A stretch of 63,642 bases of DNA, from contig JAGBNQ010000062.1 of NCBI GenBank assembly GCA_017634275.1, forward strand, positions 1 to 63,642, given 5' to 3'. A program made the translations under genes and the position numbers. Below, in pieces: positions 1 through 63,642 of this stretch (its first letter is position 1; every line of letters begins with the position of its first letter). Source of the DNA: Ruminococcus sp. GTDB taxonomy: Bacteria > Bacillota > Clostridia > Oscillospirales > Ruminococcaceae. The notes under the pieces were generated by a model, which saw only the letters and a program-made list of their open reading frames with translations, did not search any database and had not been told where the DNA came from.

Positions 1-46
1 ATTCGGGTGATAAGTCCTTAATGTACTTTTCAAAATTTTCGTTCAT
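1..46 (-). CDS. Leader-peptide family small protein, 5' end only
   Basis: Only the first 15 codons are inside the window (MNENFEKYIKDLSPE). They match the array leader exactly. An AGGAGG ribosome site lies at 55-60. The gene shows that the array continues beyond the left edge; its core is not visible. Confidence 0.8.
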   Translation of the reverse strand, partial: MNENFEKYIKDLSPE

Positions 47-65
47 AGTGTTTTCCTCCTTAATC

Positions 66-332
66 TTATCTAACAAATCTATCATGGCGTTCATAACCAC
101 AGTCATCACAGTGGTATATGGCACCCGCTATTTGATAATTACTGCTGCCGCATTTAGGACACTTTGGTTTTTTTCCGCAGCCGCCCGAAACAAGCTCTAA
201 AGCCTCCTCGGGGAGTTCAAGTTCATTCTCCGCCAAAAAAGCGTTCAGTTCTTCTTCGGTTTTAATCCCTTTTGCCTTTTCCTGTAATTCGGGGGATAAG
301 TCTTTAATGTACTTTTCAAAATTTTCATTCAT
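66..332 (-). CDS. Leader-peptide family protein with four-Cys zinc-ribbon-like core
   Basis: 88 residues: 51-residue leader ending LVSGG and a 37-residue core. The core has C58-x2-C61 and C75-x2-C78, each followed by Gly (CPKCG, CDDCG), with 13 residues between the pairs. This is the geometry of a small zinc ribbon or rubredoxin-like knuckle pair. The Cys positions equal those of the gene at 1166-1432 although the intervening sequence differs. An extra Cys sits at the first core position (C52). The function is unknown; metal binding is inferred from the motif only. Confidence 0.8.
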   Translation of the reverse strand: MNENFEKYIKDLSPELQEKAKGIKTEEELNAFLAENELELPEEALELVSGGCGKKPKCPKCGSSNYQIAGAIYHCDDCGYERHDRFVR

Positions 333-386
333 AGTTTTTTCCTCCTTGTATACCGGCAGACCGGATCGTTATTAAATGCTGTATAT

Positions 387-632
387 TTATTTTACAATTT
401 TAGACTCAGCAGGATAGGCAGGGTCGAGCCTTTTTCTTTTTTCAGGATGGTACGTTCCTCCGGAATTGGTTCCACAGCCGCCGCCTGCTATATATTCAAG
501 TGCCTCCTCGGGGAGTTCCAAGTCATTGTCTGCTAAAAATTCATTCAGTTCCTCTTCGGTTTTAATCCCTTTTGCCTTTTCCTGTAATTCGGGTGGTAAG
601 TTCTTAATGTACTTTTCAAATTTTTCGTTCAT
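387..632 (-). CDS. Leader-peptide family protein with basic, single-Cys core
   Basis: 81 residues with a leader ending YIAGG. The 30-residue core (GCGTNSGGTYHPEKRKRLDP...) has one Cys and a basic stretch and cannot form the two-knuckle fold of its neighbours. This is the first gene downstream of the repeat-bearing promoter at 700-748. The core may be a truncated remnant of a longer one or a genuinely different product; the sequence does not decide. Confidence 0.75.
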   Translation of the reverse strand: MNEKFEKYIKNLPPELQEKAKGIKTEEELNEFLADNDLELPEEALEYIAGGGCGTNSGGTYHPEKRKRLDPAYPAESKIVK

Positions 633-699
633 GGTGTTTTCCTCCTTATAATTTATTACGCAAGCAGGCAGACGGACGCCGCCTTTAGCTTACAAACAC

Positions 700-748
700 A
701 TTATAGCATATCATCTGCTACAAATATGCAACAAATCCGCAACAAATC
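700..748 (-). promoter_or_regulatory. Array promoter P1 with three 11-bp direct repeats
   Basis: Read on the minus strand: GATTTGTTGCG (738-748), GATTTGTTGCA (727-737) and TATTTGTAGCA (716-726), then 10 bp, then TATAAT (700-705). The repeats cover the place of the -35 box, which has no consensus hexamer. It lies upstream of the gene starting at 632. The same layout occurs at 5915 and 8756. Confidence 0.75.
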
Positions 749-893
749 GCCTGTTTTTTTATCAAACATAATAAACAAACTTTTTGATGATCGTTTGTGT
801 ATAACGACGAACTCTCATACAGTTACTATACTGATTCCAATTCGGACAGCTCCATATATCCTTTTACAGATAATGCATAAATAGTCGCCGCCC

Positions 894-1112
894 TTATTTT
901 TGTAGATAAAGGTGATTATTTCGCTGATCATCAGGGATCTCAGCCCCACTGAAACAGCCGCCGCCTGCTATCATGTCGAGTGCCTCCTCGGGCATTTCGA
1001 GATCATTTTCCGCAAGGAAAGCGTTCAGTTCCTCTGTGGTCTTGCACTCCCTTGCCTTATCCTGCAACTCGGGGGATAAGTCCTTTATGTACTTTTCAAA
1101 GTTTGCGTTCAT
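894..1112 (-). CDS. Leader-peptide family protein with very short core
   Basis: 72 residues. The start at 1112 is chosen because AGGAGG sits at 1121-1126 and the leader begins MNANFEKYIKD; an upstream in-frame ATG at 1166 has no ribosome site. The leader ends MIAGG. The core is only 21 residues (GCFSGAEIPDDQRNNHLYLQ plus K) with one Cys, the shortest in the array. It may be a truncated core. Confidence 0.72.
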   Translation of the reverse strand: MNANFEKYIKDLSPELQDKARECKTTEELNAFLAENDLEMPEEALDMIAGGGCFSGAEIPDDQRNNHLYLQK

Positions 1113-1165
1113 AGGTTTTTCCTCCTCGTGGATTTCCTGACGTTTCTCTGCAATAAATGCGTTCA

Positions 1166-1432
1166 TTAGTATATTACCTTGTCATCTTTTGAATACCCGC
1201 ATTTGGGGCATTTCCAGAAAGAGTTGTATAGGTGGTCCATTACTGTTCCGCATCTATCACATTTGAGAGGAGTTCCACAGCCGCCTGCAACAAGCTCTAA
1301 AGCCTCCTCGGGCAGCTCGAGTTCATTCTCCGCTATAAAAGCGTTAAGTTCTTCCTTAGTCTTGCAAGCCCTTGCCTTTTCCTGCAATTCGGGGGATAAG
1401 TCCTTAATGTATTTTTCAAAATTTTCATTCAT
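1166..1432 (-). CDS. Leader-peptide family protein with four-Cys zinc-ribbon-like core
   Basis: 88 residues, start at 1432 set by the leader MNENFEKYIKD and AGGAGG at 1441-1446. The leader ends LVAGG. The core has CDRCG (C58, C61) and CPKCG (C75, C78) and ends KDDKVIY. Length and Cys positions are identical to the gene at 66-332, so the two are a subfamily with conserved knuckles and diverged loops. Confidence 0.8.
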   Translation of the reverse strand: MNENFEKYIKDLSPELQEKARACKTKEELNAFIAENELELPEEALELVAGGCGTPLKCDRCGTVMDHLYNSFWKCPKCGYSKDDKVIY

Positions 1433-1511
1433 GGTATTTTCCTCCTTGATTGTATTTATTCGAGTTGAAAGACTATTTGTCGCCTCCGGAATGCACCTTA
1501 CACTGTCGTTA

Positions 1512-1835
1512 TCAGATGATATCATAAATGGCGTTCAAATACATCGCATAGCGTTTTATCTGCGGTGGTGCATCGTTTAAAGCCTCCAGTCCGTATTGGA
1601 CTGCCTTTTTCCTTATCCTCTTTTTCATTTCCGTAATATGTCCGTTGGCATCTAACCAGTTGTAAAGCTCTTCCAGCGCACCGCCGCCCGAAACCATTTC
1701 CAGTGCCTCCTCGGGCAGCTCTAAGTCATTCACCGCAAGGAAAGCGTTCAGTTCCTCTGTGGTCTTGCACTGACGTGCCTTTTCCTGCAATTCGGGCGAT
1801 AAGTCCTTTATGTACTTTTCAAATTTTTCATTCAT
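1512..1835 (-). CDS. Leader-peptide family protein with Cys-free core
   Basis: 107 residues; the leader begins MNEKFEKYIKD at 1835 and ends MVSGG. The 56-residue core has no cysteine. It starts GALEELYNWLDANG, continues with a basic run (EMKKRIRKKAVQYG) and ends in an aromatic, hydrophobic tail (KRYAMYLNAIYDII). It looks alpha-helical and partly amphipathic, unlike all neighbours. An independent, bacteriocin-like or chaperone-like product is possible but not shown. The ribosome site is weaker than usual. Confidence 0.72.
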   Translation of the reverse strand: MNEKFEKYIKDLSPELQEKARQCKTTEELNAFLAVNDLELPEEALEMVSGGGALEELYNWLDANGHITEMKKRIRKKAVQYGLEALNDAPPQIKRYAMYLNAIYDII

Positions 1836-1870
1836 AGCTATTATCTCCTGCCGTTTCATCGCACAGTTTT

Positions 1871-2293
1871 TTAACCAAGCGGACAGTTTCCGCCGAAATG
1901 CGGAATATACTCTTTATTTGTAGCCTTGACTGAGTTGTATTCAGCCTCTGACAACTCGGCTTGTGCGCCTTGTCCGAAGGTGAAAGATTCGCAACAAAAA
2001 AATTTTGCATTTCCGCATTCACTGCACGCGCGCATTGTCACCATAGCACATTCAATTCCTTTGATGATGGGGAAGGGGGACGCAAATATATATCTTTCAA
2101 TGACGCTGTCTACGTTGCATTCATGTCCGCCGCAGCCGCCGCCGCCCGAAACAAGCTCCAAAGCCTCCTCGGGGAGTTCAAGTTCATTCTCCGCTATAAA
2201 AGCATCAAGCTCTTCCTTTGTTTTAAGCTCTCTTGCCTTTTCCTGTAATTCAGGTGATAGATCCTTAATGTACTTTTCAAATTTTTCGTTCAT
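1871..2293 (-). CDS. Leader-peptide family protein, long Cys-rich core (EYNS tail type)
   Basis: 140 residues, leader ending LVSGG, 89-residue core. The core opens GGCGGHEC, has a CSECG knuckle and a CC pair, then a C-terminal motif LSEAEYNSVKATNKEY. The same tail motif (SAAEYNSLKA) appears in the gene at 3689-4120, in the remnant at 4524-4647 and behind the stop of the gene at 7233-7598, which defines a long-core subfamily. Confidence 0.78.
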   Translation of the reverse strand: MNEKFEKYIKDLSPELQEKARELKTKEELDAFIAENELELPEEALELVSGGGGCGGHECNVDSVIERYIFASPFPIIKGIECAMVTMRACSECGNAKFFCCESFTFGQGAQAELSEAEYNSVKATNKEYIPHFGGNCPLG

Positions 2294-2323
2294 AGTGTTT
2301 TCCTCCTTAAATACTTTTCATTA

Positions 2324-2686
2324 TTATGCGTGTATCTCGTCCTTAAAAACTATACCGCAGTTAGGGCAACGGTAATAGTCATTATAATTTATTACATAAC
2401 TTGTTACTCCTAAATGGCCCCAACGCTTATTGTTATAAACATTAACTTCAGGAGAATCCTCATGTGTACACTGTGTTACCTTTGCGTTACATTTATTGCA
2501 CTTATCGGGTGCAGGCGGTGTGGATGTACAGCCGCCGCCTGCTACAAGCTCGAGTGCCTCCTCGGGCAGCTCCAAGTTGTTTTCAGCTAAAAAAGCATCA
2601 AGCTCTTCCTTAGTCTTGCACTCCCTTGCCTTTTCCTGTAATTCAGGTGATAAGTCCTTTAAATATTCTTCAAATTTTTCATTCAT
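2324..2686 (-). CDS. Leader-peptide family protein, core type ending CGIVFKDEIHA
   Basis: 120 residues; start at 2686 from the leader motif and the G-rich ribosome site just upstream. The core opens GCTSTPPAPDKC, has CNKC plus a third Cys about seven residues later, a central Trp/Tyr-rich loop, and ends with CPNCGIVFKDEIHA. The gene at 5487-5876 has the same plan (CSKC, third Cys, terminal CKNCGIVYADEIHI), so the knuckle and tail are conserved while the loop is not. Confidence 0.78.
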   Translation of the reverse strand: MNEKFEEYLKDLSPELQEKARECKTKEELDAFLAENNLELPEEALELVAGGGCTSTPPAPDKCNKCNAKVTQCTHEDSPEVNVYNNKRWGHLGVTSYVINYNDYYRCPNCGIVFKDEIHA

Positions 2687-2700
2687 AGTTTTTTCCCCCT

Positions 2701-2964
2701 TTAATATCCCGAACTGAAATAGCGTGTCTCTCCGCATTTTTTGCATTCCTTGTAAGAGGTATATACATCCCAATCATGCTTTCCGCCCTTGGGGCAGTCG
2801 CCTGTGCAGAATCCGCCCGAAACCATTTCAAGCGCGTCCTCGGGCAGCTCTATCTCATTTTCAGCCAAAAAAGCATCAAGCTCTTCCTTAGTCTTGCACT
2901 GACGTGCCTTTTCCTGCAATTCAGGTGATAAATCCTTAATGTACTTTTCAATTTTTTCGTTCAT
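2701..2964 (-). CDS. Leader-peptide family protein, CxxxC/CxxC core
   Basis: 87 residues, leader ending MVSGG. The 36-residue core has CTGDC near its start and CKKC near its end (YKECKKCGETRYFSSGY). The gene at 3355-3619 is a degenerate copy: its DNA downstream of the frameshift still encodes almost the same tail. Cores at 4696-4992 and 7233-7598 share the CxxxC ... CxxC pattern. Confidence 0.8.
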   Translation of the reverse strand: MNEKIEKYIKDLSPELQEKARQCKTKEELDAFLAENEIELPEDALEMVSGGFCTGDCPKGGKHDWDVYTSYKECKKCGETRYFSSGY

Positions 2965-3040
2965 AGTGTTTTCCTCCTGTGTAACATTATTAATGACAAT
3001 ATAGCTTGTGATTTGCTTATTTGTTATTTGAATGCATAAA

Positions 3041-3340
3041 TCATCTCAATTCAACTTCGCCATTGTTATAGCTTAGCGGCTTTACACATTTTGGGCACCA
3101 ATGAGTAGAATCTCCATGAAGAGAAGAAAGTAGTGCTCGTGAACCGCAGTATATGCAGTATGCTTTTTTAGTATCTGCTGTTCCGCATCCTCCCGCAACA
3201 GCTTCCAAAGCGTCCTCGGGCAGCTCCAGGTCATTATCCGCCAAAAATTCGATCAGTTCCTCTGTGGTTTTGCACTCCCTTGCCTTTTGCTGTAATTCAG
3301 GTGATAAATCCTTAATGTACTTTTCAAAATTTTCGTTCAT
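3041..3340 (-). CDS. Leader-peptide family protein with zinc-ribbon-like core
   Basis: 99 residues, leader ending AVAGG, 48-residue core. Two knuckles, CIYCG (C62, C65) and CPKC (C82, C85), are 16 residues apart. The ribosome site AGGAGG directly abuts the old stop codon of the frameshifted gene upstream (3355-3357), so the two genes were once tightly coupled. Confidence 0.8.
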   Translation of the reverse strand: MNENFEKYIKDLSPELQQKARECKTTEELIEFLADNDLELPEDALEAVAGGCGTADTKKAYCIYCGSRALLSSLHGDSTHWCPKCVKPLSYNNGEVELR

Positions 3341-3354
3341 AGTGTTTTCCTCCT

Positions 3355-3619
3355 TTAATATCCTGAACTGAAATAGCGTATCTCACCGCATTTTTTGCAT
3401 TCCTTGTAAGAGGAACATACATCCCATTCGTGCTTACGGCTTTAGGTACAGTCGCTTGAGCGTCATTCCGGCCGAAACCATTTCAATCTCGTCCTCGGGC
3501 AGCTCTATATCGTTCTCCGCTAAAAATTTGCTAAGTTCTTCCTTTGTTTTGCACTCACTTGCCTTTTCCTGCAATTCGGGTGATAAGTCCTTTAAGTATT
3601 TTTCAAATATTTCATTCAT
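3355..3619 (-). pseudogene. Frameshifted leader-peptide family gene (copy of 2701-2964)
   Basis: Translation from 3619 gives a normal leader but ends MVSAGMTLKRLYLKP at 3434: the first Gly of the GG site is Ala and the core is lost. In another frame the DNA down to 3355 still reads HEWDVCSSYKECKKCG followed by EIRYFSSGY and a stop, nearly identical to the intact core at 2701-2964. Aligning the two DNA segments by eye shows a net one-base insertion between about 3434 and 3475. So this is a recent duplicate broken by a frameshift and a lost cleavage site. Confidence 0.8.
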
Positions 3620-3640
3620 AGTTTTTTCCTCATTTTTTAT

Positions 3641-3746
3641 TACTGATCACTGATCGGTCGGAAAATCAGTATATGCCGGTAATTGTAACTACCACGTTTT
3701 CTGCGCCTTAAGTGAGTTATACTCAGCGGCGCTTATCTCTTTATAG
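3641..3746 (-). repeat. Duplicated 3'-end segment, copy A
   Basis: The last codons of the gene at 3689-4120 plus its 3' flank recur at 4524-4626 with few changes. Shared features are the GATCA-rich flank, an inverted GACCG/CGGTC block, and the codons for EISAA(E/D)YNSLKA. This marks a block duplication. Confidence 0.7.
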
Positions 3747-4120
3747 CTTATGATGCTGTTTTGATTGACATATTTGTCTGCATTAGGAAACGTCAGGACA
3801 TAATAATGTAATTCTGAGCATTTGCTGCATTGATTTGTCTTGATGTTTTGTACCTGCATCCCGTTATAATGTATAGCATGGCCGACCGGCCCGTTGCTGC
3901 CGAACGTCGGTACCATATCAATTCTTTCAATTTCTATGAAATTATGCTCGCAGTGTGACGTAGTGCAGCCGCCTGCCACCATTTTAAGAGCCTCCTCGGG
4001 AAGTTCCAAGTCATTGTCTGCTAAAAATACATTCAGATCTTCCTTTGTCTTGCACTGACGTGCCTTTTCCTGCAATTCGGGGGAGAGGTCCTTTAAGTAG
4101 CTTTCAAATTTTTCGTTCAT
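3689..4120 (-). CDS. Leader-peptide family protein, longest core (EYNS tail type)
   Basis: 143 residues, leader ending MVAGG, 92-residue core. The core has CTTSHC, a variable middle rich in Gly, Asn and His, a CSKC knuckle (QCSKCSELHYY) and the tail EISAAEYNSLKAQKTW. It belongs with the gene at 1871-2293. Its C-terminal codons are duplicated upstream at 4524-4626. Confidence 0.78.
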   Translation of the reverse strand: MNEKFESYLKDLSPELQEKARQCKTKEDLNVFLADNDLELPEEALKMVAGGCTTSHCEHNFIEIERIDMVPTFGSNGPVGHAIHYNGMQVQNIKTNQCSKCSELHYYVLTFPNADKYVNQNSIISYKEISAAEYNSLKAQKTW

Positions 4121-4137
4121 GGTTTTTTCCTCCTTGA

Positions 4138-4506
4138 TCAGTATTTGAAAACGCGATCATCATACTTGCCGCTGTACCAAAGTCCGTTATTGTAGCTGCT
4201 GCATTTGGGGTTGGAGCAATACATTCTCCATATAAGACTATAGCCCTTTTCATTGGCACACATATCAAAGTAGCGCAGCTTTTGCTTACATTCGGGGCAG
4301 TTATAGAGCATAATGTCACCCTGATTTTTGCTGGGGTCGGACTGACTGCAGCCGCCGCCTGCCACCATTTCAAGAGCCTCCTCGGGGAGTTCTATCTCAT
4401 TTTCAGCTATAAAAGCATTAAGCTCTTCCTTTGTCTTGCACTCTCTTGCCTTTTCCTGCAATTCGGGTGATAAGTCCTTTAAGTATTTTTCAAATTTTTC
4501 ATTCAT
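4138..4506 (-). CDS. Leader-peptide family protein, CPxC / YCxxxxC core
   Basis: 122 residues, leader ending MVAGG, 71-residue core. Knuckles: CPECKQKLRYFD (C70, C73) and YCSNPKCSSYNNGLW (C97, C102). The second knuckle has four spacer residues. Genes at 7622-7966, 8004-8387, 6061-6480 and 6497-6877 share this plan, including an aromatic LxY(Y/W/F) after the first knuckle and S-(F/Y) after the last Cys. Confidence 0.8.
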   Translation of the reverse strand: MNEKFEKYLKDLSPELQEKARECKTKEELNAFIAENEIELPEEALEMVAGGGCSQSDPSKNQGDIMLYNCPECKQKLRYFDMCANEKGYSLIWRMYCSNPKCSSYNNGLWYSGKYDDRVFKY

Positions 4507-4523
4507 AGTTTTTTCCTCCTTAT

Positions 4524-4647
4524 TTATTATTGATCACCGGTCGGAAAACCGGTATATGCCGGTAATTGTAACTGCCACGTTTTATGCGCTTTAAGTGAGT
4601 TATAATCAGCGGCGCTTATCTCTGTATTGTAATAATTCTTCGTTCAT
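4524..4647 (-). pseudogene. Internal-deletion remnant of a long-core array gene
   Basis: From an ATG at 4645-4647 the sequence reads MNEELLQYRDKRR and stops. In the next frame the same DNA reads EISAADYNSLKAHKTW, the C-terminus of the gene at 3689-4120 with two changes. The start codons of a leader thus seem joined directly to the 3' end of a core, with everything between deleted. The matching 3' flank (4524-4560) confirms common origin. No good ribosome site precedes it. Confidence 0.6.
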
Positions 4648-4695
4648 GATCCTGCTGCTTTCACCGCACGGGGGATTGCCTTTATATTTACCTGC

Positions 4696-4992
4696 TTACT
4701 TTGTTTCGTACTTTGAATTGCCGCAGTTTCTGCAAACATAACGGTATTGACTCTTGCCGCCGCTTGCCTCAAAGATGTCACTTAGGTACCAGTTGTGCTT
4801 TCTGTCATCAGAACCATAGCATTTTTCATCGCAGCCCCCTCCGCCTGCTACCGCGTCAAGCACATCATCGGGCAGCTCTATATCGTTTTCCGCAAGAAAA
4901 TCGTTAAGCTCCTCCATAGTCTCGCATTCTCTTGCCTTTTCCTGCAATTCGGGTGATAAGTCCTTTAAGTGTTCTTCAAAAATCTTGTTCAT
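4696..4992 (-). CDS. Leader-peptide family protein, CxxxC/CxxC core
   Basis: 98 residues. Start at 4992 (MNKIFEEHLKDL) is preferred over an in-frame ATG at 5037 because AGGAG precedes it and the leader starts there. The leader is more divergent (ECETMEELNDF, DDVLDAVAGG). The 47-residue core has CDEKC early and CRNCG late (YRYVCRNCGNSKYETK). Confidence 0.77.
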   Translation of the reverse strand: MNKIFEEHLKDLSPELQEKARECETMEELNDFLAENDIELPDDVLDAVAGGGGCDEKCYGSDDRKHNWYLSDIFEASGGKSQYRYVCRNCGNSKYETK

Positions 4993-5168
4993 AATTCTTA
5001 CTCCTTTTCTGTTGATTATTTGATTTATAGTTCGCACATTTTACTGTGCGGTTCCTTCTCGGTCTGTGATCTTTTCAGCCGTTTTCATAAAGCCTTGAAT
5101 TATCAGCGTATGAAGAATGAGCCGACAAAGTCGCTGTCAGAGCCGCTGCAGCCGTCTGCGCTCACGCC

Positions 5169-5468
5169 TTAGTTTGAGCTTATATTTGCCCACATTATCT
5201 CGTCAAGTGTGAGGTTGCGTCCGCAGTGCGAGCATCTGAACAACGAATATCCCGAGCTTACGCAGATAGTTTTGTGCTTTTTGCAAACGGCGAGCCTTTT
5301 GCTGCCTGAACTTACACCGCCCGAAACGTGCTGAAGTATCTCATCGGGCAGCTCAATGTCGTTTTTTTGGATAAACTCGGTAAGCTCCTTGGCGGTCTCA
5401 CATTTCTTTGCCTCTTCACGAAGTTCGGACGGAAGAGTTTCTATGTAATATTTTAAGCTTTCATTCAT
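5169..5468 (-). CDS. Leader-peptide family protein, divergent leader
   Basis: 99 residues. The leader (MNESLKYYIETLPSELREEA ... ILQHVSGG) is one of the most divergent but still 51 long with GG. The 48-residue core begins VSSGSKRLAV, has C-x6-C (CKKHKTIC) and a CSHCG knuckle, and ends with LTLDEIMWANISSN. Ribosome site AGGAGG lies just upstream. Confidence 0.77.
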   Translation of the reverse strand: MNESLKYYIETLPSELREEAKKCETAKELTEFIQKNDIELPDEILQHVSGGVSSGSKRLAVCKKHKTICVSSGYSLFRCSHCGRNLTLDEIMWANISSN

Positions 5469-5486
5469 AGTGTTTTCCTCCTTTAT

Positions 5487-5876
5487 CTATATATGTATCT
5501 CGTCTGCGTAAACTATCCCGCAGTTTTTGCACCTTCGGTATTCGCTTAAGACTATACCGCCGCTTGAACCTTCAAGCTGACCGAACAGCCCCTTGTTGTT
5601 TTTCTCCCAGCGGCTTTTTATGTAGGCCTTGATGTCGTTTATGTCGCTCTCCTTGCAGGGTGAAACGCTTGCAAAGCATTTGCTGCATTTCTCTCCGTTG
5701 CCCTCATTCCCCGAGCAAATGAACCCTCCCGAAACAAGCTCTAACGCCTCATCGGGCAGCTCTAAGTCATTGTCCGCGATAAATTCACAAAGCTCCTCCT
5801 TGGTCTTAAGCCCCCTTGCCTTTTGCTGCAATTCGGGGGATAAGCGGTCTATGCATTTTTCAAGATTTTCGTTCAT
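5487..5876 (-). CDS. Leader-peptide family protein, core ending CGIVYADEIHI
   Basis: 129 residues, leader MNENLEKCIDRL... ending LVSGG, 78-residue core. Cysteines at C54, C64, C67, C74 and a terminal CKNC (C116, C119). It shares plan and tail with the gene at 2324-2686. It is the first gene after promoter P2, with a leader RNA of about 30 nt. The leader itself has a Cys at position 8, rare in the family. Confidence 0.78.
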   Translation of the reverse strand: MNENLEKCIDRLSPELQQKARGLKTKEELCEFIADNDLELPDEALELVSGGFICSGNEGNGEKCSKCFASVSPCKESDINDIKAYIKSRWEKNNKGLFGQLEGSSGGIVLSEYRRCKNCGIVYADEIHI

Positions 5877-5914
5877 CGTTACCTCTCCTTTATGTTGTTT
5901 GTTTTTACACCTGT

Positions 5915-5952
5915 ATTATAACACACCGTCCGTAACAAATCCGCTACAAATC
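5915..5952 (-). promoter_or_regulatory. Array promoter P2 with two 11-bp direct repeats
   Basis: On the minus strand GATTTGTAGCG (5942-5952) and GATTTGTTACG (5931-5941) are followed by 10 bp and TATAAT (5915-5920). Same geometry as P1 and P3. It lies between the genes at 6061-6480 and 5487-5876 and should drive the genes from 5876 down to 894. Confidence 0.78.
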
Positions 5953-6060
5953 AGCGTTTTTGCCATTGCCGTTTTTAACGAACATTCGGACGGTGTTTTG
6001 TATAATTTGTATATTTTTTAATATTTTTTAAGCAGCGCCTTAACAGTTTGGGTCTATCTG

Positions 6061-6480
6061 TTATCCGTAAAAATCGCTGTCTTCATATCTTTCGATCTTA
6101 TCATTGCTGTATGGTGCCGCAGGAGCGCCTATGTAGTAAAACATCCATTTGTTAAAGGACGGGCATTCACTGCGCTTGCAATACAGCCTTACTGCGCTGA
6201 ATGGCTCGGTAACGCGGCAATATGATTTAAAGCGTATATCTCGGTAGTAAAGCTGTCCTTTGCATTCCGGGCATACCGCGCCGGCGACAAGGTCGCCTCT
6301 TTTGTATATCTCTGATGTTTGTGTGCAGCCCCCTGCAACAAGCTCCAGAGCCTCCTCGGGGAGTTCAAGCTCATTATCCCTTATAAACTCGTTAAGCTCG
6401 TCTTTGGTCTTGCACTCTCTTGCCTTTTCCTGCAGCTCGGGGGATAAGCTCTCTATGTACTTTTCAAAGCTCTCGTTCAT
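6061..6480 (-). CDS. Leader-peptide family protein, CPxC / YCxxxxC core
   Basis: 139 residues. Start at 6480 by leader motif (MNESFEKYIESL); an in-frame ATG at 6540 lacks the motif. The leader ends LVAGG. The 88-residue core has CPECKGQLYYRD, an isolated Cys, then LYCKRSECPSFNKW and a long acidic tail (KIERYEDSDFYG). It is a longer version of the core at 4138-4506. Confidence 0.77.
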   Translation of the reverse strand: MNESFEKYIESLSPELQEKARECKTKDELNEFIRDNELELPEEALELVAGGCTQTSEIYKRGDLVAGAVCPECKGQLYYRDIRFKSYCRVTEPFSAVRLYCKRSECPSFNKWMFYYIGAPAAPYSNDKIERYEDSDFYG

Positions 6481-6496
6481 GGTGATACCCTCCTTA

Positions 6497-6877
6497 TTAA
6501 TGGTGCAAATACATTCTTCTAAGGCTGCTGCCCTGATCAAAATATACTATGCTGGTTACGGGCGATTCCCTGAAATAGCTCCTGCAGGCTCTGTTTTCGC
6601 AGTATAAGACGTGCTGGCCCACTCTTTCTCCGAAATAATAAAGCTGTTCATGGCATAAAGGGCAGGTCTTGCCGGGAACGATATCGCCTTCGTTTAGCGG
6701 AACTGCATACGGGTCGTTTCCGCCGCCGCCCGATACCGCCTCAAGCGCCTCCTCGGGCAGCTCTATATCATTCTCTGCCAAAAACTCCATTAATTCATCA
6801 TTGGTCTTGCACGCCATAGCTTTTTCGCGCAGCTCAGGCTCTAAGTCTTCTATGTATTTATTTATCATCTCGTTCAT
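6497..6877 (-). CDS. Leader-peptide family protein, CPxC / YCxxxxC core
   Basis: 126 residues; leader MNEMINKYIEDLEPELREKA ... ending AVSGG, more divergent than most. The core starts GGNDPYAVPLNEGDIVPG and has CPLCHEQLYYFG and YCENRACRSYF. The C-terminal tail is basic (SLRRMYLHH). The ribosome site is poor compared with the neighbours. Confidence 0.74.
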   Translation of the reverse strand: MNEMINKYIEDLEPELREKAMACKTNDELMEFLAENDIELPEEALEAVSGGGGNDPYAVPLNEGDIVPGKTCPLCHEQLYYFGERVGQHVLYCENRACRSYFRESPVTSIVYFDQGSSLRRMYLHH

Positions 6878-7232
6878 AGCGATCTCCGTCCTCAAAATAA
6901 ACTTTCATTATCGGCAGCATTATCCGTCAGCCCTTCTTTATTACCTCGGTGTTGCCTTAAAATTCCGCATTCAGGGCATTTTCTGTGATCTGCGGTAATT
7001 ATGATAAAGCTTGTTACATTATGCTGCGCTATGTAAAATCCCTTTACTGTATTTTCGCAGTGAGTGAATTTGTAAATATGATAGCGGTGTAATTATCATC
7101 TTCTGTTTGAACGCAGCTGTGCCGTTCAGATCATTTTCTTAGTTACATTATTTTTTTGTATCTCTCATATTCAGCCGAAAGCTGAAATGAGCTGACTCTG
7201 ATTTCTTGTTCGTAAGCTCTGCTCACTGTGTT
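6878..7232 (-). other. 355-bp gap holding decayed core remnants
   Basis: There is no intact gene here. On the minus strand the DNA around 6960-6990 reads DHRKCPECGILRQ, a single zinc knuckle like those in the cores, without a leader. Near 7142-7232 the reading frame of the gene at 7233 continues after its stop codon (see that gene). The rest shows nothing recognisable. The gap looks like a degraded array member. Confidence 0.5.
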
Positions 7233-7598
7233 TTACTTTTTTCTGAATCTTGCGAGTTCCTGCACAACGCTGTCGCCTAATTCATACTCCTGGCCGTTTT
7301 TTTCTACGTTGACGGTACGAATACATCCGCACTTTTTGCACTTCCAGGTTCTTACCCTGTATATCGCATAGCTCCATTCCGTGTGAGATTCATATTCGTC
7401 CAGTATCTCCCTGTCATCATGTGTGCATTTCCCGCCACACTGCGAGCCGCCCGAAACCGCTGAGAGCAGCTCGTCATCAAGCTCCAGATCATTGTCGGCA
7501 ATAAAAGCGTTTAGCTCGTCTGTGGTTTTTATATCCTTTGCCTTTTCCTGCAATTCGGGTGATAAATCCTTAATGTACTTTTCAAATTTTTCGTTCAT
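7233..7598 (-). CDS. Leader-peptide family protein, possibly shortened by a stop codon
   Basis: 121 residues, leader ending AVSGG (ELDDELLSAVSGG). The 70-residue core has CGGKC and CKKCGC, then a charged tail ending ELARFRKK. Past its TAA (7233-7235) the same frame stays open for 30 more codons to a second TAA near 7143. This part includes SFQLSAEYERYKKIM, which resembles the EYNS tail of the long-core members. Either the stop is a recent nonsense change or a short form was selected. Confidence 0.77.
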   Translation of the reverse strand: MNEKFEKYIKDLSPELQEKAKDIKTTDELNAFIADNDLELDDELLSAVSGGSQCGGKCTHDDREILDEYESHTEWSYAIYRVRTWKCKKCGCIRTVNVEKNGQEYELGDSVVQELARFRKK

Positions 7599-7621
7599 AG
7601 TATTTTCCTCCTTTTATGTTA

Positions 7622-7966
7622 TCAGCATTTATTTATTTTGCCGCTTGCAGCCTTGAACCATAAGCCGTTGTTGAATGACGAACATTTCGTATTGTCGCAA
7701 TACATTCTATCGCCCTGATGAAATGTAGTATCCCAGTAGCGGAGCCAGTTTGAGCATTCGGGGCATCTGTACGGCATGGGAGCGCCCTTTTCGTATGCAT
7801 CACCGCAGCTGCACCCTCCCGATACCATTTCAAGCGCTTCCTCGGGCAGCTCTATCTCGTTGTCTGCCAAAAAAGCATTTAATTCCTCTTTTGTCTTGCA
7901 TTCCCTTGCCTTTTCCTGCAATTCGGGTGATAAATCCTTAATGTACTTTTCAAATTTTTCGTTCAT
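7622..7966 (-). CDS. Leader-peptide family protein, CPxC / YCxxxxC core
   Basis: 114 residues, leader ending MVSGG. The 63-residue core starts CSCGDAYEKG; knuckles are CPECSNWLRYWD (C68, C71) and YCDNTKCSSFNNGLW (C90, C95), with a final Cys at the C-terminus. It is the closest relative of the core at 4138-4506 (same SS-(F/Y)-NNGLW). Confidence 0.8.
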   Translation of the reverse strand: MNEKFEKYIKDLSPELQEKARECKTKEELNAFLADNEIELPEEALEMVSGGCSCGDAYEKGAPMPYRCPECSNWLRYWDTTFHQGDRMYCDNTKCSSFNNGLWFKAASGKINKC

Positions 7967-8003
7967 AGTATTTTCCTCCTTGTTATAATATGAAATATGT
8001 GTA

Positions 8004-8387
8004 TCAGAATCTTTCTACCTTATTAACTGCCGGGCTGAATGTCGTATGAGACGGCACATCAGAACGGAAACAGACACTCGCGTATGATTTGCAATAGATA
8101 TTGCCGCAATACATTCTTATGTATTGTTTTCCTTCATGTACCATATCCCAGTAGTAAAGCGTGCTGCCGCAGTCAAGGCACTTTGCGCCAACTACTTCAT
8201 CATGCTTGTCATATACATGAGATGAAAACGAGCAGCCGCCGGAAACCATTTCAAGTGCGTCCTCGGGCAGCTCTATCTCGTTCTCCGCTATAAAAGCATC
8301 AAGCTCCTCTTTTGTTTTGCACTCCCTTGCCTTTTCCTGCAATTCGGGGTCTAAATTCTCTATGTACTTTTCAAATTTTTCGTTCAT
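8004..8387 (-). CDS. Leader-peptide family protein, CPxC-like / YCxxxxC core
   Basis: 127 residues, leader ending MVSGG, 76-residue core. Knuckles CLDCGSTLYYWD and YCGNIYCKSY plus an extra Cys. The start codon overlaps the stop of the upstream gene as ATGA (8384-8387), so translation is probably coupled. Confidence 0.8.
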   Translation of the reverse strand: MNEKFEKYIENLDPELQEKARECKTKEELDAFIAENEIELPEDALEMVSGGCSFSSHVYDKHDEVVGAKCLDCGSTLYYWDMVHEGKQYIRMYCGNIYCKSYASVCFRSDVPSHTTFSPAVNKVERF

Positions 8388-8719
8388 AGCCGCGCCCTTC
8401 TGAAGTTATTTTTATTTGTATCCTTCGCCGGTTTCACGTCCTCTATCGGATCAAAGTCCAGGCAGCAGTTGCAGCAATGCAGCTCGCCGCTTGCATACTG
8501 CATGGAAAGGTAGCTGCCGCAGTTGGGGCATGGGGGCTTTTCGTGTATCTGCCCGTCGCACTGCGCACCGCCCGAGACCGCCTCAAGCTTATCCTCGGGT
8601 ATCTCAATATCGTTGTCGGCAAATAACTCGCTCAGCTCCTCAAAGTCTTTGCATTTTTCCGCCTTTTCCTTAAGCTCGTGCGGAAGGTCTTTTATTAATT
8701 TATCTAAGCTTTCATACAT
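8384..8719 (-). CDS. First gene of the array, divergent leader, zinc-ribbon-like core
   Basis: 111 residues. The leader (MYESLDKLIKDLPHELKEKA ... KLEAVSGG) is the most divergent but is still 51 long. The 60-residue core begins AQCDGQIHEK and has CPNCG and a C-rich second knuckle (LHCCNCCLDFD). A basic tail ends NNFRRARL. It is the promoter-proximal gene, about 30 nt after the start expected from P3, and overlaps the next gene by 4 bp. Confidence 0.78.
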   Translation of the reverse strand: MYESLDKLIKDLPHELKEKAEKCKDFEELSELFADNDIEIPEDKLEAVSGGAQCDGQIHEKPPCPNCGSYLSMQYASGELHCCNCCLDFDPIEDVKPAKDTNKNNFRRARL

Positions 8720-8755
8720 GATATATTCCTCCTTTTATGTTTTTTTTACAGCTAC

Positions 8756-8793
8756 ATTATAACACATTCCCTGTAACAAATCCGCAACAAATC
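8756..8793 (-). promoter_or_regulatory. Array promoter P3 with two 11-bp direct repeats
   Basis: On the minus strand GATTTGTTGCG (8783-8793) and GATTTGTTACA (8772-8782), 10 bp, then TATAAT (8756-8761). It lies directly upstream of the first array gene. Repeat spacing equals one helical turn and the repeats replace the -35 box, as expected for activator-dependent transcription. Confidence 0.78.
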
Positions 8794-8891
8794 AGCGCTT
8801 TTTTGTCCGTTGTTTTTCACAAATAAATTTGTGCAATCTTTATAAAATAACGTTTTCGTTAGCACTTATCTGTAAGCTGACGCAAAAAAAT

Positions 8892-9093
8892 CCCCTTAAC
8901 GCTAAAGGCAACACCGCACAAAGACCGCCTGAGAGCTTTGCGGCACATCTACTTGCAGATTTTCCGTCATATCACCCAAATTCACCTTGAAATACGTTAG
9001 TATTCCTGCGGTAAATTTGGGCAATCTGACGAAAAATCTGACTGCGTATCTGTACCACAATCTTTGTGCGGTGTTGCCTTAAGCGAAAAGGGG
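8892..9093. mobile_element. MITE-like imperfect inverted repeat (about 200 bp)
   Basis: The ends are inverted copies: CCCCTT-AA-CGCT-A-AAGGCAACACC on the left and its complement on the right, both continuing into GCACAAAG. Inner parts also pair (CAGATTTTCCGTCA with CAGATTTTTCGTCA, and CACCCAAATTCACC with its counterpart). There is no open reading frame. A fragment of the same end (AAGGCAACACCGCACAA) occurs at 14170. It lies between the kinase-like gene and the array promoter and could also act as a terminator. No target-site duplication was identified. Confidence 0.6.
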
Positions 9094-9116
9094 AGAAAAA
9101 TATATGTGTATCACTA

Positions 9117-9875
9117 TTACGAATAATCTACAACATCTATCCAGCGCATAAGCAGGTCATGCTCCTCGGGCTTGTTCTTTATAAGCTGCGCTGCAGCAAC
9201 TATCGGCAGCCACTGCTGAACGTACATTTTTGATGTGCCGCTCTTAAGGCAGTACTTGTCGAGGTACTTGTCAGCTATCTCGGGGTGGTGCAGGCACAGG
9301 AGCATATAAGTCCTCGCAACATCGGCGGAGGCGTTGCCCTGCCTTGCATTTGACCAGTTGATGACATATGTGCCGTCATCGTTGAAGATGATGTTTTTCG
9401 GCTCAAAGCTGCCGTGGCAGAGCTTTATGTGCTTAGGCATAGAATCAAGGCGCGTGAGCAGCTCGTATTTCTTTATCTCATCTATCTGCCCTATGCTCTT
9501 TATCTGCCTTGCCATTTTATCCTTAAGCTTTGATAAAAGCGGCATGAACTGCGCGTGTATCTCCATCTGAATGTCGATCATTCTGTCGATGTACATTTCT
9601 GTTTTGTCGGGGTTCTCTTCCATAAGCTGCTTTAAGGTCTTGCCCTTTATCCAGTCATGCGAGATAGCCCACTTGCCGTCAACAACACCTACCTCGTGAA
9701 GTGTCGGCACCTTTATATTGGTATTAACCATAGTAGTCTCACACCTTGCGTGGGTGAGTGCGGCGTAAAGGCATTTTTCCTTGTACTCGGGCTTTTTGTA
9801 AACTCTTATCGACCTGTCATCGTCCTCATATACATCATAGATATCGCCTTCGGCTATAAATTTTTTAAGCTCCAT
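9117..9875 (-). CDS. Aminoglycoside phosphotransferase-fold protein
   Basis: 252 residues, start at 9875 after AGGAG. It contains the APH-fold catalytic loop as LCHGSFEPKNIIFNDDG (HGDxxxxN-type with Ser in place of Asp) followed by YVINWSNARQGNASADVART, where the usual IDWE metal-binding Asp is Asn. Both canonical acidic residues of the APH family are therefore replaced, so catalytic activity is uncertain. An N-terminal nucleotide-lobe-like region precedes it. It has its own promoter and reads toward the leader-peptide array, separated by the inverted repeat. The substrate is unknown. Confidence 0.75.
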   Translation of the reverse strand: MELKKFIAEGDIYDVYEDDDRSIRVYKKPEYKEKCLYAALTHARCETTMVNTNIKVPTLHEVGVVDGKWAISHDWIKGKTLKQLMEENPDKTEMYIDRMIDIQMEIHAQFMPLLSKLKDKMARQIKSIGQIDEIKKYELLTRLDSMPKHIKLCHGSFEPKNIIFNDDGTYVINWSNARQGNASADVARTYMLLCLHHPEIADKYLDKYCLKSGTSKMYVQQWLPIVAAAQLIKNKPEEHDLLMRWIDVVDYS

Positions 9876-9953
9876 ATTAATTCTCCTATCTGTTTTGATT
9901 TTTAGACAGCTGTCAAAATTCACAAAATAACTTCCGCCGCCTTTGATATCAAT

Positions 9954-9982
9954 ATTATACTACGGGATATACGAATTGTCAA
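9954..9982 (-). promoter_or_regulatory. Promoter of the phosphotransferase-fold gene
   Basis: Minus strand TTGACA (9977-9982), 17-bp spacer, TATAAT (9954-9959). It is a perfect consensus match 80 bp upstream of the start. Confidence 0.8.
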
Positions 9983-10206
9983 GCATTTTTCGTTATTTTC
10001 ACCAACGTTTAATATTTGTTAAGAATTTAAGCTCCATTAATTAATATTTGGCGGCCTGATTTATGTATTTGTTATATATCACGCTGATTTTATGTGTGGA
10101 TTTTGCACAAAATAAAAAGTTTACAAAATATTATTCAGGGTTCATTATTTGTGTATTATCAATAACTGCGGCTGAAAAAACAATAAAAATATGTCGGAAA
10201 ATTCGA

Positions 10207-10235
10207 TTGACAAAAAAATAACGATTTGATATAAT
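10207..10235 (+). promoter_or_regulatory. Promoter of adhE
   Basis: TTGACA (10207-10212), 17-bp spacer, TATAAT (10230-10235). The rest of the 420-bp divergent intergenic region (9876-10295) is AT-rich and shows no further gene. Confidence 0.8.
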
Positions 10236-10295
10236 GTAGTTATAGTGATAGTATATATGGGCATACCTCAAAAAAATAAAACGGAGGGTACGTTT

Positions 10296-12902
10296 ATGGT
10301 TAAAATAGTTGATACAGTAGAGGCTCTCGAAGAAAAGATAAAAGAAGTCAAGGCCGCGCAGGCTGTCTTTGCAGAGTATTCTCAGGAGCAGGTCGATAAG
10401 ATATTCCGTGCGGCGGCGCTTGCTGCAAACAAGGCAAGGGTCAGCCTTGCAAAGCTTGCCGTTGAGGAAACGGGAATGGGCGTTGTTGAGGATAAGGTGA
10501 TAAAAAACAACTACGCTGCCGAGTATATCTATAACGCTTACAAAAATACAAAGACCTGCGGTATAGTTGAGGAGGATAAGGCTTACGGCACAAAGAAGAT
10601 ACTTGAACCTATAGGCCTTATAGCTGCGGTAATTCCTACCACCAACCCTACCTCGACCGCGATATTCAAGGCGATGATAGCATTAAAGACGAGAAACGGC
10701 ATAATCTTCTCGCCCCACCCGAGGGCTAAGAAAAGCACTATCGAGGCCGCAAGGATAGTTTTAGAGGCGGCTGTTGAGGCAGGCGCTCCCGAAAACATCA
10801 TCGGCTGGATAGATGTTCCGTCGCTTGACCTTACAAACACAATTATGAAAGAGGCTGACATTATCCTCGCAACGGGCGGCCCGGGAATGGTAAAGGCTGC
10901 GTATTCAAGCGGCAAGCCTGCCCTCGGTGTAGGTGCAGGAAATACCCCTGCGGTAATTGACAAGAGTGCTGATATCTTAGTGGCGGTAAACTCCATTATC
11001 CACTCAAAGACCTTTGATAACGGCATGATATGCGCGTCCGAGCAGTCTGTCATAGTTGACAAGAGCATATACAGCGAGGTCAAGAAGGAATTCAAGGCAA
11101 GGGGCTGCTATTTCCTTAATAAAGAGGAAACAGAAAAGGTAAGAAAGACAATAATCATAAACGGCGCGCTCAATGCTAAGATAGTCGGCCAGTCGGCATT
11201 CAGGATAGCAGAGCTTGCTGACGTTAAAGTTCCCGAAAGCACTAAGATACTCATAGGCGAGGTAACAAGCGTTGATATCTCCGAGGAGTTTGCTCACGAA
11301 AAGCTTTCCCCCGTGCTTGCTATGTATAAGGCGAATAGCTTTGAGGACGCCTGCGAAAAGGCTGATAAGCTTATAAAGGACGGCGGCTACGGCCATACAG
11401 CATCTCTCTACGTTGACGAAACAACGGAAGATGAGAAGATAAATTATTTCGCACATAAAATGAAGACCTGCCGTATTCTGGTAAACACCCCCTCCTCGCA
11501 CGGCGGCATAGGTGATCTTTACAACTTCAAGCTCGCACCCTCGCTCACTCTGGGCTGCGGCTCGTGGGGCGGAAATTCCGTTTCGGAAAATGTTGGGGTC
11601 AAGCACCTGCTCAATATCAAGACAGTTGCCGAGAGGAGAGAGAATATGCTTTGGTTCAGATCGCCTGATAAGGTCTATTTCAAAAAGGGCTGCCTGCCTG
11701 TTGCTCTTGATGAGCTTAAAAATGTTATGGGCAAAAAGCGTGCCTTTATCGTGACGGATAACTTCCTTTACAAAAACGGCTTTACTAAGCCCGTTACCGA
11801 TAAGCTCGATGAGCTGGGAATTATCCACGAAACATTCTTTGACGTTGAGCCCGACCCGTCATTAAAATGTGCCGAAGAGGGTGCAAAGGCTATAAGAGCA
11901 TTTGAGCCTGATACGATAATCGCTATCGGCGGCGGCTCGGCTATGGACGCCGCAAAGATAATGTGGGTCCTCTACGAGCACCCCGAGGCTGACTTCCTTG
12001 ATATGGCTATGCGCTTTATCGACATAAGAAAGAGGGTCTACACATTCCCGAAAATGGGCGAGAAGGCTTACTTTGTCTGCGTTCCTACCTCTTCGGGCAC
12101 AGGCTCTGAGGTAACGCCCTTTGCAGTCATCACAGATGAAAAGACAGGTCATAAATACCCCCTTGCAGACTATGCTCTTATGCCTAACATGGCTATAGTT
12201 GATACTGATATGATGATGAGCGCGCCAAAGGGGCTCACCGCTGCATCAGGCCTTGACTGCATGGTGCATGATCTGGAGGCTTATGCATCTGTTATGGCTA
12301 CCGACTTTACAGACGGCATCGCTCTTCGCAGCTTAAAGCTTACCTTTGATAACCTCCCCGAGTGCGTTGAAAACGGTCAGACGGCTGTAAGGGCAAGGGA
12401 GAATATGGCGCACGCCGCAACAATGGCAGGTATGGCATTTGCAAACGCATTCTTAGGTATCGGCCACTCGCTTGCACATAAACTCGGCGCTTACCACCAC
12501 CTGCCGCACGGAATATGCTGCGCGCTCGTAATTACCAATGTCATGAAATTCAACGCCTCCGAAGCGCCGCGCAAAATGGGAACATTCTCACAGTATGCTT
12601 ATCCTCATACGCTCGAGCGCTACTGCGAGGTCGCTAATTACTTAGGTATCTTCGGCAAGGATAATAAGGACACCTTCAAAAAGCTCTTAGCTAAGATAGA
12701 GGAGCTAAAAGAGCGCTGCGGCTGCAAGAAAACTATTGCAGACTACGGTATCAGCGAGGAGGATTTCTTGGCTACCCTTGATAAGATGAGCGAGGACGCA
12801 TTCGACGACCAATGCACGGGCGCAAACCCACGCTACCCCCTCATCAGCGAGCTTAAGGATATCTACATGGCTTGCTACTACGGCACGGAATATAACGGAT
12901 AA
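10296..12902 (+). CDS. adhE: Bifunctional acetaldehyde-CoA / alcohol dehydrogenase
   Basis: 868 residues, the usual AdhE length. Start at 10296 (MVKIVDTVEALEEKIKEVKA) fits GGAGG just upstream. The N-terminal half is an aldehyde dehydrogenase domain with the catalytic region FDNGMICASEQSV; the C-terminal half is an iron-dependent alcohol dehydrogenase with GGGSAMDAAK and metal ligands in GIGHSLAHKLGAYHHLPHG. It reduces acetyl-CoA to ethanol with NADH during fermentation. It has its own promoter and terminator and is monocistronic. Confidence 0.97.
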   Translation: MVKIVDTVEALEEKIKEVKAAQAVFAEYSQEQVDKIFRAAALAANKARVSLAKLAVEETGMGVVEDKVIKNNYAAEYIYNAYKNTKTCGIVEEDKAYGTKKILEPIGLIAAVIPTTNPTSTAIFKAMIALKTRNGIIFSPHPRAKKSTIEAARIVLEAAVEAGAPENIIGWIDVPSLDLTNTIMKEADIILATGGPGMVKAAYSSGKPALGVGAGNTPAVIDKSADILVAVNSIIHSKTFDNGMICASEQSVIVDKSIYSEVKKEFKARGCYFLNKEETEKVRKTIIINGALNAKIVGQSAFRIAELADVKVPESTKILIGEVTSVDISEEFAHEKLSPVLAMYKANSFEDACEKADKLIKDGGYGHTASLYVDETTEDEKINYFAHKMKTCRILVNTPSSHGGIGDLYNFKLAPSLTLGCGSWGGNSVSENVGVKHLLNIKTVAERRENMLWFRSPDKVYFKKGCLPVALDELKNVMGKKRAFIVTDNFLYKNGFTKPVTDKLDELGIIHETFFDVEPDPSLKCAEEGAKAIRAFEPDTIIAIGGGSAMDAAKIMWVLYEHPEADFLDMAMRFIDIRKRVYTFPKMGEKAYFVCVPTSSGTGSEVTPFAVITDEKTGHKYPLADYALMPNMAIVDTDMMMSAPKGLTAASGLDCMVHDLEAYASVMATDFTDGIALRSLKLTFDNLPECVENGQTAVRARENMAHAATMAGMAFANAFLGIGHSLAHKLGAYHHLPHGICCALVITNVMKFNASEAPRKMGTFSQYAYPHTLERYCEVANYLGIFGKDNKDTFKKLLAKIEELKERCGCKKTIADYGISEEDFLATLDKMSEDAFDDQCTGANPRYPLISELKDIYMACYYGTEYNG

Positions 12903-12911
12903 ATTTACAAA

Positions 12912-12940
12912 ACACTCGTCTTTACGACGGGTGTTTTTTA
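12912..12940 (+). terminator. Terminator of adhE
   Basis: Hairpin ACACTCGTC-TTTAC-GACGGGTGT followed by a run of T. AT-only repeats (TAATTAATAA) follow to about 12966. Confidence 0.85.
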
Positions 12941-13016
12941 ATTAATAATTAATAATTAATAATTACGGTGTCCGCCGAAAGCGGAATGGTTTGAATTGTT
13001 TCATATGGCATTTTTG

Positions 13017-13045
13017 TTGACAATCCTTAACGCTTGTGATATAAT
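13017..13045 (+). promoter_or_regulatory. Promoter of SGNH hydrolase gene
   Basis: TTGACA (13017-13022), 17-bp spacer, TATAAT (13040-13045), 37 bp before the start codon. Confidence 0.8.
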
Positions 13046-13081
13046 GACTTTACTATATTTTTGATAACGAGGTGTATATTT

Positions 13082-14167
13082 ATGGCAGAATTTGCAGTAA
13101 AGGGAAACAACAGCCGTTTCAAGGCTTTTTTTGATAAAGCGAAAAGGGGAGAGGCGCTCAACGTTGCATTTTTGGGCGGCTCTATCACTATGGGCTGTCA
13201 CGCGACGACGGAAGAAAACAGATATGTCAACCGCATTTTTTCACACATTCAGTCTAAGTTCCCGAAATCTAAAATGACACTAATAAACGGCGGCATAGGT
13301 GCAACCACTTCGCAGTTCGGTGCGGCGCGTATCAATGATGATATTTTGAAATATGACCCCGACCTTGTTTTCATCGAGTTTTCCGTAAATGATGATAACA
13401 ACATCAAGGCCTTTCAGGAAACCTATGAAAGCTGTATCAGGCGAATCCTTAAGTTTAAGACTGCGCCTGCCTGCCTTGTTATAAATAACCTTTTCTATGA
13501 CACGGGCTTTAACGCGCAGGAAATACATAACGAGGCGGCGGCCTTTTACGGCGTTCCTGCGGTAAGCGTGCGCGATTATGACTGGCCGAGGCTGCAAAGC
13601 GGCGAGCTTAAGCGCGATGACCTCACCGCCGACGGCCTGCACCCAAACGATAAAGGCATGGAAATAATCGCAATGCTTGTAAATAATGCGATAGATGAGA
13701 TGATAGACGAGCCTGCCGACAAGCCTATTGCTATACCCGAAAAGCCGCTTACCAAAGCTCGCTATGAAACCGCCGCGCGCTTTGATAACAGAAACCTCAC
13801 TCCCACTCTTTCGGGCTTTTGTGAGGATAAAGAGCCGCAGCGCGATATCACCGATGTTTTCAAAAACGGCTATATCGCAGAAAAAAGCGGCGCTTATTTC
13901 AAGATGGAAACCAATGCGCGAATTATCTGCATTCAGTGGCGCAGAACGATAAACCGCCCTGCCCCTATCGCCAAAGTCGTCATTGACGGCGACGAGAGCA
14001 AGGCCGTGATTTTAGACGCCAATTTCGAGGAGGATTGGGGCGACCTGCTTGCCCTGACTACCGTTTTTGAGTCGGACGTTACAGCAAACCACACGGTAGA
14101 GCTTACCGTCACCGAGCAGCCTGATAACAACGTGCCTTTCTATCTTGTTTCGGTAATTACAGCTTAA
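13082..14167 (+). CDS. SGNH/GDSL-family hydrolase (probable carbohydrate esterase)
   Basis: 361 residues; start chosen at 13082 (MAEFAVKGNNSRF) with GAGG upstream. The SGNH blocks are visible: LGGSITMG with the nucleophile Ser, NGGIGATTS (Gly block), FIEFSVNDD (Asn block) and DGLHPNDKG with the Asp-x-x-His pair. The C-terminal third is an extra beta-rich domain. There is no signal peptide, so it acts in the cytoplasm, probably removing acyl groups from imported sugars. Neighbours are a GH2 glycosidase and a second esterase. The exact substrate is unknown. Confidence 0.85.
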   Translation: MAEFAVKGNNSRFKAFFDKAKRGEALNVAFLGGSITMGCHATTEENRYVNRIFSHIQSKFPKSKMTLINGGIGATTSQFGAARINDDILKYDPDLVFIEFSVNDDNNIKAFQETYESCIRRILKFKTAPACLVINNLFYDTGFNAQEIHNEAAAFYGVPAVSVRDYDWPRLQSGELKRDDLTADGLHPNDKGMEIIAMLVNNAIDEMIDEPADKPIAIPEKPLTKARYETAARFDNRNLTPTLSGFCEDKEPQRDITDVFKNGYIAEKSGAYFKMETNARIICIQWRRTINRPAPIAKVVIDGDESKAVILDANFEEDWGDLLALTTVFESDVTANHTVELTVTEQPDNNVPFYLVSVITA

Positions 14168-14169
14168 TT

Positions 14170-14186
14170 AAGGCAACACCGCACAA
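14170..14186 (+). repeat. Fragment of the MITE-like repeat end
   Basis: AAGGCAACACCGCACAA matches the end of the 8892-9093 element; what follows does not. It suggests a remnant or a family of related elements. Confidence 0.5.
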
Positions 14187-14243
14187 TTAAGGTGCGCGCA
14201 GATTTAAAAAGCGGCTTTGCCGTAGATTAGCAATTAACAATTA

Positions 14244-14277
14244 GACCCCGAAGGTAATTCCCTCGGGGTCATTTTTT
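14244..14277. terminator. Bidirectional terminator
   Basis: GACCCCGA-AGGTAATTCC-CTCGGGGTC hairpin followed by T on the plus strand. It serves the SGNH hydrolase and perhaps the convergent GH2 gene. Confidence 0.8.
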
Positions 14278-14319
14278 TGATTATTCAATTGCTGATTGCC
14301 GCAGGCGGCTTGTGCATTA

Positions 14320-17300
14320 TCATTCAAACCTTATCGCTTTAAGGTCAAAGTCCGTTCCGGGGAGGAATGTTAGCGATACCGCACCCTTGCCACTGATGCC
14401 GCTTAAGTCAAATGCGCGCTCGGTGTAATCCTCTGCACCCTCAAATTCGCAGAGGGTGAGTGCCGTGTCACCGTCGGTCGTGAACTTTAAATGTATGCTG
14501 TTCTTTTCAAGTGCCGAGCGGCCTGTGATGATTATTCTCTTTGGCTGCCTGCGTGAAAAATCAAACTCGCCGAACTCAATTACTACGTTGTTGCCGATGT
14601 GCGTTATCTCGTTTTCGCCCTCGGAAAAGCTGTCGCCGTAGATGCTCTTTCTGAGCATCGCGTTTATCTCTTCAAACTCAGTTTCGGGGCGCGTGAAGGT
14701 TATGTATTTTATTTCAAAACCGCTTGATGACTCAATGCTTACCGTGTGCGTGCCGATAAGCTTTTTGGTAAGCTTGAATTCCACGGGCTCGTTGTAGGTG
14801 AGCCATTTTGAGGGGGCTAAATGCTCGTATTGCCCTATCAGCTCGCCCTCGTTCGGCGTTCCGTCATATATTTTGAACCATATCGGCGTTGACATATTCA
14901 TGTATATCGGCAGAATTATCGTGTCGCTGCCAAAATGCCCGAATTCAACGTTGTCAAATGCCGCGTATGCGTTCTCTCCCGCAAGGCTCAATCCGCGCTC
15001 TATTCCCGTGGTAACATTCTCGCCCCTGCTGAAAAGGCCGCCTGCTATCTGCGTGTATGGGTCAAAAGATGCCTGCCCGAGCCCGTCTGCGGTAAGCCTT
15101 ATCATGCTCATTACCGAGGGCGTTTTTTTGCCGTTTTTGCAAAGTGCGCGCAGATATATCTCCCCGTCGCCCTTGCACTTTATCGTAATGGTATCTCCGC
15201 TTTGCTCTGTTATCTCGGCTATATTTGTGTCTATCCCCGAAACGGTCGTTAAGCGGAAGAATATATCATTTTTATAGCTTGCGTTTTCGGGCTTTGCGCT
15301 CACCTTAAAGCTAAGCGTGTCGCATTCCTTGCTAAAGTCAAATTTTTCGCCCGTTATCTCGATTTTCCTTACAGGTATCTCGCCGTCAAATTCTTCAAGG
15401 TCGGGCTGATATGTGCTGTTGCGGCTTACTGCGCTTATACCCTTGTCAGCCTCGCACTTAAGCGTTTTAAGGCTTATCTGCGCGCCTTCAAGCCCATTTG
15501 ATCTTGCCTTTACGGTTATCTCTCCTGCCGTTTTGGTAGTTGCTATCATCGCCAAAAGCTTGCCCGAGAACAGCCGCCTTGATGTGGTCTTGTATTGCTC
15601 ACGGTCGGTCGAGTCGCCGTTGTCAAGCCCTATCAGCCTGCCCTCGCCGCTGACCTCTATGTTTACTCTGTTGTTTGCATTTTCTACGCTTATGCCGTTT
15701 TTGTCAAGCGCATCTACCTCAACAAAGAATATCTCCTCGCCGTCAGCGTTTGCGGTCTGCTTGTCAGCCTTAAGCTTAAGCGCCGCAGCGTCGCCAAAGG
15801 TGCATTTTTCATCTCTTGCTATCTCTTTTCCGTCAAGGTCATATGCAGCAGCCGTCAGCGTTCCCCTGACGTATTTATGCTTAACATCAAGGCTTAAGCT
15901 CTTGCCATGCTCGTGGTCAATGTGCTTTTCGCCTATAAGCTCGCCGTTTAAGAAAAGCCTTACAAACGGCGCATTTGTCACGGCGCGTATGTCGATATCC
16001 TGCCCCTCGTTAAAATCCCAGTAGGGGAAGATGTGAACAAACGGCTTGTCCTTAGCGCTCGTCCATTCGCCCTTGAAAATGTAGTAGCTGTCCTTTTCAA
16101 AGCCTGCCGTGTCTATCTGCCCGAAGTAGCTGTTTTTGGTAGAGTAGGGGGTAGGCTCGCCTATGTAGTCAAAGCCCGTCCATATAAACTGCCCTGCGCA
16201 GAATGGCGCATCTCTGTCGGGGATAATGCAGGCATATGTGTTCTTAGCCGCCCACGCAGGCGAAGAGTTTCCGAGTGCCGAGCATTGCTCGTCATCATCG
16301 CACAAAATAGCCTCATTAAGCGGAAAATGATAAATTCCTCTGCTCTGCACAACAGATGATGTTTCTGAGCCGTATATCGCCCAGTCGGGGTGTTCCTTAT
16401 GCTGCTCGTCATAAAGCCTTTCCGCGTAGTTGTACCCTGCGACCTTGAGTATATCCGCGCATTTTCTTGCGCCCTCTCCCTGCATAAAGTTAGAGCCTAT
16501 CGTTATCACGCCGTTGCCGCGTGGATCGTGCATTTTCACAAGGGCGGCAAGCTGTGAGGTTATCTCCTGACCGCGCTCGCCTGCGTGTGTGTCATATATC
16601 TCATTTCCAATGCTCCACCCTATAAGGCAGGCATGGTTTCTGTCGCGCCTTACCCAGCTGCAAACGTCCTTTGCCACCCACTCCTTGAAAAAGCGCGCGT
16701 AGTCAAATTCAGTCTTGCTCATTTCCCACATATCAAAGCCCTCGTCAAGCACCAGAAAGCCCATTTCATCGCACGCATCGAGCATTTCCTTTGCAGGTGG
16801 GTTGTGGCTCGTCCTTATCGCATTCACGCCCATTTCGCGCAGTATCTTGAGCTTTCTGATAAATGCGTGCTTGTTGAATGCCGCACCCAAAGCACCTAAG
16901 TCATGATGCTCGCAGACGCCGTGCAGCTTTAAATGCCGCCCGTTTAGGAAAAAGCCCCTGTCGGGAGTAAACTCCGCCTTTTTAAAGCCGAATCTGCTTG
17001 AAAGGCTGTCGATCTCCTCGTTATCCTTAATAAGCGTGACCGTCATATCATAAAGCTGTGGGTCACTGGTATCCCATAGCTTTGGTAAGTCTATTTTAAG
17101 GCTTTGCGTGCCCTGCGTGTATTTAAAGCCCTCGCTTATTATCTCTTTAGGGAGTGCAGTCTTGTCAAATGCAATGCAGCCGCTTGTTATGCTTGCAAGC
17201 TCCGCTCCGTCCTTGCTGATAACGGCTTTTATTTTAAGCCCCTCGCAGCTTTCACTCTCGGGGCGCGCAGTCTCGGTCGTTACAAGCACATTTCCGTCGG

Positions 17301-17763
17301 TGTCCGCAGAAATATACACCCCATTTGATAAAATGTGCGTCTGCTCAAATCTTTTTATGTAAACCTTTCTGAATATGCCTGCACCCGAATACCAGCGCGA
17401 GTTGGGGCTTTGGTAATTTACCCTTACAACTACCTCGTTCTCTCCGTCCTTCAGGCTGTCTGTAATGTCAATCTCAAAGGGCGTGTAGCCGTATTTCCAC
17501 TCATAAACCGCCTTGCCGTTTATGTAAACGCGGCTGTCCATATATACCCCGTCAAAGTAAAGCGCTGTCCTTTTCCCGTCGGCAGGAACACTGAATCTCT
17601 TTTTGTAAAACCCTACCGAATCCTCATAAAGGTCATTGGTATTATAAATGAGCCAGTCATGCGGAATGTCAACAGGCTCAAATCCCTTAGCATTTTCTAT
17701 CTCAGTTTCGGGCGCGCACTTTGCAAAGAGCCACCCGTCACAAAAAGTCTTTTCATTTCTCAT
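14320..17763 (-). CDS. Glycoside hydrolase family 2 enzyme (beta-galactosidase-like)
   Basis: 1147 residues; start at 17763 (MRNEKTFCDGWLFA) behind GGGGGT. Order: GH2 sugar-binding jelly roll (about 1-165, IPHDWL), immunoglobulin-like domain, TIM barrel (about 280-590) with LKLHGVCEHHDLG, TSHNPP and the acid/base Glu in WSIGNEI (Glu388) and likely nucleophile Glu467 in YGSETSS. Two or three further beta domains follow, the last resembling family 6 carbohydrate-binding modules (KWLTYNEPVEFKL). No signal peptide, so it is intracellular and acts on imported oligosaccharides. Beta-galactosidase versus another beta-glycosidase cannot be decided. Confidence 0.9.
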   Translation of the reverse strand: MRNEKTFCDGWLFAKCAPETEIENAKGFEPVDIPHDWLIYNTNDLYEDSVGFYKKRFSVPADGKRTALYFDGVYMDSRVYINGKAVYEWKYGYTPFEIDITDSLKDGENEVVVRVNYQSPNSRWYSGAGIFRKVYIKRFEQTHILSNGVYISADTDGNVLVTTETARPESESCEGLKIKAVISKDGAELASITSGCIAFDKTALPKEIISEGFKYTQGTQSLKIDLPKLWDTSDPQLYDMTVTLIKDNEEIDSLSSRFGFKKAEFTPDRGFFLNGRHLKLHGVCEHHDLGALGAAFNKHAFIRKLKILREMGVNAIRTSHNPPAKEMLDACDEMGFLVLDEGFDMWEMSKTEFDYARFFKEWVAKDVCSWVRRDRNHACLIGWSIGNEIYDTHAGERGQEITSQLAALVKMHDPRGNGVITIGSNFMQGEGARKCADILKVAGYNYAERLYDEQHKEHPDWAIYGSETSSVVQSRGIYHFPLNEAILCDDDEQCSALGNSSPAWAAKNTYACIIPDRDAPFCAGQFIWTGFDYIGEPTPYSTKNSYFGQIDTAGFEKDSYYIFKGEWTSAKDKPFVHIFPYWDFNEGQDIDIRAVTNAPFVRLFLNGELIGEKHIDHEHGKSLSLDVKHKYVRGTLTAAAYDLDGKEIARDEKCTFGDAAALKLKADKQTANADGEEIFFVEVDALDKNGISVENANNRVNIEVSGEGRLIGLDNGDSTDREQYKTTSRRLFSGKLLAMIATTKTAGEITVKARSNGLEGAQISLKTLKCEADKGISAVSRNSTYQPDLEEFDGEIPVRKIEITGEKFDFSKECDTLSFKVSAKPENASYKNDIFFRLTTVSGIDTNIAEITEQSGDTITIKCKGDGEIYLRALCKNGKKTPSVMSMIRLTADGLGQASFDPYTQIAGGLFSRGENVTTGIERGLSLAGENAYAAFDNVEFGHFGSDTIILPIYMNMSTPIWFKIYDGTPNEGELIGQYEHLAPSKWLTYNEPVEFKLTKKLIGTHTVSIESSSGFEIKYITFTRPETEFEEINAMLRKSIYGDSFSEGENEITHIGNNVVIEFGEFDFSRRQPKRIIITGRSALEKNSIHLKFTTDGDTALTLCEFEGAEDYTERAFDLSGISGKGAVSLTFLPGTDFDLKAIRFE

Positions 17764-17793
17764 ATCGTAACCCCCAAAAATCGTGTTACTCCT

Positions 17794-17823
17794 ATTATAC
17801 CATAACCTTACATCACATTGCAA
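17794..17823 (-). promoter_or_regulatory. Promoter of the GH2 gene
   Basis: Minus strand TTGCAA (17818-17823), 18-bp spacer, TATAAT (17794-17799). Confidence 0.7.
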
Positions 17824-17863
17824 TATTATTTGTTTAAATAGTATAAATATTTTAGCCTTGCTA

Positions 17864-17892
17864 TTTACATTACTGTAGAATTATGCTATAAT
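17864..17892 (+). promoter_or_regulatory. Promoter of the CE2-like esterase gene
   Basis: TTTACA (17864-17869), 17-bp spacer, TATAAT (17887-17892), divergent from the GH2 promoter. The short shared region suggests co-regulation. Confidence 0.7.
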
Positions 17893-17924
17893 ACCTATAT
17901 ATTCACTATAAAGGAAGTATCGCT

Positions 17925-18989
17925 ATGAAAACATATGAACTAAATGATAAAAACGTAAAGCTGATAGGAAGAACTTACCCCTTTGAGGGAAACCTCTGGT
18001 CTGCCTTTTCGGGCACGGGCATAGAGTTTGATTTTGAGGGGGAATACCTTGCGATTATCCTGCTTGCCGATGAGTCTTGTAAGGAGGAAAAGGGCGAGAA
18101 CCTTGCAAGATATGCCGTACTTATCGACGGCGAGGAGAAATTCAAGGGAATGCTTGATAAAGAAAAGACCGAGCTTGTGGTGTTCGACTCTGCGTCAAAA
18201 GCAAGGGTTCAGGTAATAAAGCTATCCGAGTGCGCTATGTCAACTATGGGAATAGCGCCCCTTGTGACGGACGATAACGCTAAAGTCACCCCGGCCCCCG
18301 AAAGGTCAAGAAAAATAGAATTTATAGGTGACTCTATCACCTGCGGCTACGGCGTTGATGATGAAGATGCAACGCATAATTTCAAGACCTCCACCGAGGA
18401 CTGCACGGGCGCTTATGCGTATAAGGCCGCAAGGCTGCTTGATGCCGACTACAGCCTTGTATCAATTAGCGGCTATGGCATAATCTCGGGCTATACGGCC
18501 ACTGCTGAGAGCAAGATACCCGAGCAGACAGTGCCGCAGTATTATAAGTCGCTCGGCTTTTCCTATAATAAATTCGCCGGAAAGCTCGCCCCTCAGGATA
18601 TCCCGTGGGATTTTTCAAGGTATATCCCTCAGGCGGTAGTAATCAACCTCGGCACGAATGATGACAGCTATTGCTTGGATCACGCTGACAGGCAGCGCGA
18701 TTATACCGATAACTACAAGCTCTTCTTAAAAGAGGTAAGGGCGAATAACCCCGATGCGTTTATTTTCTGCACTGTAGGCATTATGGGCACAAGGATATAT
18801 AAAGCCCTTGAAACGGCGGTTAATGAGTATAAGGCAGAAAGCGAAGATACAAAAATATTATCCTACTGCTTTACCGAGCAGGATCACGAAAATGACGGCT
18901 ATGCCGCCGATTATCACCCCACAAGAAAGACCCACGATAAGGCATCAAAAGCAATATCGCAGGTCATCAAGGAAACTATGGGCTGGTAG
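17925..18989 (+). CDS. Carbohydrate esterase family 2-like SGNH esterase
   Basis: 354 residues. Residues 1-115 form a beta-rich accessory domain; the SGNH domain has FIGDSITCGYG with the nucleophile Ser, ISGYGI, NLGTNDD and DYHPTRKTH with the catalytic His. This two-domain plan is that of CE2 acetyl esterases that deacetylate xylan or glucomannan oligosaccharides. There is no signal peptide. AGGAAG precedes the start. It is divergent from the GH2 gene and 22 bp ahead of a polysaccharide deacetylase. Confidence 0.87.
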   Translation: MKTYELNDKNVKLIGRTYPFEGNLWSAFSGTGIEFDFEGEYLAIILLADESCKEEKGENLARYAVLIDGEEKFKGMLDKEKTELVVFDSASKARVQVIKLSECAMSTMGIAPLVTDDNAKVTPAPERSRKIEFIGDSITCGYGVDDEDATHNFKTSTEDCTGAYAYKAARLLDADYSLVSISGYGIISGYTATAESKIPEQTVPQYYKSLGFSYNKFAGKLAPQDIPWDFSRYIPQAVVINLGTNDDSYCLDHADRQRDYTDNYKLFLKEVRANNPDAFIFCTVGIMGTRIYKALETAVNEYKAESEDTKILSYCFTEQDHENDGYAADYHPTRKTHDKASKAISQVIKETMGW

Positions 18990-19011
18990 TAAGAAGTAAG
19001 AGGTTAGAAAT

Positions 19012-19818
19012 ATGAGCTTTAAAAAAGCATTTTTATCTGTATTATTGGGAGGAGTAATGGCAATGACAGCGTGTTCTGATAATGTAAGCTCGCAGGTTTC
19101 TGAAAGCACGGGCTCTGCCCCCGTGACGACCGCCGCCGAAACGGTGACAAGCGCGCCTATCGGCCATGAAAAGGCGGAGGAATACGGCAAGGTGATAGCC
19201 CTGACCTTTGATGACGGCCCCAATACCTCTACCACGGGCGAGGTGCTTGATGTGCTTGAAAAATACGGCGTCAGGGGAACATTTTTCCTGATAGGGGATA
19301 ATATAAACGAGCAGAGCAGTGAAAACGTAAAGCGTGCCTATCAAATGGGCTGCGAGATAGCAAACCACTCAAAAACTCACTCGTATATGAACAAGATGAG
19401 TGCTGAGGATATCAAGGCGGAGATAGCCTTTACAAACGAGAAGATAAAGGAAATAATCGGTGTTGAGCCTACATTTTTCCGACCTCCCTATATCGCGGTT
19501 GACCAGAATATGTTTGATAATATCGACCTTACCTTTATAAGCGGCTACGGCTGTGAGGACTACGAGCAGAAAGTCACCGCTCAGCAGCGCTATGAGCGTA
19601 CTATGAAACAGGCAAAGGACGGCGCTATCATTCTCCTGCACGATCAGCAGGGCAATTTCCAGACAGTTCAGGCGCTTGAAATGATAATCCCCGACCTATT
19701 AGAGCAGGGCTATGAGCTTGTCACCTGCTCCGAGCTGTTTTTTGCAAAGGGCGTTGAGATAAGTACAGATAACGATATAGTCTACAGCTACGCCGAGCAG
19801 ACAACGATGTACGGATAA
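19012..19818 (+). CDS. Polysaccharide deacetylase lipoprotein (CE4, NodB domain)
   Basis: 268 residues with a lipoprotein signal (MSFKKAFLSVLLGGVMAMTA, lipobox Cys21), then a Ser/Thr-rich linker and a NodB domain from about residue 60. Motifs: LTFDDGP (catalytic Asp and metal Asp), HSKTH (metal His pair), RPPY and LLHD. It should be anchored outside the membrane and remove N- or O-acetyl groups from peptidoglycan or plant glycans. Likely cotranscribed with the CE2-like gene. Confidence 0.9.
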   Translation: MSFKKAFLSVLLGGVMAMTACSDNVSSQVSESTGSAPVTTAAETVTSAPIGHEKAEEYGKVIALTFDDGPNTSTTGEVLDVLEKYGVRGTFFLIGDNINEQSSENVKRAYQMGCEIANHSKTHSYMNKMSAEDIKAEIAFTNEKIKEIIGVEPTFFRPPYIAVDQNMFDNIDLTFISGYGCEDYEQKVTAQQRYERTMKQAKDGAIILLHDQQGNFQTVQALEMIIPDLLEQGYELVTCSELFFAKGVEISTDNDIVYSYAEQTTMYG

Positions 19819-19864
19819 GGCGAGCGCGATGCGCACTAAAATAAAGAATAATAAATAATAAATA

Positions 19865-19913
19865 AAGGTATCGCTGCGCGATGATCTTAAGATCTGCTGC
19901 GCTGCGATACCTC
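19865..19913. terminator. Bidirectional terminator
   Basis: AGGTATCGC ... GCGATACCT long hairpin with A-rich left and T-rich right flank between convergent genes. Confidence 0.8.
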
Positions 19914-19921
19914 TTTATTAT

Positions 19922-21340
19922 TTATACAGTTTCGACCTTGATAAGGTTTGTGTTTCCGCTTACTCCGAGCGGAACGCCTGCCGTGATAACCGCAAGGTCG
20001 CCGTGTGAGAGCCAGCCGTGTTCAAGCGCGCTGTCGATAGCCGCTTTCATAAGGTCATCGGTGTTAGTCTGCTCTGCAATAAGCCCCGGTATAACGCCCC
20101 ATGACATACTTAACTGCCTGTAGGTGGTCTTGTCGGTGGTAAGGCCTATTATCGGGCAGTCCGCTCTGTATTTTGATAGCATTCTCGCCGTGCCGCCGCC
20201 CTTTGTTACGGTTATTATCGCCTTGGCGTTAAGGTCATTCGCCGTTGTTACCGTCGCGTGCGATATAGCCTCCGTTACCGATTCACTCTTTGTGTCCTCG
20301 CGCATCTTAAAGCGCTTTGCGTAGTTTATGTTGTTCTCTGTTGTTTCCGCGATAAGCGCCATTGTCCTTACCGCCTCAACGGGGAATTTTCCTGCCGCCG
20401 TTTCGCCCGAGAGCATAAGCGCCGATGTTCCATCATATATCGCATTCGCAACGTCAGTTATCTCCGCTCTTGTCGGTCGTGGGTTGTTTATCATGGATTC
20501 AAGCATCTGCGTTGCCGTAATTACCACCTTGCCCGCATTGTAGGCCTTGTGTATAATGTCCTTCTGTATCGCAGGTATCTGCTCAAAGGGTATCTCAACG
20601 CCCATGTCGCCCCTTGCTACCATTACTCCGTCAGATGCCTCAAGTATCTCGTCAATGTTCTCAACGCCGTCCATATTCTCAATTTTTGCTATTATCCTTA
20701 CATCATACCACCCGAGCGACTGAGTGAATTTTCTCAGATATACCACATCAGCCCCCGTTCTTACAAACGATGCCGCTATAAAATCATACCTCATCTTAGC
20801 ACCGAATTCAAGGTCATGCATATCATCATCCGAGATGTACGGCATGGAGAGCTTTACCCCCGGCACATTTATGCCCTTGTGGTTTGAAAGCACGCCTCCG
20901 TGAATTACCTCGCATAAAATGTCCTCGCCCTTTACGCTTTTTACCTTAAGCTCAATTACGCCGTCATTTATCAAAATAGCATCTCCTGCCTTTACGTCCT
21001 TCGGAAGATGCTCAAATGTCACCGATGCGATAGTGCTGTCACCCTCAACATCTCTTGTCGTAAGTGTAAAATCATCGCCGTCCTTTATATCGACGGGCTT
21101 GTTGTCTTTAAAATTCTTAAGCCTTATCTCGGGCCCCTTTGTGTCAAGCAGCGTCGCTACGGGAACATCAAGCTCACGCCTTAATCTGTCAACCATTTCA
21201 AAGCGCTTTTTATGCTCGTCATATGTCGAGTGTGAAAAGTTAAAGCGCGCTACATTCATTCCCCCGAGCATAAGCTCACGCAGTATCTGCTCATCATCTG
21301 TCGCAGGCCCTATAGTGCATACGATCTTAGTCTTTCTCAT
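19922..21340 (-). CDS. pyk: Pyruvate kinase
   Basis: 472 residues, starting MRKTKIVCTIGPATDDEQ. Signature MVARGDMGVEIP and the ADP/PEP barrel residues (FNFSHSTYDEH, IAKIENMDGVENIDEI) are present; the C-terminal allosteric domain is complete and there is no extra phosphohistidine domain. It converts PEP and ADP to pyruvate and ATP. Gene-specific promoter; GAGG upstream of the start. Confidence 0.97.
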   Translation of the reverse strand: MRKTKIVCTIGPATDDEQILRELMLGGMNVARFNFSHSTYDEHKKRFEMVDRLRRELDVPVATLLDTKGPEIRLKNFKDNKPVDIKDGDDFTLTTRDVEGDSTIASVTFEHLPKDVKAGDAILINDGVIELKVKSVKGEDILCEVIHGGVLSNHKGINVPGVKLSMPYISDDDMHDLEFGAKMRYDFIAASFVRTGADVVYLRKFTQSLGWYDVRIIAKIENMDGVENIDEILEASDGVMVARGDMGVEIPFEQIPAIQKDIIHKAYNAGKVVITATQMLESMINNPRPTRAEITDVANAIYDGTSALMLSGETAAGKFPVEAVRTMALIAETTENNINYAKRFKMREDTKSESVTEAISHATVTTANDLNAKAIITVTKGGGTARMLSKYRADCPIIGLTTDKTTYRQLSMSWGVIPGLIAEQTNTDDLMKAAIDSALEHGWLSHGDLAVITAGVPLGVSGNTNLIKVETV

Positions 21341-21369
21341 TTGTATTTCCTCGCTTTCTTTATAAGCTT

Positions 21370-21398
21370 ATTATACATCTTTTCACAGTCAATGTCAA
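21370..21398 (-). promoter_or_regulatory. Promoter of pyk
   Basis: Minus strand TTGACA (21393-21398), 17-bp spacer, TATAAT (21370-21375). Confidence 0.8.
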
Positions 21399-21576
21399 CA
21401 TTTTCATTTGTGAATATATATGAGTAGTTTTCATTTTTCCCCTATTATTATCCTTAGCAATAATTGTGCATCGATCTTTCACAATCTTTCACCCATTTTT
21501 CACATTTGCTTTAGTTTAACTTAAGCTTGCCTTGCTATAATGAATACAACATCAAGAACGAAAGGTGGAAATATAT

Positions 21577-23070
21577 ATGAAAAACACAAAGATAAATTCG
21601 GTCATAATAGCAATGGCGATATGCCTTATGATGGCAGGGTGCGGCAATACTGCATCATCTGAAAGCTCGGTCAAGTCCACATCGCAGACCTCTTCTTCTG
21701 TAACGGTCACGGAAAAAACGGCTGATTCGTCCGAAAGCGAGAGCGAAACGGAAACGACAACGACCACTACCACAAAAACCACTACGACCACAGCAGCCAA
21801 AACACAGAGCAGCGAGCAGACAACTACTGCCGCAAAAAGTAAGGCATCAGTAAGCGATAAGAGCGAGCAGAAAACAGAACTTTCCGAAACCACCGAGAGC
21901 AAAACTGTAGAAAAAGCCGAGAGCGCACAGACTACCATTACCGCAGTCGAAGGCTCAAAGCTGGATGTTTCGGATATGTTTACAAACCGCGACTTAGAGC
22001 AGACAGCCGATACTACAGACGCCGAAACGATAAAGGCCGAAAGCGGCAAGACTGTAGAAATAACAAAGGCAGGCGTTTATGTGATAAGCGGCACGGCCGA
22101 GAACTTCACAGTCAAGGTAAACGCAGGCGATGATGATAAGGTTCAGCTCGTACTTGACGGCCTTAGTGTAACAAATGACAGCACCCCTGCAATATATGTG
22201 GTAAATGCTGATAAGGTGTTTGTTACCACCTCCTCCGACAGCGCGCTTTCCACAACAGGCACATTCACGGCTGACGGCGATACAAATACAGATGCCGTTA
22301 TTTACTCAAAGGACGATATAGTTTTAAACGGCACGGCGACCCTCACTATCAGCTCCACAGCCAACGGTATCACGGGTAAGGACGACCTTAAGGTAACGGG
22401 CGGAACATATAAGATAACCTCATCAGCAGACGCGATCGAGGCTAATGACTCTATCAGGATAAGCGGCGGCGATTTCACGATAAGCTCCTCAAAGGACGGC
22501 CTGCACGCTGAAAACAGCGATGATAATACCTTAGGCTATATCTATATCTCGGGCGGAACATTTGATATCAATGCTGCAAGCGACGGCATTCAGGGCACAA
22601 CCGTTACCCAGATAGACGGCGGAACATTTACGATAAATTCCTCCGAGGGAATTGAAAGTACCTATATCCAGATAAACGGCGGCAAAATAACTATAGCAGC
22701 AAGCGATGACGGCGTAAATGCCGCAAGTAAATCGACAGCCGAAACGGTCGCCTTTGAGATGACGGGCGGCGAGCTTAACATAACAATGGGCTCGGGCGAT
22801 ACCGATGCAGTTGACTCAAACGGTAACGTTACAGTAAGCGGCGGCACTATCAATATAACCTGCCCGACACAAGGCACAGCCGAGAGCTTTGACTATGACG
22901 GAACAGCTACATTCACCGCAGGAACGATAATCATAAACGGCGAGCAGGTCGATTCTATCCCCACACCCATGATGATGGGCGGCGGAATGCGCGGCGGCAA
23001 TATGGGCGGCTTTGGCGGCGAAATGGGCGGCGATATGGGCAATCAGCGCGGCAATTTCCAAAGACGATAA
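21577..23070 (+). CDS. Surface lipoprotein with carbohydrate-binding beta-helix (Cthe_2159-like)
   Basis: 497 residues; start at 21577 (MKNTKINSVIIAMAICLMMA) with AAAGGTGG upstream. Lipobox MMAGC. Residues about 25-125 are an extremely Ser/Thr/Glu-rich linker. Residues about 150-465 form a repetitive right-handed beta-helix with many GG(T/D)-(F/Y)-x-I and SSADAIEANDSI-type turns, as in the calcium- and glycan-binding Cthe_2159 family. The tail is Gly/Met-rich (MMMGGGMRGG). It probably sits on the cell surface and binds polysaccharide. TATAAT at 21536-21541 is the likely -10 box. Confidence 0.85.
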   Translation: MKNTKINSVIIAMAICLMMAGCGNTASSESSVKSTSQTSSSVTVTEKTADSSESESETETTTTTTTKTTTTTAAKTQSSEQTTTAAKSKASVSDKSEQKTELSETTESKTVEKAESAQTTITAVEGSKLDVSDMFTNRDLEQTADTTDAETIKAESGKTVEITKAGVYVISGTAENFTVKVNAGDDDKVQLVLDGLSVTNDSTPAIYVVNADKVFVTTSSDSALSTTGTFTADGDTNTDAVIYSKDDIVLNGTATLTISSTANGITGKDDLKVTGGTYKITSSADAIEANDSIRISGGDFTISSSKDGLHAENSDDNTLGYIYISGGTFDINAASDGIQGTTVTQIDGGTFTINSSEGIESTYIQINGGKITIAASDDGVNAASKSTAETVAFEMTGGELNITMGSGDTDAVDSNGNVTVSGGTINITCPTQGTAESFDYDGTATFTAGTIIINGEQVDSIPTPMMMGGGMRGGNMGGFGGEMGGDMGNQRGNFQRR

Positions 23071-23111
23071 GATAAGTGATCCTTCATAATAAATATAAAT
23101 TTCCTTCCAAA

Positions 23112-23149
23112 GAAAACGGCGATACTCATACCGAGTACCGCCGATTTTC
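23112..23149. terminator. Bidirectional terminator
   Basis: AAAACGGCGATACTC ... GAGTACCGCCGATTTT hairpin with A/T flanks between convergent genes. Confidence 0.8.
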
Positions 23150-23181
23150 TTATCTTTTTTCTTACCTCTGATCTCTTGCCT

Positions 23182-24114
23182 CTACTTAAGAAATCCGTTT
23201 ATTATCTGCTCCTCAGCCTCCTGCTCGGTAAGGCCTAAGGTCATAAGCTTTGTGAGCTGATCTCCTGCTATCTTTCCTATAGCCGCCTCGTGAACGAGCA
23301 TAGCATCAACGGAATTAGCCTCCAGCGAGGGGACTGCAAGAATGCGCCCGTTGTCCATAATGATAGAATCACATTCCGTGTGACCCGAGCATTCATCGTT
23401 TCCTAAAATGCACATATCAAGCTTTTGGTAGGAATTATCCCTTGCTACCGAGCGCGAAACTACGTCCGCCGATGAGCCCTTACCGTTAAGTGCCACATCG
23501 TAAATGCTCAAAGCCTTCTGCTCGCCGTGCGTCATAAGCCTTTCGTGAACTACAAGCTTAGCGCCTGCCTTAAGCTCGGCCTTTGTTGTCCTCTCGGTCG
23601 AGTCAACGCCCTTTATCTGCACCATTTCCATTTCCATAGCCGAGTCCTCGTCCATGTATACCTCGGTCACGGGGTTTAGAATTCTCTTGCCCGTGCCGTC
23701 GCCCGAGCCGTAGTGCTTTTCAACGTATTTTACCTTAGCCCCCTTGCCGATAAAGAAACGGTGTATTCCGTCATGCTCGCTGTCGCCCGTGCCGCAGTTG
23801 TCGATACCGCACCCTGCAACTATCAGAACATCAGCATTGTCCCCAACGTAAAAATCGTTGTAAACAGTTTCCTTTATACCGCTCTGGCTAAGCACAACGG
23901 GAATGTGAACGCTCTCGTTCTTTGTGCCCTCTTTTATTATAATGTCGATGCCCGGCTTGTCCTCTTTTGTCTTTATGTCAATGTTAGCAGTCGTGTTTCT
24001 GCCTGCAAGCGAGCTGTTCGCCCTGAAATTATATGCCCCCTCGGGAATGTCGTGCAGGTCTGCTACCTCTCTGATAAGGCGCTTTTGTATCTCATCAAGC
24101 TGTACCTTGCTCAT
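23182..24114 (-). CDS. sufB: SufB/SufD-family Fe-S cluster scaffold (SmsB-like)
   Basis: 310 residues, much shorter than classical SufB (about 470). It has the SufBD beta-helix core with repeats such as GAGCGIDNCGTG-like (here VAGCGIDNCGTGDSEHDGIH), LKAGAKLVVHERL and the conserved terminal region VPSLEANSVDAMLVHEAAIG. It pairs only with the ATPase gene 4 bp upstream; no sufS, sufU or sufD is adjacent. This two-gene layout matches the minimal SUF-like (SMS) scaffold type. It would assemble Fe-S clusters needed for enzymes such as the radical SAM activase nearby. Confidence 0.88.
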   Translation of the reverse strand: MSKVQLDEIQKRLIREVADLHDIPEGAYNFRANSSLAGRNTTANIDIKTKEDKPGIDIIIKEGTKNESVHIPVVLSQSGIKETVYNDFYVGDNADVLIVAGCGIDNCGTGDSEHDGIHRFFIGKGAKVKYVEKHYGSGDGTGKRILNPVTEVYMDEDSAMEMEMVQIKGVDSTERTTKAELKAGAKLVVHERLMTHGEQKALSIYDVALNGKGSSADVVSRSVARDNSYQKLDMCILGNDECSGHTECDSIIMDNGRILAVPSLEANSVDAMLVHEAAIGKIAGDQLTKLMTLGLTEQEAEEQIINGFLK

Positions 24115-24854
24115 TTTCTCGCCTCCTTGTCAAGCATCTCGCAAGAGCCTACTGCCGAGTCTGTTCCCGTTATCTCGGGGAGTATCTCGTCCTTGGCGCC
24201 GCGCTTTAAAATAGCGCCGTCTGCCAGCACGATTATCTCGTCAGCGATGTTAAGTATCCTCTCCTGATGTGATATAACTATTATCGAGCGTCCGCTGACG
24301 GAATTTCTCATATTCTCAAATATCCTGATAAGGTTCTGAAAGCTCCAGAGGTCAATTCCTGCCTCGGGCTCGTCAAAAACCGCAAGCTTTGGGTCGCGCG
24401 CTAATATGGTTGCTATCTCTATCCTCTTAAGCTCGCCGCCCGAAAGGGAGGAGTTTACCTCTCTGTTTATGTAGTCCTTGGCGCAAAGCCCGACCTCCGA
24501 TAAGAAGGTGCAGGCATCAGCTACCTTGATAGGCTTGCCGTAGGCTATTTTTAATAGGTCTAAAACAGTCAGCCCCTTGAACCTTACGGGCTGCTGAAAA
24601 GCAAAGCCTATGCCTGCCTTTGCCCTGTCGGTAATGGAAAGCTCTGTTATGTCCTGCCCGTCAAGAATGAGCCTGCCCGATATCGGCTTTTCTATTCCTG
24701 CGATTATCTTTGCAAGGGTGGATTTTCCGCCCCCGTTAGGCCCCGTGATGACTGTAAATTTATCATTTTCGATAGTCAGGGAAATATCCTTGATTATCTG
24801 CTTTTCCTTTCCGTCATTTTCCGCCGCAAAGGAAATATTCTTAAGTTCAAGCAT
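24111..24854 (-). CDS. sufC: SufC-type Fe-S assembly ATPase
   Basis: 247 residues; start at 24854 (MLELKNISFAAEN) fits AGGAG spacing better than an ATG nine bases upstream. Walker A GPNGGGKST, signature SLSGGELKRIE, Walker B LAVFDEPEAGID and the H-loop ISHQE are all intact. It overlaps the scaffold gene by 4 bp (translational coupling). As in other SufC proteins, it is a soluble ABC ATPase powering cluster assembly. Confidence 0.93.
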   Translation of the reverse strand: MLELKNISFAAENDGKEKQIIKDISLTIENDKFTVITGPNGGGKSTLAKIIAGIEKPISGRLILDGQDITELSITDRAKAGIGFAFQQPVRFKGLTVLDLLKIAYGKPIKVADACTFLSEVGLCAKDYINREVNSSLSGGELKRIEIATILARDPKLAVFDEPEAGIDLWSFQNLIRIFENMRNSVSGRSIIVISHQERILNIADEIIVLADGAILKRGAKDEILPEITGTDSAVGSCEMLDKEARK

Positions 24855-24905
24855 AAAAAACATCTCCTACTTGTAAACTATGTTATTAAACTGTACAATA
24901 TTAGT

Positions 24906-24934
24906 ATTATATCATATATTAATGCTTAAGTCAA
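24906..24934 (-). promoter_or_regulatory. Promoter of the sufC-sufB operon
   Basis: Minus strand TTGACT (24929-24934), 17-bp spacer, TATAAT (24906-24911). Confidence 0.75.
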
Positions 24935-24939
24935 TTGCT

Positions 24940-25190
24940 AAATAATTAACAATGCTTTTTCAATGCACAATTCACAATGCTTGGTGCACAATTAAGGAGC
25001 GCGCATAGCGCGCGGATCTTAAAAGCGCCTGCGGCGCTGATTGGCAATTGACAATTAGTTCTTTATCCGTTTTTTTGATTGAAATTGCTAATTGCCGCCG
25101 CAGGCGGCCGCCCGAATGGGCATAATATCGCCGCAGGCGATACCTCAATTGTGCATTGTGCATTAATAATTGTGCATTGTATAAAAATTG
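24940..25190. repeat. Intergenic low-complexity palindromic repeats
   Basis: Repeated CAATGCACAATT / AATTGTGCATTG units and several short GC-rich palindromes (AGCGCGCATAGCGCGC, GCGCCTGCGGCGC, GCCGCCGCAGGCGGC). The same GTGCATTGTGCATTG type recurs at 35430-35600. There is no gene. They look like genome-wide intergenic repeats. Confidence 0.6.
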
Positions 25191-25231
25191 TTTCAAATAT
25201 TTGCGCTTATTGTAAAATTTGAGAAATGCTG

Positions 25232-25260
25232 TTGACAATCAGGCCTAAGTGTATTATAAT
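25232..25260 (+). promoter_or_regulatory. Promoter of the pyruvate formate-lyase operon
   Basis: TTGACA (25232-25237), 17-bp spacer, TATAAT (25255-25260). It leaves a leader of about 125 nt. Confidence 0.8.
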
Positions 25261-25283
25261 AGTAATAAATCACGATGTAAAAG

Positions 25284-25297
25284 CACAATATATTGTG
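25284..25297 (+). promoter_or_regulatory. Perfect palindrome in the pfl leader, candidate operator
   Basis: CACAATATATTGTG is a perfect 14-bp palindrome about 25 bp downstream of the -10 box, a usual place for a repressor site. The regulator is unknown. Confidence 0.45.
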
Positions 25298-25391
25298 TGT
25301 GTTTACGTTTACAAATCTATATATACCAAAAATAGGTTGCAAATCCTGTGATGATTTGTGTAATATGCCATAGATGAAGGAGAGTAAAAAA

Positions 25392-27515
25392 ATGAAGAAT
25401 GTTTTTGAGCCCGAGTGGGAAGGCTTTGAAGAGGGAAGATGGTGCGGTTCGGTCAATGTCCGTGACTTTATTCATAGAAATTTCACCCCCTATGACGGTG
25501 ATGAAAGCTTTCTTACAGGCCCTACCGAGGCTACAAAAAAGCTTTGGCAGAAGGTGCTTGACCTTTCCGAGCAGGAGAGGGCAGCAGGCGGCGTGCTTGA
25601 TATGGATACAAAAATAATCTCAACTATCACCTCCCACGGCGCAGGCTATCTTGATAAGGACTTAGAGCAGATAGTCGGCATTCAGACAGATAAGCCCTTT
25701 AAGCGCTCGCTCCAGCCCTTCGGCGGTATAAGAATGGCGCAGGCGGCCTGCGAGCAGTATGGCTATAAGGTAGATGATGAGGTGGTTGACCTCTTTACAA
25801 GATATAGAAAGACCCATAATCAGGGCGTTTTTGATGCATATACCCCCGAGATGAGAACTGCAAGGCACGCAGCTATCATCACAGGCCTGCCCGATGCCTA
25901 CGGCAGAGGAAGGATCATCGGTGACTACAGACGTATCGCCCTCTACGGTGTCGATAAGCTGATAGAAGATAAAAAGCACCAGATAGATACTTCCCTTGTG
26001 AGAATGACATCTAAAAATATCCAGCTGCGTGAGGAGCTTGCAGAGCAGGTAAGGGCTTTGGGTGAGCTTAAAACTCTCGGTAAGATATACGGCTGCGATA
26101 TCTCCCGTCCCGCTAAAAACGCTAAGGAGGCTATCCAGTGGCTCTATTTTGGCTACCTTGCCGCTGTCAAGGAGCAAAACGGCGCGGCAATGTCATTGGG
26201 GCGTACATCTACCTTTGTTGATATCTACTTAAAGCGTGACCTTGATAAAGGCCTTATCACCGAGGAGCAGGCTCAGGAGTATATCGACCACTTTATCATG
26301 AAACTGAGAATTGTCAAGTTTGCAAGAACGCCTGAGTATAACTCCCTTTTCTCGGGCGACCCTACATGGATAACCGAATCTATCGGCGGCGTTTCCGTTG
26401 ACGGTATCCCTATGGTAACAAAGACATCGTTCAGATATATTAATACGCTCAATAACTTAGGCCCTGCGCCCGAGCCGAATATGACTATCCTCTGGTCAAA
26501 GAGACTTCCGATAAACTTCAAGCGTTTCTGCGCTAAAATGTCTATCAAGTCCTCCGCTATCCAGTATGAGAATGACGATATGATGAGGGTAATTCACGGC
26601 GATGACTACGCTATAGCCTGCTGTGTATCCTCAATGGTAGTCGGTAAGGAAATGCAGTTCTTCGGCGCGCGCGCTAACCTTGCAAAGTGCCTGCTCTACG
26701 CTATAAACGGCGGTGTTGATGAGCGCCTCGGCATTCAGGTAGGCCCTAAGTACCGTCCTGTTGAGGGTGATTACCTTGATTATGATGACGTTATGGAAAA
26801 GTATAACGATATGATGGAATGGCTCGCAGGCCTTTATGTCAATACCCTGAACGTTATCCACTATATGCATGATAAATACAGCTATGAAAGACTGCAAATG
26901 GCTCTGCATGACAGAGATGTCAAGAGATATTTCGCAACGGGTATCGCAGGCCTTTCCGTAGTTGCCGATTCCCTTTCCGCTATCAAGTATGCAAAGGTAA
27001 AGGTAATCAGAAAGGATATCGAGATAAAGAATAAAAAGGGTGAAGTAATAGATATCGCCAAGAATGTAGCCGTTGACTACGAGGTAGAGGGCGATTTCCC
27101 GAAATACGGCAATAATGATGACAGAGTTGACCGCCTTGCAGTCGATCTTGTCAAGAACTTTATGGAAAAGATAAAGAAACACCATACCTACCGCGACTCA
27201 GTTCCTACAATGAGTATTTTGACTATCACCTCAAATGTAGTTTACGGCAAAAAGACGGGCAATACCCCCGACGGAAGAAAGATAGGCGTTCCGCTTGCCC
27301 CGGGTGCCAACCCTATGCACGGGCGCGATACTCACGGTGCTGCGGCATCGCTCGCCTCGGTTTCCAAGCTCCCGTTCAGGCACGCTCAGGACGGTATCTC
27401 AAATACCTTCAGCATTATCCCCGATGCGCTCGGTAAGGACGATAAGGTCTTTGTCGGTGATATCGACATAGAATCTATCGCAAAGGAGCTTGGCGGCAAT
27501 GGGAATGATGAGTAA
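25392..27515 (+). CDS. pflB: Pyruvate formate-lyase core subunit lacking the glycyl radical domain
   Basis: 707 residues; start at 25392 behind AAGGAG. The catalytic Cys410-Cys411 pair is in [10 protein letters not shown]; conserved PFL motifs (AVASCVSP-type site, [35 protein letters not shown]) are present. Normal PFL is about 740-760 residues and ends with RVSGYA(V) and its radical Gly. Here the protein stops after [12 protein letters not shown] without that domain, which is encoded separately at 27718-27960. The core cannot carry the radical itself and should need the small protein in trans. Converts pyruvate and CoA to formate and acetyl-CoA. Confidence 0.95.
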
Positions 27516-27705
27516 GAAGGAGGACGACGGCAAGGTCGATGAGCTTGTTGAGATGATCGACAGACTTATGACCGACGGCTCGGGCTCGCTTGTCATAAAC
27601 GTTGACGAAAACGGCTCGGGAATAAAGGTAAGCACTACAAATTCCAAAGACTGCGGTATTCAGGGCGCTTGTATGCAGCCCAACGAAAAAAGCGAAGATG
27701 ATTAG
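27499..27705 (+). CDS. Small protein resembling the first half of the glycyl radical domain
   Basis: 68 residues; start at 27499 is chosen for AAAGGAG about ten bases upstream (other ATGs at 27505 and 27508). It overlaps the 3' end of pflB. Residues 13-35 ([17 protein letters not shown]..) align without gaps to residues 8-30 of the next gene ([17 protein letters not shown]..), with 7 of 23 identical by eye. The second half differs: no RVSGYAV motif but a CGIQGAC pair. It may be a docking, capping or regulatory partner in the split enzyme. Function unknown. Confidence 0.75.
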
Positions 27706-27717
27706 GAGGAAATAATT

Positions 27718-27960
27718 ATGGCAGCAACAGATAAGCAGATAGATAATCTCATTTCCCTGCTCGACGGTTATGTTGAAAGGGGAGGGCATCACCTTAATGT
27801 AAATGTATTAAACAGAGAAATGCTACTTGACGCTCAGGCTCACCCCGAGAAATACCCCCAGCTCACAATAAGAGTTTCGGGCTACGCGGTAAACTTCATC
27901 AAGCTCACCAAAGAGCAGCAGGATGACGTTATCTCCCGTACCTTCCACGAAAGCCTCTGA
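27718..27960 (+). CDS. Stand-alone glycyl radical domain of pyruvate formate-lyase
   Basis: 80 residues. It covers the last part of normal [23 protein letters not shown], then [13 protein letters not shown] with the radical Gly55, ending [10 protein letters not shown]. It resembles the spare-part protein GrcA (YfiD), but here the main enzyme lacks its own domain, so this protein should be essential, not a repair part. A strong GGAGG and 12-bp spacing from the middle gene show a true separate gene, not a frameshift. Confidence 0.9.
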
Positions 27961-27988
27961 GTCGATGCACAGCGCATAGTATAAAATT

Positions 27989-28017
27989 TACCCCGGGGGA
28001 TTCCCTCGGGGTTATTA
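27989..28017 (+). terminator. Terminator after the split pfl genes
   Basis: ACCCCGGGG-GATT-CCCTCGGGGT hairpin followed by TATTATTT. Confidence 0.75.
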
Positions 28018-28054
28018 TTTGTAATGCTGATTTCCATTAACCCGTGCATTGCAG

Positions 28055-28083
28055 TTGACGTAAACCGCCCTTTGTGCTATAAT
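28055..28083 (+). promoter_or_regulatory. Promoter of the membrane TPR-like gene and pflA
   Basis: TTGACG (28055-28060), 17-bp spacer, TATAAT (28078-28083). It separates transcription of the activase from the core. Confidence 0.8.
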
Positions 28084-28104
28084 ATCATCAGGGGAGGGGA
28101 TTAT

Positions 28105-28983
28105 ATGGCAGAAAAAAACGTTCCTAAAGTTAAGGCCGATCTAAAGCTTAAGCTTATGGGCTATGCCTTGTGGTATACTTTTTGCTTTGTTACCTGCTTT
28201 CTGATATCGATTTTTGTTATCACTAAAAAGCAGTTCCCCGATTTCGGCGTGAGGGTGAGATATAATTTCCTCTTTGGCCTTGTCGGCGGTGCTTTGCTTG
28301 AGGTCATCTTGTTTAAGGTGGTGTTTAAGCTGCTTTTGGGTAAGACGAGAGATCACCTTAAGGAAACTCTCACCCGTATCGACTCCGAGGGCTATACCCC
28401 CGAGGTGATGAACCTGCTCTATGAGGGTTATGAAAAAAATGCCGCTATCTCCACAAATGCAGGCTATGCAAACCTCTACGCGCTGTATCTTGCCGATGCC
28501 TATATCGCCGCGCATGACTATTTAAGGGCGATGCAGTATAATAACAGCGTCAATGTCACCGAGCTTTTTCGCTATGATACCGAAGGCACTATCCCCGATA
28601 GGCTGTTTTGGTTTTCTCAGCGCATCCACATTTCCGCAGTTATGGGCAATATCCCCGAATGTGAGCAGTGTATGCGCGAGGCCGAGCCGTTTTTCAGAAA
28701 AATCCGCGGTAAAAACCCTGCATTTGATTATATTGCCGATGGTTCTCTTTTTGAGTATTTCTTTGCAATAGGCGACCTTGTAAGGTGCGAGGCGCTTGTT
28801 ACTCCTTACCTTGAATATACCGAGCTGAAATACGGCAGCCTTGTAGCCCTCGGCAGAGTCTGCGCTCGTAAGGGCGACAGCTTTTTGGCAAATAAGTATT
28901 TTGATAATGCTTATATGTCGGCAAAAAACGATTATTTTAAGCAGCTGTGCGAAAACGAGCGCCGCTGCGCTTTTGGAAACTAA
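28105..28983 (+). CDS. Membrane protein with TPR-like cytoplasmic domain, unknown function
   Basis: 292 residues; start at 28105 after GGGAGGGG. Two predicted transmembrane helices (about 17-40, WYTFCFVTCFLISIFVIT; and about 55-80, FLFGLVGGALLEVILF) are followed by a 200-residue helical region with TPR-like spacing (YANLYALYLADAYIAAHDYL; LVALGRVCARKGDSFLANKY). No family recognised. It ends 9 bp before pflA with the pflA ribosome site in the gap, so the two are cotranscribed. Confidence 0.75.
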   Translation: MAEKNVPKVKADLKLKLMGYALWYTFCFVTCFLISIFVITKKQFPDFGVRVRYNFLFGLVGGALLEVILFKVVFKLLLGKTRDHLKETLTRIDSEGYTPEVMNLLYEGYEKNAAISTNAGYANLYALYLADAYIAAHDYLRAMQYNNSVNVTELFRYDTEGTIPDRLFWFSQRIHISAVMGNIPECEQCMREAEPFFRKIRGKNPAFDYIADGSLFEYFFAIGDLVRCEALVTPYLEYTELKYGSLVALGRVCARKGDSFLANKYFDNAYMSAKNDYFKQLCENERRCAFGN

Positions 28984-28992
28984 GGTGATCAT

Positions 28993-29739
28993 ATGCTTGG
29001 CTATATCCATTCAACAGATTCCTTCGGCACGGTTGACGGCCCGGGTATTCGCTTTGTTATTTTTATGCAGGGCTGCCCTATGCGCTGCCTTTACTGCCAT
29101 AACCCCGATACATGGGAGCCGTGCATAGGCGAGCAGCGCACAGCTCAGAGCCTTATTGACGAGTACGAGTCGGTAAAGGAATTTCTAAAGGGCGGCGGTA
29201 TCACCGTCACGGGCGGTGAGCCGCTTTTGCAGATAGATTTTCTTATAGAGCTTTTTACCCTTGCAAAGAAAAAGTCGATCCACACCTGTATCGACACCTG
29301 CGGCATAACCTTTGACCCAAAACACCATGAAAAGCTTGATAAGCTTATCACACTTACCGACCTTGTTATGCTTGATATAAAGCATATAGATAATTCTCGT
29401 CATAAAGCCTTAACGGGTAAGGAGAATATAAATATATTAGCCTTTGCAAAGTACCTTGCGGCTAATAATATCCCCATATGGGTGCGCCACGTTTTAGTGC
29501 CGTTTGTTACCGATGATGAGCATTTCCTTCACGAGCTTGGTTTCTTTTTGGGCGGCCTTAAAACACTCAAAGCTCTTGATGTTCTGCCTTATCATACTAT
29601 GGCAAGGGCAAAGTACGAAAAGCTCGGTATACCTTATCCTTTGGGCAATATCCCTGCCGCTGCAAAGGAGCAGGCCGCGCACGCAAGGGATATCATCATG
29701 CAGGGTCTTAAGGACAGGCTCAGAAATAATGAAAAATGA
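28993..29739 (+). CDS. pflA: Pyruvate formate-lyase activating enzyme (radical SAM)
   Basis: 248 residues. The radical SAM cluster motif CPMRCLYC (CxxxCxxC) is at about residues 31-38, with GTVDGPGIRFVIFMQG just before it and GGEP later, all typical of PflA. It uses a 4Fe-4S cluster and SAM to abstract a hydrogen from the PFL glycine; here the target would be Gly55 of the 80-residue protein. Cotranscribed with the upstream membrane gene. Confidence 0.95.
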   Translation: MLGYIHSTDSFGTVDGPGIRFVIFMQGCPMRCLYCHNPDTWEPCIGEQRTAQSLIDEYESVKEFLKGGGITVTGGEPLLQIDFLIELFTLAKKKSIHTCIDTCGITFDPKHHEKLDKLITLTDLVMLDIKHIDNSRHKALTGKENINILAFAKYLAANNIPIWVRHVLVPFVTDDEHFLHELGFFLGGLKTLKALDVLPYHTMARAKYEKLGIPYPLGNIPAAAKEQAAHARDIIMQGLKDRLRNNEK

Positions 29740-29766
29740 AAAATGAAAAATGAATAATGAAGAATT

Positions 29767-29797
29767 GAGGTATCGGCAAAACTGATACCTCTTTTTG
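29767..29797 (+). terminator. Terminator of pflA
   Basis: GAGGTATC-GGCAAAACT-GATACCTC hairpin then TTTTTG. A short tandem repeat (AAAAATG units) precedes it at 29729-29757. Confidence 0.8.
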
Positions 29798-29829
29798 TTT
29801 ATTATTATTAATAAAAATATGATTTGCTG

Positions 29830-29858
29830 TTGACAAATTGTATAAAATATAGTATAAT
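29830..29858 (+). promoter_or_regulatory. Promoter of the FIST-GGDEF gene
   Basis: TTGACA (29830-29835), 17-bp spacer, TATAAT (29853-29858). Confidence 0.8.
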
Positions 29859-29889
29859 AAATAAAATATATTTTGGGAAGGTGTTTATA

Positions 29890-31638
29890 TTGAGACAGTT
29901 CCAGTTCAATTACGTTAATGATACATCATTTGTCCGTGAGCTTAGAAAGCTCTCTCAGTGGTGTAAAACGATGATATCCTCTACAGTTTTCTTTCAGATA
30001 TATACCGAAAGCGTTGATAAGGAAAAGATAGAGTCGCTTTGTGAGCTTATCAGGCGTGAAATGCCGGGCGCTTACTATATGGGTTGCTCTACAAACGGTA
30101 ATATTTTAAACGGCGAGTTCACGGGCTACGATACCGCTGTCACCTGCACGGTCTGCGAGTACCCGAGTACCCAGATATCTATCAAGCAGTTTGTTCTCAC
30201 CCCCGAAACTGAGGTGAGCGTTACCGATGAGGTGATTGATTACGTCAGCCATAACCCGTGGGTCAAGGCGGTGGAGATGCTCGTTACTATCCGCGGCCTT
30301 TCAATGACGGGTTTTTGTGATAGGCTCGATAAGATACGCGACGGCGTTTACGTTTTCGGCGGCGGTGCATTTATCCCCGATTTCGGTAATAATGCCTGCG
30401 TCTTTTCAAGCGACGGCGGCTATTCCGAAAAGGGCGCTGTTTTCCTCTTTATGGGCGGCGATGATCTTCATATCGACACCACCTATATCACAGGCTGGAA
30501 ACCGCTCGGAAGAGAGCTTTTGGTCAATAAGGCCGAGGGTGCTATACTCTATGAGCTTGACGGCAGGCCTGCGTTTGATACATATTATAAATACTTAAAT
30601 ATCCAGAATGATGAGCATTTCTTTACAAATACGCTTGAATTTCCTTTTGTTTATGAGTATAACGGCATTAGTATATTAAGAGCGCCTATCGCCAGCAATG
30701 AGGACGGCTCTCTTGAAATGACCGCCGATATCGACACGGGCGTTTATGCGCGTATTGCTTACGGCGACCCGTGGACGATACTTGAATCCGTCAAAAACGG
30801 CGCTGAGGGGATTAGACCCTTCCAGCCTGAGGTCATTCACGTTTTCTCCTGCGCCGCAAGGCGTACTTTCTGGGGTAAGGACGAGGTGTCTAAGGAAACA
30901 ATGCCATTCCAGACCTTAGCCCCCACCTCGGGCTTTTATACCTCGGGCGAGTTTTTAAGAAGTCAGGGTCATGTAAATCAGCATAATGTCACCCTTGTAG
31001 TCGCGGCTATGCGTGAGGGTGAGCTTGTTGGTGATTATAATGATAATTTCGAGATGAAAGAGGAGAATTTCTCGGGCAAGGTGTCAATGATAAACCGCCT
31101 TGCAACCTTTATCGAGGCCGCCACCGAGGAGCTTGAGGAGGCTAATGCAAAGCTTGCCAAAATGGCCGTTACCGATGCGCTCACAGGTCTTTATAACCGC
31201 GGCGAGATACAAAGTCAGATATCAAAGGGCATCAAGTCGGGCAGGGCTGTTTCGCTTATAATGCTTGACCTTGATAATTTCAAGAGCGTTAACGATACCT
31301 ACGGCCATAAAGAGGGCGATAATGTTATCAGAGGCCTTTGTAAGGTCATAAATGATAAACTTGCCGCTATGAGCGATAACGGCCGCGCAGGAAGATGGGG
31401 CGGCGAGGAATTTATGATACTGCTTGAAGAGGGTGACTCGGATAAAGCCGAGCAGATAGCAGAGAGTATCAGAGAAAGCTTTAGCACGGTGGAGTTTTCC
31501 GCCTGCGGAAAAAGAACTGTCAGCATAGGCGTTACAAAGGCTCTGAGCGGCGAGTCAGCCGACAGCACGGTAATGCGCGCTGATAATGCCCTTTATGAGG
31601 CAAAGGGCACGGGGAAGAATAAGGTGGTCATTGCTTAA
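29890..31638 (+). CDS. FIST-domain diguanylate cyclase
   Basis: 582 residues with a TTG start at 29890, set by GGGAAGGTG upstream and by the promoter position, which excludes an earlier ATG. Residues about 30-400 resemble FIST_N/FIST_C sensory domains (YYMGCSTNGNILNGEFTGYD; YVFGGGAFIPDFG), thought to bind small ligands. A short coiled coil (EELEEANAKLAKMAV) leads to a GGDEF domain with DALTGLYNR and an intact GGEEF active site. No RxxD inhibitory site lies before GGEEF. It should make cyclic-di-GMP in the cytoplasm in response to a ligand. A c-di-GMP phosphodiesterase gene follows 28 bp later. Confidence 0.88.
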   Translation: MRQFQFNYVNDTSFVRELRKLSQWCKTMISSTVFFQIYTESVDKEKIESLCELIRREMPGAYYMGCSTNGNILNGEFTGYDTAVTCTVCEYPSTQISIKQFVLTPETEVSVTDEVIDYVSHNPWVKAVEMLVTIRGLSMTGFCDRLDKIRDGVYVFGGGAFIPDFGNNACVFSSDGGYSEKGAVFLFMGGDDLHIDTTYITGWKPLGRELLVNKAEGAILYELDGRPAFDTYYKYLNIQNDEHFFTNTLEFPFVYEYNGISILRAPIASNEDGSLEMTADIDTGVYARIAYGDPWTILESVKNGAEGIRPFQPEVIHVFSCAARRTFWGKDEVSKETMPFQTLAPTSGFYTSGEFLRSQGHVNQHNVTLVVAAMREGELVGDYNDNFEMKEENFSGKVSMINRLATFIEAATEELEEANAKLAKMAVTDALTGLYNRGEIQSQISKGIKSGRAVSLIMLDLDNFKSVNDTYGHKEGDNVIRGLCKVINDKLAAMSDNGRAGRWGGEEFMILLEEGDSDKAEQIAESIRESFSTVEFSACGKRTVSIGVTKALSGESADSTVMRADNALYEAKGTGKNKVVIA

Positions 31639-31666
31639 GTCATAACCACAGATTTGGGGTAATACT

Positions 31667-33328
31667 ATGGAAAAGATAACCGAACGTCGAAAGAACAGAG
31701 TGGATAGACTGTATGAGGCTATGTCTATGATAGCGGAGGGCTGTTATGTCTATGTCTGCGATATCCGCTATGATTATTCAAGATGGAGCGAGCGCGCCGT
31801 TGATTATTTCGGCCTTCCGGGGAAATATATGTATAATGCAGGCAAGATATGGGAGGAGCATATCCACGAGGATAACCGCGCCTCCTTCAACGAGCAGATA
31901 AATGCTATCTTCGCAGGCACGGGCAAGGGTCACGATCTTCAGTACCGCGCAAGAAGGGCAGACGGCACTTATGTTGTGTGTACCTGCAAGGGGATAGTTC
32001 TGCGCTCGGTCGAGGGTGAGCCCGAGTTTTTTGTAGGCTCGATAAAGAATAACGAGAGCGTCGGCACAGTCGATACCCTCACTGGTCTTAAGAACCTCTA
32101 CGGCTTTTTTGAGGATTTAAAGGGCGTTTTCTGGCAGCATAAGTGGTCAACTATAATGATGACCGGTGTAACGGGCTTTTCTGATATCAATGAGGTCTAC
32201 GGCTATAGCTTTGGAAACCGCGTGCTGCAAAGCCTCGGTAGATATTTGGAGGGCGTTTTTGCAGGCAGAGGAACTGTCTACCGTATGGACGGAACAAAAT
32301 TCTGCGTTTTAACAAGTGAAATGACCCTTTTGGAGCTTGAAAACCTCTATAAAACTATCCAGTCAAAGCATTCGCACGATTTCTATGTTGACGGTAAGCA
32401 TTTAAGCCTGTCATTAAACGCAGGCGCAGTCGTGCTTGATAATTTTGAGATATCAAAGGAAACGGCATATTCCTGCCTTAAATATTCCTACTACCAGTCA
32501 AAGCTCAGAAAGCTCGGTGAGCTTGTAGTCTTTGAGGATACCCTTTCCGATGAGAACAGACAAATGGTAGAAAAGATAAACGTTATAAGAAACAGCATCA
32601 CCGAAAACTGCGCTGGCTTTTACCTTTGCTATCAGCCTATTATGGACGCAAAGCACGAAACGCTAAAGGGCTTTGAGGCGCTTGTAAGGTGGAGAAATGA
32701 GGAATACGGCGCTGTTCCGCCTATGCAGTTTATCCCCATTTTAGAGCAGGATTCGCTCTATAACGAGCTTGGAACTTGGATCCTTAAGACCGCCATGATA
32801 GACGGCCTTGACCTGCTAAAACGCTACCCGGGGATAGTGATAAACGTAAACCTTTCCTATACACAGATAGAAAAGCGCGATTTCGTTTCCGAGGTAATGT
32901 CGCTTTTGGAGGAAACGGGCTTTCCGCCCGAGAACCTCTGCCTTGAGATAACCGAGCGCTGTCGGCTGCTTGACACGGCGCTTTTAAAGAATATGTTCGC
33001 GGCCTTCCGCGCTAAGGGTATAAAGGTCGCCCTTGATGATTTCGGCACGGGCTTTTCTTCGCTCAGTATCTTAAGAGAGCTGCCAGTCGATACCGTCAAG
33101 ATCGACCGCGAGTTTGTCAAGAATATCGAAAACAGCGAGTCCGACCAGAATACAGTCGAGTTTATCTCAGGCCTTGCAAACGCATTCGCGGCCGAGGTTT
33201 GCGTCGAGGGTGTCGAAACTGAGAGTATGCGCGATTTTTTAAGGCATTTCCTTGTAAACTCCTTCCAGGGCTACCTCTACTCAAAGCCCGTTGAAAAGGA
33301 CGAGATATTTAAAAACACTAAGCTGTAA
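31667..33328 (+). CDS. PAS-GGDEF-EAL protein, probable cyclic-di-GMP phosphodiesterase
   Basis: 553 residues. PAS-type sensor at about 25-120 (WEEHIHEDNRASFNEQ; RRADGTYVV). The GGDEF domain is degenerate: the signature is MDGTKF. The EAL domain (about 310-550) keeps the key residues: EALVRW, NVNLSYTQI, LEITERC, ALDDFGTGFSSL, VKIDREFV and VEGVET. It is therefore likely to hydrolyse c-di-GMP, countering the cyclase upstream. Confidence 0.9.
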   Translation: MEKITERRKNRVDRLYEAMSMIAEGCYVYVCDIRYDYSRWSERAVDYFGLPGKYMYNAGKIWEEHIHEDNRASFNEQINAIFAGTGKGHDLQYRARRADGTYVVCTCKGIVLRSVEGEPEFFVGSIKNNESVGTVDTLTGLKNLYGFFEDLKGVFWQHKWSTIMMTGVTGFSDINEVYGYSFGNRVLQSLGRYLEGVFAGRGTVYRMDGTKFCVLTSEMTLLELENLYKTIQSKHSHDFYVDGKHLSLSLNAGAVVLDNFEISKETAYSCLKYSYYQSKLRKLGELVVFEDTLSDENRQMVEKINVIRNSITENCAGFYLCYQPIMDAKHETLKGFEALVRWRNEEYGAVPPMQFIPILEQDSLYNELGTWILKTAMIDGLDLLKRYPGIVINVNLSYTQIEKRDFVSEVMSLLEETGFPPENLCLEITERCRLLDTALLKNMFAAFRAKGIKVALDDFGTGFSSLSILRELPVDTVKIDREFVKNIENSESDQNTVEFISGLANAFAAEVCVEGVETESMRDFLRHFLVNSFQGYLYSKPVEKDEIFKNTKL

Positions 33329-33383
33329 CTTTTCTGCCCGAAACCTCATCGGTGACGGTCGGCGTTTGTAAGGGGGGTTTCCT

Positions 33384-33671
33384 ATGCAAAGTGAGCGCAA
33401 TATCAGAAAGCATTTTCGTTTTTACGGCAGAGTTCAGGGTGTAGGCTTTCGCTACAGGGCATACTACGCCGCAAGAAATTACGGCGTGACGGGCTATGTC
33501 AAAAACCTCTATGACGGCTCTGTTGAAATGGAGGTGCAAGCACCCGAGGAGTGTATCGACAAAATGCTCCTTGCTATCGAAAAGGGAACTTTTATCCTTA
33601 TAGAAAACTTAGAGGTCAGGGATATCCCCGTAAAGACTGACGAGCGAGAGTTCCGCGTTGTTGACAGCTAA
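33384..33671 (+). CDS. acyP: Acylphosphatase
   Basis: 95 residues, standard length. VQGVGFRYR (catalytic Arg) and GYVKNLYDGSVE (catalytic Asn) are present. It hydrolyses acyl phosphates. GGGGGG precedes the start. 21 bp before the next gene's start. Confidence 0.95.
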   Translation: MQSERNIRKHFRFYGRVQGVGFRYRAYYAARNYGVTGYVKNLYDGSVEMEVQAPEECIDKMLLAIEKGTFILIENLEVRDIPVKTDEREFRVVDS

Positions 33672-33692
33672 ATGTATAGAAAGGTGAATTTA

Positions 33693-34868
33693 ATGACCTA
33701 TGATTTTGATACCCCCGTTGACAGACGGGGGACGTTTTGTGAAAAATGGGATATAAAAGAGAATGAACTGCCCATGTGGGTCGCCGATATGGATTTTAAG
33801 ACCGCCCCCGAGATAACAAATGCTGTTATAAAGCGCGCCGAGCATGGCATTTTCGGTTATACGGGTGTGCCCGATGAGTGGTATGATGCCTATATCACCC
33901 ATTGGCGTTGCCGCCATAACGTCACCCTCAAAAGGGAAGGCTTAGTCTACAGCGCAGGCGTTGTGCCGACTATTTCAAGTGCTGTGAGAAAGCTTACTAC
34001 CGCAGGCGAAAATGTAGTGCTTATGACGCCCGTTTATAATATCTTCTATAATAGTGTACAAAATAACGGACGAAATGTTTTAGAATCACCGCTTGTATAT
34101 GACGGTGAGCGCTATCATATCGACTTTGACGACCTTGAAAGCAAGCTCAAAATGGGTCAGACGACAATGCTTTTGCTCTGTAACCCCCAAAACCCCGCAG
34201 GCATTATCTGGAGCAGGGAGGAGCTTGCCCGTATCGGTGAGCTTGCATACGATAACGGCGTAATTATCGTATGCGACGAGGTGCATTGTGACCTCACTTA
34301 CCCGGGTAAGGAGTATATCCCCTTTGTGAGCGTCAGCGAAAAATGCCGTCAGTGTTCCATAACCTGCATCGCCCCGACAAAGGCCTTCAATATCGCAGGC
34401 ATACAGACCTCCGCCGCCTATTCCGAGAACCCCGTTTTGCGCCATAAGATCTGGCGCGCAGTCAATACCGATGAGGTGGGAGAGCCGAACGCTTTCGCGA
34501 TCAATGCCACTATCGCCGCCTTTTCCGAGGGTACTGCATGGCTTGACGCGCTAAGAGAATATATTTATAAAAATGCCGCCAAGGTCAGCGACTTTTTAAA
34601 GGCAGAGCTGCCGAAGGTCAAGCTCTACCCCTCCGAGGCTACCTACCTTTTGTGGCTTGATGTTTCAGAGTACGGTGTGCCGAGCAAGCGCCTTGCCGCC
34701 TTTATCCGCAAGGAATCGGGGCTTTTCCTTTCCCACGGCGAGCTTTACGGCGGCACGGGCAGGGATTTTCTTAGAATGAATATAGCCTGCCCCTCGGCTT
34801 ATGTCGATGACGGCCTTGCAAGGCTTAAGCGCTCGCTTGATAAGCTTGATAGTCAGGCTTTTAGCTAA
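33693..34868 (+). CDS. PatB/MalY-type PLP-dependent C-S lyase
   Basis: 391 residues; start at 33693 (MTYDFDTPVDRRGT) behind AAAGGTG. Motifs of the MalY/PatB group of fold-type I enzymes: WVADMDFKTAPEI, NPQNPAGIIW, CDEVHCDLTYPG and the PLP lysine in APTKAFNIAG. It probably cleaves cystathionine or cysteine conjugates (beta-lyase). Aminotransferase activity cannot be excluded. Confidence 0.92.
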   Translation: MTYDFDTPVDRRGTFCEKWDIKENELPMWVADMDFKTAPEITNAVIKRAEHGIFGYTGVPDEWYDAYITHWRCRHNVTLKREGLVYSAGVVPTISSAVRKLTTAGENVVLMTPVYNIFYNSVQNNGRNVLESPLVYDGERYHIDFDDLESKLKMGQTTMLLLCNPQNPAGIIWSREELARIGELAYDNGVIIVCDEVHCDLTYPGKEYIPFVSVSEKCRQCSITCIAPTKAFNIAGIQTSAAYSENPVLRHKIWRAVNTDEVGEPNAFAINATIAAFSEGTAWLDALREYIYKNAAKVSDFLKAELPKVKLYPSEATYLLWLDVSEYGVPSKRLAAFIRKESGLFLSHGELYGGTGRDFLRMNIACPSAYVDDGLARLKRSLDKLDSQAFS

Positions 34869-34918
34869 TAATTTTATATTTTTGCGTTTTCTTTGTCAGT
34901 ATTTGACTATTTTAACTA

Positions 34919-34947
34919 TTGACTTTATGTAACTGTTCTGTTATAAT
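34919..34947 (+). promoter_or_regulatory. Promoter of the MarR gene
   Basis: TTGACT (34919-34924), 17-bp spacer, TATAAT (34942-34947). A second TTTGACTATT copy just upstream (34902) could be part of an autoregulatory site. Confidence 0.75.
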
Positions 34948-34982
34948 TATTTAGGTAAAATTATTAATTAGGAGAATGGAAA

Positions 34983-35426
34983 ATGACAGAAAACGAACAA
35001 AAAGAATACATCAACAGCCTATTTGCGATCTATCCCATATGCCGTAAGCTCGTTTTTGATACCTTTGATAAGAAGAAATACGGCATTACAAGAACTCAGC
35101 AGGTCATAATGCTTGCCCTCGGTGTCAACGGCACGCTTACGATGTCGGGTCTTGCCTCAAAGATCAACACCTCCAACGAGCAGGCAACAAGGGCGGTCGC
35201 TCAGCTTGTCGATAAGGGCTTTATCGAGAGAATGCACGACAGCTCAAACAGACGTATAATAAAAATAAGCCTTACCGAGGAGGCTAAGGCATTCGTCGAG
35301 CATATAAAAAACGAGATGCATGAGGACTTAATGGAAAAGCTGTCCGCTTTTTCGGACTCAGAGTTCCGTGAGCTTGTCAGCGCCACAAATATCATAGCCG
35401 ATAAGCTCTCAAAGCTGAGCGAATGA
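34983..35426 (+). CDS. MarR-family transcriptional regulator
   Basis: 147 residues. Winged helix with recognition region MSGLASKINTSNEQATRAVAQ and wing DSSNRRIIKISLTEEAKAFV. It binds DNA as a dimer and usually responds to phenolic or other small ligands. It stands alone with its own promoter and terminator, so its targets are not evident. Confidence 0.92.
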   Translation: MTENEQKEYINSLFAIYPICRKLVFDTFDKKKYGITRTQQVIMLALGVNGTLTMSGLASKINTSNEQATRAVAQLVDKGFIERMHDSSNRRIIKISLTEEAKAFVEHIKNEMHEDLMEKLSAFSDSEFRELVSATNIIADKLSKLSE

Positions 35427-35480
35427 ATATCAATGCTTTTGCAATGCACAATGCACAATTATTGGTAATCAAAAAAAACT

Positions 35481-35510
35481 GACCCCGAGGGAAAATCCTT
35501 CGGGGTCAAA
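35481..35510 (+). terminator. Terminator after the MarR gene
   Basis: GACCCCGA-GGGAAAATCCT-TCGGGGTC hairpin, flanked on both sides by CAATGCACAATT-type intergenic repeats (35430-35465 and 35570-35600). Confidence 0.7.
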
Positions 35511-35599
35511 TAATTAATTGTTAGTTCTCGCCGCAAGCGCTTTTATGATCCGTCCGCCAAAGGCGGACACCTCAATTGTGCATTGTGCATTGTGAATTG

Positions 35600-36274
35600 C
35601 TATTTATCGCTTATCCTCCAGTCTATCGGCGCAATGCCGTTTGACTGTAAAAATGCGTTTACCGCCGAAAAATGCCTGCACCCGAAAAACCCGTTGTATG
35701 CCGAAAGAGGGGAGGGGTGCGCGGCTGTAAATACCGCGTGAATGGGGTTTGTTATCAGGCCGCGCTTGGTTTTGGCATTGCCGCCCCAGAGGATAAATGC
35801 CGTGGGAACGTTTCTCTCATTTAGCTTTCTTATTATCTCGTCGGTAAGCAGCTCCCAGCCCTTTCCCTTGTGGCTGTTTGCCTGCCCCTCGCGCACGGTG
35901 AGAACGGTGTTTAAAAGCAAAACGCCCTGCCTTGCCCAGTCTGTCAGCTCGCCGTTGTTAGGCTCGCTTATCCCTAAGTCATTATAAAGCTCCTTGAAAA
36001 TGTTCTTAAGGCTCGGCGGAGGCATGACCCCTGCCCTTACCGAAAAGCAAAGCCCGTGTGCCTGCCCTGCGCCGTGATAAGGGTCCTGCCCGATGATAAC
36101 TGCCTTTACATCGTTGTAATCCGTGTATTTCAAGGAATTGAATATGTCGTACATATCGGGGTATATTCTGTATGTCGCATACTCTTTTTTTAAAAACTCC
36201 CTCAGCTGTAAATAGTATGGCTTTTTGAATTCGTCCTTTAATACCTCGTCCCAGCTGTTTCCTATGTGTACCAT
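35600..36274 (-). CDS. ung: Uracil-DNA glycosylase, family 1
   Basis: 224 residues. Family 1 motifs VIIGQDPYHGAGQAHG (catalytic Asp) and HPSPLSAYNGF (catalytic His) are intact. It removes uracil from DNA. Its ATG lies one base past the stop of a 44-residue gene upstream, which with galE and the methyltransferase suggests one operon. Confidence 0.96.
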   Translation of the reverse strand: MVHIGNSWDEVLKDEFKKPYYLQLREFLKKEYATYRIYPDMYDIFNSLKYTDYNDVKAVIIGQDPYHGAGQAHGLCFSVRAGVMPPPSLKNIFKELYNDLGISEPNNGELTDWARQGVLLLNTVLTVREGQANSHKGKGWELLTDEIIRKLNERNVPTAFILWGGNAKTKRGLITNPIHAVFTAAHPSPLSAYNGFFGCRHFSAVNAFLQSNGIAPIDWRISDK

Positions 36275-36275
36275 A

Positions 36276-36410
36276 TCACACAGCTACTCCTGCGATAGCC
36301 GATGCCACAACGCCTACTATCATCAGCGCACAAAGCGCCAGTACCAGTATTCTCATTATAAGCGGCTTTTTCTGCTGCTGCGGTGCAAAGTTCTTTTTGC
36401 TGTTGCTCAT
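36276..36410 (-). CDS. 44-residue single-pass membrane peptide
   Basis: Starts MSNSKKNFAPQQQKKPLIMR and continues with a hydrophobic segment (ILVLALCALMIVGVV..) ending AIAGVAV. AAGGAG lies 7-12 bases upstream. The gene fits exactly between galE (16 bp upstream) and ung (1 bp downstream). The basic, Gln-rich N-terminus suggests an N-in orientation. Family unknown. Confidence 0.75.
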   Translation of the reverse strand: MSNSKKNFAPQQQKKPLIMRILVLALCALMIVGVVASAIAGVAV

Positions 36411-36425
36411 TTTATTCACTCCTTA

Positions 36426-37439
36426 TCAAAGTCCGTTGGGGTTGTTTTTCGTAAAGTTCCAGCCGTCGCGGCACATATCATCAAGGTCATACTCTGCCTC
36501 CCAGCCAAAAAGCTCCTTTGCCTTTTTAGGCTCGGAGTAGCACCACGCAATGTCGCCTGCGCGCCTCGGCAGTACCTTGTAGGGCAGCTCCTTACCGCAG
36601 GCCTTTTCAAATGCGTGCAGTACGTCAAATACGCTTGACCCCTTGCCGGTGCCTAAGTTTACTGCCTCAACGCCCTTATGCTCCAAAACATATTTTACCG
36701 CGCAGATGTGTCCGCGTGCAAGGTCAACAACGTGAATGTAATCTCTCACGCCCGTTCCGTCAGGCGTGTCATAGTCGTTTCCGAATACGCCTAAATACTC
36801 GCGCTTGCCTACAGCAACCTGCTGAATGTAGGGGAAGAGGTTGTTCGGTATGCCGTTCGGGTCTTCACCTATAAGGCCGCTGCTGTGCGCGCCTATCGGG
36901 TTAAAGTATCTCAGCAGCGCTATCGACCACTCATCGTCAGCCACAGCTACGTCCTTTAGGATCTGCTCTATCATTACCTTAGTGTAGCCGTATGGGTTTG
37001 TAGATGTGTGTGTCGGCATAGTTTCAACATACGGCACGGGGTTGTCCATTCCGTAAACGGTTGCCGAGGACGAGAAAACTATCCTCTTGCACCCATGCTC
37101 TCTCATCACTTCAATGAGCATAAGAGTTCCCGTGATGTTGTTGTGGTAGTATTCAACAGGCTTTGCAACGCTCTCACCTACAGCCTTAAGCCCTGCAAAG
37201 TGTATCACCGCATCTATCTCGTTTCCTTTGAAAGCCTTTTCGATGTCGGCTTTGTTTAAGATGTCGCCCTCAATAAAGTCAAAGTCCTTTCCCGTTATCT
37301 TCTTTATCCTTTTAAGCGCCTCGGGCTTTGAGTTTGAGAAGTTGTCAAGCACTACTATCTCATACCCGTTTTCCAAAAGCTCAACACAGGTGTGGCTGCC
37401 TATAAAGCCTGCACCGCCCGTAACAAGAATTTTTCCCAT
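36426..37439 (-). CDS. galE: UDP-glucose 4-epimerase
   Basis: 337 residues, full length. Rossmann NAD motif VTGGAGFIGSHTCVELLE, catalytic S-x-A/T (FSSSATVYG) and YxxxK (YGYTKVMIEQ) are present. It interconverts UDP-glucose and UDP-galactose. Located 20 bp after the methyltransferase gene with AAAGGAAG upstream. Confidence 0.97.
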   Translation of the reverse strand: MGKILVTGGAGFIGSHTCVELLENGYEIVVLDNFSNSKPEALKRIKKITGKDFDFIEGDILNKADIEKAFKGNEIDAVIHFAGLKAVGESVAKPVEYYHNNITGTLMLIEVMREHGCKRIVFSSSATVYGMDNPVPYVETMPTHTSTNPYGYTKVMIEQILKDVAVADDEWSIALLRYFNPIGAHSSGLIGEDPNGIPNNLFPYIQQVAVGKREYLGVFGNDYDTPDGTGVRDYIHVVDLARGHICAVKYVLEHKGVEAVNLGTGKGSSVFDVLHAFEKACGKELPYKVLPRRAGDIAWCYSEPKKAKELFGWEAEYDLDDMCRDGWNFTKNNPNGL

Positions 37440-37459
37440 AATGTTTTCTTCCTTTCAAA

Positions 37460-38062
37460 TTATTTGTTGTTTTTTATTATAGCTATAGCGCAGGGCATTT
37501 TTCCGTCTGCCAGCTCATATTCTACTTCCTCATAGCCTGCGCCTTCAAAAAAGGCCTTGTATGAGAAAATGTCGAATTCTCTTTTGAAATCGACACCCAT
37601 AAGCTCTAAAAGGGAAGATGCCGCGCTGTTTTTGCCGTCACTCACGTTTATGTATGTCGGGATTATTATCCTTCCGCCCCTTTTGCAAACTCGCTCAAAT
37701 TCCTTAAGCGCCTTGTACGGCTCATCGAGCAGATGTATCACATTCCCTGCGACTACCGCATCAAAGCTGTTGTCCCTGCATTTAAGGCTTGTTATGTCAG
37801 CCTTTTTAAAGCTTACGTTATTAAAGCCCTCGCACTTTTTCTGCGCCTGCCTAAGCATTTGCCTTGAAAAGTCGGTAGCAATAAGCCTTTTGCACTTTGG
37901 CGCTAAGTGTACAGAAATTGCCCCTGTTCCGCAGGCGCATTCAAGCACTGTGTCATCTTTATCAACGTGGTCTGCGCATATCTCGCCCGTTTTTTGATAA
38001 ACGCTTTTGTTATAAATATTCTCAAAAAAGTCATAAACCCCTGCAACTTTGTCCCAAAACAT
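37460..38062 (-). CDS. Class I SAM-dependent methyltransferase
   Basis: 200 residues. Motif I VLECACGTGAISVHLA, motif II region LIATDFSRQML, then FDAVVAGNVIHLLDEP and GGRIIIPTY. The sequence resembles the UbiE/Methyltransf_11 group. The substrate is unknown. First gene of the operon reading through galE to ung. Confidence 0.88.
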   Translation of the reverse strand: MFWDKVAGVYDFFENIYNKSVYQKTGEICADHVDKDDTVLECACGTGAISVHLAPKCKRLIATDFSRQMLRQAQKKCEGFNNVSFKKADITSLKCRDNSFDAVVAGNVIHLLDEPYKALKEFERVCKRGGRIIIPTYINVSDGKNSAASSLLELMGVDFKREFDIFSYKAFFEGAGYEEVEYELADGKMPCAIAIIKNNK

Positions 38063-38096
38063 AATTACCTCCGTAAAATATACTTATACATATACT

Positions 38097-38124
38097 ATTA
38101 TACCATATTTTGAAAATAATGCAA
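38097..38124 (-). promoter_or_regulatory. Promoter of the methyltransferase-galE-ung operon
   Basis: Minus strand TTGCAT (38119-38124), 16-bp spacer, TATAAT (38097-38102). Confidence 0.7.
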
Positions 38125-38144
38125 TAGCAAATTGTGTTTTTAAG

Positions 38145-38173
38145 TTGCATATTTTTTAAACTTGTGGTATAAT
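38145..38173 (+). promoter_or_regulatory. Promoter of the 38212 gene
   Basis: TTGCAT (38145-38150), 17-bp spacer, TATAAT (38168-38173), divergent from the methyltransferase promoter. Confidence 0.7.
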
Positions 38174-38211
38174 TATCTTTAAAGAATTGCTTTATTGGCA
38201 GGTGATAAGAT

Positions 38212-38748
38212 TTGGGCTGGCAATGGCAGGGCGCAAGAGGAGAAATAGCTAAGTATTGTAAGAATAATAATATCCCCGAATCGCAAATAAGTCTTCTTGG
38301 AATAAATGAATGGCAAGGTGTTTATAAAAAAGTTCTTGAAAGCTTTGTTGAACACTCCTATTCTCTTTTGAACGGTTTGCACTGGGCAAATACAAATAAC
38401 GGCTTTCGCAGTGATGTGGATATGGTCTTTTCCTTCCGTGAGGGTTTGTCGGGTACTGCCTCTTATGAATGGCTTGAAAGGCTTTGCGAAATAGTTGGTG
38501 AACAAAAGGTATACCTGCTTGTCGAGGAGATCTCACAAAAGTATTGTATCTGTGAATGTGATAGCTCAGCCGTTCATCTTGTTATAAATGAAATGATATA
38601 TCCGAGTGATTATTATATTACCGATAAAAAGTTTAACTGGCTTATATCCGAAAATCATCACGATGTTGTATTGTTTTTAGGTAAAGGATTTGATGAAGAA
38701 AAGATAAGGTCAGTCTGCTTGAAATGTGATCAAGAGGAGGTCTTTTAA
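38212..38748 (+). CDS. Unknown cytoplasmic protein
   Basis: 178 residues with a TTG start (38212) after AGGTGATAAGA. No signal or membrane segment. Rich in Trp, Glu and aromatic residues (MGWQWQGARGEIAKYCKNNN; SFVEHSYSLLNGLHWANTNN). The C-terminal part reads SENHHDVVLFLGKGFDEE. I do not recognise the family. More AT-rich than its neighbours. It abuts a membrane-protein gene and glpK, forming a probable three-gene unit. Confidence 0.65.
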   Translation: MGWQWQGARGEIAKYCKNNNIPESQISLLGINEWQGVYKKVLESFVEHSYSLLNGLHWANTNNGFRSDVDMVFSFREGLSGTASYEWLERLCEIVGEQKVYLLVEEISQKYCICECDSSAVHLVINEMIYPSDYYITDKKFNWLISENHHDVVLFLGKGFDEEKIRSVCLKCDQEEVF

Positions 38749-39198
38749 ATGCAAAGGTCATTAGACAGCTTTGATATAATATCATCTCTCATTTCATCTT
38801 TTGTCATCGGCATTCTGTCGGTTATCTTTACAGCAAACCTTTTTGCAGACGGCATTTCACTATCCTCCGTTATCGCAGGCCTTGCTTATTCAGCCGTTTC
38901 CTTTGCTCTTGTTTTTTATGAGTATATAGGGGTATTTAAGCTTAAGGCGGCCTTTTCCCTTGCGGCCGTGCCTTTGTTTTCAATTTTTGCAATAATGCTC
39001 GGCATTTACGATTTTGCTTTTGAAAGAGCTAACAGAGATTATGTCAGAGAATACGGCGGTGCTAATCAGGGCGATATAATGGGTCTTATGTATCTTCATA
39101 TCCCTGCCGCTGTTTCGATTTTAGCTGTTGTTACGGCAATTGCTTACTCTTTAAAAAATAAAGAAATATCCGACAATTCAAAGGAGGGTAAAAAATGA
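38749..39198 (+). CDS. Small integral membrane protein, unknown function
   Basis: 149 residues with four predicted transmembrane segments (about 10-30, 38-58, 64-86, 112-134) and a charged C-terminal tail. Starts immediately after the upstream stop, with GAGGAGG inside the upstream gene, and overlaps glpK by 4 bp. Coupled translation with glpK suggests a related role, but no glycerol-facilitator NPA motif is present. Confidence 0.7.
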
Positions 39199-40673
39199 AA
39201 TATATAATGTCTATCGACCAGGGCACAACATCTTCACGCGCGGTAATTTTCGATAAGGGCGGCAATATCGTGTCATTAGCCCAAAAGGAGTTCACTCAGT
39301 ATTATACGGGCGACGGCTATGTCGAGCATGACGCAAAGGAGATTTTCGACACCCAGTTAGAGGTCTGCAAAAAGGCTATGGAAAAGCTTAAGCTGACCGC
39401 CGCCGATATCGCCGCTATCGGTATAACCAATCAGCGCGAAACTACAGTTGTGTGGGATAAAAATACGGGCGAGCCCGTCTGCAACGCTATCGTGTGGCAG
39501 TGCCGCCGTACAGCGCCTTTTTGTAAAAACTTAGAGGCGCAGGGTCTTACTCAGTTTTTCTCATCAAAGACGGGTCTGCTTATCGACCCCTATTTCAGCG
39601 CCACCAAGCTGCGCTGGATACTTGATAACGTAGAGGGTGTGCGCGAGCGCGCCGGGAAGGGTGACCTTCTTTTCGGTACTATCGACTGCTGGCTGATATG
39701 GAAACTCTCGGGCGGAAAATGCCACGCTACCGATTATTCCAACGCATCAAGAACAATGCTTTATAATATACATTCCTTAGAGTGGGATAATGAGATATTG
39801 GGTCTGCTCGGTATCCCCAAGGAAATGATGCCGAAGGTGGTGGATTCCTCTGGCTTTATTTGTGAAACTGACCCCTCGCTTTTCGGCGCACCTATCGTTA
39901 TTTCCGGGTGTGCCGGCGACCAGCAGTCTGCCCTTTTCGGCCAGTGCTGCTTTGAGCAGGGCGATGTCAAGAACACCTACGGCACGGGCGGCTTTTTGCT
40001 TATGAATACGGGGGATAAGCCCGTGCGCTCGTCAAGCGGCCTGCTCACCACTATCGGCTGGGGAATAGGCGGCAAGGTGACTTACGCGCTTGAAGGCTCT
40101 GTTTTCATAGCAGGCGCTGTTGTAAAATGGCTGCGTGATGAGCTTAAAATGGTGGAAACCGCCGCCGAAACCGAGCGCCTTGCCCTTGAAGTCGAAGATA
40201 CTAACGGCGTCTATATCGTTCCTGCATTCGTAGGCCTCGGCGCGCCTTATTGGGATAGTGACGCAAGGGGAGTTATAACGGGTCTTACAAGGGGTGCTAA
40301 CCGAAACCATATCGTCCGCGCCGCCCTTGAGGCAATAGCCTATCAGACCTGCGATGTTTTAAGCGCTATGGAAAAGGATACGGGCGCTTTAAAGTCTATC
40401 AAGGTTGACGGCGGAGCAAGCTCAAATAATTTCCTTATGCAGTTTCAGGCCGATATGCTTGACCGCCCCATAACACGCCCGAAGAATGTCGAGTCTACGG
40501 CTTTCGGCGCTTTCCTGCTCGCAGGCCTCGGCTGCGGCTATTATAAAGACCTCACCGAGGTGACAAGGCTGCTCGGCAGCTTTGAAACGTTCAGCCCGGG
40601 GCTTGATGCCAAAAAACGCGCCGCCCTGCTTGACGGCTGGAAAAAGGCAGTAGAAAAGGCCAAAACCAATTGA
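39195..40673 (+). CDS. glpK: Glycerol kinase
   Basis: 492 residues, full length. FGGY-type: [15 protein letters not shown] at the N-terminus, [37 protein letters not shown] and [18 protein letters not shown]. It phosphorylates glycerol to glycerol-3-phosphate. AGGAGG lies at the end of the upstream gene. Confidence 0.97.
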
Positions 40674-40698
40674 CATTCGTGTAAAATTGTAATATAAT
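40670..40698 (+). promoter_or_regulatory. Promoter of ppk
   Basis: TTGACA (40670-40675, overlapping the glpK stop), 17-bp spacer, TATAAT (40693-40698). Confidence 0.8.
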
Positions 40699-40736
40699 AT
40701 AAATGATAGATTTGTGACGAAAGGAGGGGAAATGCC

Positions 40737-43043
40737 GTGGCTAAGAAATATTTTGAGAACCGCGAATTATCATGGCTCAAATTCAATTACAGAGTTTTGG
40801 AGGAGGCGAGGGATAATTCCGTGCCGCTGCTTGAACGCTTGCTTTTTGCGTCGATATTCCTCTCCAATTTAGATGAGTTTTACAGAGTTCGCACGGGTGC
40901 GCTTATCAGGCAGTCGCTTGATGATGATTCTCAGGTCGATGCAAGAACAAAGCTGCGCCCCTCAGAGCAGCTCAGGAAGATATATAAGCGTACCTCAAAG
41001 CTCTATGAGCTGTTTGACCTTACTTTCTCCGATATCGAAACGGGGCTTGCGGCAATGGGCGCTGTAAGAAAGACCTTCAAGACCCTTACCGACGGCGAAA
41101 AGACCTATTGCTCCTCTTTTGCCGAGCATGAGCTTAAGCCAAAGCTTAAGGTGTATGAGAACGCTAAAAGCTTTTTCGCTGAAAACGGCCGCGTCTACTA
41201 CGCTTTTATGTGCGATAACGGAATACATATCTTAGATTATACGGGTGATCATTCCTCAATGATAGGCTTAAATGTCACCGATAAGGCTTATATCCTTATA
41301 AGCGAGCTTGTCGGCAAATATGCCCATGAGATAATCGGCAGAAAGCCTTCCGCTTTTTGTACCTTCCGTATTACAAGAAGTGCCGCGCTTGACCTTGATA
41401 CTGACTATATGGCAGAGCGTGACAGGCGTGAGGAAATGCGCAAGCTCGTCCTGCGCCGCAAGAAAATGCCCCCCGTAAGGCTTGAAATAAGCGGCTGCAC
41501 CGATAAGGCACTGAAAGATGCCGTTTGCAGGCTTTTAAGAATAAATGATGATATGACCTTTGAGCGCGTTTCCCCCTTAAGCTTTGATTTTGTGGGCAAT
41601 CTGCGTGATAGGTTCTCGGATAACCCTGCGTTGTTTTATAATAAACAGTCGCCCGTAAAATCGCCCGTCGTTGATAGGGATAAGCCTATGATGTCCCAAA
41701 TTGAAAAGAACGATATCCTCCTTTTCTACCCCTATGAGGATATTATGGATTTTGTAAGGCTGCTTGATGAGGCCGCCGCTGATGAGCGCGTAAAGAAGAT
41801 AAGCATCACCCTCTACCGCGCGGCGCACGATTCCGCTATAATCACAGCGCTTTGCAATGCCGCGCAAAACGGTAAGGACGTTTTGGCTTTTGTAGAGCTG
41901 CGCGCACGCTTTGACGAGGAAAATAATATCCTGAAGGCCGAAAAGCTCGAGGCAGCAGGCTGTAGGGTCATTTTCGGCCTGCCGGGGATAAAGGTGCATT
42001 CAAAGCTCTGCCTTATCGAGTATTCAGACGGTGAGCAGACACGCTATATTACTCAGATAGGTACGGGCAACTATAATGAAAAGACCTCGCGCCTTTATAC
42101 CGATCTGTCGCTTATGACCTCTGCAAACGATGTCGCGGCAGACGCAGTCGAGACCTTTAAAAAGCTTGAGGAGGGCAGGCTCGTCGAGCGCTCCGATGCG
42201 CTTATGATATCTCCGCTTTGCCTTAAGAGCAGGCTTATTGACTATATGGACGCCGAGATAATCGCAGCACGCTCGGGCGGCGAGGGCTATATCGGTGCTA
42301 AGATTAATTCCCTGACCGACAGAAAGGTGATAAAAAAGCTTGTTGAATGCTCGCAGGCAGGCGTTAAGGTCGAGCTTGTTGTCAGGGGAATTTGCTGCCT
42401 TGTCCCGGGAATAGAGGGCAAGACGGATAATATAAAGGTGGTTTCGATAGTCGGCAGATATTTGGAACACGCAAGGATCTATATCTTCGGCAACAGCTCG
42501 CGCCGAAAGGTGTTTATATCCTCCGCCGATTTTATGACGAGAAACCTCTCGCGCCGTGTCGAGGCCGCTGCGCCTATTAGAGATGAGCAGCAGCGTGAGC
42601 GCGTGGTCGAATACTTTAAAATGCAGCTTTCCGATAAGGTTCGCGGCAGGGTCCTCTGCGCTGACGGGATATATAGACGAGAGCATTACGATGACGGCGA
42701 TAAGGACAGCCAGCAGCTTTTCTATGAAATGGCGGCAAATGTAAACGGAGCGCCTGTAAAAGCTCCCGAGCCCGAAAGGACAGTGCCTGCCCCAATAGAG
42801 CCCGAGCCGACTGAGCCCGAGCCCGAACCCGAACAGTCCGCGTCCGAGGCGGTAAAGCCCGAACAGAGTCAGCCCCCTGCGCAGGAGATAACACCCCCTG
42901 CCGTTTTGGAAAATGAGGTAAAGGCCGAGCCTGCACCGCAGCCCTTTCCCGATACCCCCGAGCAGCCTATAGTAGTCACCGCACCCGAGCCCCCTGCAAA
43001 AAGAGGCTTTTTCGCGTGGCTAAAACACCTATTCACAAAATAA
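40737..43043 (+). CDS. ppk: Polyphosphate kinase (PPK1) with long Pro/Glu-rich C-terminal tail
   Basis: 768 residues, GTG start at 40737 behind AAGGAGGGG. The PPK1 body (about 1-670) opens FENRELSWLKFNYRVLEEAR and has the phospho-His region HSKLCLIEY, GTGNYNEKTSRLYTDL, and FMTRNLSRRVEAAAPI. Residues about 675-750 are a repetitive Pro-Glu-Ala tail (EPEPTEPEPEPE), and the protein ends with a short aromatic, basic helix (KRGFFAWLKHLFTK). PPK1 proteins usually lack this. The tail may tether the enzyme to the membrane or a partner. It makes polyphosphate from ATP. Confidence 0.93.
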   Translation: MAKKYFENRELSWLKFNYRVLEEARDNSVPLLERLLFASIFLSNLDEFYRVRTGALIRQSLDDDSQVDARTKLRPSEQLRKIYKRTSKLYELFDLTFSDIETGLAAMGAVRKTFKTLTDGEKTYCSSFAEHELKPKLKVYENAKSFFAENGRVYYAFMCDNGIHILDYTGDHSSMIGLNVTDKAYILISELVGKYAHEIIGRKPSAFCTFRITRSAALDLDTDYMAERDRREEMRKLVLRRKKMPPVRLEISGCTDKALKDAVCRLLRINDDMTFERVSPLSFDFVGNLRDRFSDNPALFYNKQSPVKSPVVDRDKPMMSQIEKNDILLFYPYEDIMDFVRLLDEAAADERVKKISITLYRAAHDSAIITALCNAAQNGKDVLAFVELRARFDEENNILKAEKLEAAGCRVIFGLPGIKVHSKLCLIEYSDGEQTRYITQIGTGNYNEKTSRLYTDLSLMTSANDVAADAVETFKKLEEGRLVERSDALMISPLCLKSRLIDYMDAEIIAARSGGEGYIGAKINSLTDRKVIKKLVECSQAGVKVELVVRGICCLVPGIEGKTDNIKVVSIVGRYLEHARIYIFGNSSRRKVFISSADFMTRNLSRRVEAAAPIRDEQQRERVVEYFKMQLSDKVRGRVLCADGIYRREHYDDGDKDSQQLFYEMAANVNGAPVKAPEPERTVPAPIEPEPTEPEPEPEQSASEAVKPEQSQPPAQEITPPAVLENEVKAEPAPQPFPDTPEQPIVVTAPEPPAKRGFFAWLKHLFTK

Positions 43044-43077
43044 AACGGGACGAAAGCAGCTTGACCTCGTCCCGTTT
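43043..43077. terminator. Bidirectional terminator
   Basis: AAACGGGACGA ... TCGTCCCGTTT hairpin between convergent ppk and the PP2C gene. Confidence 0.85.
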
Positions 43078-44011
43078 AGTTTTCATCACTGTTTTTTTGA
43101 AATTTCTTTCTCAACATCTCGATCGAGCTGCTTGATAATTCTTCAAGGTCGGCATTCTTTCGCCGCCTTGCCTCGCGCATGATGAGCGCAAGCTCCTTTT
43201 CACGCTCGTGCCGCTTGGCTATGGCCATATCATGCTCTGACAGCTGATCCTCCGATATCAGCCCTATTACCGACATATTGTCAGTACTTCCGTTTCTCTG
43301 CGCTAAGCGGTGAATCATTTTTATCTTGTCATCAAACAGCGTGTCCATTGATAGGATTATCTGCATCTCATCAATGCTCACATAATCGCTCACCCCGTCC
43401 GAGCAGAGGATGATTATGTCTACCTTGTTTGCATCGCCTATCCTCGTCACAAGCGGAACATACTGCGGCTTTGGCGCCTGATGAACGCTCCCCACCGAGG
43501 AGATTATAGTCGCCCTCATCTGCGGTGTCAGCTCGTCAAATTCATCAATGCTCCCGTCATCGTAGAGATACTGTGCGAGCGATTGGTCGGTAGATATCTG
43601 CCTTATCTCGCCGTCGGTGTAGCGGTACATTCTGCTGTCGCCAATGTTTACGCAAAGGGCATTTCCGTCCTCGTCAATAAACAGCGAGCATAGCGTCGTC
43701 TGCATATTCATAGCGTTTTCAAGCCTTACACCGCGCTGCTTTATTTTGTTGTGGATAATGTTTATCTCCCTCTCAATGTCCGTCATTGATGAGTAGGAGA
43801 TAAGCGAGAGCTGCCTTAAGCATTGGTCTGAGGCTATCTCGCCTGCATTCTCGCCGCCCACGCCGTCACAAACTGCCGTTATAAAGGGCTGCTGTGCCCT
43901 CGAGCTGTAGCTGCCTTCGCTTAGCACCTCATGATTTATCAATATACCGTCCTCATTTCTGTCGCGGTATTGTCCGCAGTCGGTGAGGCCGAAAATATAA
44001 TAACTTCTCAA
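43076..44011 (-). CDS. PP2C-family protein phosphatase
   Basis: 311 residues; TTG start at 44011 is preferred because AAAGG sits nine bases upstream; an in-frame TTG at 44065 would overlap the divergent gene. Metal-binding motifs TDCGQYRDRNEDG, VCDGVGGENAGE, NIGDSRMYRY and CSDGVSDYV are intact. A charged, helical C-terminal extension (about 240-311) is added. It removes phosphate from Ser/Thr-phosphoproteins; no partner kinase gene is in the window. Confidence 0.92.
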   Translation of the reverse strand: MRSYYIFGLTDCGQYRDRNEDGILINHEVLSEGSYSSRAQQPFITAVCDGVGGENAGEIASDQCLRQLSLISYSSMTDIEREINIIHNKIKQRGVRLENAMNMQTTLCSLFIDEDGNALCVNIGDSRMYRYTDGEIRQISTDQSLAQYLYDDGSIDEFDELTPQMRATIISSVGSVHQAPKPQYVPLVTRIGDANKVDIIILCSDGVSDYVSIDEMQIILSMDTLFDDKIKMIHRLAQRNGSTDNMSVIGLISEDQLSEHDMAIAKRHEREKELALIMREARRRKNADLEELSSSSIEMLRKKFQKNSDEN

Positions 44012-44048
44012 ATTAAGTTTACCTTTCAGATGATTGGAGTTTTTAAAA

Positions 44049-44423
44049 ATGTTTGGATTATTCAAAAAGAAAGCCCCCGAGGAGACCTCCCTTCAAAAGC
44101 GCCTTCGTGACCTTAAGCTCAGAAAAATAAGCTATGTCGATACCGATTTTGAAGAGTTTGCACGCCTTATGCGTTCAGATGTAAAAAACTGGCTTAAGCT
44201 AAAGCCCGTAAATTACTATGCAATAAAGCGCGAGTATATCATGGGCTCAGTCTATACCTCGCCCGATTACTCAGAAAACTACGTCAGCTTTGAGCGCTAC
44301 GAGCAGGAGCGCCGCACTGATAAAAGCGATATCTACGCGGTAGATTTCGAGCTTTTGTCAAAGGCACTCGCTAAGGTCGGTATCATAATCACCCGTTCTG
44401 ATGAGAGTGAGCCGATACAGTAG
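44049..44423 (+). CDS. Unknown small cytoplasmic protein
   Basis: 124 residues from ATG 44049 (MFGLFKKKAPEETSLQ) with TTGGAG upstream. Charged and helical; no domain recognised. It is divergent from the PP2C gene with only 37 bp between and overlaps the convergent PAP2 gene by 35 bp at its 3' end. Confidence 0.65.
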   Translation: MFGLFKKKAPEETSLQKRLRDLKLRKISYVDTDFEEFARLMRSDVKNWLKLKPVNYYAIKREYIMGSVYTSPDYSENYVSFERYEQERRTDKSDIYAVDFELLSKALAKVGIIITRSDESEPIQ

Positions 44424-45039
44424 CCTTTTCGTTTTCCTCTTCCTCTATCTCCTCTGCGATTATCTCGGCATTCTCATCAGCGCCTGTCGTTCTCAGCTTT
44501 TTCTCATCGTGCTTTTTGAGCAGATAAACGACAAGCTTGTCCATAAGAACGCCTGTAATTATGCCTATCATCGCCCCCGTGAGTACATCGGTAGGGTAGT
44601 GAACGTAAAAATAAAGCCTTGAAAATGATATCAGCACAGATGTTATAATCGAAATGATTCCGTATGTCAGCTTGTGCCGCGCTATAACAGTCGATACCGC
44701 AAAGCTTGCCCCTGCGTGCCCCGAGGGGAAAGATGAATCGTCAGGCACTCTCACTATCGTGTCTATCACCCTGCTTTTGTTTGCAAAGCATGGGCGCGTT
44801 CTGTTTATAAGCGGCTTTAGTATTACATTTACACAAAGCGCCTCAATAGCAAGCGCTGCCGCACAGCAAAAGCCCAGGCGCCTTGTCTTTGGTATTATCA
44901 TCAAAACAATAGTCAGCGCTATCCAGAAGATACCACCCTCGCCCAAAAGGGTCACAGCACGCAGAAAATATGTAAGGGCGGTGTTTCTTATCTCGTAAAT
45001 AGTATCAAGAATGTCAAATTCAGTAAGATAATAGTTCAA
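44389..45039 (-). CDS. PAP2-family membrane phosphatase
   Basis: 216 residues; TTG start at 45039, after GGAAGG and downstream of the promoter at 45071, so the longer frame is excluded. PAP2 motifs: KPLINRTRP, PSGHAGASF and SRLYFYVHYPTD. Five to six transmembrane segments. The C-terminal tail is Glu-rich. It probably dephosphorylates undecaprenyl pyrophosphate or phosphatidic acid outside the membrane. Confidence 0.9.
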   Translation of the reverse strand: MNYYLTEFDILDTIYEIRNTALTYFLRAVTLLGEGGIFWIALTIVLMIIPKTRRLGFCCAAALAIEALCVNVILKPLINRTRPCFANKSRVIDTIVRVPDDSSFPSGHAGASFAVSTVIARHKLTYGIISIITSVLISFSRLYFYVHYPTDVLTGAMIGIITGVLMDKLVVYLLKKHDEKKLRTTGADENAEIIAEEIEEEENEKATVSAHSHQNG

Positions 45040-45070
45040 AATAATCCTTCCTATTCGTTGTTTTTTTTCT

Positions 45071-45099
45071 ATTATACCACAACTTTTACACTTTTGCAA
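45071..45099 (-). promoter_or_regulatory. Promoter of the PAP2 gene
   Basis: Minus strand TTGCAA (45094-45099), 17-bp spacer, TATAAT (45071-45076). It fixes the start of the gene. Confidence 0.75.
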
Positions 45100-45174
45100 T
45101 AATAAGATAAATATGAGTTACCAATTTTTTGTTAATATAAACGTGCAATGTTAGTCAATTGGAGGAATACAAAA

Positions 45175-46917
45175 TTGTTTCGTCTTGCAAGATTTTTAAA
45201 GCATTATAAGCTCCAAAGCCTTTTCGGGCCGCTTTTCAAGCTTACCGAGGCGGTTTTTGAGCTTTTAGTTCCCGTAGTTATGGCAAAAATGATAGATATA
45301 GGCGTCAAGAATAACGATAAGGCATATATCTACCATAGCGGCATCATTCTCGTGGTGCTTGGAATTTTAGGCCTTACCGCCTCACTTACCGCCCAGTATT
45401 TCGCCGCGCGCGCATCAACGGGCTTTGGCACAGAGCTTAGAAACGCGCTCTTTAAGCATATAAACACCCTCTCCTTTAAGGAGGTCGATAAATTCGGCAC
45501 CCCCTCGCTCGTCACGCGCCTTACAAATGACTGTGACCAGGTGCAGACGGGGGTAAATATGATACTCCGCCTTTTCCTGCGCAGTCCTTTTATTGTAGTC
45601 GGCGCAGTTATAATGGGGCTTACTATAAGTGTCAGGCTCACACTTATTTTCCTTATTGCCGCCCCCGTGCTTGCCCTTATCATCTTTGCTATTATCAAAA
45701 AGACTATAGTTTTGTATAAGACCACGCAAAAAAAGCTTGACCGCGCCTCATCTATCACCCGTGAGAACCTGACGGGCGCAAGGGCTATCCGCGCATTCTC
45801 GCGCCAGCAGGACGAAATAAATGATTTTGAGCAAAACTCAAATGAACTTTATATAAACCAGCTCATAGCAGGCAAGATATCCGCCCTTATGAACCCGTTT
45901 ACCTATATAGTTGTAAACCTTGCTATAATCGCAATAATTTGGTACGGCGGCAAAAACGTCTATACGGGCTCTATCACTCAGGGCGAGGTGATAGCCCTTG
46001 TAAACTATATGAACCAGATACTCTTAGCCCTTGTTGCCCTTGCAAACCTTATCGTTATCATCACAAAGGCGCAGGCATCGGCGGTAAGAGTAAACGAGGT
46101 CTTTGATACAAAAACCACCATTTCAGACGGCAGGGGTGTTGACCCAAAGGCTACGGATATCGCCGTAGAGTTTAAAAACGTGACATTTTCCTACTATTCA
46201 TCAAGCGATGATGCGCTTGAAAATATATCCTTTAAGGTGAAAAAGGGCGAAACTGTCGGCATTATCGGCGCTACGGGCTCGGGTAAATCCACCCTCGTAA
46301 ACCTTATTCCTCGCTTTTACGATGTTTCCTCGAGGCAGGTGATTGTAAACGGCGAGAATGTCAAGGACTATACCTTGTCATCACTCCGTAAGCGTATAGG
46401 CATAGTCCCTCAAAAGGCCGTTCTCTTTAAAGGAACGATAAGGGATAATATGCGCTGGCGCGATAAGTCTGCTACTGATGAGCAGATAAAAAAAGCGCTC
46501 TCGATCTCCCAATCGCTTGACTTTGTTAAGGAAAAGCGCGGCTGTCTTGACTATAAGATATTGCAGGGCGGCAAAAACCTTTCGGGCGGCCAGCGCCAGC
46601 GTCTTACCATTGCAAGGGCGCTTGTGGGTGAGCCCGAAATTCTAATCCTTGATGACTCATCATCTGCCCTTGACCTTGCAACAGATGCCCACCTAAGAAA
46701 AGCTATCTCGCACGAGACAGATAATATGACGGTGTTTATCGTTTCCCAGCGTATCTCTTCAGTAAGAAATGCCGATAAGATACTTGTTCTTGATGACGGC
46801 ATTCTCGCAGGTGTTGGAACTCATAACGAGCTTGCAGACTCATGCGAGGTCTATAAGGAAATATGCCGCTCACAAAATGTTGAAACAGAGAAAGGGGGAG
46901 ATGTCAATGGAAAATAA
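45175..46917 (+). CDS. ABC exporter half-transporter, degenerate ATP site subunit
   Basis: 580 residues; TTG start at 45175 behind GGAGG. Six-helix membrane domain (about 1-310) and an ATPase domain: Walker A GATGSGKST, signature LSGGQRQR, but Walker B is LILDDSSSALD (Asp in place of catalytic Glu) and the H-loop is VSQRISS (Gln for His). Together with the next gene it forms a heterodimeric multidrug- or lipid-type exporter. There is no C39 peptidase domain, so it is not a leader-cleaving exporter. Confidence 0.92.
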   Translation: MFRLARFLKHYKLQSLFGPLFKLTEAVFELLVPVVMAKMIDIGVKNNDKAYIYHSGIILVVLGILGLTASLTAQYFAARASTGFGTELRNALFKHINTLSFKEVDKFGTPSLVTRLTNDCDQVQTGVNMILRLFLRSPFIVVGAVIMGLTISVRLTLIFLIAAPVLALIIFAIIKKTIVLYKTTQKKLDRASSITRENLTGARAIRAFSRQQDEINDFEQNSNELYINQLIAGKISALMNPFTYIVVNLAIIAIIWYGGKNVYTGSITQGEVIALVNYMNQILLALVALANLIVIITKAQASAVRVNEVFDTKTTISDGRGVDPKATDIAVEFKNVTFSYYSSSDDALENISFKVKKGETVGIIGATGSGKSTLVNLIPRFYDVSSRQVIVNGENVKDYTLSSLRKRIGIVPQKAVLFKGTIRDNMRWRDKSATDEQIKKALSISQSLDFVKEKRGCLDYKILQGGKNLSGGQRQRLTIARALVGEPEILILDDSSSALDLATDAHLRKAISHETDNMTVFIVSQRISSVRNADKILVLDDGILAGVGTHNELADSCEVYKEICRSQNVETEKGGDVNGK

Positions 46918-48658
46918 AAAGCTTTCCGCCGCCCCTTTAAAGTCTGTTCTTCTCTACGCAAAGCCTTATATAGCCTATCTTGTCTTAGGCCTTGTCTTTG
47001 CAGTGATATCGGTATCTCTTACCCTCTACGCGCCTATCCTCACGGGTCGGGGAATTGACCTTATCATAGAAAAGGGGAGGGTCGATTTTGATGCCCTTTC
47101 ACCCATTCTCATAAAGCTTGGTATAATAGCAGGCATTGTCGCACTTACTCAGTGGCTTATGTCGCTTTGCACAAATAAAGTCACCTACCTCACTATCCGC
47201 GATATCAGAAACGATGCCTTCAAGCGCCTTGAGCATCTTCCTCTGCGCTATATCGACTCTAACCCCCACGGCGATATCCTCTCGCGTATGATAAGCGATA
47301 TGGAGCAGATATCAGACGGCCTTATTATGGGCTTTGCTCAGCTTTTTACGGGGCTTGTTACTATCATAGGCACGCTCGGCTTTATGCTCTCGGTCAATGT
47401 CAAGATAACGCTTATAGTTGTGGTGATAACCCCTCTTTCGCTCTTTGTGGCAAGGTTTATCTCAAAGAATACCTTTTTGCTATTTAAGGACAGATCAGTC
47501 ACGCGCGGCGAGCTCACCTCGGTTGTCGAGGAAATGACGGGCGAGCAAAAGACAGTAGCCGCCTTCTGCCATGAACAGGACGCTTATGATAGCTTTGCTG
47601 AGATAAACGAGCGCCTTAGAAAAATAAGCGCGCGCGCTATCTTCTTTTCATCGCTTACAAACCCCAGCACGCGCTTTATTAACGGCCTTGTTTATTCCTT
47701 TGTGGGTATTTTCGGCGCTGTTTCCGTTATAAGCGGCTCGGGCTTTACGGTAGGTCAGCTTTCCTGCTTTCTCACCTACGCTAACCAGTATACCAAGCCC
47801 TTTAACGAGATATCGGGCGTTATTACCGAGCTGCAAAGCGCTATCGCCTGCGCAAAGCGCGTTTTTGAGCTTATCGACGAGCCCGAGGAGATATCGGATA
47901 AGGATAATGCCGTTCTTGATGACTGCAAGGGCAATGTGAAAATAAGCGATGTTTCATTCTCCTACACCCCCGATATCCCGCTTATTGATGATTTAAACCT
48001 TGATGTAAAGCAGGGTCAGCGCATTGCCATAGTAGGCCCTACGGGCTGCGGCAAGACAACTATCATAAATCTGCTTATGCGCTTTTATGATGTTACCGAG
48101 GGCTGTGTGAGCGTTGAGGGGAAGGATATAAGAGAGCTTACCCGAAACTCACTTCGCTCCCACTACGGAATGGTCTTGCAGGAAACGTGGCTCAAATCGG
48201 GAACTATCTATGAAAATATAGCCTATTCAAAGCCTGATGCAACGCGCGAGGAGGTAATAGCCGCCGCTAAGGCCGCCCATGCCGATAGCTTTATCCGCAG
48301 ACTGCCCGAGGGCTACGATACGGTCATTTCCGATGACGGCTCAAATATCTCGGCAGGTCAGAAACAGCTCCTTTGTATAGCAAGGGTAATGCTTATGGTG
48401 CCGCCGATGCTCATTCTTGATGAGGCTACCTCGTCAATTGATACCATGACGGAGATCCGTATCCAGCGCGCCTTTGCAAAGCTTATCAAGGGCAGGACGA
48501 GCTTTATCGTAGCCCACCGCCTTTCAACTATAGTTGAGTCCGATTGTATTCTGGTCATGGATAAAGGCCATATAATCGAGCAGGGAACTCACGAGCAGCT
48601 CCTTGCCAAAAAAGGCTTTTACTATGAGCTGTATATGTCGCAGTTTTGCAATGATTAA
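46907..48658 (+). CDS. ABC exporter half-transporter, canonical Walker B subunit
   Basis: 583 residues; start at 46907 (MENKKLSAAPLKSV) set by GGGGGAG; it overlaps the partner gene by 11 bp. Six-helix membrane domain and ATPase with GPTGCGKTT, Walker B LILDEATSSID and H-loop VAHRLST intact, but the signature is ISAGQKQ. The good and bad motifs complement those of the partner, as in heterodimeric exporters with one active site. Substrate unknown. Confidence 0.92.
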   Translation: MENKKLSAAPLKSVLLYAKPYIAYLVLGLVFAVISVSLTLYAPILTGRGIDLIIEKGRVDFDALSPILIKLGIIAGIVALTQWLMSLCTNKVTYLTIRDIRNDAFKRLEHLPLRYIDSNPHGDILSRMISDMEQISDGLIMGFAQLFTGLVTIIGTLGFMLSVNVKITLIVVVITPLSLFVARFISKNTFLLFKDRSVTRGELTSVVEEMTGEQKTVAAFCHEQDAYDSFAEINERLRKISARAIFFSSLTNPSTRFINGLVYSFVGIFGAVSVISGSGFTVGQLSCFLTYANQYTKPFNEISGVITELQSAIACAKRVFELIDEPEEISDKDNAVLDDCKGNVKISDVSFSYTPDIPLIDDLNLDVKQGQRIAIVGPTGCGKTTIINLLMRFYDVTEGCVSVEGKDIRELTRNSLRSHYGMVLQETWLKSGTIYENIAYSKPDATREEVIAAAKAAHADSFIRRLPEGYDTVISDDGSNISAGQKQLLCIARVMLMVPPMLILDEATSSIDTMTEIRIQRAFAKLIKGRTSFIVAHRLSTIVESDCILVMDKGHIIEQGTHEQLLAKKGFYYELYMSQFCND

Positions 48659-48669
48659 GGAGGTTTACT

Positions 48670-49323
48670 ATGCTTAAAGCAGTAATATTTGATATGGACG
48701 GCCTGCTTGTAGATACCGAAAAGCTATTGCAGCGCTTCTGGGTCGAGGCAGCGCAGTTTTACGGCTACCCTATGAAAAAGGAACACGTTTTGCAGATACG
48801 CTCAATGTCTGCAAAGCTTGCAGCACCGCTTTTGCAAAGGTTAGTCTGCGAGGATTTTGACTACCCTAAGGTAAGGCTAAAGCGCTTAGAGCTTATGAAC
48901 GCATTTATCGCCGAAAATGGCATAGAAAAGAAAAAGGGTATTGACGAGCTGCTTGATTACCTTGATACTACATCTCTTAAAAAAGCCGTCTGCACCGCTA
49001 CCGACAGTGAGCGAACAAAGCTCTATCTTGAAAGCATAGGCATATACCACCGCTTTGATAAAGCAATAAGCGGCAATATGATAAAAAACGGCAAGCCTGC
49101 CCCCGATATCTATCTTTATGCGTGTGAGCAGTTAGGCCTTGCCCCGAGCGAGTGCATAGCTCTGGAGGACAGCCCCAACGGTATAACCTCCGCCTATGAC
49201 GCAGGCTGTATGCCGATAATGGTTCCCGACCTTACGCCCCCCGACGAGGTAACAAAGCCAAAAACTATCGCGGTCTGCGAAAGCCTTGACAAGGTGATAG
49301 ATATAGTCAAAAAGATGATATAG
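48670..49323 (+). CDS. HAD-superfamily phosphatase (beta-phosphoglucomutase-like)
   Basis: 217 residues. HAD motif I FDMDGLLVDTE, motif II ATDSE-type CTATDSERTK, motif III Lys (KNGKPAPDIY) and motif IV ALEDSPNGI. Helical cap between motifs I and II. It acts on a small phosphorylated metabolite. AAGGAGG 6 bp upstream; follows the ABC genes directly. Confidence 0.9.
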   Translation: MLKAVIFDMDGLLVDTEKLLQRFWVEAAQFYGYPMKKEHVLQIRSMSAKLAAPLLQRLVCEDFDYPKVRLKRLELMNAFIAENGIEKKKGIDELLDYLDTTSLKKAVCTATDSERTKLYLESIGIYHRFDKAISGNMIKNGKPAPDIYLYACEQLGLAPSECIALEDSPNGITSAYDAGCMPIMVPDLTPPDEVTKPKTIAVCESLDKVIDIVKKMI

Positions 49324-49338
49324 CTCTCCCGTAAATAT

Positions 49339-49374
49339 AAAAGCTCTGCACCATTTTAAGGTACAGAGCTTTTT
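49339..49374. terminator. Bidirectional terminator
   Basis: AAAAGCTCTG ... CAGAGCTTTT hairpin between convergent genes. Confidence 0.85.
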
Positions 49375-49857
49375 TCATAGCCTGCAAAGCATTATGTATT
49401 CTTCCTTGTTTTCGTCCACTATCTCAAACCCGACATTTTTATACATCTTCACCGCGTAGTTTTGCTTTTGAACTGCGAGTGATGCCTGTTCTATGCCTTC
49501 TTTCCTCAGCCTTTCGAGCATGGCGCGCATAAGTGCCGTTCCTATGCCCTTTCCGCGGTATTCCTTGTAAAGCGATATCGCAAATGATGGGGTTTGCTCA
49601 TCAATATGCCCGTAATCATTCATGATGCGTACCCATACAGCCCCCACAGCCTTTGTGCCGACCTCGGCTATAAGTGCAATATCATGCTTACCCTTGCCAA
49701 AATCCCTGATGTATACCTGTAATTCGGGCTGCTTGATTATCTCTCTCGGCGGCGGCTCAACCCCCTCGGGGATAAATATCGCCTCATATAAAAAATCATC
49801 AAGCAATGGGTATTCGCTTTCTCTTATTTCTCTGATAATGTAATCTGTCTTTTCCAT
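49375..49857 (-). CDS. GNAT-family N-acetyltransferase
   Basis: 160 residues from ATG 49857 (MEKTDYIIREIRESEY). The acetyl-CoA loop EYRGKGIGTALM and the QKQNYAVKMYKNVGFEIV motif are clear. The gene starts 4 bp after the stop of the LCP gene, so it is cotranscribed with it. The substrate is unknown. Confidence 0.9.
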   Translation of the reverse strand: MEKTDYIIREIRESEYPLLDDFLYEAIFIPEGVEPPPREIIKQPELQVYIRDFGKGKHDIALIAEVGTKAVGAVWVRIMNDYGHIDEQTPSFAISLYKEYRGKGIGTALMRAMLERLRKEGIEQASLAVQKQNYAVKMYKNVGFEIVDENKEEYIMLCRL

Positions 49858-49861
49858 ATAT

Positions 49862-51148
49862 TTATCCGTAAATGCTTTTTCTGAGTGTTTCTTTTGCCCT
49901 GTCAAAGTCAATATCAAGTGTCGATCCTACATCATGGTCGCCGTAGGTGTAGCCTTCGTCCTCGGGAATACGCTGCTGCTCGATATCGTATTTCGCTATG
50001 AACGGCAGTCCGTAGGATAAGAAATAAAGCTCGTTTGAGGTGTAGTTTGTAGTAAGGCTGCCAAGCGTCGTTTCAATAAAGCCGTTAAGCTCTATCGGGT
50101 TTAGGGTCTTTGCCTTTTCTATTATTTTTGAAATTACCGTTCTCTGCCGCTGTGTTCTTTCAAAGTCGGCATTTCCTACATATCTTAGCCTTGCATAAGC
50201 AAGCGCCTGATTGCCGTTTAGGTGCATATCCTTTCCGCCGTGGTCAAGGTAATCGGTACCCTTTTTGTTGCCGAAGATGTTGTTTTGCTCGCCCATGGGG
50301 TCTTCCATTCCTGCGGCCTCTTCATCGCTTATGTCAAGCTCGATCCCGCCGACAGCGTCAACTATTTTCGCAAACGAGAAGAAATCAACGTAAAAATACT
50401 TGTCAACCGAAATGTCAAAGTTGTATTCTATCGTGTCAAGCAAAAGCTCAACACCGCCGTAGACGTTTGCGGCATTTATCTTGCCCATATCGTCTGCCCC
50501 GTCACCGTCACGGTCAAGCCCGGGGAAGGTAACATAGGTATCTCTCATAAACGATGTCATTATCGTCTTTTTGTTTTTCTTATCTATTGATAAGAGGATT
50601 ATCGAGTCAGTCCTTCCTCGCTCCTCTAAGCTCCTCGTGTCCGACCCTACAAGCAGGATATTTAATACATCGTCACTTTCCATAGAGCCGCTCGTGTAAT
50701 TTCTCTGCCCAGTTTCCACCTTTTTCACATCACCTATATATTTCCATATAAGCACCTGCAATATCACAAACACTATAAGCGCCAACACCAGAATTATGAC
50801 AAAGAATTTCTTTATCGGGTTCATCTTTTTCTTTTTCTGCTTTTTGTGTGCCCCGAAATTCTGTTTTATATCCTCGCTGTCATGCTTTTTGTATGCGCTC
50901 TGCTTTTTCTTTTTGCTTTTGGCAGGCGCTTTTCTTTCATTATCTCTTCTCGGCTGCGGCTCTCTGACGGGCGGCGGAGCATACTGTCCCTCGTCTATGT
51001 CCTCATCAAAGTCATCATAGTCATCTTCCTCATACTCGCTGCTTTGTGAAAGCCTGTTGTAGCGCTCAAGCTGCCGTCTGTACTGCTCGGCGTAGTCGTC
51101 ATTATCCGCGCCGTCATATATCTCATCATCGTATATTTTCTTGCTCAT
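49862..51148 (-). CDS. LytR-CpsA-Psr family cell wall glycopolymer ligase
   Basis: 428 residues; start at 51148 behind AGGAGA. The N-terminal 115 residues are cytoplasmic and highly charged (Asp/Tyr-rich, then Lys-rich), followed by one transmembrane helix (VIILVLALIVFVILQVLIW) and an LCP domain with LLVGSDTR, RTDSIILLSID, SFMRDTYV and KINAANVYGG. It attaches wall polymers to peptidoglycan outside the cell. Confidence 0.92.
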   Translation of the reverse strand: MSKKIYDDEIYDGADNDDYAEQYRRQLERYNRLSQSSEYEEDDYDDFDEDIDEGQYAPPPVREPQPRRDNERKAPAKSKKKKQSAYKKHDSEDIKQNFGAHKKQKKKKMNPIKKFFVIILVLALIVFVILQVLIWKYIGDVKKVETGQRNYTSGSMESDDVLNILLVGSDTRSLEERGRTDSIILLSIDKKNKKTIMTSFMRDTYVTFPGLDRDGDGADDMGKINAANVYGGVELLLDTIEYNFDISVDKYFYVDFFSFAKIVDAVGGIELDISDEEAAGMEDPMGEQNNIFGNKKGTDYLDHGGKDMHLNGNQALAYARLRYVGNADFERTQRQRTVISKIIEKAKTLNPIELNGFIETTLGSLTTNYTSNELYFLSYGLPFIAKYDIEQQRIPEDEGYTYGDHDVGSTLDIDFDRAKETLRKSIYG

Positions 51149-51182
51149 TTTTTCTCTCCTAAGTTTTATTGTTGTCCCAAAT

Positions 51183-51211
51183 ATTATATTATATTTTTCC
51201 CCTCTTGTCAA
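51183..51211 (-). promoter_or_regulatory. Promoter of the LCP gene
   Basis: Minus strand TTGACA (51206-51211), 17-bp spacer, TATAAT (51183-51188). Confidence 0.8.
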
Positions 51212-51276
51212 TCATCTTTTGCCAAATTGCCTAAAGCTTTTGTTCAAAAGTCCTCTACTTTGTTTAATAATCAGTA

Positions 51277-51305
51277 TTGAAATGGGCGCAAAAATAGTGT
51301 ATAAT
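51277..51305 (+). promoter_or_regulatory. Promoter of prfC
   Basis: TTGAAA (51277-51282), 17-bp spacer, TATAAT (51300-51305). Confidence 0.75.
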
Positions 51306-51346
51306 AAATTGTGTATGCAAAAATTAAAGAATTGAGGTCAAGTAAT

Positions 51347-52945
51347 TTGAGTGATTTAAGTACTGAAATAAAAAGAAGGCGTACCTTCGCCATAATCTCC
51401 CACCCCGATGCAGGTAAAACTACCCTTACTGAGAAATTCCTTCTCTACGGCGGTGCTATCCAGCAGGCAGGTATGGTTAAGGGCAAAAAGAATATGCGCC
51501 ACGCAGTTTCCGACTGGATGGAGATAGAAAAGCAAAGAGGAATTTCCGTTACATCATCTGTTTTGCAGTTTGAGTATGAAAATTTCTGTATCAATATCCT
51601 TGATACCCCCGGGCATCAGGATTTCTCGGAGGATACCTACCGTACCCTTATGGCGGCTGACTCGGCTGTCATGGTCATAGATGCCTCAAAGGGTGTCGAG
51701 AATCAGACAAGAAAGCTCTTTAAGGTCTGCGTTATGCGCCATATCCCGATATTTACATTTATCAATAAAATGGATAGGGATTCCCGTAACCCCTTCGACC
51801 TTATCGACCAGATAGAGAATGAGCTTGGCATCAGCACCTACCCCGTAAACTGGCCTATCGGCTCGGGTAAGGATTTCAAGGGCGTTTTCGATAGGTTTGA
51901 GCGCCATATCATCAGCTTTGAATCAAACGGCGCGGCTCATCAGGCAGGTGCAAAGATATCCGACCTTTCCGACCCGTCACTTTCCGATATCCTCGGTGAG
52001 GAAAACCATAATACCCTTATTGACGATATCGAGCTTTTAGACGGCGCAAGCGATGAGTTTGATTTAGAGGCTGTTCACAGGGGCGAGCTTTCCCCCGTGT
52101 TCTTCGGCTCGGCTCTTACCAATTTCGGTGTTGAGCCTTTCCTTGAGAGCTTTCTTAAAATGACCCCTCCGCCCATGCCGCGTAATTCCTCCGAGGGCGA
52201 GGTAGACCCGTTTGATGATAATTTCTCCGCATTCGTTTTCAAGATTCAGGCAAATATGAATAAGGCTCACCGTGACAGACTTACCTTTATGCGTATCTGC
52301 TCGGGTAAGTTTGATAAGGATATGGAAGTTCTCCACGTTCAGGGAAATAAGAAAATGCGCCTTTCTCAGCCACAGCAGATAATGGCAGAGCAGCGCGAGA
52401 TAGTAAACGAGGCTTATGCCGGCGATATCATCGGCGTTTTTGACCCCGGTATATTCTCGATAGGCGATACAGTCTGCTCACCTAAGAAAAAATTCGAGTT
52501 TGAGGGCATTCCCACATTCGCGCCCGAGCATTTCCAGCGCGTCCGCCCGAAGGACACTATGAAAAGAAAACAGTTTGTCAAGGGCGCCGAGCAGATTGCG
52601 CAGGAGGGTGCAATACAGATATTCCATGAACCTATGATGGGTATGGAGGAGGTCATCGTCGGCGTTGTCGGCGTGCTCCAGTTCGATGTTTTCCAGTACA
52701 GAATGAAAAACGAATATAACGTTGACCTTGTTATCGAAGGGCTGCCGTATTCGTATATCAGGTGGATAGATAAAATGAACGTTTCTGAGCCCAAAGACCT
52801 TAAGATAAGCTCGGATACCAAGATAGTTCAGGATTTCAGGGGCAATTATCTTCTCCTCTTTTCAAGCGAGTGGAATATCCGCTGGGCGCTTGAACGCAAC
52901 GAGGGCTTAGAGCTTTCGGAGTTTAACAGAGGAGAATTGCAGTAA
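51347..52945 (+). CDS. prfC: Peptide chain release factor 3
   Basis: 532 residues from a TTG at 51347 (spacing from GAGG fits); RF3 is normally about 529. GTPase motifs: SHPDAGKTTLTEK (G1), DTPGHQDFSEDTYRTL (G3) and NKMDRD (G4). It recycles RF1 and RF2 during translation termination. Cotranscribed with rpiB 13 bp downstream. Confidence 0.95.
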   Translation: MSDLSTEIKRRRTFAIISHPDAGKTTLTEKFLLYGGAIQQAGMVKGKKNMRHAVSDWMEIEKQRGISVTSSVLQFEYENFCINILDTPGHQDFSEDTYRTLMAADSAVMVIDASKGVENQTRKLFKVCVMRHIPIFTFINKMDRDSRNPFDLIDQIENELGISTYPVNWPIGSGKDFKGVFDRFERHIISFESNGAAHQAGAKISDLSDPSLSDILGEENHNTLIDDIELLDGASDEFDLEAVHRGELSPVFFGSALTNFGVEPFLESFLKMTPPPMPRNSSEGEVDPFDDNFSAFVFKIQANMNKAHRDRLTFMRICSGKFDKDMEVLHVQGNKKMRLSQPQQIMAEQREIVNEAYAGDIIGVFDPGIFSIGDTVCSPKKKFEFEGIPTFAPEHFQRVRPKDTMKRKQFVKGAEQIAQEGAIQIFHEPMMGMEEVIVGVVGVLQFDVFQYRMKNEYNVDLVIEGLPYSYIRWIDKMNVSEPKDLKISSDTKIVQDFRGNYLLLFSSEWNIRWALERNEGLELSEFNRGELQ

Positions 52946-52958
52946 AGGAGATAAAAAA

Positions 52959-53399
52959 ATGAAAGTAATCATTGGAAATGACCATGCCGCACCGCTTTTA
53001 AAAAAATCCGTGTGTGAACATTTAAAGGAAAAAGGCATTGAGTTTGACGATATGGGCGTTGCCGCAGGCGAAAAATGCGATTACCCCGATAAGGCACAGG
53101 AGGTCTGTGAGAAATTCCTTGCAGGCGGCTATGACGCGGCTATCCTTATCTGCGGTACGGGAATAGGTATGAGCATGGCCGCAAATAAGATAAAGGGCAT
53201 TCGCGCGGCTTGCTGCTCCGATGTTTTCTCGGCGCGCTTTACAAGGCTGCATAATAACGCAAACGTCCTCTGCTTTGGTGAAAGGGTAGTAGGTGCAGGC
53301 CTTGCAAACGACCTTGTCGATACCTTTTTGGAAACACCTTTTGAGGGCGGCAGACATCAAAGGCGCGTAGAAAAAATAATGGCTCTTGAAGACAAATAA
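52959..53399 (+). CDS. rpiB: Ribose-5-phosphate isomerase B
   Basis: 146 residues. RpiB/LacAB motifs: IGNDHAAPLLK, DYPDKAQEVCEKF and the catalytic Cys region LICGTGIGMSMAANK. It interconverts ribose- and ribulose-5-phosphate. AAGGAG upstream. LacA/LacB-type activity cannot be strictly excluded. Confidence 0.93.
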   Translation: MKVIIGNDHAAPLLKKSVCEHLKEKGIEFDDMGVAAGEKCDYPDKAQEVCEKFLAGGYDAAILICGTGIGMSMAANKIKGIRAACCSDVFSARFTRLHNNANVLCFGERVVGAGLANDLVDTFLETPFEGGRHQRRVEKIMALEDK

Positions 53400-53407
53400 A
53401 TCTAAAA

Positions 53408-53444
53408 CGGCAGCGATGTATTCGCTGCCGAAAATTTTTTTTTA
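53408..53444 (+). terminator. Terminator of prfC-rpiB
   Basis: CGGCAGCGA-TGTAT-TCGCTGCCG hairpin followed by a long T run. Confidence 0.9.
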
Positions 53445-53455
53445 AAATAAGTGAG

Positions 53456-53482
53456 TGGAAACGGTAAAAGCTCTCGTATAAT
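53456..53482 (+). promoter_or_regulatory. Candidate promoter of the sigma factor gene
   Basis: GGAAAC (53457-53462) and CGTATAAT (53475-53482). The pieces resemble extracytoplasmic-function promoters (GAAAC ... CGTA) but the 12-bp spacer is shorter than the usual 16; TATAAT alone could be a vegetative -10 box. Confidence 0.4.
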
Positions 53483-53559
53483 TAAATGAAAGCATAAAAA
53501 ATGCTTTTAAAACTCTTTCATGAAAGAAAAGATTCTTCAATGAAACGGCGGTGAGAAAA

Positions 53560-54099
53560 TTGAGCGATGATGAGATAACTATGCTGCTCGTTAACGATAA
53601 CGGCGGGCTTGAGGCGGCAAAGGAAAAATATACGTCCTTAGTTATGAAGATATGCATGGGTTTCCTTAATAATAAAGATGACGCCGAGGAGGCTTGCGCC
53701 GACTGCTTTATCAGACTTTGGACTACAAGGCGACAAATAGATACCGCTAAAAGCTCGCTCAAAACATATATCTGTATGCTTGCCCGTCACGCGGCGATAG
53801 ATAAGTCAAGAACTCTTGACAAGGGAGAAAAGCTCTCTTTGGAGGAAAATGATATAGGGCTTGATGTTGACTACGAGGACGAGGCCGCAAAGCGGATAAA
53901 TATGCAGGTGATCAAAAAATGCGTAAGCGAGATGCCCTCACCTGCGCGCGAGATTTTCATTGACCGCTATTATTTCAAAATGTCCGTCAAGGACATTGCC
54001 GCGCGCTATTCACTTAAGCCGAAAAAGGTAGAAAACACCCTTGCAAGGGAAAAGAAACGGCTTAAGTCAGCGCTTTTGAAAGGAGGCATAATTATATGA
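53560..54099 (+). CDS. ECF-type RNA polymerase sigma factor
   Basis: 179 residues from TTG 53560; a GTG at 53551 is an alternative. Region 2 (DDAEEACADCFIRLWTTRRQ; LKTYICMLARHAAIDKSR) and region 4 (MPSPAREIFIDRYYFKMSVK; DIAARYSLKPKKVENTLARE) are present. It directs RNA polymerase to its own regulon. Overlaps the membrane gene downstream by 4 bp, the usual sigma/anti-sigma arrangement. Confidence 0.9.
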   Translation: MSDDEITMLLVNDNGGLEAAKEKYTSLVMKICMGFLNNKDDAEEACADCFIRLWTTRRQIDTAKSSLKTYICMLARHAAIDKSRTLDKGEKLSLEENDIGLDVDYEDEAAKRINMQVIKKCVSEMPSPAREIFIDRYYFKMSVKDIAARYSLKPKKVENTLAREKKRLKSALLKGGIII

Positions 54100-55805
54100 G
54101 AGAAATAGATAAGCTTTTGCACGAGATCCCCCTTGACGAGCTTATGGGCGAGGGCGGCTTTGAGCATGAGCCCAAGCCCATAAGCCTTGATAAGAAAACG
54201 GAAAAAACAGGTGCAGCAAGAGTAAAAACGCATAAGGTCGGCGCTATAACAGCCGTTGCCGCAGCATTGGCAGTAGCCGTCGGAGGAACGCTTTACTGGG
54301 GGCTTAACCATAATAAGCTCAGTCCTGCAAGCTTTCTTAGCAAAAACGGGGTCAGCAGTCCTATCGGCAATCAGAACAGAACGCTTATCGAGCAGTTTAT
54401 CGAGCATAGAAACGGCAACCCCGAGGTACTGGGCGATTGCCTCGTGGTATTTGATGAGCCAATAGCTCCCGAGCATTATCTTGGCGATATTAACGGTTTT
54501 CAGCCCGATTTTCAGGTGCTTGGCTACTCCTACTCGGGCAACCTTGCAAATATCTATATCTGCGCTGAAAACCTTTCTGTTATGCAGGATAATAAATATA
54601 TAGCCGATATTGATGATTATAATAAGACCTGTGCCGATTATGAAGACCGTATAAATAAGGCCGTTATTGAGGGCGATGAAAAAAAGGCAGAGAAGCTGAG
54701 GGAAGAATACGGCAAATTCATAGATAAATATGATGATGATTATACAACTTGGGATGAGTATCAGGAGGTTGACCGCCTTTTCTCCGACAGGACGTATGTA
54801 GCCCTTAAGAATACAGACGGTGAGCTGCTTTATAAAATGAACGGCTTTCCTGCATATGACAGAATAGGCGACTATGATGTAGGCTCAATGACAATTGATA
54901 TGTCAAGAGTAAAGGATAAAAAGGTGACATTTGAATGCACCTTTGCAGGCAAGGACGTTAAAGACCTTGAAATCCCCCTTGATAAGTATATAGTCTCAGC
55001 CTATAACACTATCAACTGCGACCTTGAGGGCAGAACAGTCACAAATTTTGTTCTTAAGGACACCGTGACATATCGTGTCAAGAGCATTTCCTACGATAAG
55101 GGCTTTGTTGATGTGACGGTAGAGTTCCCGAAATATGCCTCGGGCGGCGACTCGGGTGAGATAGCCCCCTATACAGTCTACAGCGAATACGGCAATCTGA
55201 TATCTACAAATACCTTTATAACCCCCGTATATGAAAACGGCACTTACCCCGTGAAGATACAGCGCGTGATAATGCAAAACGGACTTCAGGACAGCACCGA
55301 GCCGCAGACTGTAACGCTTAGCTACTGCGCACTCGATGCCCCCCTTGAACCCGAGAGGATAGCGTATTTCATAGTCGGCAGCAGACGTATCTATGTAAAT
55401 GACGAGCAAAAGCAGAACGAGCGCTACGGCGTTCTCTACTGCGAGCCGCAGACAGGCTACAACGGTTCTGATGATGAGATAGAATACGCATCAAAACAGA
55501 AATATTTTGTTGACGAGATAGATGAAACTAAGAGCCTGATAGAAAAGATAACGGCAAATAGCAAGAAGATAGACGTATCGGAATATGATGAATATATCCC
55601 TCAGTCAAACGAAATAGTCATCTACGGCGAAAACGGAGAGGTGGAATACAGCAGCGGACTTATCAACGTGTTTAACGTGATAGATAAGGAAAAGGGTGAA
55701 TATTCACCTGCTGTCAGGGTGCTTATTATAAACGGCGAGCATTATGCGCTTTCCGATAATCAGTTTGAGCAGTATAAGGCTCTTTGCGGTAAAATAGCAA
55801 ATTAA
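54096..55805 (+). CDS. Putative membrane anti-sigma factor with large outer domain
   Basis: 569 residues. A short cytoplasmic N-terminus (about 1-47, MREIDKLLHEIPLDELMGEG) can bind the sigma factor; one transmembrane helix (about 48-70, GAITAVAAALAVAVGGTLYW); then about 500 residues outside, beta-rich with a charged coiled segment (about 165-215). It resembles DUF4179-type anti-sigma proteins. The outer domain may sense a cell-envelope or substrate signal. No catalytic motif seen. Confidence 0.75.
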   Translation: MREIDKLLHEIPLDELMGEGGFEHEPKPISLDKKTEKTGAARVKTHKVGAITAVAAALAVAVGGTLYWGLNHNKLSPASFLSKNGVSSPIGNQNRTLIEQFIEHRNGNPEVLGDCLVVFDEPIAPEHYLGDINGFQPDFQVLGYSYSGNLANIYICAENLSVMQDNKYIADIDDYNKTCADYEDRINKAVIEGDEKKAEKLREEYGKFIDKYDDDYTTWDEYQEVDRLFSDRTYVALKNTDGELLYKMNGFPAYDRIGDYDVGSMTIDMSRVKDKKVTFECTFAGKDVKDLEIPLDKYIVSAYNTINCDLEGRTVTNFVLKDTVTYRVKSISYDKGFVDVTVEFPKYASGGDSGEIAPYTVYSEYGNLISTNTFITPVYENGTYPVKIQRVIMQNGLQDSTEPQTVTLSYCALDAPLEPERIAYFIVGSRRIYVNDEQKQNERYGVLYCEPQTGYNGSDDEIEYASKQKYFVDEIDETKSLIEKITANSKKIDVSEYDEYIPQSNEIVIYGENGEVEYSSGLINVFNVIDKEKGEYSPAVRVLIINGEHYALSDNQFEQYKALCGKIAN

Positions 55806-55835
55806 TGGTAGAACAAAGATAAATATATAAAATGC

Positions 55836-55866
55836 AGGGCGGCAGAGTTTCTGCCGTCCTCATTTT
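55836..55866 (+). terminator. Terminator of the sigma/anti-sigma operon
   Basis: AGGGCGGCAG-AGTTT-CTGCCGTCCT hairpin then CATTTTTG. Confidence 0.8.
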
Positions 55867-55881
55867 TGTGTATAATTCTCC

Positions 55882-55910
55882 TTGACAAGGGAGCATATAA
55901 ATGGTAAAAT
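55882..55910 (+). promoter_or_regulatory. Promoter of glmU
   Basis: TTGACA (55882-55887), 17-bp spacer, TAAAAT (55905-55910). Confidence 0.75.
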
Positions 55911-55949
55911 TAGAATGTTTGGTGAAATATACTTTAAGGAGATAATATT

Positions 55950-57362
55950 ATGGATAATTGTATCATTTTGGCAGGCGGTCAGGGTAAAAGAATGAAAACA
56001 AACAAGCCAAAGGTGCTTTTGGAGGTTTTGGGCGAGCCTATGCTTGAATGGGTTATAAAGGCCTGCGAAAGTGCAGGAATAGGAAATATATGCGTTGTCA
56101 AGGGCTATGAGGGCGAGCAGGTAGAAACCTACCTCTCAGGCAGAAACGGCTCTGCCGATGTAAAGACTGTTTTGCAAAGCGAACGTCTTGGCACAGGCCA
56201 TGCAGTCATGATGGCGGCAGATTATCTAAAGGAGCGTATCGGCGGCAATACCCTTATCCTCTGCGGCGATGCCCCCTTTATCGACAGAGAAACGATAAGC
56301 GGTTCACTTGCTCTTCATAAAAAATCGGGCAATGCTGTTACAGTCGTTACTTCGGTAATCGACGAGCCGAAGGGCTACGGCAGGATAATCCGCACAAATG
56401 ACGGAATCAGCGGCATAGTAGAGGAAAAGGACTGCACCGAAGAACAGCGCGCTATAAAGGAGATCAACAGCGGCTGCTATTGGTTCGATACAAAGGCGCT
56501 TTTGGGTGTTCTCGGTGAGCTTAGACCCAATAACGCGCAGAAGGAATATTACCTTACCGACTGTATATCGCTGCTGCTGAGCAAAGGCCTTAAGGCAGGC
56601 GCTTTCACCTCGGAAAACAAAAACGTTTCTTTGGGCGCAAACGACAGGCGCGGCCTTTTGGCACTAAACGATATCGCAAGAAAATCAGTCATTGATAAAT
56701 GGCTTGACTTCGGCATAGAATTTACCTGCACTGACGGTGTTATCATCGGCACGGATGTCGAGATAGGCGCAGGCACGGTGATAGAGCCAAACGTCAGGCT
56801 GACAGGCAGAACAAGAATAGGCGAGGGCTGCCATATCATGAGCGGCTGTATGCTGAATAATACAGTTGTCGGTAATAATACAGTCCTTAATTTTGTACAG
56901 TCTAACGATGCGGCGGTCGATGATAATGTAAAGATAGGCCCGTGGGTGCAGCTGCGCCCCGATTCGCACGTTTTAAGCGGCGCAAAGATAGGCGACTTTG
57001 TCGAGATCAAGAACTCCACGATAGGCGAGGGAACAGCGGTAGCGCACCTTACATATGTTGGCGACAGCGACGTCGGCTCAAATGTAAACTTCGGCTGCGG
57101 CGTTGTTACGGTGAATTTTGACGGCGAGAAGAAATTCCGTACAACTATCGGTGATAATGCATTTATCGGTTGCAATACAAACCTTGTTGCTCCCGTAAAG
57201 GTAGGAACGAGCGCGTATACCGCCGCAGGCACAACAGTCACAAAGGACGTTCCCGACGGCGCCCTTGCCATTGACCGCGGCAAGCAGGCCAATATCGAGG
57301 GCTACGCCACCAAAAAGCTCAAAGCAAGAAATGAAAAGATAGCGATGCAGAAGAAGGCATAA
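55950..57362 (+). CDS. glmU: Bifunctional GlmU (uridylyltransferase / acetyltransferase)
   Basis: 470 residues. N-terminal pyrophosphorylase: LAGGQGKRMKTNKPKVLLEV, LGTGHAVMMA and CGDAPFID. C-terminal left-handed beta-helix with hexapeptide repeats and the acetyltransferase motifs GPWVQLRPDSHV, EIKNSTIGEGTAVAHLTYVG and GCGVVTVNFDG. It makes UDP-GlcNAc for peptidoglycan. AAGGAG upstream. Confidence 0.96.
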   Translation: MDNCIILAGGQGKRMKTNKPKVLLEVLGEPMLEWVIKACESAGIGNICVVKGYEGEQVETYLSGRNGSADVKTVLQSERLGTGHAVMMAADYLKERIGGNTLILCGDAPFIDRETISGSLALHKKSGNAVTVVTSVIDEPKGYGRIIRTNDGISGIVEEKDCTEEQRAIKEINSGCYWFDTKALLGVLGELRPNNAQKEYYLTDCISLLLSKGLKAGAFTSENKNVSLGANDRRGLLALNDIARKSVIDKWLDFGIEFTCTDGVIIGTDVEIGAGTVIEPNVRLTGRTRIGEGCHIMSGCMLNNTVVGNNTVLNFVQSNDAAVDDNVKIGPWVQLRPDSHVLSGAKIGDFVEIKNSTIGEGTAVAHLTYVGDSDVGSNVNFGCGVVTVNFDGEKKFRTTIGDNAFIGCNTNLVAPVKVGTSAYTAAGTTVTKDVPDGALAIDRGKQANIEGYATKKLKARNEKIAMQKKA

Positions 57363-57368
57363 AAGAAT

Positions 57369-57408
57369 AACCGCAGGCTTTAAAAAAGAGCTTGCGGTTT
57401 TTATTTGT
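57369..57408 (+). terminator. Terminator of glmU
   Basis: AACCGCAGGCTT ... AGCTTGCGGTT hairpin followed by TTTATTTG. Confidence 0.8.
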
Positions 57409-57616
57409 TTATTTTTTTGTTGTTAGTCCGCCCGAGAATGTAATCTACCGATACCCCGTAAAAGTCGGCAAGTATCAGCAGGTGTTCGACGGGGATAGTT
57501 CTTGCACCCCTCTCATAACGTGAATAAACTGTCTGACTGGTAAATAATATACTTGCAATTTGTGATTGGTTCATATCCATATCTTCTCTAAGGTCACGCA
57601 GTCTTTGAAAATACAC
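57401..57616 (-). CDS. XRE-family transcriptional regulator
   Basis: 71 residues with a GTG start at 57616 after GGAGGTGAT. One helix-turn-helix domain (NQSQIASILFTSQTVYSRYE; GARTIPVEHLLILADFYGVS) fills the whole protein. Divergent from the broken protease gene; a palindrome between them (57660-57677) is a likely binding site. Confidence 0.9.
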   Translation of the reverse strand: MYFQRLRDLREDMDMNQSQIASILFTSQTVYSRYERGARTIPVEHLLILADFYGVSVDYILGRTNNKKINK

Positions 57617-57659
57617 AAATCATCACCTCCATATTTGGTTATATTGTAGAAACTTATTT

Positions 57660-57677
57660 TAGTACTTATTGGTACTA
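57660..57677. promoter_or_regulatory. Candidate XRE operator
   Basis: TAGTAC-TTATTG-GTACTA inverted repeat, directly abutting the -35 box of the divergent protease gene. Confidence 0.5.
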
Positions 57678-57706
57678 TTGACTTTAGCATATTTTTGTGT
57701 TACATT
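57678..57706 (+). promoter_or_regulatory. Promoter of the C39-like protease pseudogene
   Basis: TTGACT (57678-57683), 17-bp spacer, TACATT (57701-57706). Confidence 0.55.
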
Positions 57707-57755
57707 TATTATGTTAAAACCAAACGGTCTTAAAATTCTATTGGGGTGAGCATAA

Positions 57756-58757
57756 ATGAAAGAAAAGATATATAGCCCATTAATTACTCTGGTGTTATTA
57801 TTTATTGTTGTGAATATTGGTTTTAATATATGTGTGTTCGGAGAATACGGCGATAATATCTATCCTGTTCAAACGGTAAAACGGGAACAAGTTGACTTTA
57901 ATTCATTCGATAATAGCTTTAGTTTTAATGTCGATACAGAGATTATTGACAAGCTTATAATCGATTATTCAGATAAACATGATGATCAAAATGAGGAATC
58001 AAACAGCCTGGCTTTAGGTTTTGTTGATCAAACTGCCGAATTTGCTGTTGATACCGTCAATTGTATAGATCATGTAAAGCTTTGCAAACTAAATGCTCAA
58101 AAGCAAAAGAAAGCTGAGGATAATGCCTCTCTTATTAAGAAAATCAAGGTAAAGAACATTTTGCAGCAGCCGGAATTACCGACGGGCTGTGAATGCGTTT
58201 CTCTTACAATGCTGCTTAACTATTTTGGTTATAATGTTGATAAAGTAACTCTTGTAAGAGAATATTTGCCCAAACTTGATTTTTATTATTCAAACGGCAA
58301 TTTGTATGGCGCTGATTTTACAACCACCTTTGCAGGTGACCCCGAAAGTGCCGATTCGTATGGCTGTTATGCTCCATGTATAACGATAACAGCTAATAAG
58401 TATTTCATCGCAAATAAAATAAATAATAAAGCATTTGATTTGACCGGTACAGAATTCGACGATCTGTTGTCAGATTACATTTTTGATGACTACCCGGTAC
58501 TTATTTGGATAACACATACAGACCTTCATGAATCAGTTCTGACGACAAAATGGTTAACGCCTGATAATAAAAGTGTTCAGTGGCGGTAATTTGAACACTG
58601 TGTTGTTTTGACAGGCTATGATAAGAAAAAAGGCTTGATATATGTTTCAGATCCACTTGTGGGAAATACATCATATGATTACAAAAAGCTAAAACAGAGA
58701 TATAACGAAATGGGAAAACAAGCAGTTTGTATTGGTAAACAGTCGGTTCATAAGTAA
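57756..58757 (+). pseudogene. C39-like cysteine protease interrupted by an in-frame stop
   Basis: An N-terminal membrane anchor (SPLITLVLLFIVVNIGFNIC) precedes about 100 residues of linker and a C39_2-type domain with LPTGCECVSLTMLLNYFG (Cys145 likely nucleophile). The frame hits TAA at 58587-58589 after SVQWR. Continuing in the same frame gives FEHCVVLTGYDKKKG (catalytic His) and VSDPLVGN (catalytic Asp) up to TAA at 58755. So one nonsense codon separates Cys from His and Asp. The translated product would be inactive unless the stop is suppressed. The region is AT-rich relative to its neighbours, suggesting recent acquisition. Confidence 0.85.
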
Positions 58758-58801
58758 ATATGCACAAAAAGAATAATTTCAATTTCTTTATGGGTTTTGA
58801 T

Positions 58802-58830
58802 TTGACATTCCCCCAAAAATCTGCTATAAT
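58802..58830 (+). promoter_or_regulatory. Promoter of pth-mfd
   Basis: TTGACA (58802-58807), 17-bp spacer, TATAAT (58825-58830). Confidence 0.82.
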
Positions 58831-58852
58831 AGAATAAAACAAATAAAACATA

Positions 58853-58879
58853 CCCCGTCTTTTTAAAAGTCGGGGTTAT
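58853..58879 (+). terminator. Terminator-like hairpin in the pth leader
   Basis: ACCCCGTCTTTTT-AAAAGTCGGGGT lies about 20 nt after the expected transcription start and before the ribosome site (58897). The T tract is short. It may be an attenuator or merely the terminator of the upstream pseudogene. Confidence 0.45.
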
Positions 58880-58907
58880 TGTGCGTTATAAAGATAAGGA
58901 GAAAATT

Positions 58908-59528
58908 ATGAGTATTTGGGACGCTTTTGATAGAATATCCAAAAAAACGGACACAAACGGTAAGATCGAATTTATCATCGCAGGGCTCGGCAACCCGGGG
59001 GTCGCGTATGAGAATACACGCCATAATGCAGGCTTTATAGCGGCCGATCGCCTTTGTGAAAAGCTCGGCTTTAAGACAGATAGGCATAAATTCAAAGCCC
59101 TTGTCGGTGAAACTGTTATCTCGGGAAAACGCTGTCTGGTGCTTAAGCCCGAAACGTTTATGAATCTTAGCGGCGAGGCTGTCGCGGCGGCTGCCGATTT
59201 TTATAAAATACCGCCCGAGAATATCATCGTTATGTTTGATGATATCTCTTTGGAGCCGGGTAAGCTGCGTATAAGGCGTAAAGGCTCGTCGGGCGGCCAT
59301 AACGGTATCAAGAGTATTATCGAATGCCTTGACAGCGAGGATTTCCCCCGTATAAAGCTCGGCGTCGGCGCTAAACCTCATAAGGATTATAACCTTGCTG
59401 ACTGGGTGCTGTCGCGCTTTTCCGATGATGAGATGAAACTTATGCAATCCGCCGCCGATAATGCCTGCAAGGCGCTTGAATATATCGTTTCGGGTCAGAC
59501 AGATAAAGCTATGAATGAATTTAATTAA
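58908..59528 (+). CDS. pth: Peptidyl-tRNA hydrolase
   Basis: 206 residues; start at 58908 behind AAGGAG. Motifs GLGNPGVAYENTRHNAGF (catalytic His), KPETFMNLSGEAV and GGHNGIKSI are intact. A 20-residue N-terminal extension precedes the core. It recycles peptidyl-tRNA. mfd starts 8 bp downstream, so they are cotranscribed. Confidence 0.96.
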   Translation: MSIWDAFDRISKKTDTNGKIEFIIAGLGNPGVAYENTRHNAGFIAADRLCEKLGFKTDRHKFKALVGETVISGKRCLVLKPETFMNLSGEAVAAAADFYKIPPENIIVMFDDISLEPGKLRIRRKGSSGGHNGIKSIIECLDSEDFPRIKLGVGAKPHKDYNLADWVLSRFSDDEMKLMQSAADNACKALEYIVSGQTDKAMNEFN

Positions 59529-59536
59529 GGTGAACT

Positions 59537-62500
59537 ATGAATATTTTTGATAAGATCTTTAAAAGCCTGCCGTTTTCTTCCGATATCGACAGAGTTATCG
59601 ACGGCGGCTATACCCCTGCCTGCATAACAGGCCTGTCATCTATCCATAAGGCGCAGGCGGCAATGTATCTGAGCGGTAAGTCAAACACCCTCGTCATCTG
59701 TGATGATGAGGCGGCCGCTACCCGTATGGCTAATGATATCAATGAGCTTTCCCGTGCCGATATCGCGGCGGTCTTTCCTGCAAAGGACTTGAACTTTGCC
59801 TATTTGGAGGGCGCATCAAGGGAATATGAGCAGCGCCGTATAGGTGCGCTTTCCGCCCTTTTGAGCGGTAAGGCGCGCGTTATTATCTGCTCTGTCGAGG
59901 CGGCAATGCAGCTGACTATCCCTGCATCAAAGCTTAAGGAATATACCTTTACTCTTTCTCGGGGCGATGAGATATCCGTCACCGACCTTACCGAGCGGCT
60001 TATCAACTGCGGCTATACAAGATGTGAGCAGGTAGAGGGCGCTGCGCAGTTTTCCGTCAGAGGCTCGATAATAGATATCTTTTCCGTTTCCGAGCGCCGC
60101 CCGTTTCGTATGGAGCTTTGGGGCGATGAGATAGATTCTCTTTGCTATTTTGATACCGAGAGCCAGCGCCGTACCGACCACCTTGACAGTATAACCATAG
60201 CCCCTGCTGCCGAGATAATCTGCGGCAAAGACGAGCTGATAGAAAAGATAAATTCCCTCTCCTCAAAGGTCAGGGGCAGACTTACCGATAAGATAAGGGC
60301 GCTGCTTATGCGCGATATCGACGCGCTTAACAGCGGCATCACCCTCAATAATATGGATAAGTATTATAACTCCGTCTATAATGAGAGAACGGGTATCCTT
60401 GACTATTTCACTGAGGGTGATATCTGCGTTGTCTGCGAGTATTCAAACTGTATCGACAAGGCAAAGGCAATAACTACCCAGCTGCGCGAGGATACCAAGC
60501 TGCTTATAGAGGACGGCGTTTTGTTCAATCAGACTGCCGATTTCTTCTCGGGCTTTGAGCTTGTCATGAAAAAGGCTTTGGAGAAAAAGTCCGTATTTAT
60601 GGACACATTTATGCGCAGCCATAACGATATAAAGTTTAAGCGCCTGATAAATACCGACTGCCGCCAGACCTCGGGCTGGGGCGGTGATATGAAAACGCTC
60701 ACCGAGGAGCTTACCGCATTCTGCGATGCGGGCTACTGCACGGTGCTGCTTGCAGGAAGTGACAAGACGCTCCCCATTCTTGTGCGTGACCTTAACGACA
60801 GCGGTATAAGTGCCGAGATACTTACCGATAAAAGCGATATCCTTCCTTCAAAGGTCTATGTAAGGACGGGCAGCGTTTCGGGCGGCTTTGAGTACCCCGA
60901 TATAGGGTGCGCTATGCTCACCCAGAGAAAAACACTCGATGTAAAGAAAAAGCCCAAAATAAAGCGCCCCGAAAACAGCAAGAAGATAAACAGCATTGCC
61001 GATATAGCAGCAGGCGACCTTGTTGTTCACTCAATGTATGGTATCGGCCGCTTTGCAGGTATAAGGAACTTAGAAACAAACGGTGTCAGAAAGGACTATA
61101 TCACCATAAAATACGCTGGCACCGATGTTTTGTATGTTCCCGTTACCCAGCTTGACCTTGTTTCAAAATATATCGCTCCCGGTGATGAGGAAAATGTAAG
61201 GCTCAATAAGCTCAATTCTATGGAGTGGTCAAAGACAAAGACCAAGGTTCGCAAGGCTGTCAAGGATATGGCAGAGCAGCTCACAAAGCTTTATGCCGAG
61301 AGGCAGCTTGCAAAGGGCTTTGCTTTTTCCGAGGATAACGAGTGGCAGACCGAGTTTGAGGAGCGCTTTGAGTATACCGAAACAGATGACCAGCTGCGCT
61401 CGATAAACGAGATCAAGCAGGATATGCAAAAGTCGGTGCCTATGGACAGGTTGCTGTGCGGAGATGTCGGCTTTGGCAAAACAGAGGTCGCTCTGCGCGC
61501 CGCATTTAAGTGTATGCTTGATTCAAAGCAGGTGGCTGTCCTTGTGCCGACTACCGTTCTGGCATGGCAGCACTATCAGACGGCCGTCAAGCGCTTTGAG
61601 CATTTCCCGATAACCGTCGAGCTGCTCTCCCGTTTCAGAAAACCCAAGGAGCAAAAGGAGATACTCAAAAAGCTCACAAGGGGAGAGGTAGATATTGTTA
61701 TCGGCACTCACCGTATAGTTCAGGACGATGTTGCCTTTAAGGACTTAGGCCTTGTTATCGTCGATGAGGAGCAGCGCTTTGGTGTCGCCCATAAGGAAAA
61801 GTTCAAGGAAAAGTATAAAAACGTAGATGTTCTTACCCTTTCGGCAACGCCTATTCCGCGTACTCTTAACATGGCGCTTTCGGGCATTCGCGATATGTCT
61901 GTGATAGAGGAGCCTCCGCAGGACAGGCACCCCGTTCAGACCTATGTTTTAGAGCATAATGACGGCGTTATCGCTCAGGCTATCGCTAAGGAGCTTAGGC
62001 GCGGCGGTCAGGTCTATTACCTTTTCAACCGCGTTGAAACTATTGCCCATAAAGCGGCAATGCTCTCAAAAATGCTCCCCGAGGCAAGGATAGGTATCGC
62101 CCACGGCCAGATGAATGAACGCGAGCTGTCGGAAATATGGCGGCAGCTCATCGAGCATGAAATTGATATTTTGGTCTGCACGACTATAATCGAAACTGGT
62201 GTTGACGTTTCTAATGTTAATACCCTTATCATCGAGGATTCTGACAGAATGGGGCTTTCCCAGCTCTATCAGCTGCGCGGCAGGGTAGGGCGCTCAAATA
62301 AGCGCGCATTTGCATATTTCACATTCAGGCGCGGCAAGGTGCTTACTGAGGTCGCGGAAAAGCGCCTTAACGCTGTTAAGGAGTTCACCCAGTTCGGCTC
62401 GGGCTTTCATATCGCAATGCGTGACCTTGAGATTAGGGGCGCAGGCTCTGTTCTGAGCGGCCACCAGCACGGGCATATGGAGGCTGTCGGGTATGATATG

Positions 62501-63007
62501 TATCTGCGCCTGTTAAGCGAGGCTATGGCATCTCTGAAGGGCGAGGCTATGCCCCGTTCTCCCGAGGATTGCCTTGTTGATATCGCGATCGATGCCTATA
62601 TCCCCGAAAAGTATATAGAAAGCCTTCCTCAGCGAATAGATGCTTACCGTAAAATAGCCTTAGTCGTTACCGAGGAGGACAGCCGCGATGTCGTAGATGA
62701 GCTTATCGACCGTTTCGGCGACCCGCCGAAGGCCGTTATGGGGCTAATAAATGTAGCGCTTATGCGAAATACCGCCTCGCGCCTCGGCATCAAGGAAATT
62801 TCCCAAAAGGGCGACAGTATCTATTTCTATATCGACAGTCCCGAGATCACTCAGATAAAAGCGCTTATGGCAAAGTATAAGAGCCGCGTTAAGTTTAACG
62901 ATAAGCAAAAGCCCTATGTTTCTGTAGCACTTACAAAGCATCAAAAGCCTTCCGTTCTGATGAATGAGGTGATAGGTGTTATGAAGGCAAATGAAACGGC
63001 TGTTTAA
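59537..63007 (+). CDS. mfd: Transcription-repair coupling factor
   Basis: 1156 residues, full length. UvrB-like N-terminal domain (EYEQRRIGALSALLSG), RNA polymerase-interacting domain (GDLVVHSMYGIGRFAGI), then RecG-like helicase with Walker A GDVGFGKTEVALRA, DEEQRFGV (DEEQ box), LSATPIPRTLNMAL and QLRGRVGRS. C-terminal domain present. It removes stalled RNA polymerase and recruits UvrA. Confidence 0.97.
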   Translation: MNIFDKIFKSLPFSSDIDRVIDGGYTPACITGLSSIHKAQAAMYLSGKSNTLVICDDEAAATRMANDINELSRADIAAVFPAKDLNFAYLEGASREYEQRRIGALSALLSGKARVIICSVEAAMQLTIPASKLKEYTFTLSRGDEISVTDLTERLINCGYTRCEQVEGAAQFSVRGSIIDIFSVSERRPFRMELWGDEIDSLCYFDTESQRRTDHLDSITIAPAAEIICGKDELIEKINSLSSKVRGRLTDKIRALLMRDIDALNSGITLNNMDKYYNSVYNERTGILDYFTEGDICVVCEYSNCIDKAKAITTQLREDTKLLIEDGVLFNQTADFFSGFELVMKKALEKKSVFMDTFMRSHNDIKFKRLINTDCRQTSGWGGDMKTLTEELTAFCDAGYCTVLLAGSDKTLPILVRDLNDSGISAEILTDKSDILPSKVYVRTGSVSGGFEYPDIGCAMLTQRKTLDVKKKPKIKRPENSKKINSIADIAAGDLVVHSMYGIGRFAGIRNLETNGVRKDYITIKYAGTDVLYVPVTQLDLVSKYIAPGDEENVRLNKLNSMEWSKTKTKVRKAVKDMAEQLTKLYAERQLAKGFAFSEDNEWQTEFEERFEYTETDDQLRSINEIKQDMQKSVPMDRLLCGDVGFGKTEVALRAAFKCMLDSKQVAVLVPTTVLAWQHYQTAVKRFEHFPITVELLSRFRKPKEQKEILKKLTRGEVDIVIGTHRIVQDDVAFKDLGLVIVDEEQRFGVAHKEKFKEKYKNVDVLTLSATPIPRTLNMALSGIRDMSVIEEPPQDRHPVQTYVLEHNDGVIAQAIAKELRRGGQVYYLFNRVETIAHKAAMLSKMLPEARIGIAHGQMNERELSEIWRQLIEHEIDILVCTTIIETGVDVSNVNTLIIEDSDRMGLSQLYQLRGRVGRSNKRAFAYFTFRRGKVLTEVAEKRLNAVKEFTQFGSGFHIAMRDLEIRGAGSVLSGHQHGHMEAVGYDMYLRLLSEAMASLKGEAMPRSPEDCLVDIAIDAYIPEKYIESLPQRIDAYRKIALVVTEEDSRDVVDELIDRFGDPPKAVMGLINVALMRNTASRLGIKEISQKGDSIYFYIDSPEITQIKALMAKYKSRVKFNDKQKPYVSVALTKHQKPSVLMNEVIGVMKANETAV

Positions 63008-63198
63008 GTGGTATTTTTTCTGTACTGATGATGTCTAAAATGTATATTTAAAGCGCTTTTTGAAAGCTTTATTCCGTTATTTTCACTAATGAAAAATCGC
63101 CGTTTTAGTCAATATGCACAAGTTAGTTAAGGAAATATTGTGCAATTTTAACTTGTTAAAATTTATTGAAATGTATAGTAATTTTTTCTCAAATCTGT

Positions 63199-63204
63199 TA
63201 TAAT
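63199..63204 (+). promoter_or_regulatory. -10 box of ppdK
   Basis: TATAAT 95 bp before the start codon; no clear -35 hexamer. The rest of the 292-bp gap after mfd shows no gene. Confidence 0.55.
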
Positions 63205-63299
63205 ATATGTTGTAAACCGTGTGGACAGGCTGTATTGATGTAAATATTTTACAGTACCGTCTGCGGATTTTCAAATATTCTATTTGGAGGTAGAAACCA

Positions 63300-63642
63300 A
63301 TGGCAAAGAAGTATGTTTATCAGTTTACCGAAGGTAATGCTAACATGCGTGAGCTTCTCGGCGGTAAGGGTGCAAACCTTGCTGAGATGACATCTATTTT
63401 CGGTAAAGACCGTGTTCCTCAGGGCTTCACGATCACAACAGAGGCTTGTACTCAGTATTATGAGGACGGCGGTATCAGCGATGAGATCATGGCTGAGATC
63501 GAGGCTAACATCACAAAGATGGAAGAGGTTACAGGAAAGAAGTTCGGCGATGTAGCTAACCCGCTGCTCGTTTCAGTTCGTTCGGGCGCAAGAGCTTCCA
63601 TGCCCGGTATGATGGATACTATCCTTAACCTTGGCCTTAATG
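63300..63642 (+). CDS. ppdK: Pyruvate, phosphate dikinase, 5' part
   Basis: The first 114 codons are inside the window. Start [20 protein letters not shown] with GGAGG upstream; [11 protein letters not shown] and [20 protein letters not shown] are hallmark PPDK sequences of the ATP-grasp domain. It interconverts PEP and pyruvate with PPi. The rest lies beyond the right edge. Confidence 0.95.

Follow-up and report, generated by a model that had tools for sequence, protein, structure and literature searches.

What leads some bacteria to maintain dozens of RiPP precursors that combine one leader with many cores is, to our knowledge, an open question, best known from the prochlorosins. It is posed here by a contig of 63,642 nucleotides (the window) from a fragmented Ruminococcus-like assembly (G000, 58.65% complete), in which positions 1–8719 hold a tandem array of leader-bearing genes on the minus strand (Table 1). 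The explanation that we regard as moderately probable is that the array encodes a library of microproteins, most of them zinc-ribbon-like, which would be co-regulated and secreted, probably after modification by a radical SAM enzyme, and whose cores would be swapped. The sequence gives good support to the export anatomy; we infer modification, metal binding and function. The likely role would be interaction with other gut bacteria, through antagonism or signalling, and the library is possibly antagonistic.

The precursor array and its leader

The array comprises 21 complete genes and one that is cut by the contig end, all in the same orientation, which bears out the tandem arrangement described in an earlier sequence-only reading. 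That reading also ascribed to every complete member a leader of exactly 51 residues ending in GG. The length holds in all 21 (with the start at 6877 used for the gene at 6497–6877), while the GG is found in 20 and replaced by AG in the gene at 3434–3619, a precursor that may possibly have decayed. Pairwise identity among the window leaders averages 70% (range 41–92%) and the cores vary from 10 to 92 residues. The proposed RiPP-precursor logic of constant leader and variable core stands. The array makes up part of a larger precursor set, with 57 leader matches across the genome. Contigs C57 and C12 may form one long array; their ends showed no overlap when joining was tried. No immunity-like gene was seen in the five gaps of the array that exceed 150 bases, and neither an exporter nor a radical SAM partner was found on its own contig. 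Phage carriage was considered and rejected, as the 230 pattern matches in viral contigs included no confirmed leader relative.

Table 1. Precursor genes and promoter boxes of the array, by position in the window
Position	Strand	Feature	Core or remark
2..46	-	Start of further precursor gene, cut by contig end	First 15 leader residues; leader profile E 3.2e-5
66..332	-	Precursor	37 aa, CPKCG...CDDCG; weak zinc-ribbon matches below cut-off
387..632	-	Precursor	30 aa, single Cys, GC at +1/+2
700..735	-	Regulon promoter box	Precedes 387-632
894..1112	-	Precursor	21 aa, end HLYLQK; cores alike in L107 and L110
1166..1432	-	Precursor	CDRCG...CPKCG core common to G002, G004, G006 at 95-96% DNA identity
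1512..1835	-	Precursor	56 aa, no Cys; 98% DNA identity with G002
1871..2293	-	Precursor	89 aa; 97% DNA identity with G005, leaders 68%
2324..2686	-	Precursor	69 aa; family as in 5487-5876
2701..2964	-	Precursor	FCTGDCPKGG family
3041..3340	-	Precursor	Two CxxC
3434..3619	-	Precursor	10 aa; AG in place of GG
3689..4120	-	Precursor	92 aa; family also in G002, G004, G005, G006
4138..4506	-	Precursor	CPxC...RMYC family
4696..4992	-	Precursor	47 aa, one CxxC
5169..5468	-	Precursor	48 aa, one CxxC
5487..5876	-	Precursor	78 aa, two CxxC
5915..5950	-	Regulon promoter box	Precedes 5487-5876
6061..6480	-	Precursor	RMYC family (RLYC)
6497..6877	-	Precursor	Grouped with L029 and L042, alignable to RMYC family
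7233..7598	-	Precursor	70 aa
7622..7966	-	Precursor	RMYC family
8004..8387	-	Precursor	RMYC family
8384..8719	-	Array's first precursor	Three CxxC
8756..8791	-	Regulon promoter box	Before array's first gene

Profile-profile comparison revealed kinship between the window leaders and long Nif11-like leaders (hhalign probability 96.8, E 2.3e-10), in an alignment that has a single 18-residue gap. The earlier view of a constant, export-type leader was right. Three of seven long-leader proteins tested score above the TIGR03798 cut-off, two of these being in the aligned set A6. The window leader itself falls far below it (13.5 and 14.0 bits vs. a curated cut-off of 32.3), and at E ≤ 1 the model detects 4 of 21 window precursors, the best at E 0.042. 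On this comparison the leader is akin to that of Nif11-like RiPPs but shortened, and the best reading of the precursor system is a variant of the known NHLM/Nif11 kind that is itself new.

Wider statistics were drawn from 117 precursors of 13 genomes or loci, which were kept from 140 leader hits when the leader was complete to its end, the core had at least 5 residues and E was below 1e-8. The set includes 20 window genes; the gene at 894–1112 is absent, we think because a leader remnant before it matched first. The leader ends in GG in 114 of the 117. This count and the homology to Nif11-like precursor leaders, tied in many loci to an NHLM exporter, make it scarcely credible that the products are intracellular zinc-ribbon regulators in which the GG is incidental, a reading favored by some zinc-ribbon likeness, at weak E values, to intracellular transcription and ribosomal proteins.

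Exporter, radical SAM enzyme and promoter box

The C39 exporter and radical SAM gene that the sequence-only reading had proposed to look for are both present in the genome. On contig C53, the peptidase/permease/ATPase subunit with its C39 peptidase domain matches TIGR03796 (917.2 bits vs. a cut-off of 853.3) and the second permease/ATPase matches TIGR03797 (729.3 vs. 709.4), while a 140-aa protein reaches 37.3 of 156.2 bits against the HlyD-like model TIGR03794, covering profile positions 1–78 of 421. These NHLM exporter genes lie behind a radical SAM/SPASM gene in one operon. The shortened leader would direct each precursor to this shared exporter, whose C39 domain would cut after GG during export. 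G005 (99% complete, two contigs) has the exporter and 7 leader matches, and G006 has 20 leader matches. G003 (76% complete) has the exporter and no leader match, and in G001 (81% complete), with one leader, an exporter above cut-off was not found. Ruminococcus flavefaciens YRD2003 has four leaders, with no such radical SAM gene within the 22 kb that surround its exporter. A lanthipeptide reading was set aside, as the incomplete genome gave no match to the LanC-like domain PF05147.

The radical SAM enzyme carries PF04055 and PF13186 above cut-off. Its gene does not adjoin the window array; in 12 related loci a radical SAM/SPASM gene is the direct 3' neighbor of precursors. Homologs with at least 45% identity occur in 10 of 80 exporter loci, and leaders are found in 9 of these 10 vs. 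6 of the 70 others (Fisher p 2e-7). The nearest solved sequence is SkfB (E 2.6e-11); the StsB sactipeptide maturase model matches at E 1.8e-21, but its 76.6 bits stay below the cut-off (625), and other radical SAM families score higher. A search for an RRE domain with the N-terminal profile gave no significant match to solved structures; the Pfam PqqD domain gave no match either. At least some precursors are probably radical-SAM-modified, with the enzyme acting on them prior to export.

A promoter box precedes three array genes (Table 1) and occurs at 15 sites in the genome, 10 of them before leader genes and two before radical SAM genes, whereas the reversed pattern used as a control occurs at none. 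One of the two radical SAM sites heads the exporter operon and the other belongs to a second radical SAM gene. Because the box is common to all three, we read leader genes, exporter operon and radical SAM genes as one regulon in this genome, presumably under one promoter type. It is not general across relatives: G005 has a single site with 2 mismatches that is not at any leader, G006 has one site for its 20 leader matches, and a stricter pattern finds 5 sites across the genus, all in this genome. Ordinary sigma-70 promoters were rejected by a consensus scan of positions 1–9200, which gave 15 sites vs. 16.3 in shuffles and none at the three boxes, a result that fits an activator-type box. A co-regulated ABC ATPase has 'lantibiotic protection' as its best model, below that model's cut-off, and its transporter is a candidate for self-protection. 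The box offers a way to list the regulon of this genome, this transporter included.

Cores and their sharing between species

The earlier claim that most cores carry two CxxC knuckles was overstated, as at least one CxxC is present in 17 of 21 window cores and at least two in 6. When C-x(2-4)-C/H pairs are allowed, 17 of 20 window cores show a two-knuckle pattern. The richness in CxxC is beyond chance: among the 117 cores, 97 have at least one (shuffled-core mean 31) and 47 at least two (4.5), while the relaxed two-knuckle pattern occurs in 80 (19.4). A Cys lies at +1 to +3 in 90 cores (shuffled mean 25), and the residue after CxxC is most commonly Gly (76 occurrences), followed by K (18). Zinc-ribbon Pfam models stay below cut-off in all 10 of the 21 window precursors for which scores were given (best PF08274, 24.0 vs. 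30.8). Most cores appear to be zinc-ribbon-like mini-proteins that may bind metal, and those released would mostly have ~20–90 residues, with Cys knuckles of this type and a Cys among the first residues.

The view of the cores as metal-binding microproteins more than thioether peptides keeps its knuckles; a modified peptide is likelier than had been claimed, because precursors in 12 related loci are directly followed on the 3' side by the radical SAM/SPASM gene, and because enzyme and precursor genes have the promoter box in common in this genome. These same facts argue against secretion of unmodified zinc-ribbon microproteins, with processing by the exporter alone and the radical SAM enzyme reserved for a few precursors or another substrate, as do the low scores of the zinc-ribbon models. 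The Gly after CxxC, typical of zinc ribbons, the excess of two-knuckle cores, the failure to find a radical SAM partner on the array contig and the leaders in 6 exporter loci without a close homolog of the enzyme would all suit that alternative, which we nevertheless consider doubtful. Conversion of the Cys residues to thioethers, as in ruminococcin C, to yield sactipeptide- or ranthipeptide-like antibacterials that bind no metal appears rather improbable: the SkfB and StsB similarities, the Cys near the leader boundary and the putative protection ATPase point toward it. Against it, the CPxCG knuckles resemble metal sites, families other than StsB score higher for the enzyme, and seven of the 117 cores have no Cys at all. 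Because of these seven, Cys was also discarded as a universal target of the enzyme.

The cores had been called hypervariable, a description that holds only in part: they include conserved families, and several are orthologous across species and in some cases nearly identical in DNA. Nine core pairs were chosen by hand, eight from a set of 71 cross-genome same-family pairs. In these cores the synonymous difference pS is 0.049, vs. 0.55 in eight of their leaders, an approximately elevenfold contrast that speaks for cores shared recently and not for the rest; the ninth pair is absent from the leader sum, its partner's leader being broken. Core identity exceeds leader identity in 28 of the 71 pairs, a set confined to pairs with leaders of 45–56 residues, and the core is not the more conserved part in the other 43. 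In all 14 pairs with a core identity of at least 0.90, the core exceeds the leader. The core identity table leaves out L025, L026, L111 and L116, and background identities refer to this genome only. Detailed inspection covered the nine chosen pairs, and junction runs and own-genome comparisons covered eight chosen pairs. In 15 of 16 comparisons, a leader resembled its best match within its own genome more than the leader of its partner; this design favors the own genome, which can supply its best match from many leaders while the partner supplies a single one. Positive selection on the recently shared cores was rejected (pooled pN/pS 1.17, no difference from 1; Fisher p 0.61).

Chimeric metagenome contigs that place the core of one species behind the leader of another might create such a contrast, and this assembly and several partner assemblies are fragmented. 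The exact run across the junction is 42 nt in one pair, and in the G005 pair it is 28 nt with an alignment gap allowed and 6 nt ungapped. In the remaining six of eight pairs, ungapped runs are at most 18 nt. The usual final assembly words are longer than this, which weakens the case for an artefact; G005 consists of two contigs, moreover, and the leaders have matches among the remaining leaders of the genome that carries them. We therefore regard an assembly artefact as very unlikely.

Returning to the library reading, these patterns suggest that cores with their 3' flank have been traded between Ruminococcus species, each core cassette being inserted behind a leader of the resident type. The fuller form of this idea is a plug-in system, in which the genome's own leader would act as docking and export tag. 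Cassettes that run from the core through its stop and 3' flank as far as the next ribosome site would circulate among Ruminococcus species, with an exact junction where leader and core meet. Any imported core, as a zinc-ribbon-like payload, would then be served by a single exporter, by one or two radical SAM enzymes and, in this genome at least, by a single promoter code. We judge the case for this form to be evenly balanced. Some cores can be tracked as units across species, and the synonymous contrast makes the leader/core question testable. If leader, exporter and enzyme accept many unrelated cores, they would constitute a useful natural secretion platform.

Comparison with known systems

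No description of zinc-ribbon-like mini-proteins as NHLM payload was found in the literature searched. The closest described system consists of the Nif11-derived peptides (N11P, TIGR03798), large paralogous families with Gly-Gly leaders and Cys-rich cores encoded near TIGR03796/TIGR03797 exporters (Haft 2010, PMC2887384). All of these features recur here. Relative to N11P, the present leader lacks ~18 residues and does not reach the TIGR03798 cut-off, the cores are zinc-ribbon-like, a radical SAM enzyme takes the place of LanM or a cyclodehydratase, and a promoter box and a core-leader mosaic are present.

The prochlorosins likewise pair a conserved Nif11-type leader with a diversity of cores, of which a genome has many, and their precursors occur in tandem runs of up to 16, so that the tandem arrangement once offered as a distinction from them does not serve as one (PMC10783134). 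What differs is their LanM lanthionine chemistry, the incomplete genome studied here having yielded no LanC-like domain, and the many cores here that carry CxxC knuckles and can be recognized as cassettes between species. In Lachnospiraceae C6A11, LahA1-9 also bear Nif11-type leaders, which the tolerant C39 domain of LahT cuts after the double Gly, with several cores per cluster; nine precursors are described there vs. 57 leader matches here, and the part of that report drawn upon mentions neither a radical SAM partner nor a promoter regulon (PMC6363468). Ruminococcin C of Ruminococcus gnavus resembles the present system as a product of a gut Firmicute that combines radical SAM enzymes with several paralogous, Cys-containing precursors. 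It differs in its smaller number of precursors (five) and in its four thioethers, which are established there and would be putative here, and its leader, which is removed by trypsin, is not described as Nif11-like in the excerpted account (PMC6779426).

Extent and content of the leader array

The left end of the window falls within a minus-strand array of small genes comprising 21 complete genes and one cut gene, as read across positions 1–14000, and both this count and a leader length of 51 residues agree with the sequence-only reading. The array leaders share a mean identity of 70% and terminate in GG in 20 of 21 cases, and the cores that follow range from 10 to 92 residues. The same reading had placed two knuckles in most cores, which holds under a relaxed definition (17 of 20 cores) but not for CxxC motifs, which occur at least once in 17 of the 21 cores and at least twice in only 6. 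AGGAGG lies directly upstream of 14 of the 21 starts, with near forms ahead of most of the rest.

A profile built from these leaders found 57 places in the source genome (1.76 Mb, 82 contigs, 58.65% complete): 22 in the window, which is contig C57, 32 on C12, and one each on C53, C39, and C6. Because C12 ends 128 bases past its last leader, its array and that of the window may be one, and no overlap was found between the ends of the two contigs. The array beside adhE looks syntenic with a region of G004, another genome of the genus, whose leader array also begins near adhE. Between the array promoter and the neighboring gene lies a 204-base element with terminal inverted repeats of 34 bases (91% complementary), resembling a small MITE; a comparable end sequence comes after a promoter box on contig C246 of G002.

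Leader matches were found in 8 of 120 genomes searched, namely 6 of the 7 of the genus (source genome counted) and two weak cases outside it; none was confirmed in the viral contigs searched. Across 117 precursors, whose counts are not independent because the sequences are related, cysteine occurs at core positions +1 to +3 in 90 (shuffled mean 25), one CxxC or more in 97 (shuffled mean 31), and two or more in 47 (shuffled mean 4.5); seven cores lack cysteine. The cores sort into 67 groups, of which 18 have more than one member, and several span genomes, e.g., a 56-residue core that is cysteine-free in two of three copies.

Proposed exchange of cores between species

Of 71 cross-genome pairs within one family, 14 have cores with a DNA identity of 90% or more, and each of these has leaders of lower identity (0.68–0.88). 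Background identity to the source genome is 81–87% for adhE and, in three genomes, 79–83% for the exporter gene. In three alignments identity shifts at or near the GG codons, and the highly similar stretch extends beyond the stop codon roughly as far as the following ribosome site and the start of the next leader. Among nine chosen pairs the cores differ at 18 of 367 synonymous sites (0.049), compared with 0.55 in the leaders of eight of them (p 1.5e-46). For the array gene with a partner in G005, synonymous differences are absent from the 87 core codons, and dS in the leader is 1.87.

The genomes compared are mostly metagenome assemblies, in which chimeric assembly could join a core to a foreign leader. 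The leader is nearer to its own genome's best leader than to the partner's in 15 of 16 comparisons, each pitting the best of many against a single one, and exact ungapped runs at the junction are at most 18 nt in seven of eight pairs and 42 nt in one (28 nt in the G005 pair when gapped); chimeric assembly is therefore unlikely. Either import of cores by recombination within leaders or import of whole genes followed by leader conversion would give the pattern. Other pairs behave normally, with a median core dN/dS of 0.48 (50 pairs; above 1 in seven), and the core is no more conserved than the leader in 43 of the 71 pairs.

Exporter, radical SAM enzyme, and promoter box

A C39 exporter and radical SAM gene, which the sequence-only reading would have sought beside the array, are present in the source genome but on another contig, C53, which has the only C39 peptidase match found in that genome. 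The operon encodes radical SAM/SPASM, lipoprotein-like, DUF7005, STAS, and short HlyD-like proteins and two ABC transporters; C53 scores 917.2 with TIGR03796 (cut-off 853.3) and 729.3 with TIGR03797 (cut-off 709.4), models of NHLM exporter ABC subunits. TIGR03796 exceeds its cut-off in 6 of 7 genomes of the genus and 10 of 41 overall. The nearest named exporter genes come from Ruminococcus or uncultured Clostridia records, many from rumen samples, and include that of R. flavefaciens YRD2003 (87% identity); 10 of 12 such named genomes searched have one to seven leader matches each.

Among 80 loci retrieved by searching with the exporter, ten carry a radical SAM homolog (at least 45% identity). 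Nine of these ten also have leaders, compared with 6 of the remaining 70 (Fisher p 2e-7); the one exception among the ten, L027, has a radical SAM gene that begins at contig base 17. In 12 loci the precursors are followed directly, at a distance of no more than about 0.4 kb, by the radical SAM gene, and in G002 (L107) they lie on either side of the exporter operon. The CxxxCxxC motif and the C-terminal SPASM cysteines are kept in 14 homologs. Among solved sequences, SkfB is the closest (E 2.6e-11); a search of the enzyme for an RRE domain found none. The DUF7005 protein, recurring in several exporter loci, has an HExxH-type stretch, HECTH, from which we infer a possible metallopeptidase. Adjoining the C53 leader gene is a HipA_C-like protein (Pfam hit below threshold), and in G002 a lookalike, judged by eye, follows a promoter box (L143).

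This promoter box, common to two window gaps and the DNA above the array, combines an extended TATAAT with a pair of TTTGTTGC-like repeats set 11 bases apart. With up to two mismatches it occurs at 15 sites in the source genome and 31 across 6 of 7 genomes of the genus; a reversed-pattern control gave none. By position, 20 of the 31 stand just before leader genes: ten in the source genome (three on C57, four on C12, and one each on C53, C6, and C39), five in G004, three in G002, and one each in G001 and G006. Other source-genome boxes precede the radical SAM gene heading the exporter operon; another radical SAM gene, located on C41, where the leader profile has no match; an operon whose ABC ATPase best fits TIGR03740, "lantibiotic protection" (at 242.4 bits it falls short of the 309.75 cut-off); a STAS/RsbW-like pair, about 0.26 kb downstream; and a gene with a HAD-phosphatase-like motif. 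Through this shared box the window array is linked with the exporter and radical SAM genes of other contigs, in what would be one regulon in the source genome. Counts elsewhere speak against its being general: G005 (99% complete, with exporter and seven leader matches) has a single two-mismatch site, which does not lie at a leader, G006 a single site versus 20 leader matches, and G003 none.

A solitary leader gene and box form a unit of about 0.6 kb that three genomes share at 90–94% identity, although the flanking DNA is unrelated. The leader of this unit hardly varies, and most of the differences in its core change amino acids (Fisher p 0.05–0.18). In G002 a two-mismatch box (L155) precedes a gene with an apparent likeness to VanX-type D-Ala-D-Ala dipeptidases.

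Positions of features in the window, genomes (G), contigs (C), and fetched related loci (L)
Feature	Location
Cut array gene	window 2–46
Array gene with G005 partner	window 1871–2293
Promoter box gaps	window 633–893; 5877–6060; above 8719
204-base element	window 8891–9094
Gene beyond element	window 9117–9869
adhE	window 10245–12902
Second source-genome array	C12:25666–37560
Syntenic-looking region	G004 C18:89808–95932
Further promoter-box sites	G005 C2:809435; G004 C7:70800
Solitary leader/box unit	L025:4720–5328; L111:4196–4804; L117:8494–9175
Precursors directly before radical SAM gene	L029, L031, L032, L037, L042, L081, L092, L096, L107, L110, L112, L114
DUF7005 protein	L023:2978–3826
HipA_C-like protein	L023:13281–14516
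Promoter-box operon: lantibiotic-protection-like ABC ATPase, membrane proteins, ion-channel-domain protein	L127:2117–6652
Natural in-frame fusion of two precursors (leader, core, leader, core)	L110:10746–11294

Possible role and kinship with known leaders

A co-regulated, protection-like transporter and a secreted library of exchangeable mini-proteins would point to antagonism, and antagonism or signaling is the likely role; no immunity-like gene was seen in the five array gaps longer than 150 bases. Titles and abstract openings, with few subscription journals covered, yielded no description of this combination.

Two window precursors score 13.5 and 14.0 bits with the Nif11-like leader model TIGR03798, below its cut-off of 32.3. 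At E ≤1, this model matches 4 of the 21 array precursors (best E 0.042), Pfam Nif11 matches seven (best 0.036), and the "CTB family bacteriocin" model nine (best 0.007). Longer leaders, mostly ahead of Cys-rich cores, occur in L081, L085, L092, and L096, which are a sister system; many precede cores with a conserved SYEKGLWLCN-like end, and in L092, L096, and L081 their genes adjoin a radical SAM homolog of 47–50% identity. Of eight proteins tested, three pass the TIGR03798 cut-off, one from L084 (49.1 bits) and two from L092 (34.5 and 34.9 bits); the five that miss it are four further proteins with long leaders and one with a short leader. In profile–profile alignment the 51-residue leader matches the long leaders (E 2.3e-10) with one 18-residue gap before the GG motif. 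The proposed comparison with Nif11-like models was thus borne out as kinship but not as membership: judged from this alignment and the sub-cut-off scores, the array leader is a shortened relative of the Nif11-like leader, outside the family by its curated cut-off.
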